Part shown: positions 1 through 32,891 of the stretch, piece by piece
How the letters are laid out: each line of letters opens with the position of its first letter
How positions within the stretch are numbered: position 1 is the first letter of the stretch
From: a bacterium
GTDB lineage: Bacteria > Bacteroidota > Ignavibacteria > Kapaibacteriales > UBA961
Reading direction: 5' to 3'
Assembly: GCA_022844575.1 (NCBI GenBank)
Contig: JALHLL010000005.1
Span: 1 to 32,891 of the forward strand
Length of the DNA stretch: 32,891 nucleotides
Position numbers and translations under genes: made by a program
The notes under the pieces: generated by a model
Seen by the model: only the letters and a program-made list of their open reading frames with translations
Database searches by the model: none
What the model was told of the DNA's origin: nothing

Positions 1-122
1 GTGTATGTATACTATACCTGTTTCTTTTTTAAAGAATATCAACGTTAACACAATTATACTTGGTTTTCTTTCTCAAAATTATCAATTTTTAGAACGCCCC
101 ATATGTAAATGCTGCATCACTA

Positions 123-443
123 ATGCAAATTCTTATTAATCTTATTGCCAATGCTGTTAAATACAATGATAAAGAAATTGCAATAATCGAAATAGGGTTT
201 TCAGAACAAGATAAACATTACGAGTTTTATGTAGCGGATAATGGGCCGGGAATAGACCCCGAACACCACGAAAAGATATTTGAGATTTTTACTATAAATG
301 CGAGTGCAGATAGATATGGACAAAAAGGCAATGGGATAGGTTTGGCAACGGTAAGAAAAATGATAGATAAACAAGGCGGTACAATTACAATAGACTCCTC
401 ACTGGGTTCCGGTGCTAAGTTTATATTTTCATTAAGGAAATAA
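123..443 (+). CDS. C-terminal ATPase end of a sensor histidine kinase, probably truncated or frameshifted
   Basis: The 106 residues are a nearly complete HATPase_c (GHKL) domain. The N box is LINLIANAVKYND, the G1 box DNGPGI, the F box KIFEIF and the G2 box GNGIGLATVRKMI. This domain binds ATP and phosphorylates the conserved His of a two-component kinase. No DHp/His region is present. In frame, the reading extends upstream only to base 93 (NAPYVNAASL, which still looks like kinase sequence) before a TAG at 90-92. Meanwhile frame 2 is open from base 2 to past base 100 and reads NINVNTIILGFLSQNYQFLE, which resembles the linker before the N box. The gene is therefore either interrupted by a frameshift or small deletion near base 90, or a decayed fragment. 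The ATPase motifs themselves are intact. A strong hairpin terminator follows. Confidence 0.7.
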   Translation: MQILINLIANAVKYNDKEIAIIEIGFSEQDKHYEFYVADNGPGIDPEHHEKIFEIFTINASADRYGQKGNGIGLATVRKMIDKQGGTITIDSSLGSGAKFIFSLRK

Positions 444-475
444 AGGTATTCTTTGATAAGAACAGAATACAAAAG

Positions 476-512
476 AAAACGCCATGATAAACAAATCTTA
501 TCATGGCGTTTT
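476..512. terminator. Perfect 15-bp hairpin terminator, bidirectional
   Basis: AAAACGCCATGATAA pairs without mismatch with TTATCATGGCGTTTT around a 7-base loop. The stem has A on the left and T on the right, so it can act as an intrinsic terminator in both directions. It lies between the kinase fragment (+) and the tRNA gene (-) and would serve both. Confidence 0.85.
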
Positions 513-517
513 ATATG

Positions 518-591
518 TACCGAGGGACGGACTTGAACCGCCGACACACGGATTATGATTCCGTTGCTCTAACCACCTGAGCTACCCCGGC
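518..591 (-). tRNA. tRNA-Met (CAU), elongator type
   Basis: The reverse complement folds as a full cloverleaf of 74 nt. The acceptor stem GCCGGGG pairs with CCUCGGU (G1-U72 and one more G-U). The D arm is GCUC...GAGC. The anticodon stem ACGGA/UCCGU encloses the loop AUCAUAA, giving anticodon CAU. The T arm is GGCGG-UUCAAGU-CCGUC and A73 follows. The initiator hallmarks (unpaired position 1-72, three G-C pairs at the anticodon stem base) are absent, so it is an elongator Met tRNA; tRNA-Ile2 (lysidine-modified CAU) is a less likely alternative. CCA is not encoded. Confidence 0.93.
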
Positions 592-636
592 GTACCTTTG
601 TAGAATCACAAAATTACGAAATTTCTGTAAATAATA

Positions 637-1221
637 CTACTCTTCATCAAGTCTTTCAATCTCATCCCGAATTTGGGCTGCCTTTTCATACTCTTCTTGG
701 TCTATTGCTCTTTGTAGGTATTCTTCGAGAATTTCACGACGTGTACGTATTCTGTTCTTTTCCGTAGTTGATTCATCTTTTTCTTTTGTTTTTGCTTCTT
801 CGATTCCCGCTTCCAATTCTTCGGGTGTAAAGCCCGCTTCATCAAGAAGGTGATCCGCTATATAAATAGGTGCATTAAATCTCAAAGCAATAGCTATAGC
901 ATCGCTCGGTCGGCTATCTAATTCCGCGTCGTTTCGGTCAAGTTGAATAATTGCATAAAAGGTCTGGTCACTCAAATCATGTATAAAAACGCTCATTACG
1001 GAGGCATCCAATGCCTCGATGGCATTTTTTAACAAATCATGAGTCATTGGTCTCGGTCTCGGCGTACCTTCCAGTTCATTACTGATTGCCATTGCTTCGG
1101 GTGTACCGATAACGATAGGCAAACGACGTTCCCCCTCCATTTCCTTTAGCACAAGGGCATAAGTTCCTTGACTTGCCGGATTCTGTGATAAACCCAATAC
1201 TTCTAATTGAACTTTTTCCAT
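637..1221 (-). CDS. Bifunctional nuclease (BFN/DUF151) domain protein with C-terminal UVR motif
   Basis: This is a soluble protein of 194 residues. Residues about 3-135 match the BFN (DUF151) family, with the pattern LPIVIGTPEAMAI near the start and the family's most conserved stretch SRPSDAIAIALR at 103-114. Residues 161-194 (EILEEYLQRAIDQEEYEKAAQIRDEIERL) form a UvrB/UvrC-type UVR helical hairpin, a protein-interaction motif. A charged linker joins the two. BFN proteins are reported to have nuclease activity in plants, and bacterial members are mostly uncharacterised, so the substrate is unknown. The BFN-UVR combination is familiar from Bacteroidota and Chlorobi. The gene lies downstream of etfBA on the same strand with a gap of about 65 bases. 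A weak purine-rich GAGAG precedes the ATG. Confidence 0.85.
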   Translation of the reverse strand: MEKVQLEVLGLSQNPASQGTYALVLKEMEGERRLPIVIGTPEAMAISNELEGTPRPRPMTHDLLKNAIEALDASVMSVFIHDLSDQTFYAIIQLDRNDAELDSRPSDAIAIALRFNAPIYIADHLLDEAGFTPEELEAGIEEAKTKEKDESTTEKNRIRTRREILEEYLQRAIDQEEYEKAAQIRDEIERLDEE

Positions 1222-1286
1222 ACTCTCAATATCATATAATGTGGCGAATTATACTTGCAAAGATATGTTGCCGAGAAATAATAGGA

Positions 1287-2243
1287 TTATTTACCCGTAA
1301 CCACGCTGATTTTTTCTGCCAATTTGGGTAATACGTCAAATACATCACCAACAATACCATAATCGGCAACTTTGAAAATAGGTGCTTCTTTATCTTTGTT
1401 CACTGCCACAATTACTTTCGATGACGACATTCCGGCAAGATGTTGAACTGCTCCGCTTATTCCGCATGCCACATACATATTTGGGGATACGGTTTTTCCG
1501 GTTTGTCCGACTTGCTCACCGTGAGGTCTCCAACCGGCATCCACTACTGCACGCGAAGCACCGACAGCAGCACCTAATTTTACTGCAAGGTTTTCGACAA
1601 GATGAAAATTCTCAGGTCCTTTAAGTCCGCGTCCGCCCGAAACAATAATATCTGCTTCAAGTACATCCAATTTGCCTTCATTACGAACGATATTTTTTAC
1701 TTTCACACGCGTATCATTTGCTGTTAATTGCGGCGTGAATGTCCGTACAGTAACGGTTGTCGGTGTTTCGGCTTTTCTTGCTGTAAAAACATTCGGACGC
1801 AAAGCATATACTGCTGTCTGTGTTGTAACACTTACGGTTATTTTTGCTTTTCCTGCATAAACCGGACGCGATGCTTCCAAATTTCCGCTTTGTACCGATA
1901 GTGATACACAATCGGCTATATAACCTGCACCGAGTTTTACGGCTACGCGAGGCGCCATTTCTTTTCCGGCTGCATTTGCGGCTACAATAACTGTATCAGC
2001 ACCTTCGCTTTTAACAAATTGTGCCAATGACGTTGCTGCCGCTGTTGATGAATACTCTGATGAAGGTGTATGAGCTATATCGTTTATACCGTATTCACCG
2101 GCTATATTGGCAGAACTTGCCTCACCCCCATACATATAACCGATAATGGTGCTTGCGCCAAGATTACGGGCAGCGGTCACACATTCAAGTGATGAACGTT
2201 TGATTCCATTAGCTGACGGCTCTAATAATACTATAATTTTCAT
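1287..2243 (-). CDS. etfA: Electron transfer flavoprotein, alpha subunit
   Basis: EtfA carries the FAD of the soluble ETF heterodimer, which accepts electrons from acyl-CoA and other flavin dehydrogenases and passes them to ETF:quinone oxidoreductase or related partners. The 318 residues are the usual length. The C-terminal FAD-binding domain is intact: SGGRGLKGPENF at 202-213, GWRPHGEQVGQTGKTVSP at 237-254, GISGAVQHLAGM at 261-272 and VNKDKEAPIF at 281-290. The N-terminal half is the alpha/beta domain shared with EtfB. The gene lies 36 bases downstream of etfB, so the two are an operon. No Shine-Dalgarno is obvious before the ATG. Nothing in the sequence shows whether this is the housekeeping or a bifurcating type; no fix genes are near. 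Confidence 0.96.
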   Translation of the reverse strand: MKIIVLLEPSANGIKRSSLECVTAARNLGASTIIGYMYGGEASSANIAGEYGINDIAHTPSSEYSSTAAATSLAQFVKSEGADTVIVAANAAGKEMAPRVAVKLGAGYIADCVSLSVQSGNLEASRPVYAGKAKITVSVTTQTAVYALRPNVFTARKAETPTTVTVRTFTPQLTANDTRVKVKNIVRNEGKLDVLEADIIVSGGRGLKGPENFHLVENLAVKLGAAVGASRAVVDAGWRPHGEQVGQTGKTVSPNMYVACGISGAVQHLAGMSSSKVIVAVNKDKEAPIFKVADYGIVGDVFDVLPKLAEKISVVTGK

Positions 2244-2279
2244 ATATATAACGTTTACAGTTGTTTGTGTTTAAAAAAA

Positions 2280-3026
2280 TTATATAACCTTAGCGTCTTC
2301 ATGAAGCAGACGAACCAATTCGCTGATATCATTTTCTCCGTCACCTAATATAATGCCGCGCCTTTGTGTTTGCGGTAATTCCATTCCCTTTGTAATAACT
2401 CGAGCTTCCGATACAGAAGCAGTTGTCGTATCAATAGGTTTGGACTTCGCTTTCATAATATCGGGCAATTTCGGGTAACGGGGGTTATTGAGTCCTTTTT
2501 GTGCCGAAATTACGCAGGGTAATGCCGCCTCCAAAACCTCTTTACCACCTTCAATATCGCGCTCGGCGGTAATATTCGTTCCTTCTATTGACCATGACGA
2601 TACCATTGAAATGGAGGGTATATCCAATAATTCGCCAACCATAGAAGCCATCGCGAATGAATCATAATCAATACTTTGGCGACCGAGAATGACAATATCG
2701 GGATTAAGAGTACGAGCGTAATCGGCAATCGCTGACGCTATGCCGAACGTGTCAGCCGTACCGTTTTCGGAAACTAATACCGCTTTGTCGGCACCCATTG
2801 CAAGTGCGGTTCTTAAAATGTCCTTCGCAGAATCATTTCCTACAGTCAAAGCCGTTACTGAACCGCCGAATTTTTCCTTTAACTGCAACCCTTCTTCTAT
2901 TGCGTATTCGTCGTATGGATTAAGTATAAACTTTACACCGTTTTTTTCAATGGTTTTACCATCGGCACTAACGGCTACCTTAGTTGTTGTATCCGGTACT
3001 TGCGAAACGCATACCAAAATATTCAT
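2280..3026 (-). CDS. etfB: Electron transfer flavoprotein, beta subunit
   Basis: EtfB is the partner of EtfA; in classical ETF it binds AMP and makes the docking loop for dehydrogenases. The 248 residues are standard for the family. The start NILVCVSQVPDT, LNPYDEYAIEEGLQLKE, the ALAMGADKAVLV strand, LGRQSIDYDS and the conserved NNPRYPKLPDIMKAK segment are all family landmarks. It is first in the etfBA operon and is preceded by a good Shine-Dalgarno (GGAG at 3033-3036, minus strand). Its promoter must lie in the 361-base gap shared with divergent ftsK. Confidence 0.96.
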   Translation of the reverse strand: MNILVCVSQVPDTTTKVAVSADGKTIEKNGVKFILNPYDEYAIEEGLQLKEKFGGSVTALTVGNDSAKDILRTALAMGADKAVLVSENGTADTFGIASAIADYARTLNPDIVILGRQSIDYDSFAMASMVGELLDIPSISMVSSWSIEGTNITAERDIEGGKEVLEAALPCVISAQKGLNNPRYPKLPDIMKAKSKPIDTTTASVSEARVITKGMELPQTQRRGIILGDGENDISELVRLLHEDAKVI

Positions 3027-3387
3027 GAAATTCTCCGTAGTGGATAAATGTAAGCCACAAAATTACGAAAGCCGATAAAAAGCGACGGCAGACATTATTC
3101 ACATTGTGTTAAAATGAGGCAAGAAACTACAAAGGAAAAGGATTTTGAGCAGGGAAAAGGGCTAAATTTTAAACTTTCTTCATTCTGATTTTATAAAATT
3201 TGTATTGGTTACTCATTTTACTGTAGTTATTTTCGCCTTAATAATGCAGCAAAACGAAACAGCTTCTTGCAGCGATGCGGTTTCGACTTCACTCAACTTT
3301 CAATATAGTCTATCGGATCCGTTTAATCCTTGTGGAACGATTTTTGCGCGGCAAAAACTGGTAAAAATTCACGTAAGGAGCAGTTGA
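3027..3387. promoter_or_regulatory. Divergent intergenic region etfB / ftsK
   Basis: These 361 bases separate two divergent genes and must hold both promoters. The middle part is AT-rich (runs such as TTTTATAAAATTTG near 3190-3203). I could not assign a promoter with confidence. A TTG-started 60-codon ORF (3205-3387) lies here, but its composition does not look protein-like. Ribosome-binding sites at both ends (3033-3036 for etfB, AAGGAG at 3375-3380 for ftsK) fix the two starts. Confidence 0.5.
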
Positions 3388-6372
3388 ATGTCGGATCCGC
3401 TTGTACTAGTGCGTAGAGGTAATTCCATGCCCTCACAACAACAAATCGGTCAGTCGAATAATGATAATATAATTGTCAGGAAGTTTGGCACCGGTATGCA
3501 GCCCGGCTTGTCATATACGAATGGCGAAGCACCTTCCGTTTTGCCAATGGAAGAAGTGCCTCAAGTTCCGAAGTCAAAGGCAAAGAAGGGTAATGCGAAA
3601 AAAGCACAGATGTCCATTCCATTTGAAGAACCCATAAGGGATATGTCGCGTCAATGGAAATTATTTGCCGTTTTTTCGATGCTTTTCGCATTTTTACTTA
3701 CTATTGCCTTACTTACGTACTCGCAGTCCGATGCCGCAAATGCAGAACTGAATATGCGAGATGTTTCAGGCATAATGCGTGGTGACGATGAAATGCGTGC
3801 TCGTGCAGATACAACACAAAATTGGCTTGGTTTATTCGGTGCGGTTATCTCTAATTTTCTTTATAACCATACTTTCGGTATTTCAACACTTATGTTGCCT
3901 ATCCTGATTGTATGGTGGGCAAAAAATTTGTTTATAACTCAGTCCATCCCTAAGCCCGTAATGAAAAAAACGGCAATGACAATTAGTTTGGGTATTTGTG
4001 CTGCCGGAATTTTCGGCGTATTTCAGTTAACTACATGGTTACCAACCTTCTCACCAGAGTGGAGTGGGGCTATAGGGCAATTTATGGCTTCGGTGCTTTC
4101 CGATTTTATCGGTAAAATCGGTGCTTTCCTTTTCTTGAGCGTCGGTTTCGTTGCAATACTTTTTGTAGGTGCGGAACTTGATATTGATAAGGCATTAGTT
4201 TGGTTGGCTCAATCCGGCACATATGTAAAAGGACTTTTTGAACGCACTCACAATGATGAGACAATCGAATCAAATGACGATGAGATACAAGTACAGGCAA
4301 ATGTTACACAAAATAACAGTCGCAGTTCGCAAAATGTTCCCTTAGTGATAGATGAAGACGAACCTGCTCAAATTATGCGTCGTGCCGCACGTAGTGCTCC
4401 ACCAGCCGAAAAAACAAATACAGCATCATCACCTAAACGACCGATTATCAGTGATCCGATTATAAAAAGACCTCAGGAGAATACCGGAATCCCGAATATC
4501 AGTATCCCGCATGATCGTGTTATCAATAAAGATGACGTTGCTCGCGAACATACTATTGGTGTGAAACCGATGACAAATCATAACGATTTGCCTCCCCAAC
4601 GTTATCCGACTCCACCGAAAACAGAAAAAAACGATATACCGCGATTAGATGCGGATGAGTTTGCTGTTGATACGAATACCGGTGAAATAACAGCCGAAGG
4701 AAGTGAACAGCTTGTACAAAACAATCTGTTTATCAACGAAAATAATTTTGGTGAAGAACAGATTACGCAGAGCATAGAAGCAGAGCATAATTCTGACAAA
4801 CCTTCACTTATTGTAACGGTGCAGGATAGCCCTATAATGAAAGTAGAAGAAACGGTCGAACCTATTATTGAAGACTTTGACAAGGAGTTGGATTATATTC
4901 CACCCGGTTTAGACTTACTTGCCGACCCTCCCAAAGAAAATAATGAAGTAGATGAAGCAGAACTTGCAATGAATGCACGTTTATTACAAGAAAAACTCGG
5001 TACATTCAAGATAACTATTGAAAACCTTGAAGTAACGCCCGGTCCGGTTGTCACTCAGTATGAATTTGTACCGGCGGCAGGGATTAAGATTTCGCAGATT
5101 GAAAGTCTTTCCGATGACATGGCTTTGGCATTAAAGGCACGTGGTATTAGGATTATTGCACCAATACCGGGCAAGGGTACGGTGGGTATTGAAATTCCAA
5201 ATCATAATCCGACAACAATATATTTTCGAAGTATTATCAATAATCCTCGTTTTAATGATAGTGAACACCGTTTGCCTTTAGCACTCGGTAAAACAATAAG
5301 CGGTGAAGTATATATTGCTGACTTAGCTAAAATGCCGCACTTACTCATTGCCGGAGCTACCGGAGCAGGAAAAAGTGTTGGCGTAAATACAATGATTGCT
5401 TCATTGTTGTATAAAATGCACCCGAAAAATCTAAAGTTGGTATTTATTGATCCAAAGAAAGTAGAAATGTCTTTTTATAGTGCATTGGAAAAACATTTTC
5501 TTGCTTTATGCCCTGATGTAGATGAAAGGATTATTACTAACCCTGCTAATGCGGTGATAATGCTTAAATCGCTTGTTGCCGAGATGGAAAGACGTTATGA
5601 TATTCTTGCCTCGGTCGGACAAAGAAATATAGTGGATTATAATAAGAAAGTAGAAGAAGGAAAATATAAAGACACAACAAAACATGTGCATCGTCAAATG
5701 CCGTATATCGTTGTTGTAATAGATGAGTTAGCAGATTTGATGATGACGGCGGCAAAAGAAGTGGAAGAGCCGATTGCTCGCTTGGCGCAGTTAGCAAGAG
5801 CCATAGGAATACACTTAATCGTAGCTACACAAAGACCAAGTGTTAATGTTATTACCGGCTATATAAAAGCAAATTTTCCGGCTCGTGTGGCATATCAGGT
5901 TGCATCGAAAATAGATTCGAGAACTATTCTTGATATGAATGGTGCCGATCAGCTTTTAGGGAATGGTGATATGCTCTTTTTACCGGGTGGGTCGCCAAAG
6001 CCGATACGATTGCAAAACTCTTTTTTAAGCACGGATGAAGTTGAAGCCATATGTGGATTTATAGGTGAACAGGAGGGGTATTCACAGCCATATATGTTGC
6101 CAAGTGTCATAGGAAAAAATGCGGATAATGATCCGTCGGGCTTGGATTTCGGTGGCAGTCGCGATGCCCTTTTTGCCGATGCGGCATCTATTGTGGTAAC
6201 CCACCAACAAGGTTCTGTTTCACTTTTACAGAGAAGATTGAAGGTAGGATATGCAAGAGCGGCACGTATTATGGATGAATTGGAAGCGTCGGGTATAGTC
6301 GGTCCCTTCGACGGTTCAAAAGCACGCGCCGTTATGGTCGAATCATTAGCCGATTTGGAAGCATATTTATAA
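3388..6372 (+). CDS. ftsK: DNA translocase FtsK/SpoIIIE family
   Basis: FtsK is a septum-anchored hexameric ATPase that pumps chromosome termini into daughter cells and assists XerCD dimer resolution. The 994 residues show the whole architecture: four membrane segments between about residues 91 and 262, a long acidic Pro/Asn-rich linker (about 285-515), and the RecA-like motor with Walker A GATGAGKS at 656-663 and Walker B VVVIDELADLM near 775-785. The C-terminal gamma winged helix is at about 925-985 (DALFADAASIVVTHQQGSVSLLQRRLKVGYARAARIMDELE). This helix recognises polarity sequences such as KOPS. The ATG is supported by AAGGAG eight bases upstream. The N-terminal cytoplasmic tail of about 90 residues is longer than in E. 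coli. A hairpin terminator follows the stop. Confidence 0.97.
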   Translation: MSDPLVLVRRGNSMPSQQQIGQSNNDNIIVRKFGTGMQPGLSYTNGEAPSVLPMEEVPQVPKSKAKKGNAKKAQMSIPFEEPIRDMSRQWKLFAVFSMLFAFLLTIALLTYSQSDAANAELNMRDVSGIMRGDDEMRARADTTQNWLGLFGAVISNFLYNHTFGISTLMLPILIVWWAKNLFITQSIPKPVMKKTAMTISLGICAAGIFGVFQLTTWLPTFSPEWSGAIGQFMASVLSDFIGKIGAFLFLSVGFVAILFVGAELDIDKALVWLAQSGTYVKGLFERTHNDETIESNDDEIQVQANVTQNNSRSSQNVPLVIDEDEPAQIMRRAARSAPPAEKTNTASSPKRPIISDPIIKRPQENTGIPNISIPHDRVINKDDVAREHTIGVKPMTNHNDLPPQRYPTPPKTEKNDIPRLDADEFAVDTNTGEITAEGSEQLVQNNLFINENNFGEEQITQSIEAEHNSDKPSLIVTVQDSPIMKVEETVEPIIEDFDKELDYIPPGLDLLADPPKENNEVDEAELAMNARLLQEKLGTFKITIENLEVTPGPVVTQYEFVPAAGIKISQIESLSDDMALALKARGIRIIAPIPGKGTVGIEIPNHNPTTIYFRSIINNPRFNDSEHRLPLALGKTISGEVYIADLAKMPHLLIAGATGAGKSVGVNTMIASLLYKMHPKNLKLVFIDPKKVEMSFYSALEKHFLALCPDVDERIITNPANAVIMLKSLVAEMERRYDILASVGQRNIVDYNKKVEEGKYKDTTKHVHRQMPYIVVVIDELADLMMTAAKEVEEPIARLAQLARAIGIHLIVATQRPSVNVITGYIKANFPARVAYQVASKIDSRTILDMNGADQLLGNGDMLFLPGGSPKPIRLQNSFLSTDEVEAICGFIGEQEGYSQPYMLPSVIGKNADNDPSGLDFGGSRDALFADAASIVVTHQQGSVSLLQRRLKVGYARAARIMDELEASGIVGPFDGSKARAVMVESLADLEAYL

Positions 6373-6389
6373 AGTGAAATTTTGACTGT

Positions 6390-6425
6390 AAGGGTTGTGT
6401 GAGTAAATTCGCACAACCTTTTTTT
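6390..6425 (+). terminator. Intrinsic terminator after ftsK
   Basis: AAGGGTTGTGTGA pairs with TCGCACAACCTTT (13 bp with two G-T pairs) around GTAAAT and runs into seven T residues. It ends ftsK transcription. The GTG at which the ORF track starts the next frame (6399) lies inside this hairpin, which argues against that start. Confidence 0.85.
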
Positions 6426-6434
6426 ATATGGTAT

Positions 6435-7082
6435 ATGAAAAAAATAAATGGTACAATAACGTCAATTTCTGTACAAAAGAAAACACAATCCCGTTGCTCC
6501 ATATTTGTGGATAATGAATTTTATCTGGGTTGTTCCATTGATATTATTGCCAAATACAATATTAAAAAAGGAATGATTCTTTCAGAAGAAATTGCCTATA
6601 TTTTAATAAAGGAAAATAGAAATCATGAAGTGAAACGGAAGGCGTTAAGTTATGCGACCTATAAACCCAGAACAATAGGACAAGTTTATAAAGCAATGAA
6701 GGATAAGGATTTTTCGGAAGATGAAATAAAATATGCCGTAGATTTTCTTACGGAGTTCGATTATGTGGATGATAGGAAATATGCGAGAACTTTTGTTCGA
6801 GAATTCAGCGAAAGAAAAAAAATGGGGGTGTCAAGATTAAGAATCGAATTGACGAAAAGATTTATTTCGCGCGAAATTATTGATAGTGTTTTGCATGAAT
6901 TTAAAAATTTATCCGATACGAAACAATTATGCTTCGAAGCAATGGAAAAGAAATTACGCTCATTACAATCAAAAACACCGGAAAAAAGGAAATCGGCACT
7001 TATTGCTTATTTGCAAAGGCAGGGTTTTACTTGGCAGGAAATAAAAGAATGTATCAACACTACTGTAGAACAATTAGTTTAA
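6435..7082 (+). CDS. recX: Regulatory protein RecX
   Basis: RecX binds RecA filaments and modulates recombination and the SOS response. From the ATG at 6435 the protein is 215 residues, normal for the family. The typical three-helix repeats are visible: KRKALSYATYKPRTIGQVYKAMKDKDFSEDEIKYAVDFLTEFDYVDDRKYARTFVRE, then a second repeat KKMGVSRLRIELTKRFISREIIDSVLHEF, and a third ending in LIAYLQRQGFTWQEIKECI. The LxxxDYVDDxxYA core is the RecX signature. The ORF-track start at 6399 (GTG) adds 12 residues encoded within the ftsK terminator, so I use the ATG at 6435; no clear Shine-Dalgarno precedes it. No recA is nearby. The downstream gene is convergent. Confidence 0.88.
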   Translation: MKKINGTITSISVQKKTQSRCSIFVDNEFYLGCSIDIIAKYNIKKGMILSEEIAYILIKENRNHEVKRKALSYATYKPRTIGQVYKAMKDKDFSEDEIKYAVDFLTEFDYVDDRKYARTFVREFSERKKMGVSRLRIELTKRFISREIIDSVLHEFKNLSDTKQLCFEAMEKKLRSLQSKTPEKRKSALIAYLQRQGFTWQEIKECINTTVEQLV

Positions 7083-7117
7083 TACATTACCCTTTAAACT
7101 GAATAGTGGGAAATCGG

Positions 7118-7819
7118 CTATTTTGATTTCGATCTACCACCAATCGTTGCAATAAGATTAACGGTTACGAAAGATTTGTTCTGTTCATTAACTTCTCTAC
7201 CGATGAAGTTAATAAGATTATATCGTACTTCCAATCCGGCGGCGATCAATCCGACATCTATATCAAGTCCCGCCCCTCCGCTGAATCCGACCCTATTATT
7301 AGCGGGGTCTTTATCTATGGGGAACTGTGGTGCATTATTCGTTTTTATTTCAGTTGTATTTGTCAAATAATTGTATGTTAATCCCCCTAAAACATATAAG
7401 CCCAATGTACTGCGAGTCAGATAAAACGTACATCCTGCTTCAATCGGAACGACATTTTGAACGGTAGAAAGACGTAAAAGCAATGTATCGGTGTTCGGTT
7501 TGAAAATGTTTACATCCGTTTCGGGAAAACGATGGATAGAAGCTGAACCATAAAAAAATAAGTTGCCCTCAAGATTTATACCGAGTCGAACTCCGAAATT
7601 ATATCCTAAACGAGTAGCATCACGATACAGTTGACCTGTAACATCTTGTTTAGTTAATAGTGAAGTATTATACACATCGTTCACATGTTCACTTGGGGTA
7701 GAAAGTCCGGTAAAAATGGAAAAGATAACTTGTGCCTGTGATACATTCGAGAGAAGTATAAAGCAGAGAGGTAATACAAAACTTAACCGTTTATACATAT
7801 AAAGTACCTTTTTCAACAT
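7118..7819 (-). CDS. Small outer-membrane beta-barrel protein
   Basis: The 233-residue protein opens with a signal peptide (basic start, LSFVLPLCFILLSNVSQA, probable cleavage after AQA/SQA). The rest has alternating hydrophobic/polar strands and Gly-rich turns typical of OmpA/OmpW-like porin-family barrels in Bacteroidota: FNYGVRLGINLEGN-like strands, VVPIEAGCTFYLTRSTLGLYVLGGLTYNY, and VGFSGGAGLDIDVGLIAAGLEVRYNLINF. It ends in a strand before a short basic tail (GGRSKSK). The second Met (7798) would give an equally good signal peptide; no Shine-Dalgarno decides. It is convergent with recX, 35 bases apart, and divergent from the TPR gene. Its function cannot be named from sequence; it may be structural or a small-molecule pore. 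Confidence 0.72.
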   Translation of the reverse strand: MLKKVLYMYKRLSFVLPLCFILLSNVSQAQVIFSIFTGLSTPSEHVNDVYNTSLLTKQDVTGQLYRDATRLGYNFGVRLGINLEGNLFFYGSASIHRFPETDVNIFKPNTDTLLLRLSTVQNVVPIEAGCTFYLTRSTLGLYVLGGLTYNYLTNTTEIKTNNAPQFPIDKDPANNRVGFSGGAGLDIDVGLIAAGLEVRYNLINFIGREVNEQNKSFVTVNLIATIGGRSKSK

Positions 7820-8038
7820 TCGTACAATGATAACTATGACACTTACAATTACGTTTGGGTTTGACGCACCATAAAGTCAAATGTTGCGTACCAAACAAAA
7901 CACTTAAAATGTTGTTAAAGTAACTTTTCTTATACAAGACTATCTTCTTTATTCGTCAGAGTACAATTAAGCGTGATGAATTTCGTAATTTTCGGGAATG
8001 CAGCATTGTCAAACTTTTCCGCACACTTTATTAACTTC
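7820..8038. promoter_or_regulatory. Divergent intergenic region, barrel / TPR operon, with imperfect palindrome
   Basis: This gap holds the promoters of the barrel gene (-) and of the five-gene envelope operon (+). An imperfect inverted repeat lies at 7854-7895: TTTGAC (7860-7865) pairs with GTCAAA (7876-7881), flanked by TTTGG and CCAAA. It could be an operator or a leader hairpin; I cannot tell which. No promoter box is assigned. Confidence 0.35.
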
Positions 8039-11000
8039 ATGACTTATGTGCGTTTCGTCGCTATAGCGTTTATCGTTATGGCGGCATCTGTTAACTCCAT
8101 GTCTTCACAAGTCGTCGAAACCCGTTATGAATACGGTTCTTCGCTTGTTCATGATAGCCGGCTTGTTTATGAGCGAGGTTTATTAACGAGAAGCCGTACG
8201 ATTATAGAGGAATCGTTACGGGAATTTGTACATTTTCCTGCTTATGATAAGGCTCAAATTTTATCTTCATTGCAAAGTGCATCATCCAAAAGTTTCAAAA
8301 CGGCGGATGAAATACTTGTGAAGTTGATAATGGAAAGACCTTTATCGCCGGTTATTCCCTATGCGTATCAGTTGCGGGGTATGATAGCATTCGAACAACA
8401 GCGTTTGGATAAAGCATCAACACATTTTTACGAATGTTTCGTTTCGGCTGAAGGTCAGTTTGTTCAGCGTCAAGATTCTCTTTATCATGACATTGCCGCC
8501 ACAAGTTTATTCTGGCGTGGTGTATCGCAAGCAAAAATAGGTTTGAATGATTCGGCTGCCGTATCGTATAAAAAGTGTTATTCGCGTTTTCCTGAACATC
8601 ATCTGGCTGATGATGCACTTTTTTATGATGGTCTGGTACATGAGAATAACAATGATGTCATAAATGCTATTGCCATTTTTGCTCGTTATCGATCTAATTA
8701 TCCTAAACGAAATAATACAGTAGCATCTTGCATCCGAGAAGCGCAAAACAGATTAAAACGCAGACAAGCTGCAATGAGTTTGGTAATACTGGAAAATGGA
8801 GAATCCTCTCGTCAACAAAGTATTACGGAAGAGAAACGTAAGGAATCATTGTTTGAAGTGCAGACGAATGCCGAACATGCAGCCGAAGAAATTTTATTTC
8901 TTAGGGGCGAGGCATATAATCAGTTACGACGTTATGAAGATGCCTTAACCGCATATAAGCAATTATTGAACGATTTTCCGACTACGCATCTATCTTCGCA
9001 AGTACGGCTTGGCATCGGGTGGGCATTGCTTAATCTTAACCGAGCAGAAGAGTCCATTATTGAATTTTCGACAGTTATAGATAGCGTTCAAGACCAAACC
9101 TCACAAGTACGGGCAGCTGCACAACTGTATAGAGCTATTGCTTGGAAGAATAGCGGAAAACGTGATGAAGCATATCGTGAGTTTTCGACATTGTCTGTTC
9201 AATCAGGCTTTCCGTTTCTGGCGCAGGTACTTTTGGAACTTGGGCAGATGTATTATGAGGATGGTAAATATACGGAAGCAAGACGCGCACTCGAACGTGG
9301 TGAAAGGGAGAGTTCCGACGGTTTTATATCGGCAAGAATTCAATTGATTCTCGGCAATTCTTATCTTGAAGAAAGACTTTTTGCCAAAGCGGCGCAGGCA
9401 TTTTCATCCGCAGAATTTCTTGCAAAAAACAGTTCGGTAGAGATGATGCCGCTTAAAAATTCCGTGCTTGCCGAAGCGCGTTTAAAACAAGGTATCGCTT
9501 GGGCTCAGGCAAGCCGATATCGTGATGCAATTCCATCATTGACGGCATTCAGAGCGGAACATGCTGATGATAAGAGGCAAGACGAAGCATTATTCTGGCT
9601 CGGTGAAAGTTTTTATCGTTCTGATATGCTTGCGAATGCCGATGTCTCTTTCCGTGATTTAGTTGATAATTTCCCGACAAGCGGAAGACGCGAAGAAGCT
9701 TTATACGGACTCGGATGGACACATTTCCGACAGCGTCGTTTTGATGCAAGCGGAAAATGGTTTGAAAAATTGGTAAAGGAGTACCCGAAAACGGAATTTG
9801 CTGCCGAAGCACTTGCAAGAAAGGGCGACGGCCATTTTTTAGAGAGACAATTTGCAGCCGCAGCAAAATCGTATGAAGAGGCCGCTAAAAGAGCACCGAA
9901 TACTGCTGAAGGGCGCTATTCCGCTTATCAACTTGGTCATGCTTTACGACGTGCAGGACAATTGGATAGAGCGGTTGATGTATTTAGAAATTATGTGAAA
10001 AAATACTCTCGTTCAGCAAATGCCGATTATGCTCTTTTTTCTATCGGTTTAATTCATTTTCAGGAACAGAAATACGAAACTGCAATTAACGATTTTCGCA
10101 TATTCATAGAAGCATATCCGCAAAGTTCTATGATACCCCGTGCGCAGTATCAAATAGGCGATTGTTATTATAATCAGAGTAATTATCAATCTGCAATTAT
10201 TGAATATAAAAAAGTAATGGAGCAATTCCCAACAAGCCCTTATGCCGGTACTGCTGTAATGGGTATTCAGTATTGTTTGGAAAGTATGGGGCAGAGTGAT
10301 GCGGCCGATTCGTTAACAAGGGCATTTATAAATGCAAATCCATTATCAGCCAATTCGGAAAAATTAATAGTTAATCAAGGTTATAAATTTTATACTAATA
10401 AAAGATTTAATGATGCTATTGCAGAATATGAGAATTACTTAAAAACGTATCCGAATACGGAAAATGCGGCTGAAGCATTATTTTATCTCGGAAAAAGTTA
10501 TATAAATTCAGGGAATACCTTAAAAGCTGAACAATCAATGGATGATTTGGCAAAAAAATATCCTATGAATACTTTTGCACATTTGGGGATTTTGGAATTG
10601 GGTTTAATGCGTTTGCGTTTGAATGAAGCAACAAAAGCAGATTCCATTTTTAGAATTGTTGAGCAAAAATATCCCGATTCTTCAAGTGCTGGGCAAGCAT
10701 TGTTCGAGCGTAGCGTAATTGCATATACTCGCGGCGATACGAATGGTGCCTTAACAGGGTTTACGAAAGTTGCTGATAAATTTCAAGCGACGGAATTTGG
10801 CGATCAGAGTTTGTACAGAATTGCCATGTTCTGGCGTTTGCGCGGTCAATTCGATAGCGCAAGAATACATTTTTCAAAATTAGCTCTACGTGAAGAAAAT
10901 CCTTTAGTTGCTGCGGAAGCTCAATACCGTATCGGGGAGTTATATCTCCGTGAGAGAAAACATAATGAAGCATTAACAGCTTTCTTTACAGCAAGAGATA

Positions 11001-11254
11001 AATATTCCATGGTTGAGGATTGGTTTACTTTATCCATGTTAGGGTTGGGTGAATGTTATGAATTTTTAGGGCAAATTGATGCAGCTAAAGATGTTTACGC
11101 AACATTACAGGAATTGAGAAAAGACGATGATTATGGACGAACGGCGGCGGCTCGGCTAAAGCGGTTGAAAAAAGGAAATTATTCTCCACCGGTGCAATCA
11201 CCACAAAAAGATAGTCTGAATACAAAACCCGAACAAGGAGGGAGCCATGAATAA
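8039..11254 (+). CDS. Large secreted TPR-repeat protein (BamD/CpoB-like solenoid)
   Basis: About 1071 residues from the ATG at 8039, which gives a clean signal peptide (MTYVRFVAIAFIVMAASVNSMSSQ). The ORF track starts 22 codons earlier at a GTG, which would bury that peptide. Almost the whole mature chain is tandem TPR units of about 36 residues, by eye 20-25 of them, many with the periplasmic signature A..LG.....G....A...F......YP. It should form a very long superhelical scaffold in the periplasm or on the inner face of the outer membrane. Short TPR relatives include BamD and CpoB/YbgF. The C-terminal tail is Lys/Pro/Ser-rich and disordered. It overlaps the next gene by 8 bases, whose Shine-Dalgarno lies inside this gene, so the two are translationally coupled. 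Its partner is therefore probably the barrel encoded next. The exact function is unknown. Confidence 0.85.
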   Translation: MTYVRFVAIAFIVMAASVNSMSSQVVETRYEYGSSLVHDSRLVYERGLLTRSRTIIEESLREFVHFPAYDKAQILSSLQSASSKSFKTADEILVKLIMERPLSPVIPYAYQLRGMIAFEQQRLDKASTHFYECFVSAEGQFVQRQDSLYHDIAATSLFWRGVSQAKIGLNDSAAVSYKKCYSRFPEHHLADDALFYDGLVHENNNDVINAIAIFARYRSNYPKRNNTVASCIREAQNRLKRRQAAMSLVILENGESSRQQSITEEKRKESLFEVQTNAEHAAEEILFLRGEAYNQLRRYEDALTAYKQLLNDFPTTHLSSQVRLGIGWALLNLNRAEESIIEFSTVIDSVQDQTSQVRAAAQLYRAIAWKNSGKRDEAYREFSTLSVQSGFPFLAQVLLELGQMYYEDGKYTEARRALERGERESSDGFISARIQLILGNSYLEERLFAKAAQAFSSAEFLAKNSSVEMMPLKNSVLAEARLKQGIAWAQASRYRDAIPSLTAFRAEHADDKRQDEALFWLGESFYRSDMLANADVSFRDLVDNFPTSGRREEALYGLGWTHFRQRRFDASGKWFEKLVKEYPKTEFAAEALARKGDGHFLERQFAAAAKSYEEAAKRAPNTAEGRYSAYQLGHALRRAGQLDRAVDVFRNYVKKYSRSANADYALFSIGLIHFQEQKYETAINDFRIFIEAYPQSSMIPRAQYQIGDCYYNQSNYQSAIIEYKKVMEQFPTSPYAGTAVMGIQYCLESMGQSDAADSLTRAFINANPLSANSEKLIVNQGYKFYTNKRFNDAIAEYENYLKTYPNTENAAEALFYLGKSYINSGNTLKAEQSMDDLAKKYPMNTFAHLGILELGLMRLRLNEATKADSIFRIVEQKYPDSSSAGQALFERSVIAYTRGDTNGALTGFTKVADKFQATEFGDQSLYRIAMFWRLRGQFDSARIHFSKLALREENPLVAAEAQYRIGELYLRERKHNEALTAFFTARDKYSMVEDWFTLSMLGLGECYEFLGQIDAAKDVYATLQELRKDDDYGRTAAARLKRLKKGNYSPPVQSPQKDSLNTKPEQGGSHE
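11235..11242 (+). promoter_or_regulatory. Ribosome binding site of the TPR-coupled barrel gene
   Basis: AAGGAGGG, a strong Shine-Dalgarno, lies within the last codons of the TPR gene, four bases before ATG 11247. It fixes the start of the next gene and the 8-base overlap. Confidence 0.8.
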
Positions 11255-12851
11255 AATGATAATGAAAACATGGTTAGTATTTTGTTTTGGTATCACTTCT
11301 ACAATGATGTGTGTTGCTCAACAAAAGGCACAAACTACAAAAGATGACCCTGTAGAGTTAGCAACCATTGTAATACAAGGAACAGAAGCTGTTGATATAC
11401 CCGGTGGGACAAAACAACCGCCACGCAAGACGTTAGCTTTAACACGCGACCGTTTGGATTCGCTTAATACATTGGAAAAGCATACTGCAATACGTTTACC
11501 TTTTGTAGCTTTACCGACGACATCATTGGAAAAACCAATAACAAAAGGATATGTAAAAGGGGAGTTAGGCCAGTTCTTAACACCGTTACTTGATGCAGGT
11601 TATGGTTTTGCATTAGGTGGTTATCGTTTGGAAGCAAACGGAGGATTGGAGGCGAGCAATGGTCATGTAAACAATGCTGATTTTGCAAACTTCAACTTTT
11701 CTTTAGATGCCGAATATGTAGCACCTGAAAAATTTATCTTTTTCGGAGGTAGTAAAACACAATCCTTTATACGTTTTTCCCGTGATGCACACAATTTATA
11801 CGCTGTTCCGAGCGCTGTGCATCGTTCACTTACGGATTTTAGTGCCGGTGTGAGAACGGATGGCTCATATAACGGATATACATATAGTTTGGGTGGAGAT
11901 TGGAATGCAGGGTCTTTAGCACAATCGAACAATGATGCGGTGAATAATGCACTCCACGGGTTTATAGATGCAACAAAACGTTTTGATGATCTTGTTGTGG
12001 GTGCGGAAGCAAATTTGCAATTTCACACGCTACGGGGTAATGGATTGAATATGATGGATTTTCTTGCAAATGCAAATTATGTGCAGGAAACCTACAAAGT
12101 GCGAGCGAAAGCAGGTTTACAATCATATACGAATGCAAACGGAGCAACATTCGGAGCAATGAAAGTAATTGCTGATGGTGAGTATTTCTTGAATGGGGAT
12201 TTCACATTAGGGGCATTTATTAGGTCGGGATTATTGGAGAATTCGTTTATAAGAATGATGAGAATAAATCCGTATATCTCCAATTCGGCAGAGATAGAGT
12301 ATGCACGTGAAAATATTGCAGTCGGGGCACGTTTATGGTATCATCCTTTGGAGAAGATTGGCATTATGATGAAAGGGACTGTTGCTTCGATTGGTAATTA
12401 CGCCGTTTGGCAGGGCAATCAGCAGGCAAGTTTTGCTTTACGTTATGCTGATGTAATGCTAATTGAGGCGGAAGCTGAAGTTGTTTATACCTATGATGAA
12501 TACAATACATTCAATGCTAATGTTCAAACACGTTCCATAAAGACTGCAAAAGAAAGTACATTATCATATATTTTGCCTTTTCAAACGTCCATTCGTTGGA
12601 ATAGAACTTGGAATAATGAAATAGGCACGCAGTTAACAGCAAGTTATATGGGGACACGTTCAACAGGCAGTAATAATGTACCTCAACTTTCAGGATATAT
12701 TGATCTTTCATTAAGGGCAACATATTCTTTCAATTCAGTACTTCAAGGATATATTCGCGTTGATAATATTACGAACTCTACCATTTTTGTATGGGAGGGG
12801 TATAAAGAACGCGGTATATTTTTTGCTGTGGGTGTTTTGTGTAATTTTTGA
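11247..12851 (+). CDS. TonB-receptor-like outer-membrane barrel protein without recognisable plug
   Basis: This is a 534-residue secreted protein with a signal peptide (MIMKTWLVFCFGITSTMMCVAQQ). Just after it comes ELATIVIQGTEAVDIPGGTKQPPRK, resembling the region around the TonB box and first plug strand of TonB-dependent receptors. A short Pro-rich stretch follows. From about residue 100 to the end there are repeated amphipathic strands with aromatic girdle residues, ending in LRATYSFNSVLQGYIRVDNITNSTIFVWEGYKERGIFFAVGVLCNF, a typical receptor C-terminus (N-x-x-D/N pattern, last residue Phe). There is no room for a full plug of about 120-150 residues. It starts inside the TPR gene and lies in an operon with SPOR and TonB proteins. 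I infer a plugless or mini-plug barrel working with the TPR scaffold and TonB. The substrate is unknown. Confidence 0.75.
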   Translation: MNKMIMKTWLVFCFGITSTMMCVAQQKAQTTKDDPVELATIVIQGTEAVDIPGGTKQPPRKTLALTRDRLDSLNTLEKHTAIRLPFVALPTTSLEKPITKGYVKGELGQFLTPLLDAGYGFALGGYRLEANGGLEASNGHVNNADFANFNFSLDAEYVAPEKFIFFGGSKTQSFIRFSRDAHNLYAVPSAVHRSLTDFSAGVRTDGSYNGYTYSLGGDWNAGSLAQSNNDAVNNALHGFIDATKRFDDLVVGAEANLQFHTLRGNGLNMMDFLANANYVQETYKVRAKAGLQSYTNANGATFGAMKVIADGEYFLNGDFTLGAFIRSGLLENSFIRMMRINPYISNSAEIEYARENIAVGARLWYHPLEKIGIMMKGTVASIGNYAVWQGNQQASFALRYADVMLIEAEAEVVYTYDEYNTFNANVQTRSIKTAKESTLSYILPFQTSIRWNRTWNNEIGTQLTASYMGTRSTGSNNVPQLSGYIDLSLRATYSFNSVLQGYIRVDNITNSTIFVWEGYKERGIFFAVGVLCNF

Positions 12852-12893
12852 TGTTGATGAAACATTGAATTAAACTTTACGAAAGGTTCTTCC

Positions 12894-14357
12894 ATGGTGG
12901 ACAAAAATGTTCTTAATGATGAATTCGGTGGCTTCGATAGTGCCGACAGCGAGACATTTGCGCTTGAAGGACTAACGGCATACCCGGGAGAATCGCAAGG
13001 ATTTATTATACCAAAACCTCAACCCGAGATTCAAAGTGAAGAATTACCATTACAAGAGACGGAGGCTCCGGAGGTGGAAGCTTCGACTTTTGAACAGCAA
13101 ATAATGGAGAGTGATACTATTGAGGAAAACATATCAATTGATGAAGATTTATTACGTGCTTTGCAGCAGGATTTGATTAAAAGCAGGCAGAAGAAAGAGC
13201 TTATTGAAGAACAACAACCGCCCGTTGAAGAACAGGATTTTATTGAGTTTGAAACGGACTCAAACACCGAAACCATTGACCTTGCTGATATAAAAGCTGA
13301 ACATCCTTCATCGTTTATGGTACACGAAGAACCCGTTCAGGCTTCGAAAGTAACGGATATGCCTGATTCAGGCGGGTATGGGGGATATGCCGCGTTGGCA
13401 CAAGATATGGTCAGTGAAAACAGCGATACGATTCCACCTATAGTGGAGGAAAACCGAAAAAAGGAGAAAAAATCTTTACCCTTTTTTAATAAGAAAACCT
13501 TGTTAATTGCTGCTTCAATAGCCGGGATCGCTGTGTTGGGTTTATCGGCGTATATGCTTACACCGGCAATAAAAGGAGTGTTTGCCTCGAAGGATACGGA
13601 TTCTACCAAAGTTGAAAATCACGATAATCAAGCGCACAAAAAAGAGGAAGAACACAAAACAGAGGGCGAGCATAAACAGGATGCCCACGCTGAATCAAAA
13701 CCACATAGCGATGATAAGGCAATTACCGCCATTCCCGATTCATTGTTGGATGAGATAGCGGATGATACAAAACATGATGAACATGTAGCGGAAGCGAACA
13801 GTCACAATTCTGCAACATCTCATGAAAAACCTAAATCCGATGTTAAAAAACATGCGGAGGAAAAACATGCCGAGCCGAAACATGAACCGAAGCCGATTAA
13901 AGAAAAACATCCTGAAAAAGAGCACAAATCCGTTAAGGAAAATATAGCTCATCATAAAGAAAAAGAGGATAAACATAGTACCCCCTCAGCTGTCGAAAAA
14001 CAGCCTCAAAAAAATATTATAGCAAAAAAAGAACATCATGAGAAAGAAATACCTCATGAAACAAAACAAAAAGTTGAAGAGATTCCGGTAAAAAAAGAGC
14101 AGGCGACAACATCCGATAAAGTAGTGAAACCGTTGTTTACTATTCAGGTATATGCAACACCATCGAAAAATGAAGCGGAACGTTGGCTAAGTAAGTTACG
14201 TTCCTCTTCGGCAAATGCGCCGGTAATAACGACACAGCAAATTCGTGATAAAACATGGTACAGGGTACGTTTCGGAAATTTTTCATCGCGCGATGAAGCC
14301 GAGAAAGCTATTAGAAGTTTAGGCTATGACCAATGTTGGATTGATAGAGTACGTTAA
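12894..14357 (+). CDS. SPOR-domain membrane protein with His/Lys/Glu-rich linker
   Basis: The 487-residue protein has an acidic Glu/Gln-rich cytoplasmic region (1-195), one membrane segment (about 201-222, LLIAASIAGIAVLGLSAYML), an extremely charged periplasmic linker (about 240-405) and a C-terminal SPOR domain (412-487). The SPOR domain shows FTIQVYATPSKNEAERWLSKL and WYRVRFGNFSSRDEAEKAIRSL. SPOR domains bind denuded glycan strands at division septa. The linker holds about 20 His among Lys and Glu, with few hydrophobics, and should be an extended tether that crosses the peptidoglycan or binds metal ions. AAAGG lies nine bases before the ATG. It is 42 bases downstream of the barrel gene and 17 upstream of tonB. 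The long acidic cytoplasmic part resembles Bacteroidota SPOR proteins and is not FtsN-like in sequence. Confidence 0.88.
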   Translation: MVDKNVLNDEFGGFDSADSETFALEGLTAYPGESQGFIIPKPQPEIQSEELPLQETEAPEVEASTFEQQIMESDTIEENISIDEDLLRALQQDLIKSRQKKELIEEQQPPVEEQDFIEFETDSNTETIDLADIKAEHPSSFMVHEEPVQASKVTDMPDSGGYGGYAALAQDMVSENSDTIPPIVEENRKKEKKSLPFFNKKTLLIAASIAGIAVLGLSAYMLTPAIKGVFASKDTDSTKVENHDNQAHKKEEEHKTEGEHKQDAHAESKPHSDDKAITAIPDSLLDEIADDTKHDEHVAEANSHNSATSHEKPKSDVKKHAEEKHAEPKHEPKPIKEKHPEKEHKSVKENIAHHKEKEDKHSTPSAVEKQPQKNIIAKKEHHEKEIPHETKQKVEEIPVKKEQATTSDKVVKPLFTIQVYATPSKNEAERWLSKLRSSSANAPVITTQQIRDKTWYRVRFGNFSSRDEAEKAIRSLGYDQCWIDRVR

Positions 14358-14374
14358 TATAATACGATAATCTG

Positions 14375-15136
14375 ATGAGAGAAATTGAAAATATACCGGT
14401 CGGTTTAACCATTAAAATTCCATGGGAGCGTTTTACTGCGCGAGGTTTTGGTATTTCGCTCATTATTGTGCCGTTATTACTCTATATCATGTCCTTAACG
14501 CAATGTAACATTGCCCCGCCACGAGAAACTGAAATAAGAGGTATTGAATTAATACAATTGAAATGGGGAGATGGTGACGGTACGGGTAATAAAGGCGGTA
14601 ATTTACAGAAAGAGGGTATAAAAAAAACAGGCAAACAACCTTCACTTGATATTGAGGATGCTGCACGTGCAACAAAGACGAAAACAAGTACAACAGCTGA
14701 AACGGATATAAATAGTGCTACGAATGTAAAACCCGTAAAAGAATTGGGGAGTGCTACGGCAAATACCGGAGCGGCAACGGGAACAAAAGAGTTGGGTGCC
14801 GGAAAAGAAGGTTTGATAACGGGAACAGGGTTAGGTAATTTGGGAGATGGTGCCGGAAGCGGAGAAGGATGGGGTTTACAATGGGGTGGTGGCGGAAACC
14901 GCTCCGTTATGTTCAAGAAAATTCCTAAGTATCCCGAAGGTGCTACTGCTACATTGATAAGAGTAAAGTTTCGAGTTACGCCTGAAGGTACGGTAGGGCA
15001 AATGAATTTTACGACAAAAGGTGATCCGCAGTTGGAAAATGAGGTAATGAAAGCACTAAGGATGTGGCGATTTAATAAGATAAAGGACGATAAGGAGATG
15101 GAAGGTACGATAACATTCTCATTCCGTTCAAATTAG
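14375..15136 (+). CDS. tonB: Energy transducer TonB family protein
   Basis: TonB links the inner-membrane proton motive force (through ExbB/ExbD) to outer-membrane receptors. The 253-residue protein has one membrane segment (about 26-43), a long spacer, and a TonB C-terminal domain (about 175-251) with KIPKYPEGATATLIRVKFRVTPEGTVGQMNFTTKGDPQLENEVMKALRMWRFNK. The YP..A....V..RF.V...G.V pattern and the WRF motif are diagnostic. The spacer (about 60-170) is rich in Gly, Thr, Ala and Lys and nearly free of the usual Pro-Glu/Pro-Lys repeats, which is atypical. ExbB and ExbD are not in the window. It follows the SPOR gene by 17 bases and its stop touches the next ORF, placing it in the TPR-barrel operon, probably energising that barrel. 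Confidence 0.88.
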   Translation: MREIENIPVGLTIKIPWERFTARGFGISLIIVPLLLYIMSLTQCNIAPPRETEIRGIELIQLKWGDGDGTGNKGGNLQKEGIKKTGKQPSLDIEDAARATKTKTSTTAETDINSATNVKPVKELGSATANTGAATGTKELGAGKEGLITGTGLGNLGDGAGSGEGWGLQWGGGGNRSVMFKKIPKYPEGATATLIRVKFRVTPEGTVGQMNFTTKGDPQLENEVMKALRMWRFNKIKDDKEMEGTITFSFRSN

Positions 15137-15147
15137 TGTTTTTAATA

Positions 15148-15321
15148 ATGCAGGATATTGTACAATACTTTTCGGAAATACCAACATTCGGTTTGGCTAT
15201 AATCGCGATTTTTTTTGTCGGGATCGTATTTGCAATTCTCAGAAAATTAATAAAGTTTGCTATAACACTTGCGGCTCTTATTATTATGGTTTTGGTGATA
15301 ATACGATTGCTTCAGCATTAA
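15148..15321 (+). CDS. Small two-helix membrane protein of unknown function
   Basis: From ATG 15148 this is 57 residues: MQDIVQYFSEIP, then two hydrophobic helices (TFGLAIIAIFFVGIVFAIL and FAITLAALIIMVLVIIRLL) separated by the basic RKLIK. The GTG at 15136 overlaps the tonB stop and would add four residues; either is possible. It matches no family I recognise. It is the last gene of the TPR-barrel-SPOR-TonB set. By position it may be a small partner of the TonB complex, but nothing in the sequence proves this. Confidence 0.6.
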   Translation: MQDIVQYFSEIPTFGLAIIAIFFVGIVFAILRKLIKFAITLAALIIMVLVIIRLLQH

Positions 15322-15396
15322 GTTTTTACTGAACTTTTTTTGTAAAACTGACCGAAATTTCTCCACTTATTCAAATTATTCAATCAGGAAATAAAT

Positions 15397-16731
15397 ATGC
15401 CTCAAACGCTTGGAATAGTAGGTACGGGTTATGTAGGACTTGTAACTGGAACATGTTTTGCCGAAAGCGGCAACCGGGTTATTTGTGTTGATATTGACGA
15501 AAAAAAAGTAAATGACTTACGCCAAGGGATTATGCCCATATTTGAACCCGGGTTGGAGCATTTATTAGAAAGAAATATTAAAAACGGACGATTGACATTT
15601 ACAACCGATTTGAATGAAGCGGTGGAAAAATCATCCGTACTTTTCTTATGCCTACCTACGCCACCTGATGAAGATGGTTCAGCCGATTTGCAATATGTGT
15701 TGGGGGTTGCTAAAGATGCCGCCACAATTATTAAAGAAAAAGATATCCGTGATTTTAAAGTATTTGTCAATAAAAGCACGGTTCCGGTACAAACGGCTGA
15801 AAAAGTAACTGCAATAGTAAGAAATGCAGCCCCTGAATATCCGATTGCAGTTGTAAGTAATCCCGAATTTTTAAGAGAGGGCTTTGCAGTTGAGGATTTT
15901 ATGAAGCCGGACAGAATTGTTGTCGGTGCTTCGGATGAAAGAGCAATTTCAATAATGCGCGATTTGTATGAGCCGTTTGTGCGTAGCGGTAACCCAATCT
16001 TTTTTATGGATGAAAAAAGTGCCGAAATAACCAAGTATGCTGCGAATTGTTATTTGGCTATGCGCATTTCGTTTATGAATGAACTTTCGTATTACTGTGA
16101 ACAGGTTGGTGCCGATATTGAGCAAATACGCATGGGTATAGGTTCCGATTCGAGAATAGGTAAAAGATTTTTATTTGCAGGATTGGGATATGGCGGCAGT
16201 TGTTTTCCGAAAGACGTAAAAGCTCTTATTCACTCAACTGATGCGGCAAATACGCCGTTAGGTTTGGTAAAAGCAGCTGAAGAGGCAAATTATCGCCAAT
16301 CGGATCGCTTTTTTGAAAAAATTCAAAAACGTTTTGACACGTTAGAAGGAAAGCGTTTCGCTTTATGGGGTTTGGCTTTTAAGCCGAATACCGATGATAC
16401 AAGGGAAGCACCTGCTTTTCGGTTAATACAACGTCTGCTTGATGCCGGTGCAAATATTACTGCTTATGATCCCGAAGCTATGGAAAATACGAAGCGATTT
16501 TTTGGCGATCGAGTGCAGTATGCAGTTGATTCGATGGAATGTTTGAATGATACTGATGCCTTAATAATTGCGACTGAATGGAATGAGTTTCGGAGTCCTG
16601 ACTTTGAGGCGGTGAAGAAATCGCTACGATTGCCGATTATTTTCGATGGTCGTAATTTATTCGATCCTGATGATATGGATAATAGGGGATTAGAATATTA
16701 TAGTATCGGACGCAGAACAGTTACTGCTTAA
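15397..16731 (+). CDS. ugd: UDP-glucose 6-dehydrogenase
   Basis: The enzyme oxidises UDP-glucose twice with NAD to UDP-glucuronate, a precursor for capsule, exopolysaccharide or lipopolysaccharide sugars. The 444 residues are the normal length. The Rossmann start LGIVGTGYVGLVTGTCFAE and VDIDEKK are intact. The catalytic loop GLGYGGSCFPKD places the nucleophile at Cys269, and VNKSTVPVQTAE and FKPNTDDTREAPAF are family motifs. AGGAAA lies nine bases before the ATG. It sits 75 bases after the small membrane protein, so it may be read from the same operon or its own promoter. GDP-mannose dehydrogenase is the closest alternative, but the motifs fit Ugd better. Confidence 0.94.
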   Translation: MPQTLGIVGTGYVGLVTGTCFAESGNRVICVDIDEKKVNDLRQGIMPIFEPGLEHLLERNIKNGRLTFTTDLNEAVEKSSVLFLCLPTPPDEDGSADLQYVLGVAKDAATIIKEKDIRDFKVFVNKSTVPVQTAEKVTAIVRNAAPEYPIAVVSNPEFLREGFAVEDFMKPDRIVVGASDERAISIMRDLYEPFVRSGNPIFFMDEKSAEITKYAANCYLAMRISFMNELSYYCEQVGADIEQIRMGIGSDSRIGKRFLFAGLGYGGSCFPKDVKALIHSTDAANTPLGLVKAAEEANYRQSDRFFEKIQKRFDTLEGKRFALWGLAFKPNTDDTREAPAFRLIQRLLDAGANITAYDPEAMENTKRFFGDRVQYAVDSMECLNDTDALIIATEWNEFRSPDFEAVKKSLRLPIIFDGRNLFDPDDMDNRGLEYYSIGRRTVTA

Positions 16732-16969
16732 TACAATGGTTGATATTCACCATAAGTAATGTGAGTCAACACAAAACGTGCGAAATTCGGCTAAATGTGA
16801 CATAATGGTGCACGTATTAGCTAAGTCATTGCATTCATAGGGATAATGTGTTTTGTAGGTGTCAAAGTTCAATTCCGTGTATTGTCGAAAACCAATCGCA
16901 GATGTTTGGCACAATAATCAATATTTATGGCGGTGTATGCCGTCGGTAATACATTTTATGTGAGGTTAC
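16732..16969. promoter_or_regulatory. Upstream region of the flagellar operon, with an inverted repeat
   Basis: This 238-base gap between ugd and fliL should hold the fliL promoter. ACGTGC (16776-16781) and GCACGT (16810-16815) form spaced inverted half-sites that could be an operator. A partial sigma-54 -24 element (TGGCAC, 16907-16912) lacks its -12 partner. TGAGG just before the fliL ATG is the ribosome binding site. Confidence 0.35.
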
Positions 16970-17548
16970 ATGTCAGACGATAATGATGCTTTAGATGAAA
17001 AGCCGGCGAAAGCCAAGAAAGAAGGCGGCGGTATGAAGACGGTTTTGATGGCAGCCGTAGCAGGTTTGCTTGTTGCCGTTGTATTCGGAGCCGGTATTTT
17101 TCTTGGTGTGAAGTTTTTCGGGGGTTCACATGAAGAAGCCGATGCAAAAGATAAACATGGCAAAACGGCAAAAAAGGAGCATGTTGAAGAAGGGGAAGAA
17201 GAAGCGGATGAAGATATAGGACCTGTGGACGAAGACGGCAATCCGTTGCCGAGATTGGTTGTTGGTACCGAGGACTTTATCGTCAACCCGAATGGTTCGG
17301 ATCGTTATGTCGTTGTTAACCTTGGTATAGAAGTTAATTCGGAAGAAGCAAAGGCAAAAGTGGAAAAAGATCTGATGATACCCATTAGGCATGGTGTGTT
17401 GAAAGTATTACAGCGTTTTACGATCAATGATTATCAGCGTGTTTCATTACGTGATTCGCTTCCGAAAATCATTAAAAAAGAAATTAAACCGTATATCATC
17501 GGTACAAAAGTGAGTAATATTTATATTTCCAAATTCATCATCCAATAA
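16970..17548 (+). CDS. fliL: Flagellar basal-body-associated protein FliL
   Basis: FliL surrounds the stators at the motor and tunes torque. The 192-residue protein has a short charged cytoplasmic start, one membrane helix (about 27-50, VLMAAVAGLLVAVVFGAGIFLGVKFF), a highly acidic and His/Lys-containing linker (about 53-85), and the FliL periplasmic domain (about 92-192). That domain shows FIVNPNGSDRYVVVNLGIEV, the helix around RHGVLKVLQRFTI, LRDSLPKIIKKEIKPYI and the terminal VSNIYISKFIIQ. The linker is longer and more acidic than usual. It is first in fliL-fliM-fliN-fliO, 15 bases before fliM. Confidence 0.9.
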   Translation: MSDDNDALDEKPAKAKKEGGGMKTVLMAAVAGLLVAVVFGAGIFLGVKFFGGSHEEADAKDKHGKTAKKEHVEEGEEEADEDIGPVDEDGNPLPRLVVGTEDFIVNPNGSDRYVVVNLGIEVNSEEAKAKVEKDLMIPIRHGVLKVLQRFTINDYQRVSLRDSLPKIIKKEIKPYIIGTKVSNIYISKFIIQ

Positions 17549-17563
17549 ATGTAATCAATAGTT

Positions 17564-18601
17564 ATGGCTGATGTACTTTCACAAAATGAGATTGACAGTT
17601 TACTTTCCGTAATGGGTACGGGAGGTATGGATGTTGATAATGTGATAGGAAGTAGTGCCATGAGCGGCAGCGATGCCGTTAACTATGATTTTCGGCGACC
17701 GAACAGGATATCGAAAAATCAAGTTAGGATGTTGCAAAATGTTCATGAGAATTTTGCAGAAGCATTCGGCTATTATTTGGTCTCCAAATTACAGACGGTT
17801 GTTTCGATTAACGTAACATCTATTGATCAGCTTTTTTATTCGGAATTTATTCTTTCCGTTTCGAATCCGAGTTGTATTTACGTTTTTGATATAGTAGGTG
17901 CTGATGGAAGCGGAATAATGGAAATTAGTCCGCAATTAGCATTAACCTTAGTGGAAAGACTATTAGGCGGAACATCTGAAGCGGTACGTAAAGCCCGTTC
18001 GATAACGCCTATAGAACAAGCCGTTATCCGCGGAATGATCGAACATGCTTTTTCCGATCTATCGAATGCGTGGCGTGCAATGGCAGACCTCACATTTCGA
18101 TATTCGCGTTTGGAAACGGAAGCGGATTTCGTACAAATTGCTCCTTCATCGGAAATAGTGGTTGTGGTTTCTTTTGATGTGAATGTCGGCATGAATCAAT
18201 ATCTGATGAATTTATGCTTTCCGACATTTGCTCTTGAAGATGTTCTGACTCAACTCAATAGACAGCAACTTACGCCTGCCGCAAGATTTACATCCGAACG
18301 TCAGAAAGAAAATATGCAGATTTTGCGTCAGCAATTATCGCATACATATCTTCCTGTACAGGCACTTTTGGGCAAGGCGAGTATTGGCGTGGGCGAGTTG
18401 TTGGAATTAAAAGTTGGCGATGTGCTGAAACTGAATACTCGCATCAATCAGGAAATTGAAGTAATTATTGCCGGAAGAAGAAAATTAGCCGCGAGACCGG
18501 GTGCGGTTGACGGGAAAAAGTCCGTGAAAATTACACGTACTTTACAACAGGATGATCTGGTAGATATTGATACACTCTACAAAAGAAATGGAGAGTTTTA
18601 A
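17564..18601 (+). CDS. fliM: Flagellar motor switch protein FliM
   Basis: FliM forms the C-ring switch with FliG and FliN. The 345-residue protein begins with the CheY-binding peptide LSQNEIDSLLSVM (5-17), followed by a linker, the CheC-like middle domain (about 50-235, with RPNRISKNQVRMLQNVHENFAEAF at its start and the family's ERLLGG motif) and a SpoA surface-presentation domain (about 260-335, VGELLELKVGDVLKLNTRINQEIEVIIAGRRKLAARPG). All parts are present. The stop overlaps the fliN start (TAATG), so they are translationally coupled. The intact phospho-CheY peptide implies chemotactic control of the motor, though no che genes are in the window. Confidence 0.95.
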   Translation: MADVLSQNEIDSLLSVMGTGGMDVDNVIGSSAMSGSDAVNYDFRRPNRISKNQVRMLQNVHENFAEAFGYYLVSKLQTVVSINVTSIDQLFYSEFILSVSNPSCIYVFDIVGADGSGIMEISPQLALTLVERLLGGTSEAVRKARSITPIEQAVIRGMIEHAFSDLSNAWRAMADLTFRYSRLETEADFVQIAPSSEIVVVVSFDVNVGMNQYLMNLCFPTFALEDVLTQLNRQQLTPAARFTSERQKENMQILRQQLSHTYLPVQALLGKASIGVGELLELKVGDVLKLNTRINQEIEVIIAGRRKLAARPGAVDGKKSVKITRTLQQDDLVDIDTLYKRNGEF

Positions 18602-19020
18602 TGACGCAAGAAGAAATAGATGCTCTCATAAATAGTGGTGCCGTTGAAGCGGATGGCTCAAAACAAACACAGCAACAATTTCAGGCAACAGCGTTTACAC
18701 CGCAGTTTCAGGAGTTTGCTGCCGAACGAAGAGCAGGCGGTGAACTGACCAATGAAGAAGCACGCCTCTCCATGCTATACGATTTGCAATTACCGGTTTC
18801 GATTGAATTGGGTAACACGAATATGCTTATCCGCGATATATTGAAATTAAGCCGGGGTTCTGTTATCGAGTTTGATAAACTAGTAAGTGAGCCTGTTGAT
18901 ATTCTTGTAAATGGTAAAAAAGTTGCCGAGGGCGAAGTCGTTGTTATTGATAAACATTTCGGTATAAGAATAACATCACTTGTTGAACCCGGTGAGCGAC
19001 TTCGGGGAGTTCGTCGTTAA
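18601..19020 (+). CDS. fliN: Flagellar motor switch protein FliN, with a FliM-like N-terminal peptide
   Basis: FliN makes the lower ring of the switch and helps export. The 139-residue protein has a SpoA domain (about 58-136, MLYDLQLPVSIELGNTNMLIRDILKLSRGSVIEFDKLVSEPVDILVNGKKVAEGEVVVID) typical of FliN. Its first residues MTQEEIDALINSG match the EIDxLL peptide of FliM/FliY that binds CheY, which short enterobacterial FliN lacks. It is therefore between FliN and FliY in type, but no CheC phosphatase domain is present. The ATG overlaps the fliM stop. Confidence 0.93.
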   Translation: MTQEEIDALINSGAVEADGSKQTQQQFQATAFTPQFQEFAAERRAGGELTNEEARLSMLYDLQLPVSIELGNTNMLIRDILKLSRGSVIEFDKLVSEPVDILVNGKKVAEGEVVVIDKHFGIRITSLVEPGERLRGVRR

Positions 19021-19035
19021 TTAGCAGGAAAAAAA

Positions 19036-19428
19036 ATGTTAGACCCTACATTATTAAAAGCATTTATTACCATGCTTGCCGCAGTAGTCGGTCTTTCTCT
19101 GTTATTATTTATTCTAAAGAAAAGAATCGCCATTAAAGGGCGTGTCGCATCGAATCCTTCATCATTATATGTTGATGCAAGAGTACCCCTTACACCGAAA
19201 AGCCAAGCCATAGTATTACATTACGGTGAAAGACGATTTCTTATCGGAGTAACGGAAAATTCGGTTAATCTTATTGCCGATATAAGTGACACGGAACGAA
19301 AGAAACTTTCCGATAAATCCAATGATAAAAAAGTAGTATCTGAAGAAACGGATATTCTTGAACCTCAACTTCCAGAAGATCTTTCCTTCACTGCTTTCCT
19401 GAAAAGCATCAGCCGCCGCGAATCCTAA
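19036..19428 (+). CDS. fliO: Flagellar biosynthesis protein FliO
   Basis: FliO is a small membrane protein that helps assemble the FliP export gate. The 130-residue protein has an N-terminal membrane helix (about 9-27, FITMLAAVVGLSLLLFILKK) and a basic cytoplasmic domain with RVPLTPKSQAIVLHYGERRFLIGVTENSVNLIADI, the FliO pattern of L.p...l.lv.vg.r..lig.. The start has AGGA nine bases upstream, 15 bases after fliN. The usual next gene, fliP, is absent; the cluster ends here. Confidence 0.8.
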   Translation: MLDPTLLKAFITMLAAVVGLSLLLFILKKRIAIKGRVASNPSSLYVDARVPLTPKSQAIVLHYGERRFLIGVTENSVNLIADISDTERKKLSDKSNDKKVVSEETDILEPQLPEDLSFTAFLKSISRRES

Positions 19429-19617
19429 TCGCAAAAAAGTGTTAAAAGCCCTACGGAATTGTAACTTAAAGGTTAACAGGTCGTATTTTCGCCATGCTAA
19501 AATGCTATTGTGATTTTTTACCTTCTTTTGTCGGCATCGCTCCTTACTATCAAACAGAGAGGAAGCGAATCGTTTACTTTCGTTTATAACTATTTAATCA
19601 TTTCTTTAAGAGTAATT

Positions 19618-20355
19618 ATGAAGGGCATATTTCTTAGTTGCATACTTATTGTATGTACATGTATTTCTGCTCAATCGCAAACCCTCGAATCCATCATTGC
19701 AGGGTATCAAAAAGCGATTGGCGGAGCAGAAAAGCTGAATTCTTTTGTAAGTGTTGTCATAAAAGCAAAATCGCAAGGCGGTGGCGGCGGACAAAAAAGA
19801 CCAATGACATTTACGGTAAAATTACCGGATAAAGCAAGAATGGATTATAGCTTTCAACCCGGTTTGGTATATATTCAGGCATTTGACGGCAAAGTAGGAT
19901 GGACTGTACAACCATGGACAGGATCGTCGGATGCACAACCCCTGAACGATGACGATGCAAAGGAAGCTCAACGCATTACAAAAATGGTGCATAATGATTT
20001 GATAATAAATGGTAAGGACGGTACAAAATTAGAGTATAAAGGAAAAGATGAAATAGAGGGCTCGGAAGTGTATAAAGTGTCGGCAACAAGAAGTGACGGC
20101 TCGGTAGTTGTATATTATCTTGATACCGATTCGTATTTAATTGTAAAAACGACAACTAAATATATGAATTCGGGTGTTGCGGTTGAAAGCGAATTATTTC
20201 CGAGTGATTATAAAACGGTAAACGGCTTTACATTAGCATATACCTTTGAAACGAAATCGAATGGTGAAGTAACAAGTGCCAACTATGTGGAGATGTATGA
20301 CTTTACTACAAAAGTGGACGATTCTTTTTTTACAATGCCTGCTAAAAAGCAGTAA
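19618..20355 (+). CDS. Secreted LolA-like outer-membrane lipoprotein-sorting protein
   Basis: From ATG 19618 this is 245 residues with a signal peptide (MKGIFLSCILIVCTCISAQSQ). The ORF-track start at 19510 adds 36 unlikely residues in front of it. The mature part is of LolA/LolB-fold type: LESIIAGYQKAIGGAEKL, then TFTVKLPDKARMDYSF, GLVYIQAFDGKVGWTVQPW, and VYYLDTDSYLIVKTTTKY, with the alternating strands expected of a half-barrel that holds a lipid acyl chain. This family is common in Bacteroidota as peripheral members without a clear sorting role, so classical LolA function is not assured. It lies 24 bases before the VPS10-like gene, in a likely operon, and well after fliO (189 bases). Confidence 0.72.
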   Translation: MKGIFLSCILIVCTCISAQSQTLESIIAGYQKAIGGAEKLNSFVSVVIKAKSQGGGGGQKRPMTFTVKLPDKARMDYSFQPGLVYIQAFDGKVGWTVQPWTGSSDAQPLNDDDAKEAQRITKMVHNDLIINGKDGTKLEYKGKDEIEGSEVYKVSATRSDGSVVVYYLDTDSYLIVKTTTKYMNSGVAVESELFPSDYKTVNGFTLAYTFETKSNGEVTSANYVEMYDFTTKVDDSFFTMPAKKQ

Positions 20356-20378
20356 TTAAAATAGAGGTTAATAATATT

Positions 20379-23300
20379 ATGCGAAATATATACTTTTTAA
20401 TTATTATTCTTTGTTTCGGGCTTTTTTCGGATATATATAAGACGGAAGCGCAAATGCTTACTCCTTATACATTCGGAACTATGCGCGCTCGTGAATTGGG
20501 ACCCGCCACTTCAAGCGGACGTATTACTGCAATAGAGGCATTATATATAAATCAGGAAGCCGGAAAAAAAGACCGACGTTTAACTATTTATGTGGGTTCG
20601 GCAGCCGGCGGGGTTTATAAATCGAAAGATAATGGTACAACCTTTAAGGCATTATTTGAAAAAGAAAAAAATCAGTCTATCGGCTGTATGGCTCTCGATC
20701 CTCGTCATCAAGATTCGGTGTTATGGGTTGGTACCGGCGAATCGAATGTACGTAATAGTGTTTCCATAGGCGGCGGTTTATATAAAACAACCGATGCAGG
20801 GGAAACATGGAAATTATTGGGTTTGGAGAAAGTGGAAAGAATCGCAAAGATTGCGCTTAATTCGAAAAATCCCGATATAGCTTTGGTTGCGGGAATGGGT
20901 GCATTATGGAGCGATAGCGACCAAAGAGGATTATACAGAACAACAGACGGCGGTAAAACATTTGAAAAAGTTTTATATGTTGATGAAAAAACCGGCTGTG
21001 CAGATGTTGTCATCGATCCTGAAAATCCGAGTATTTGTTATGCAGCGATGTGGCAGTTTCGCCGTATGGCATGGACATTTAATTCAGGAGGGCCTGGTAG
21101 CGGACTTTATAAAAGTATTGACGGCGGTAAAACATGGAAAAAAATGTCGAAAGATATTCCTTCAGGTGATTTAGGCAGAATAATTATTGCTATTTCCCCT
21201 TCCAAACCGAATGTCATCTATTCGATGATTGAATCGAAAGAGAGCGGTTTATACCGTTCTGAAGACAGAGGCGAATCATGGAAAAGAATGTCGAATGCTG
21301 TAAGCGTAACGGCAAGACCTTTTTACTTTTCATGTCTGTATGTCGATCCATATAATGAAAACAGAGTATATCGCCCATCGTTTCAATTAGGTATTTCTGA
21401 TGATGGCGGTAAAACATTTAATGGCTTCAATTATGGGGGTGGCGCACATGCCGACCACCATGCACTATGGATTGACCCCGAAAATCCGCAACATTTATTA
21501 CTCGGCACCGATGGGGGTGTTTACAGAACATTCGATAGAGGAGTTACATGGTCTCAATTCCGCAATTTACCATTAGCACAATTCTATCGTATTTCCCATG
21601 ATTTTGAAGAGCCGTATAATGTATTCGGTGGTTTGCAGGATAATGGCTCATGGATGGTACCACACAAAATAACCGGAGGATGGGTAATACAAAATAGAAA
21701 CTGGGAACCGACGGGTTGGGGTGACGGCTTTGCCGTTGTACGTGATCGTGCTAATCCCGATATTCTTTATTTTGAATCGCAAGGGGGAAGTGCCGTGCGA
21801 AGGCATATTTCTTCCAATGAAGTAAAACCAATTTCACCTTTTGAAGAAAAAGGCGAAAAGAAATTACGATTTAATTGGAATACTCCTATCGCGCAGTCAC
21901 CGACGAATAATAAGACATTGTATATCGGTTCACAATATCTTCATCGTTCTTATAATCATGGTGATACTTGGGAAAGAATTTCACCCGATTTGACAACAAA
22001 TGATTCAGCAAAATATAACCCGACGGAATCAGGCGGTGTAACAAAGGATAATACGAGTGCGGAAAACCACTGTACCATTTATTCTATTGCGGAGTCCACG
22101 ATAGATGAAAAAATTATATGGATAGGAACGGATGACGGTAATATTCAAGTAAGTACAAGCGGTGGAAAATCATGGGAAAATATCACGGCTTCCTTAGCCA
22201 GTCTTGTGCCGAAAAATACATGGGTTTCTTGTGTAGAGCCGAGTCATTTCGATAAAGCGACGATATATGCCACATTTGATAATCATACACGCGGAGACCA
22301 TAAAACATATATTCTGAAATCAACGAATTACGGTCGTTCATGGAAGCAGTTAACAAGTGATTCATTAAGAGGTTTTGCTCATGTAATAAGGGAAGACCTT
22401 GTTAATAAAGATTTACTTTTTGTTGGTACGGAACTTGGTTTATACGTTTCTATTGATGGAGGAGAAACATGGGCTAATTTCAGAAATGAAATTCCGAATG
22501 TTCCTGTTCGTGATATGGTTATTCATCCGAAAGAGCATGATTTAATAATTGCGACCCATGGTAGGGGTGTATTTATTATTGACGATATTAATCCTTTACG
22601 AGCATTAAAAAAGAATGTTCTTGCTGAAGAACTTGTTTTCTTACCGACAAGACCTACGGAAATGTCATTTTCATCGGGTTTTCAGGAATTTTCAGGTTCG
22701 GATGAATTTAATGCGGCAAATCCGAATAATAGTGCACGTATTGCTTATTACTTGAAGGCACGCCACATGATTGGCGAGATGAAAGTGGAGATTTTGGATA
22801 AAAAAACAAATCAGGTTATTGCTACTATTCCGGCAGCAAAAAGGAAGGGTGTTAATTTACTTTCATGGGATATGTCAACAAAACCTCCGCGCGTTGCAAT
22901 TTCACAAAATACGGGCGGCGGAAATTGGGGATATACCGTTCTTTCGGGTGAATATACTGTACGCGTTACAAAAAACGGTAAAGAATATAGTACGAATCTT
23001 GTCATTAACGAAGATAAAAAATCAATTCATAAACCGCAGGATAGAATTGCACAATTTGAGGCGATGAAAAAAATGTGGATGATGATTGATGATTTGGCTT
23101 TTATTTCTGAACAAACTACATCCGTAAGAGATTCTTTACGTAAAGTTTTATTGACTGCAGTAAGCGGTTCGCAAGCAAGAACAAAAGGCGAAAAAATAAT
23201 TTCTTCTCTTGATTCACTTCACAAAACAATTATTGCCGAAAAAAGTTCGCTCTTTGCAGATACCGAAGATAAACTTCGTGAGAAATTAGCGAGTATCTAT

Positions 23301-23507
23301 GGAACTGTATCGCAATTCGCTGGAAAACCTAGCGAGGAACAAATGAAACGTATTGGCAATCTTGATCAGGAATTATTTAATACACGTAAACGTTTGAATG
23401 ACATTCTGACTAAAGATATAAAGGATATTAATATTCTTTTAAAAGCGGAAAAAATGCCTGAAATTTCACTTCTTACACGTGAACAATTCGATAAACAAGA
23501 AGGGTAA
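20379..23507 (+). CDS. VPS10/sortilin-like Asp-box beta-propeller secreted protein
   Basis: This is a 1042-residue exported protein with signal peptide FLIIILCFGLFSDIYKTEAQ. Residues about 40-700 carry at least eleven Asp-box motifs (SxDxGxTW/F): SKDNGTTF at 82-89, then TTDAGETW, TTDGGKTF, SIDGGKTW, SEDRGESW, SDDGGKTF, TFDRGVTW, SYNHGDTW, STSGGKSW, STNYGRSW and SIDGGETW near 690. They define one ten-bladed or two fused propellers like VPS10/sortilin, exo-sialidase or oligoxyloglucanase folds. About 760-850 reads as an Ig-like domain (MKVEILDKKTNQVIATIPAAKRKGVNLLSWD), and the rest is helical. It is often annotated as a glycosyl hydrolase; I see no catalytic residues that prove this. AGAGG precedes the ATG. 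A terminator follows the stop. Confidence 0.82.
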   Translation: MRNIYFLIIILCFGLFSDIYKTEAQMLTPYTFGTMRARELGPATSSGRITAIEALYINQEAGKKDRRLTIYVGSAAGGVYKSKDNGTTFKALFEKEKNQSIGCMALDPRHQDSVLWVGTGESNVRNSVSIGGGLYKTTDAGETWKLLGLEKVERIAKIALNSKNPDIALVAGMGALWSDSDQRGLYRTTDGGKTFEKVLYVDEKTGCADVVIDPENPSICYAAMWQFRRMAWTFNSGGPGSGLYKSIDGGKTWKKMSKDIPSGDLGRIIIAISPSKPNVIYSMIESKESGLYRSEDRGESWKRMSNAVSVTARPFYFSCLYVDPYNENRVYRPSFQLGISDDGGKTFNGFNYGGGAHADHHALWIDPENPQHLLLGTDGGVYRTFDRGVTWSQFRNLPLAQFYRISHDFEEPYNVFGGLQDNGSWMVPHKITGGWVIQNRNWEPTGWGDGFAVVRDRANPDILYFESQGGSAVRRHISSNEVKPISPFEEKGEKKLRFNWNTPIAQSPTNNKTLYIGSQYLHRSYNHGDTWERISPDLTTNDSAKYNPTESGGVTKDNTSAENHCTIYSIAESTIDEKIIWIGTDDGNIQVSTSGGKSWENITASLASLVPKNTWVSCVEPSHFDKATIYATFDNHTRGDHKTYILKSTNYGRSWKQLTSDSLRGFAHVIREDLVNKDLLFVGTELGLYVSIDGGETWANFRNEIPNVPVRDMVIHPKEHDLIIATHGRGVFIIDDINPLRALKKNVLAEELVFLPTRPTEMSFSSGFQEFSGSDEFNAANPNNSARIAYYLKARHMIGEMKVEILDKKTNQVIATIPAAKRKGVNLLSWDMSTKPPRVAISQNTGGGNWGYTVLSGEYTVRVTKNGKEYSTNLVINEDKKSIHKPQDRIAQFEAMKKMWMMIDDLAFISEQTTSVRDSLRKVLLTAVSGSQARTKGEKIISSLDSLHKTIIAEKSSLFADTEDKLREKLASIYGTVSQFAGKPSEEQMKRIGNLDQELFNTRKRLNDILTKDIKDINILLKAEKMPEISLLTREQFDKQEG

Positions 23508-23528
23508 TGTTCTAGTTTGTGTAAAGTA

Positions 23529-23560
23529 AAAGGCGGCTCAATATTGAGTCGCCTTTTTTA
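23529..23560. terminator. Bidirectional intrinsic terminator between convergent genes
   Basis: AAAGGCGGCTCA pairs with TGAGTCGCCTTT around ATAT (one G-T pair), with T residues to the right and, on the other strand, TTTT to the left. It ends the VPS10-like gene (+) and the long minus-strand operon, whose last stop at 23558 lies in the T-run. Confidence 0.88.
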
Positions 23561-24100
23561 TTTGAGTTTTTCCTTTTCTCGCGGTACAATCCAGCTGCTT
23601 CTTTCTAATTCTGTCGTATCAGTTCTCGTAAGAAAAACAATACAATTGAAATATGAATGTATTTCGAGTATATCTACTCTCTCCGGACTACTATCGTAAG
23701 CCCCACAACCGAATCTTGTTTCAACAATCTTATTTGTTGTATCGTTTACTTTGATAAAGAGATTTTTAGTGATCGTGTAATCACACATTCCGCTAAAAGC
23801 AGAGAAGATGGAAAAACATACAGCAATAAATGTAAGGATTATAGTGATGGTTAGTTTTTCAATCCATCGAATATTTGTATCGTTTTTCTTAATGGCTCCG
23901 AAAAAAGCACAGATAATACCTATAGGAAGTGCATAGAATTTGAATATTTCTAAATGTCCACCAAATTCATAATTGATAATCTTTACAATAAATATTAATT
24001 CAATGATAAAAATTAATAACCGAAGTACTATTGCTGATAGAGAAATATAATAAATGCATTGAAGAGAATATTGAAGAAATTTGACAATGATTCGCTTCAT
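23558..24100 (-). CDS. Small integral membrane protein of unknown function
   Basis: The 180-residue protein has about three hydrophobic helices: residues near 18-42 (ISLSAIVLRLLIFIIELIFIVKII), 52-69 (FYALPIGIICAFFGAIKK) and 82-105 (LTITIILTFIAVCFSIFSAFSGM). After these comes a soluble C-terminal part of about 70 residues with FIKVNDTTNKIVETRFGCGAYDSS. I do not recognise the family. It begins eight bases after accD on the same strand and is the last gene before the terminator. AT-rich codons do not differ clearly from the neighbours. No export signal beyond the helices is seen. Confidence 0.6.
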   Translation of the reverse strand: MKRIIVKFLQYSLQCIYYISLSAIVLRLLIFIIELIFIVKIINYEFGGHLEIFKFYALPIGIICAFFGAIKKNDTNIRWIEKLTITIILTFIAVCFSIFSAFSGMCDYTITKNLFIKVNDTTNKIVETRFGCGAYDSSPERVDILEIHSYFNCIVFLTRTDTTELERSSWIVPREKEKLK

Positions 24101-24108
24101 TACAGAAA

Positions 24109-24945
24109 TTATGAGAAATGTTGTAGCACTGTATTGATTGTACTACGTAAATCTTTTCTATGAACAACCTTGTCAAGGAATCCGTGACTCAATACCGACT
24201 CTGAACGCTGAAATCCTTCAGGTAATTTTTTCCTGATAAATTGTTCGATTACACGGGGACCTGCAAAACCAATAAGTGCTTTGGGTTCGGCAATGTTTAC
24301 ATCACCAAGCATCGCAAATGAGGCACTTACCCCACCTGTAGTCGGGTCGGTTAATATGGAAATGTACGGCAAACCGTTTTCCGCTAATTCGCCGAGTACA
24401 GTACTTGTTTTTGCCATTTGCATAAGCGATAATGCTGATTCCTGCATACGTGCGCCACCGGATGCCGAAATGACAATGAGCGGGCATTTATCTTCAAGAG
24501 CCCTTTTACCTGCACGGTAAAATTTTTCTCCTACCACACTTCCCATACTGCCGCCGATAAAACCGAAGTTCATACAAGCAAAGGAAACATGTCTTCCGAC
24601 TATATCACCATAACCGATTGTTAAGGCATCGGGGAAATCGGACTTTTTATGTGCTTCATTCAATCGTAATGTATATGCTTTCGTATCAACAAAACTAAGA
24701 GGGTCTGTACTTCGTACTTCCGTATCGGTATGTACGAATGTGCCTTCATCGAACAAAATATCTACATATTCTTCCCAGGTGATACGAAAATGGTGATTGC
24801 AGCTATGACAAGTAAACAGGTTCTCTTCAAACTGTTTTTTGTAGATAACTGTTTTACAAGTAGGACATTGAGTAAAAAGCCCGTCGGGCATTTCACGCGG
24901 TATATTATCCTCAATATTTTTTTTCTTGCGTAAAAACCAAGACAT
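24109..24945 (-). CDS. accD: Acetyl-CoA carboxylase carboxyltransferase, beta subunit
   Basis: AccD is half of the carboxyltransferase that forms malonyl-CoA for fatty-acid synthesis. The 278 residues are standard. The N-terminal zinc ribbon is complete (Cys27, Cys30, Cys46, Cys49; CX2CX15CX2C). The crotonase-like core shows ISASGGARMQESALSLMQMAKTS, LTDPTTGGVSASFAMLGD and IGFAGPRVIEQ, all family signatures. GGAG lies before the ATG. accA is not in the window, so this is the split, single-gene arrangement. It is 30 bases downstream of the PhnC-like gene, in the PBP1A operon line. Confidence 0.96.
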   Translation of the reverse strand: MSWFLRKKKNIEDNIPREMPDGLFTQCPTCKTVIYKKQFEENLFTCHSCNHHFRITWEEYVDILFDEGTFVHTDTEVRSTDPLSFVDTKAYTLRLNEAHKKSDFPDALTIGYGDIVGRHVSFACMNFGFIGGSMGSVVGEKFYRAGKRALEDKCPLIVISASGGARMQESALSLMQMAKTSTVLGELAENGLPYISILTDPTTGGVSASFAMLGDVNIAEPKALIGFAGPRVIEQFIRKKLPEGFQRSESVLSHGFLDKVVHRKDLRSTINTVLQHFS

Positions 24946-24975
24946 TATCGTACTCCAAAGTATTTCTGAAATTTC

Positions 24976-25737
24976 TTATCGGATTTCGACTTCCGCGGCA
25001 TCATCACCATATATAGTTTTGAACCATGTATCCGTAATCTCCGAAGGTTTACCCTCAAATATCAATTCTCCGCCTTTTAATGCAATCACCCTTGTTGCAT
25101 ATTGGCGAACCAAACTGAGAAAGTGAAGATTGCAGATGACGGTTTTCCCATGCTCTTTGTTTACTTTTTCCAAATATTTCATCACCGAATGCGATGTAGC
25201 CGGATCGAGAGAAGCGACCGGTTCATCGGCAAGGATGATATCGGGGTTTTGCATAAGTGCTCGCGCAATCGCCACTCTTTGCTGTTGTCCGCCGCTTAGG
25301 GCATCGGCTCTTTCTTCCGCTTTTTCCGCTATTCCCACAATCTCCAGATTCTTTAATGCTCTTTGTTTTTGCTCATCTGTAAACCTGTGCATGAGCGAAG
25401 AAAACACTGCCATTTGTCCTAAGTCGCCTGTCAGAACATTATCAAGAACTGAATAACGCGGGATTAAGTTAAAATGTTGGAAAATCATCCCTACCGAACG
25501 ACGGTATGAACGGAGTTGTTTTCCCTGAATTGATGTGACATTGTTGTTACGAAAAACTATAGAACCGGAACTTGGTTCATGCAAACGATTGATACACCGT
25601 AATAAGGTTGATTTACCGGAGCCGCTTAATCCGATGATTACCAAAAACTCTCCTTCTTCAACAGAAAACGAAACGTCTGTTAGAGCTTTGTTTCCGTTCG
25701 GATAAATTTTAACGATATTATCTAACTCCAAAATCAT
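24976..25737 (-). CDS. phnC: ABC transporter ATP-binding protein, phosphonate PhnC type
   Basis: This 253-residue ATPase has every motif: Walker A GLSGSGKST (36-44), Q-loop Gln87, signature LSGGQQQRVAIARAL (147-161), Walker B IILADEP (167-173) and switch His205. Its closest family by eye is PhnC (phosphate/phosphonate importer), from MIFQHFNLIPRYSVLDNVLTG and VASLDPATSHSVMKYLEKVNKEHGKTVICNLHFLSLVRQYATRVIALKGG. No PhnD or PhnE is nearby. The upstream gene is a lipoprotein whose stop overlaps this ATG (TAATG). It might serve a permease encoded elsewhere or work with these two envelope proteins; the symbol marks family, not proven substrate. Confidence 0.85.
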   Translation of the reverse strand: MILELDNIVKIYPNGNKALTDVSFSVEEGEFLVIIGLSGSGKSTLLRCINRLHEPSSGSIVFRNNNVTSIQGKQLRSYRRSVGMIFQHFNLIPRYSVLDNVLTGDLGQMAVFSSLMHRFTDEQKQRALKNLEIVGIAEKAEERADALSGGQQQRVAIARALMQNPDIILADEPVASLDPATSHSVMKYLEKVNKEHGKTVICNLHFLSLVRQYATRVIALKGGELIFEGKPSEITDTWFKTIYGDDAAEVEIR

Positions 25738-26423
25738 TATTTATCATCCATAGTTGCTGGTGATTCGGCAAGTTCTCTCGATAACCTTTGTTGAGTGAGC
25801 GAAGGGGTGGTCATCCTTATTTGTCTTACGGAAATTGCATTCGCATTAATTTCCGTATTATTCTGAGTAGTGAGGAATATATATTCCGTACCCGGTAATA
25901 TCGTTTTTCCTCTATACACAGTATCGCACCCGACTTGAACGGAATATTCAGATGCATCATTGACTATAATAAATCGCTCCTGAATATTTTTTGACAGCGT
26001 AATATCTTTCTTTTCGTCTATTGTTTTCCCGTTTTCTTTTATCAATAAAGTATTATTCGCAAAAACAAATTCCAGCCCCTTTTTCTGTTTATACTCACGA
26101 ACGGTTGTTCTGAAACCAATCGTAAACTCTGTGCCATTTCGAGGTGTAATACTTATATCCGTAACATGGTCGGCTGCCTCGCCTAAAGCCAAGACAAATT
26201 TCCCGCCCTTAAATATTTTAACCGAATTATCGGCAGTTTGTTCCACACTATCAATAGGTGATAAGTTATAAGCTACAAGAATCGGACTTGTAGAAATCCT
26301 GTTAAGACGAAAGAAATACGGATCGGGTAATAGTGCCGGAATAATTCCACAACCTATCAATAATACAATACAACTTGTAATTGTTATAATTGTAATAAAA
26401 GAACGTAAAAAAACATTTTTCAT
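25737..26423 (-). CDS. Small predicted lipoprotein coupled to the PhnC-like ATPase
   Basis: From the ATG at 26423 this is 228 residues, opening with a hydrophobic leader and the lipobox LLIGC, so it is a probable lipoprotein. The mature part is Thr/Asn/Val-rich with a beta-strand character (FTIGFRTTVREYKQ, FVFANNTLLIKENGKTIDEKKDITL, FIIVNDASEYSVQVGCDTVYRGKTILPGTEYIFLTT), reminiscent of an Ig-like or jelly-roll fold. I do not recognise the family. The ORF-track start is a TTG three bases upstream. The ATG overlaps the preceding gene's TGA by one base (TGATG), and its stop overlaps phnC (TAATG), so three genes are translationally coupled. A periplasmic binding protein is unlikely at this size and shape. 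Confidence 0.65.
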   Translation of the reverse strand: MKNVFLRSFITIITITSCIVLLIGCGIIPALLPDPYFFRLNRISTSPILVAYNLSPIDSVEQTADNSVKIFKGGKFVLALGEAADHVTDISITPRNGTEFTIGFRTTVREYKQKKGLEFVFANNTLLIKENGKTIDEKKDITLSKNIQERFIIVNDASEYSVQVGCDTVYRGKTILPGTEYIFLTTQNNTEINANAISVRQIRMTTPSLTQQRLSRELAESPATMDDK

Positions 26424-27895
26424 CAATAAGAACCCCGTGAATACCGTAATTCTGATTCTTTGAATAAACGCTCATTTATGCCTATACCGATACCAATGTA
26501 AAATGTTGTAAAACTGACTACATTGCTAACATTAAAATCCAATCTGTCTGTTACATTTGCAATGGGATTACCCGTTGCAATGCCTGCAGTTAACTGTAAA
26601 TTGAAATTCTGATTTATTGCCAATTTCAGAGCATTACTGATATTAAACACTCGTGAAGGATAATAATTATACTCAATGGATGGCTCCATAATTAATTCAT
26701 CGTTAATAAGAGTGTACCAATATCCCGCCCTTAAAGGTAATACCGACATTACAAATTCTTTTGAACCGAAAAATCCGAGATGTAATAAAGATGTCCCTAC
26801 AAATACTCTTTTATCAATAAATGGCAATGATAATGTCGTCGGGGCAATACGTATAGAAAACCCCTTAAATAACCCGCCTTGTGAAGTATTTTGTGCTCTT
26901 GGATTATTATTCGACCCATTTTGCTGAAAACTGAAAAAGCTTGTATCAGCAGTAGTAATATTGGTAGAAAATGATAATAAACCGATAGACCATGCACTAT
27001 GTTCATGGTATTTCCATTCAGTTTCCAACTCTTCGGGCTTATTCAAAAAGTCCAGAACCGATGTACCTAACCCTATATATGGAATTGTAGAGGAGAGTGA
27101 AGTATTCGTACTGTTGAGAGAGGAATTAGCCATATTGATACCTGCTGCTATTCCGCCATAAATCCGAAAATTTAAACCACCTATCGAACCGAAATCCAAT
27201 GAAACGGAAGCATTACCATATTGTGAAGGGAAATAGCCGAAACCGAAAGCAGGTGTAACGGTTATATATGGAATTTCATCGCGTAAATAATACCTTTTAC
27301 GTATATAGAGGGGAAAAACACTTACCAATGAACTTGAATTATCAACTTTCGGAACAATCATTTCTAAGGCGGATGTTCCGAATGTCCAGTTCGCAGCATC
27401 ACGAAACCACCGTAAACGCCATTCCATAATTCCGAAACGGTATAAGCCACCCGTAAATGTCACACTGCGCGGTTGTCCTTTTTTAATTGCACCGAATTCA
27501 GGATCAAAAACTCCGAAGATTCCGAATAATCCACTACCGAAACCTTCTTCGGGAGTACTTGTACCTATAAGACCGACACTTTCAAATAAACCCGCACGTA
27601 TGAAATTCGGATAATAGCGTTCCGTTGTGCTGTCATATTGTGTTTTAGTATGAGTTATTACCTTTGTTGTCGGCGAAGGGAAAACGATACCATTATCTCT
27701 TATACCCGGTGTATTATTAATTTGCTTTTCGACTGTGGTATCGTGAACCGTAATTGTAAACCTGTCTTCTTCGGTACGTGTTAATTGTTTATGTACTGCT
27801 GTATAACATCCTGATAAGAGAACAATACTTACAAATATGAATAGTATGGGATATGACTTTTTTAGTTCAGGTAACAACTGTCGCACTATATTCAT
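26423..27895 (-). CDS. Predicted lipoprotein with outer-membrane barrel-like strands
   Basis: From ATG 27895 (two bases after the FAH stop, TAGGA just before it) this is 490 residues. The ORF-track start at 27925 would lie inside the FAH gene. A long leader ends in the lipobox VLLSGC. After a polar stretch (about 25-95), many amphipathic strands follow with aromatic and Gly content: FGFGYFPSQYGNASVSLDFGSIGGLNFRIYGGIAAGIN, PLRAGYWYTLINDELIMEPSIEYNYYPSRVF and TTFYIGIGIGI. This is barrel-like and is placed at the outer membrane. A lipobox on a barrel is unusual; the lipid could anchor a periplasmic plug-like part. The function is unknown. It is in the chain PBP1A-FAH-this-lipoprotein-PhnC. Confidence 0.65.
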   Translation of the reverse strand: MNIVRQLLPELKKSYPILFIFVSIVLLSGCYTAVHKQLTRTEEDRFTITVHDTTVEKQINNTPGIRDNGIVFPSPTTKVITHTKTQYDSTTERYYPNFIRAGLFESVGLIGTSTPEEGFGSGLFGIFGVFDPEFGAIKKGQPRSVTFTGGLYRFGIMEWRLRWFRDAANWTFGTSALEMIVPKVDNSSSLVSVFPLYIRKRYYLRDEIPYITVTPAFGFGYFPSQYGNASVSLDFGSIGGLNFRIYGGIAAGINMANSSLNSTNTSLSSTIPYIGLGTSVLDFLNKPEELETEWKYHEHSAWSIGLLSFSTNITTADTSFFSFQQNGSNNNPRAQNTSQGGLFKGFSIRIAPTTLSLPFIDKRVFVGTSLLHLGFFGSKEFVMSVLPLRAGYWYTLINDELIMEPSIEYNYYPSRVFNISNALKLAINQNFNLQLTAGIATGNPIANVTDRLDFNVSNVVSFTTFYIGIGIGINERLFKESELRYSRGSY

Positions 27896-27897
27896 AA

Positions 27898-28554
27898 TTA
27901 TCCTACGGTAAATTCTACCATACATATATTATTTAATTCCGCCTTTACAGTTGCTCCTACCGGTATCTGAGCAACCCCTTCCGGTGTTCCGGTAAATATA
28001 CAATCACCTTTTTGCAATCCAAAAATATCGGAAATAGTGGTAATCAGTTGTGCAACACTCCGTTCCATTGCGCTTGTGTTGCCATATTGTTTTAGCACTC
28101 CGTTAACATAAAGCCGCAGTTCGGCATTCTGCGTATCAATTTCTTCCTTCGGTACAACCGTTGAAATTGGAGCAGAACCACGAAACGATTTAGCTATTGC
28201 CCAGGGTTCACCTTTTTGTTTTGCAGATGTCTGTATATCACGTAAAGTCAAATCAACGCCAACGGCATATCCTGCTATATATTCTGAAGCGTTTTCAATC
28301 GGTATATTATTCCCGTCTTTTCCTATAACTACAACCAATTCAACCTCATGGTGAAGATTGGAAGAGAAAGGAGGAATGGCGACTTTGCCCCCGTTTGCCG
28401 TATAGGCAGTTGGCGGTTTAATGAAAATGAGAGGCCTCTCGTCGGGTACTTGAGCACCCATTTCTTTCGCATGGGCGGCATAGTTACGACCGATACAATA
28501 CATTGTACCTATATTGAGAGTGTTTTCTGAATTGAGGAATGTATAAACTGACAT
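27898..28554 (-). CDS. Fumarylacetoacetate hydrolase (FAH) family protein
   Basis: From ATG 28554 this is 218 residues, the length of the single-domain FAHD1-like enzymes that hydrolyse or decarboxylate small keto acids (acylpyruvates, oxaloacetate) with Mg/Mn. Motifs are complete: YCIGRNYAAHAKEMG at the start, FIKPPTA, the metal-binding LHHEVELVVVIGK, GYAVGVDLTLRDIQ, KSFRGSAPIS and FTGTPEGVAQIP. The TTG at 28611 adds 19 residues and almost touches the PBP1A stop, but the ATG fits the family better. It follows PBP1A on the same strand (58-base gap) and the next gene begins two bases after its stop. Its substrate is not deducible. Confidence 0.88.
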   Translation of the reverse strand: MSVYTFLNSENTLNIGTMYCIGRNYAAHAKEMGAQVPDERPLIFIKPPTAYTANGGKVAIPPFSSNLHHEVELVVVIGKDGNNIPIENASEYIAGYAVGVDLTLRDIQTSAKQKGEPWAIAKSFRGSAPISTVVPKEEIDTQNAELRLYVNGVLKQYGNTSAMERSVAQLITTISDIFGLQKGDCIFTGTPEGVAQIPVGATVKAELNNICMVEFTVG

Positions 28555-28612
28555 CAGTATTTTATTTATGTATTTTTTATCAATATACAAGTACAAAATA
28601 CAAAAAATCAAC

Positions 28613-30802
28613 TCAATTCAAACGAGGCAATCTCGGTACATTAAGGGAATCTTTTGTTTTTGTAGAGTCAGTTATTGAATTAGGTATGCTTCCTTCGGGG
28701 GGTGGTTCAGACCAATTAATGACCGTTTCCGTTGAATCGGAAGGAATAGAAAGGTAATTGAATGTTTTTCTATTAAAGCCAAGAGATTGATCATCATAAA
28801 TTTTCTTCATTAATCTGCCGAAAATAGGAGCTGCCGCACGACCTCCTTGTCCATACCAACCCTGAAACTTTATTCTTTGGCTGTCGAACCCCGTCCAAAC
28901 ACCTGCAACAATTTGAGGTGTAAAACCAATAAACCACGCATCAGCATAATCGTTTGTTGTGCCTGTTTTACCTGCTGCCGCATATTTGTAAAACTGTCTT
29001 ACGGATGAAGCCGTACCGCCATTTACAACACCCTCCATCATTCTTACCATGGTTTGTGCGGTTTTTTGGTGCATTGCATCCGTTATTTTTTTACTCTTTT
29101 TTCTCTCATATATAATATTTCCCATTCGATCTTCAATTTTGGTAATAAAGAAAGGGGGTACGTAAATTCCTTGATTAAGGAATGTACCATAAGCGGAAAT
29201 AATTTCAATCGGTTTTACCTCTTCCGCACCAAGTGCTAAAGTCGGGTATGCATCCATTGGTGTGGTTATACCACATCGCCGTGCCAATTTCACGACTTTT
29301 TCGGGTGTTGTATGTTCAGTTATGAGTCTCGCTGCGACGGAATTTATCGAGAACTTAAGTGCGGAAGAAAGTGGTAAAGGTCCTCCTTCGGAACTGGTTC
29401 CTGAGGGAGACCATACTTCACCCGACGGAAGTGTATAAGAAAAAGGTCCGCTTTCAACTGTTGAGCTTGCCGTCAAACCTTCCTCCAGAGCCGAAGCATA
29501 TACAAATGGTTTGAATGATGAACCCGGCTGCCTTTTAATTTGTACAGCGTGATTTAATGAGTATCGTGCTTCGGGTGTCATTCGCATTGCTTGGGGCGAT
29601 GCTCCTATCATTCCCAACACAGCACCTGTTGCGGGATCTAACACGACTACACCCGTTTGAATTAAAGTGTTTCTTCTTTTTACGGAATCTATAAAACCAC
29701 GATTCTTTTTATACTTCTCGCTTATTGAGCGTTTCTCTTTATCGGTCTCAGCAGCTATATAGTCTGCCCGACCGCGTATAGCGGCTGATAACAAAGAACC
29801 CAGTACCTCTTTATTATTTGTCCAACGCCAAGTTTTATCAAATTGGTTTTGAAAACCGGCGAGGTGTTCCTCAACGGCACTATTGGCATATCGTTGAACT
29901 TTTGCATTGAGCGTTGTGTGAATAATAAGCCCGTCTCTATACAGATCATAACCTTTTGTACCATATTCACCCTGTTCATCGCGCTCAAGTGTTTGGCGTA
30001 CCATTTCAACAAAATGAGGTGCAATACCTAAGCGCGATTGATTTTTTTTTGCTGACATTGTAATGGGTTGTTCAAGTGCTTCCACATAAGAAGTAGCTTG
30101 TAGTTTGCCATGTTCATAGGTCAATTGCAGAACCAAGTTTCTTCTTCCAATAGCGCGCTCATAATTATTTAAGGCATCATAACCAACCGGATTTTTCAAC
30201 AAAGCAACCATGTAAGCGCACTCGGCTACGGTTAACTCTTTGGGTCTTTTACCGAAAAATAACTGCGAAGCCACTTGAAGCCCATAAGCCCCGCGACCGA
30301 AACACACAGTATTTGTGTACAACTCAAGAATTTCTCTTTTTGTATAGGTTTGTTCGATTCTTATAGCTGTAAACGCTTCAAGAATTTTTCTTCTTAACGT
30401 TGGCGACTGATCTAAAAAGAGTTTTCTTGCTAACTGCTGGGTAATAGTGGAGGCACCTTCACGCTTGCCCATAAAGATATTTTTGAAGATAGCTTGTACG
30501 GTTCTTGTTGCGTGAACACCCCAGTGATTGTAAAATTCTCTGTCCTCCGTTGCTATAAGCGCTTGTATAAACTCATACGGAATGCTATCATAGGGCAGGT
30601 GGGTTCTTCTTTCGATAAAAAAGTAATCAAGAACTTCATCGTCGGCACTTATGATGCGTGTTGCCAAATCCTGTTTCGGATTTTCAAGTTCGGCAAATGA
30701 AGGCACATTACCGTTAATTATAAAGAATAGAATAATGGCAATGACGGCAAGGCAGCATGCCGATACGACGAAAAATGACGTAATCAACTGTCGAAACGAC
30801 AT
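28613..30802 (-). CDS. Class A penicillin-binding protein 1A (transglycosylase/transpeptidase)
   Basis: This enzyme polymerises lipid II and cross-links peptidoglycan at the outer face of the inner membrane. From ATG 30802 it is 729 residues (ORF track: TTG 63 bases upstream, 750). One membrane anchor is near the start (LITSFFVVSACCLAVIAIILFFII). Numbering from the ORF-track start, the GT51 domain shows ATEDREFYNHWGVH with catalytic Glu107 and GASTITQQLARKLF. The transpeptidase has SSFK (Ser449), SIN (506-508) and KTGTT (633-637). The C-terminal tail is Pro/Ser-rich and disordered. It heads a string of seven minus-strand genes. MtgA and class B PBPs are excluded because both domains are present. 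Confidence 0.95.
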   Translation of the reverse strand: MSFRQLITSFFVVSACCLAVIAIILFFIINGNVPSFAELENPKQDLATRIISADDEVLDYFFIERRTHLPYDSIPYEFIQALIATEDREFYNHWGVHATRTVQAIFKNIFMGKREGASTITQQLARKLFLDQSPTLRRKILEAFTAIRIEQTYTKREILELYTNTVCFGRGAYGLQVASQLFFGKRPKELTVAECAYMVALLKNPVGYDALNNYERAIGRRNLVLQLTYEHGKLQATSYVEALEQPITMSAKKNQSRLGIAPHFVEMVRQTLERDEQGEYGTKGYDLYRDGLIIHTTLNAKVQRYANSAVEEHLAGFQNQFDKTWRWTNNKEVLGSLLSAAIRGRADYIAAETDKEKRSISEKYKKNRGFIDSVKRRNTLIQTGVVVLDPATGAVLGMIGASPQAMRMTPEARYSLNHAVQIKRQPGSSFKPFVYASALEEGLTASSTVESGPFSYTLPSGEVWSPSGTSSEGGPLPLSSALKFSINSVAARLITEHTTPEKVVKLARRCGITTPMDAYPTLALGAEEVKPIEIISAYGTFLNQGIYVPPFFITKIEDRMGNIIYERKKSKKITDAMHQKTAQTMVRMMEGVVNGGTASSVRQFYKYAAAGKTGTTNDYADAWFIGFTPQIVAGVWTGFDSQRIKFQGWYGQGGRAAAPIFGRLMKKIYDDQSLGFNRKTFNYLSIPSDSTETVINWSEPPPEGSIPNSITDSTKTKDSLNVPRLPRLN

Positions 30803-30903
30803 AAAGAAGTATATGAGGTTTATGGCCGATGAACTATCAAAATTACGGCGGAATGACCGAATCAAACAAAGATTGTTGCAGATGACCCTCTGAAAATAAA
30901 AAG

Positions 30904-30942
30904 ACGGTGGTATGTTTTTACAATACCACCGCCAATTTTTTT
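30904..30942. terminator. Hairpin terminator after the Spy-like gene
   Basis: CGGTGGTAT pairs perfectly with ATACCACCG around a nine-base loop (GTTTTTACA). Seven T residues follow on the plus strand and a T-rich tract on the minus strand. It most likely ends the minus-strand Spy-like gene and separates it from PBP1A. Confidence 0.8.
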
Positions 30943-30968
30943 ACGAACTTTCCTCAAAATGAAGATTG

Positions 30969-31316
30969 TTAAAGCTCTTTTTTATGCTTCCTTTGTTCTT
31001 TCGCCTCTGCCTTCAGCTCATCGTACTTTTTCTGTTGTTCAGTCGTAAGTACCGATTTGATTTTTACATCAATTTCATTTGCAGTTTCCATTTTTTCTTT
31101 CCTCGTTCTGTCGCCGTCCTCCTTGCGTTCTGTCCGGACCTCTTTCATAATTTTTTTGATTTTTTCTTTCTGGTCATCCGTCAAATTCAATTTACTAAGA
31201 ATCTTTTTGAAATGTCCTCCATGACCGGAAGCAAAAACCGTATAGCACGGAATAAAACCTATAGAGGTTATAATAATGACTAAGGCGACTGCTGTTATTC
31301 TTTTTAACGAATGCAT
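30969..31316 (-). CDS. Spy/CpxP-like LTxxQ periplasmic protein
   Basis: The 115-residue protein has a signal peptide (ITAVALVIIITSIGFIPCYTVFAS) and then a highly charged all-helical chain with two LTxxQ-type motifs, LTDDQ at 45-49 and LTTEQ at 90-94. These define the Spy/CpxP family of periplasmic chaperone and stress-sensing proteins. A short GHGGHF segment follows the signal, possibly metal-binding. It is Lys/Glu-rich (pI basic). GGGAAAG precedes the ATG. It is divergent from the SulP gene and separated from PBP1A by a terminator, so it is a single-gene unit. Confidence 0.78.
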   Translation of the reverse strand: MHSLKRITAVALVIIITSIGFIPCYTVFASGHGGHFKKILSKLNLTDDQKEKIKKIMKEVRTERKEDGDRTRKEKMETANEIDVKIKSVLTTEQQKKYDELKAEAKEQRKHKKEL

Positions 31317-31649
31317 GTTCTTTCCCTAAAAAATGTTACAAAACAAAATAAACAATAACTGAAAGCGCAATTAAAAACTTAGAGAGGATACCGTGAATAA
31401 AGGTTTAACTATATATCACTATTCTTTAAAATTTCTAGAATAGTTAATGTTTATAAAATGCTCTGATAATAAAATTAATGATGATTGCGAATGTGGTAAG
31501 TTTGCGGAAAGGATGCCGAAACAATCTTGTATGAGCATTTGCACCGCATGACTTATGGCTTCTTTTTCAGAAGCGATGGTTGAGTGGATATCAAATTCTT
31601 ATCACTATTTCGAATACTTGTTCTATATTGTAGTTACAAATTTTTTCTG
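31317..31649. promoter_or_regulatory. Divergent intergenic region, spy-like / sulP
   Basis: These 333 bases hold the promoters of both divergent genes. I see no ORF worth calling (the longest readable stretch is about 24 codons). A short hairpin GCTTCT-TTTTC-AGAAGC lies near 31558-31574. No promoter box is assigned with confidence. Confidence 0.4.
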
Positions 31650-32891
31650 ATGAATTATATGAATATTACGGACATACATAAGATTTGGAAATCCGATGTT
31701 TCTTCAGGTGTTGTCGTTTTTTTAGTGGCTCTTCCTCTTTGCTTAGGAATTGCCCTGGCATCCGGTGCTCCGTTGTTTGCCGGTATTATAGCCGGAATAA
31801 TAGGCGGTACGGTTATAGCATTACTTTCCGGTTCGGAGATAAGTGTAAGTGGACCCGCGGCAGGTTTGGCTGTTATCGTTGCCGATGCGATTAAAACTAT
31901 CGGAAGTTTCGAGGGCTTTTTAACTGCTGTTATACTCGCGGGCATATTCCAGATACTGTTTGCTTTACTCCGACTTGGTAAAATTGCTAATTATGTACCC
32001 AATAGTGTTGTAAAGGGGATGTTGGCTGCAATCGGTGCTGTTATCATACTCAAGCAAATACCCCATGCCTTAGGGTACGATAAAGACTTTGAAGGTGATA
32101 TGGGGTTTATGCAATTTTTTGATAGTGAGAATTCTTTTACGGAAATAGTCAAAGCTATATATTCTTACTCAATGGGTGCGGTTATCGTATCTGTCGTATC
32201 ACTTGCCTTACTCTTATCCTGGGAAAATATTGTAGTGCGTCGAAAACCGCGTTTACGGCTTTTGCCCGCCCCATTGCTTGCCGTTATAGCCGGTGTAGGG
32301 TTAAATCAGTTCTTTTTATTAGTGTTTCCCGAACTTGCTATTACATCGGCGGACGGTCATTTGGTAAGTTTGCCTGTCGCTTCTTTTTCGGAGCTAAGTG
32401 GTTTTATGCATTATCCCGACTTGTCGTTCATAACATCGAAACTTGTTATCACAACCGGCTTTATTATAGCTGTTGTGGGTAGTATAGAAACTCTTTTATC
32501 AATAGAAGCAGCTGATGCGCTCGACCCCAAAAAAAGAATAAGTGCAACTAATAAAGAGTTATTTGCTCAGGGCATAGGCAATACGATTTCAGGTCTTATA
32601 GGGGGCATACCTATTACGTCTGTGATTGTAAGGTCAAGTGCGAATGTGTATGCGGGTGCTCAATCACGACTCTCATCTTTAATGCACGGATTTCTTTTAC
32701 TTTTTGCAGTACTTTTTATCCCGAGCATACTTAATCTTATACCCCTTTCTTGTTTGGCAGCCATATTATTGGTTATCGGCTATAAACTTACCTCAACAAA
32801 AGTTTTTAAGGAACAGTTTAGCAAAGGTATTCAGGATGTAATACCATTTTTAGTAACCTTCGTGGCAATTATCGTAAGCGATTTATTGGCG
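31650..32891 (+). CDS. SulP-family inorganic anion transporter (truncated by window end)
   Basis: This frame is open from ATG 31650 to the last base (414 codons, no stop) and so is missing from the ORF track. The protein is a polytopic membrane carrier: [64 protein letters not shown] and the highly conserved [62 protein letters not shown]. These fit SulP (SLC26-like) carriers of sulphate, bicarbonate or chloride. The C-terminal STAS domain, if any, lies beyond the window. A second Met at 31659 is possible. No Shine-Dalgarno is obvious. It is sometimes paired with carbonic anhydrase, which cannot be checked here. Confidence 0.92.

Follow-up and report, generated by a model that had tools for sequence, protein, structure and literature searches.

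The window analysed here is a 32,891-nucleotide stretch of DNA that constitutes one whole contig of the 3.3-Mb draft genome of a member of Candidatus Kapabacteria. An open reading frame check places a tightly packed cluster of five genes, all on the forward strand, at positions 8039–15321 of this window (Table 1), and the layout, gene lengths, overlap and gaps agree in every number with those given in an earlier note that had been made from the letters alone. The last gene has an alternative GTG start, and with it the gene would abut the TonB gene.

Table 1. Genes of the five-gene cluster and motifs of the barrel tail, with positions in the window.
Feature	Positions	Strand	Remarks
TPR solenoid protein	8039–11254	+	1071 aa
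Plugless TonB-receptor-type barrel	11247–12851	+	534 aa; 8-base overlap with TPR gene
TonB-box-like motif DDPVELATIVIQGTEA	11343–11390	+	barrel residues 33–48, disordered N-terminal tail
Second tail motif KxxPxxxxxLxxxxLDSLNxLEK	11412–11480	+	barrel residues 56–78, candidate binding site
Bitopic SPOR protein	12894–14357	+	487 aa; gap of 42 after barrel gene
TonB-family protein	14375–15136	+	253 aa; gap of 17 after SPOR gene
Mini membrane protein	15148–15321	+	57 aa from ATG; gap of 11 after TonB gene

The earlier note had named TPR, SPOR and TonB-family proteins among the products, and domain searches bear these identities out. The TPR protein has a signal peptide and about 27 helical hairpins, no lipobox cysteine was seen in it, and it matches TPR families (TPR_6 at E=9e-66) as well as, weakly, TPR_Slam. 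Its repeats are YbgF/CpoB- and YfiO-like: the score against TIGR02795 (tol_pal_ybgF) is 301 bits, summed over many repeats, and that against the CpoB model PRK10803 is 147 bits, with a cut-off of 383. The AlphaFold2 model of this protein is all helical (about 54 helices, pLDDT 89.6), and its nearest relatives in a fold search are generic TPR superhelices, with no global match.

From its sequence the SPOR protein has an acidic cytoplasmic part with a conserved N-terminal motif, a membrane helix at about residues 200–222, a charged periplasmic linker and a C-terminal SPOR domain (PF05036, E=1e-14); SPOR domains bind denuded septal glycan. FtsN and DamX share this plan of cytoplasmic part, single membrane helix, long linker and C-terminal SPOR domain, but the full FtsN model matches the window protein weakly (22 bits, cut-off 108) and many of its orthologues carry an HU-like domain: among 35 SPOR orthologues from other families, the cytoplasmic end matches a bacterial HU domain in 16 and HU-CCDC81 in 11. 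A 2017 paper on the clades of HU/IHF proteins reportedly takes in bacterial CCDC81-type HU domains.

The second gene product had been described in that note as a receptor-like barrel without a plug, and this description holds, since neither a domain search nor the structural model finds a plug domain (PF07715) in it. The AlphaFold2 model (from a 20-sequence alignment, pLDDT 84) shows 22 strands starting at residue 102; the tail ahead of them is for the most part disordered. Neither the barrel nor the mini protein matched any family above cut-off in domain searches. The best 50 Foldseek matches to the barrel model are all TonB-dependent transporters, with BtuB first and OprC and ZnuD also present, and a comparison with solved structures gave partial TonB-dependent transporter matches only and no whole-barrel relative.

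Despite its modelled disorder, the tail includes residues that are among the best conserved in the protein. The first of its two motifs has the consensus P-[LI]-E-L-P-E-F-[IV]-I-x-G-K-E within the order Kapaibacteriales (G45 is invariant and P35 and L38 are above 90% in 20 sequences), and it is also present, with the consensus ELPEFVITG, in other families of the class; it resembles TonB boxes, and we take it to be a candidate box. In the second motif K56 and P59 are invariant and L70 and K78 exceed 90% in 20 sequences. The barrel tail and the TPR protein are both candidates for closing the barrel lumen. Natural fusions, which would speak for contact between proteins of this gene set (referred to below as the module), were absent from 201 loci.

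The TonB-family protein consists of a membrane anchor with an FTARGF motif, a glycine-rich periplasmic linker, a conserved WGGGGNR and a module-type C-terminal domain. Its C-terminus scores 29.5 bits against TIGR01352, just above the cut-off of 27.1, and 21.9 bits against Pfam TonB_C, just below the cut-off, and a profile of the module TonB C-terminal domain retrieves TonB structures. When such a profile, built from other lineages, was compared with the conventional one, it scored better on the C-terminal domains of 80/80 module TonBs of the order (median 80 vs 9 bits). The membrane anchors of 65 of these 80 fit conventional TonB better, in a comparison where the conventional TonBs came from the same order, so that common descent or composition may contribute to the signal. 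A strict NTx[RK][GA]F-type anchor motif occurs in 40/80 module TonBs of the order (0.3 of 80 are expected after shuffling), in 7/8 conventional TonBs and in 0/33 module TonBs from elsewhere. The motor-contact histidine of the membrane helix is missing in the window TonB and in 72/80 of its orthologues in the order, and is present in 23/33 module TonBs outside it.

The Kapabacterial five-gene operon contains no TolQ/TolR-type motor genes. Exactly two ExbD genes, adjacent to one another, were found in 12/12 order genomes examined, and in eight intact loci of the order, apart from the five-gene operon, ExbB-ExbD-ExbD is followed by another TonB; the copy in the window's own genome is interrupted by a contig end. 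These genomes carry 13–24 plug-bearing receptors each. The Kapabacterial module TonB thus probably uses a motor that it shares with the second TonB, and, most simply read, the two ends of its sequence point to an outer-membrane-facing end that serves this module alone and a motor-facing end that was adapted to the shared motor. The suggestion in the earlier note that this is a "private" TonB therefore stands for the C-terminal domain, which is module-specific, and probably fails for the motor.

The mini protein is a membrane hairpin of two helices joined by a basic loop, LRKLIKFAI. That it is genuine is indicated by a hydrophobic mini-ORF of about 57 residues that follows TonB in 58/78 order loci, as against 7/400 random positions, and its sequences align nearly gap-free. 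In four loci where TonB has left the other module genes the mini gene has stayed with it, and because it accompanies TonB away from TPR-barrel-SPOR we regard its product as a TonB partner; that it tracks TonB and not the operon had escaped the earlier note.

Within the order the barrel is present in 98/99 genomes, nearly always at a single locus. The gene order TPR-barrel-SPOR-TonB is kept in 20/20 loci from ten families with varying flanks, TonB lying elsewhere in one of them, and 58 of 80 loci found through their TonB have the full gene order; the remainder are accounted for by contig-end cuts, a diverged TPR or an unlinked TonB. Because the same order recurs among changing flanks, the clustering is far beyond chance, and a chance grouping of housekeeping genes was ruled out.

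A barrel profile retrieves relatives across GTDB Bacteroidota, where we sampled 58 loci from 32 families outside the order (f-numbers below are family labels). A TPR orthologue adjoins the barrel gene across the phylum, lying upstream of it in 51/58 loci; SPOR is downstream in 41/58, an ExbB/TolQ plus ExbD/TolR pair is present in 36/58 and TonB in 32/58 (ExbB, ExbD, SPOR and HU domains were checked by domain search). The full form in these lineages is TPR-barrel-SPOR-ExbB-ExbD-TonB, and the motor proteins give their best or near-best scores to TolQ/TolR models, under the curated cut-offs. The survey of gene neighbourhoods that the earlier note had proposed thus finds the genes not scattered in relatives, with their order kept in Kapabacteria and the module found across Bacteroidota; that the operon has its own TolQ/TolR-like motor in other lineages had been missed. 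In f27, f29, f32, f36, f38 and f50 TPR and barrel alone are adjacent, and the Flavobacteria-like family f32 keeps only this pair, so motor and SPOR are not strictly linked to it. Barrel, SPOR, motor and TonB lie together with TPR unlinked in f33, f34, f49 and f54; in one genome the TPR gene sits on another contig. As raw observations confined to some families, FtsE is the divergent upstream neighbour in f32 and f37, and FtsK lies 2–3 kb upstream in f33, f34, f49 and f54.

Are genomes with the module without canonical Tol-Pal, as the earlier note had proposed to check? TolB (N-terminal domain plus propeller) rises above the TIGR02800 cut-off in 0/61 order genomes, which contain propeller pieces only, and the window operon has no Pal (OmpA-type lipoprotein). 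Among 118 genomes of the phylum a strong full-length TolB match is present in 26, all in f28 (24 above the cut-off and 2 just under it), and the module barrel in 84, none of which has TolB (one f28 barrel match was a partial receptor match and was excluded from the count); eight genomes, an FMO-positive one among them, have neither system. Family f28 is identified as Chlorobiaceae by the FMO protein found in 6/6 of its genomes tested, and its assignment to Bacteroidaceae/Prevotella was rejected on the same ground. Two Chlorobiaceae loci read TolQ-TolR-TolA-TolB-Pal-Pal-CpoB, and three f28 genomes tested gave no match to the giant TPR protein. Canonical TolB is thus confined to Chlorobiaceae that lack the module, and the mutual exclusion is complete in the 118 genomes, with a nominal Fisher p of 2e-19 that overstates the evidence, since TolB is confined to one clade and this amounts to one evolutionary contrast. 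Of the two neighbourhood findings that the earlier note had named as refuting its idea, scattered genes and canonical tol-pal beside the module, neither was encountered.

The module would resemble a Ton/Tol system in its working, yet it is a member of neither Tol-Pal, since the operon has no TolB and no Pal, nor the TonB-dependent transporters, since the barrel has no plug. With Tol-Pal (TolQ-TolR-TolA-TolB-Pal-CpoB), known from Escherichia coli and seen here in the two Chlorobiaceae loci, it shares a TonB/TolA-type transducer, organisation in an operon and a complementary distribution; the proton-motive-force (PMF) motor of the operons outside Kapabacteria comes close to TolQ/TolR while scoring under the curated cut-offs, and the TPR protein has YbgF/CpoB-like repeats but falls short of the CpoB cut-off. 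The module differs, apart from TolB and Pal, in a TPR protein four times larger, a plugless outer-membrane barrel, a SPOR protein in the operon and a C-terminal domain of TonB rather than TolA type. With the Ton system it shares the barrel fold, the TonB C-terminal domain and the candidate TonB box, but its barrel is plugless, its transducer has a C-terminal type of its own and its partners include TPR and SPOR proteins. Slam, the surface lipoprotein assembly modulator, is a single polypeptide with a 14-strand barrel and no motor; the module likewise combines TPR with an outer-membrane barrel, but in separate genes and with 22 strands. The Bacteroidota BAM complex (BamG, BamH and others; PMC12611786, PMC12578637) is similarly phylum-wide, in the outer membrane and provided with a second barrel, but lacks TonB and SPOR subunits as well as a giant TPR protein. 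A role for the barrel as a BAM subunit was considered and rejected, BamG being FadL-like (PMC12611786, PMC12578637) and the barrel here of the 22-strand TonB-receptor type.

A search of openly accessible papers found no description of the module, which is real, phylum-wide and, within that literature, undescribed, as the earlier note had supposed. A 2025 survey (PMC12204202), in the passages covered here, reports that tol-pal loci are not identifiable in Bacteroidetes, treats outer-membrane constriction and stability without Tol-Pal as an open question, and makes no mention of the module. The same passages propose PorE, which combines propeller and peptidoglycan-binding domains in one lipoprotein, as a CpoB-TolB-Pal fusion of Bacteroidetes with the same role; PorE is thus a proposed answer to the same gap, but involves none of the module's genes.

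What, then, might the module do? Our best explanation, to which we give about an even chance, is that in Bacteroidota without Tol-Pal the module forms a PMF-driven trans-envelope machine with a Tol-Pal-like task, tying inner membrane, peptidoglycan and outer membrane together, probably where the cell divides. The ExbB/TolQ-ExbD/TolR motor, which most lineages supply from the operon itself, would energise the TonB-family protein; in Kapabacteria the motor would probably be the genome's single ExbB-ExbD-ExbD set, perhaps aided by the mini protein. The conserved box-like tail and the module-specific TonB C-terminal domain make it likely that TonB pulls on the barrel tail, and in doing so it would exert an inward pull on the outer membrane. 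The SPOR protein would direct the assembly to denuded septal glycan, and the periplasmic TPR solenoid, in the place of CpoB/TolB, would hold on to the tail of the barrel as well as to further partners and help to close the pore. The SPOR domain, FtsE, FtsK, the tail motif and the TonB type favour such a role in division or envelope stability over its rivals, as do the HU-like domains on SPOR partners and the complementary distribution: the module is present where Tol-Pal is missing and may be a substitute for it. Several findings count against this explanation. The module has no Pal-like anchor between outer membrane and peptidoglycan, a 22-strand barrel seems odd for mere tethering, and most Kapabacterial TonB anchors (72/80) lack the motor-contact histidine. 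In addition, PorE has already been proposed for the role in the part of PMC12204202 covered, eight sampled genomes have neither system and the Tol-Pal exclusion is that of one clade, and the TPR-barrel pair of f32 stands without linked motor and SPOR. FtsE and FtsK, too, lie nearby in some families only.

A bolder version, possible though rather doubtful, is that the module is the missing Tol-Pal equivalent of Bacteroidota, in which TonB pulls on a plugless barrel positioned by the SPOR protein, and the SPOR protein in many lineages also reaches the nucleoid by its HU-like domain, so that the chromosome is coupled to the septal wall and the outer membrane. If true, the Ton/Tol motor family would gain a third branch, in which the pulled part is a plugless barrel. 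Bacteroidota are a phylum dominant in guts, soils and oceans, and a candidate that is near-universal, mostly co-located and defined by a clear list of genes is directly testable.

The foremost rival, which we consider unlikely, is TonB-energised export or assembly at the outer membrane, in which the barrel would be a gate opened by TonB and the TPR protein a scaffold that captures cargo, for example lipoproteins destined for the surface, glycans or some other polymer of the envelope. A plugless 22-strand barrel makes more sense as a gate than as a tether, Slam likewise pairs TPR with a barrel (with the weak TPR_Slam match above), the module is phylum-wide and single-copy, and in one locus LolA and a TIGR00374 flippase-like gene lie directly upstream of the barrel. 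However, SPOR and HU-like parts are unexpected in an exporter, the module is complementary to Tol-Pal, which is itself no exporter, and the barrel family is not of the 14-strand Slam type.

It is less probable still that the operon houses two neighbouring units that do not form one machine, the first made up of TPR and barrel and the second a division unit of SPOR, motor and TonB. The six families in which only TPR and barrel are adjacent and the four in which barrel, SPOR, motor and TonB leave TPR unlinked would fit such a division, but in nearly all lineages the barrel is next to one of the two units, and so links both halves, and the TonB C-terminal domain of module type is conserved where the barrel is. 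Finally, a special peptidoglycan-anchored Ton system that imports or senses a single essential substrate, its barrel being a degenerate transporter, would account for the barrel fold, TonB C-terminal type and TonB-box-like motif, but is very improbable given that there is no plug to gate or bind substrate, that TPR and SPOR partners are left unexplained, that the module is near-universal in a metabolically diverse phylum, and that the order genomes tested already have their 13–24 ordinary plug receptors and another TonB beside ExbB-ExbD-ExbD.

In many families, SPOR partners of the module barrel (the plugless 22-strand TonB-receptor type) have HU or HU-CCDC81 domains at their cytoplasmic side, as seen among the 35 partners in alignment A8, and these HU-type domains possibly connect DNA, across the membrane, with the cell wall. 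In the window, some 1.7 kb separates FtsK from the TPR gene downstream of it, with RecX and a reverse-strand small barrel in that interval; four other families of GTDB Bacteroidota, f33, f34, f49 and f54, also have FtsK upstream of their module barrel.

The module barrel was not recognisable in the sampled genomes of families f23, f41 and f53 or in G103, a 3.3 Mb single-contig genome that carries the Chlorobiaceae marker FMO, and the Tol-Pal component TolB was not found in those of these genomes where it was searched for; they have either a diverged version or a third solution.

Features of the window and of two compared loci
Feature	Location	Basis
FtsK DNA translocase, 994 aa, all domains found	window 3388-6372	domain search
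UDP-glucose dehydrogenase (UGDH)	window 15397-16731	
FliL	window 16970	name read from sequence, without family search
FliM-like gene	window 17564	name read from sequence, without family search
LolA-like gene	window 19510-20355	
1042-aa protein with sortilin/BNR-type repeats	window 20379-23507	
HU/HU-CCDC81 SPOR partner	L164:9639-11633	
HU/HU-CCDC81 SPOR partner	L186:6888-7955	

Among the loci compared for gene order, TonB-UGDH-FliL-FliM is common to much of the window's family and locus L048 and is not seen elsewhere. The TonB of L154 (contig CAIOZA010000007.1, another Ignavibacteria MAG) is only 42% identical to that of the window. A short way downstream of UGDH, window positions 16970-19428 hold FliL, the FliM-like gene and then small genes, and the LolA-like gene adjoins the sortilin/BNR-type repeat protein.
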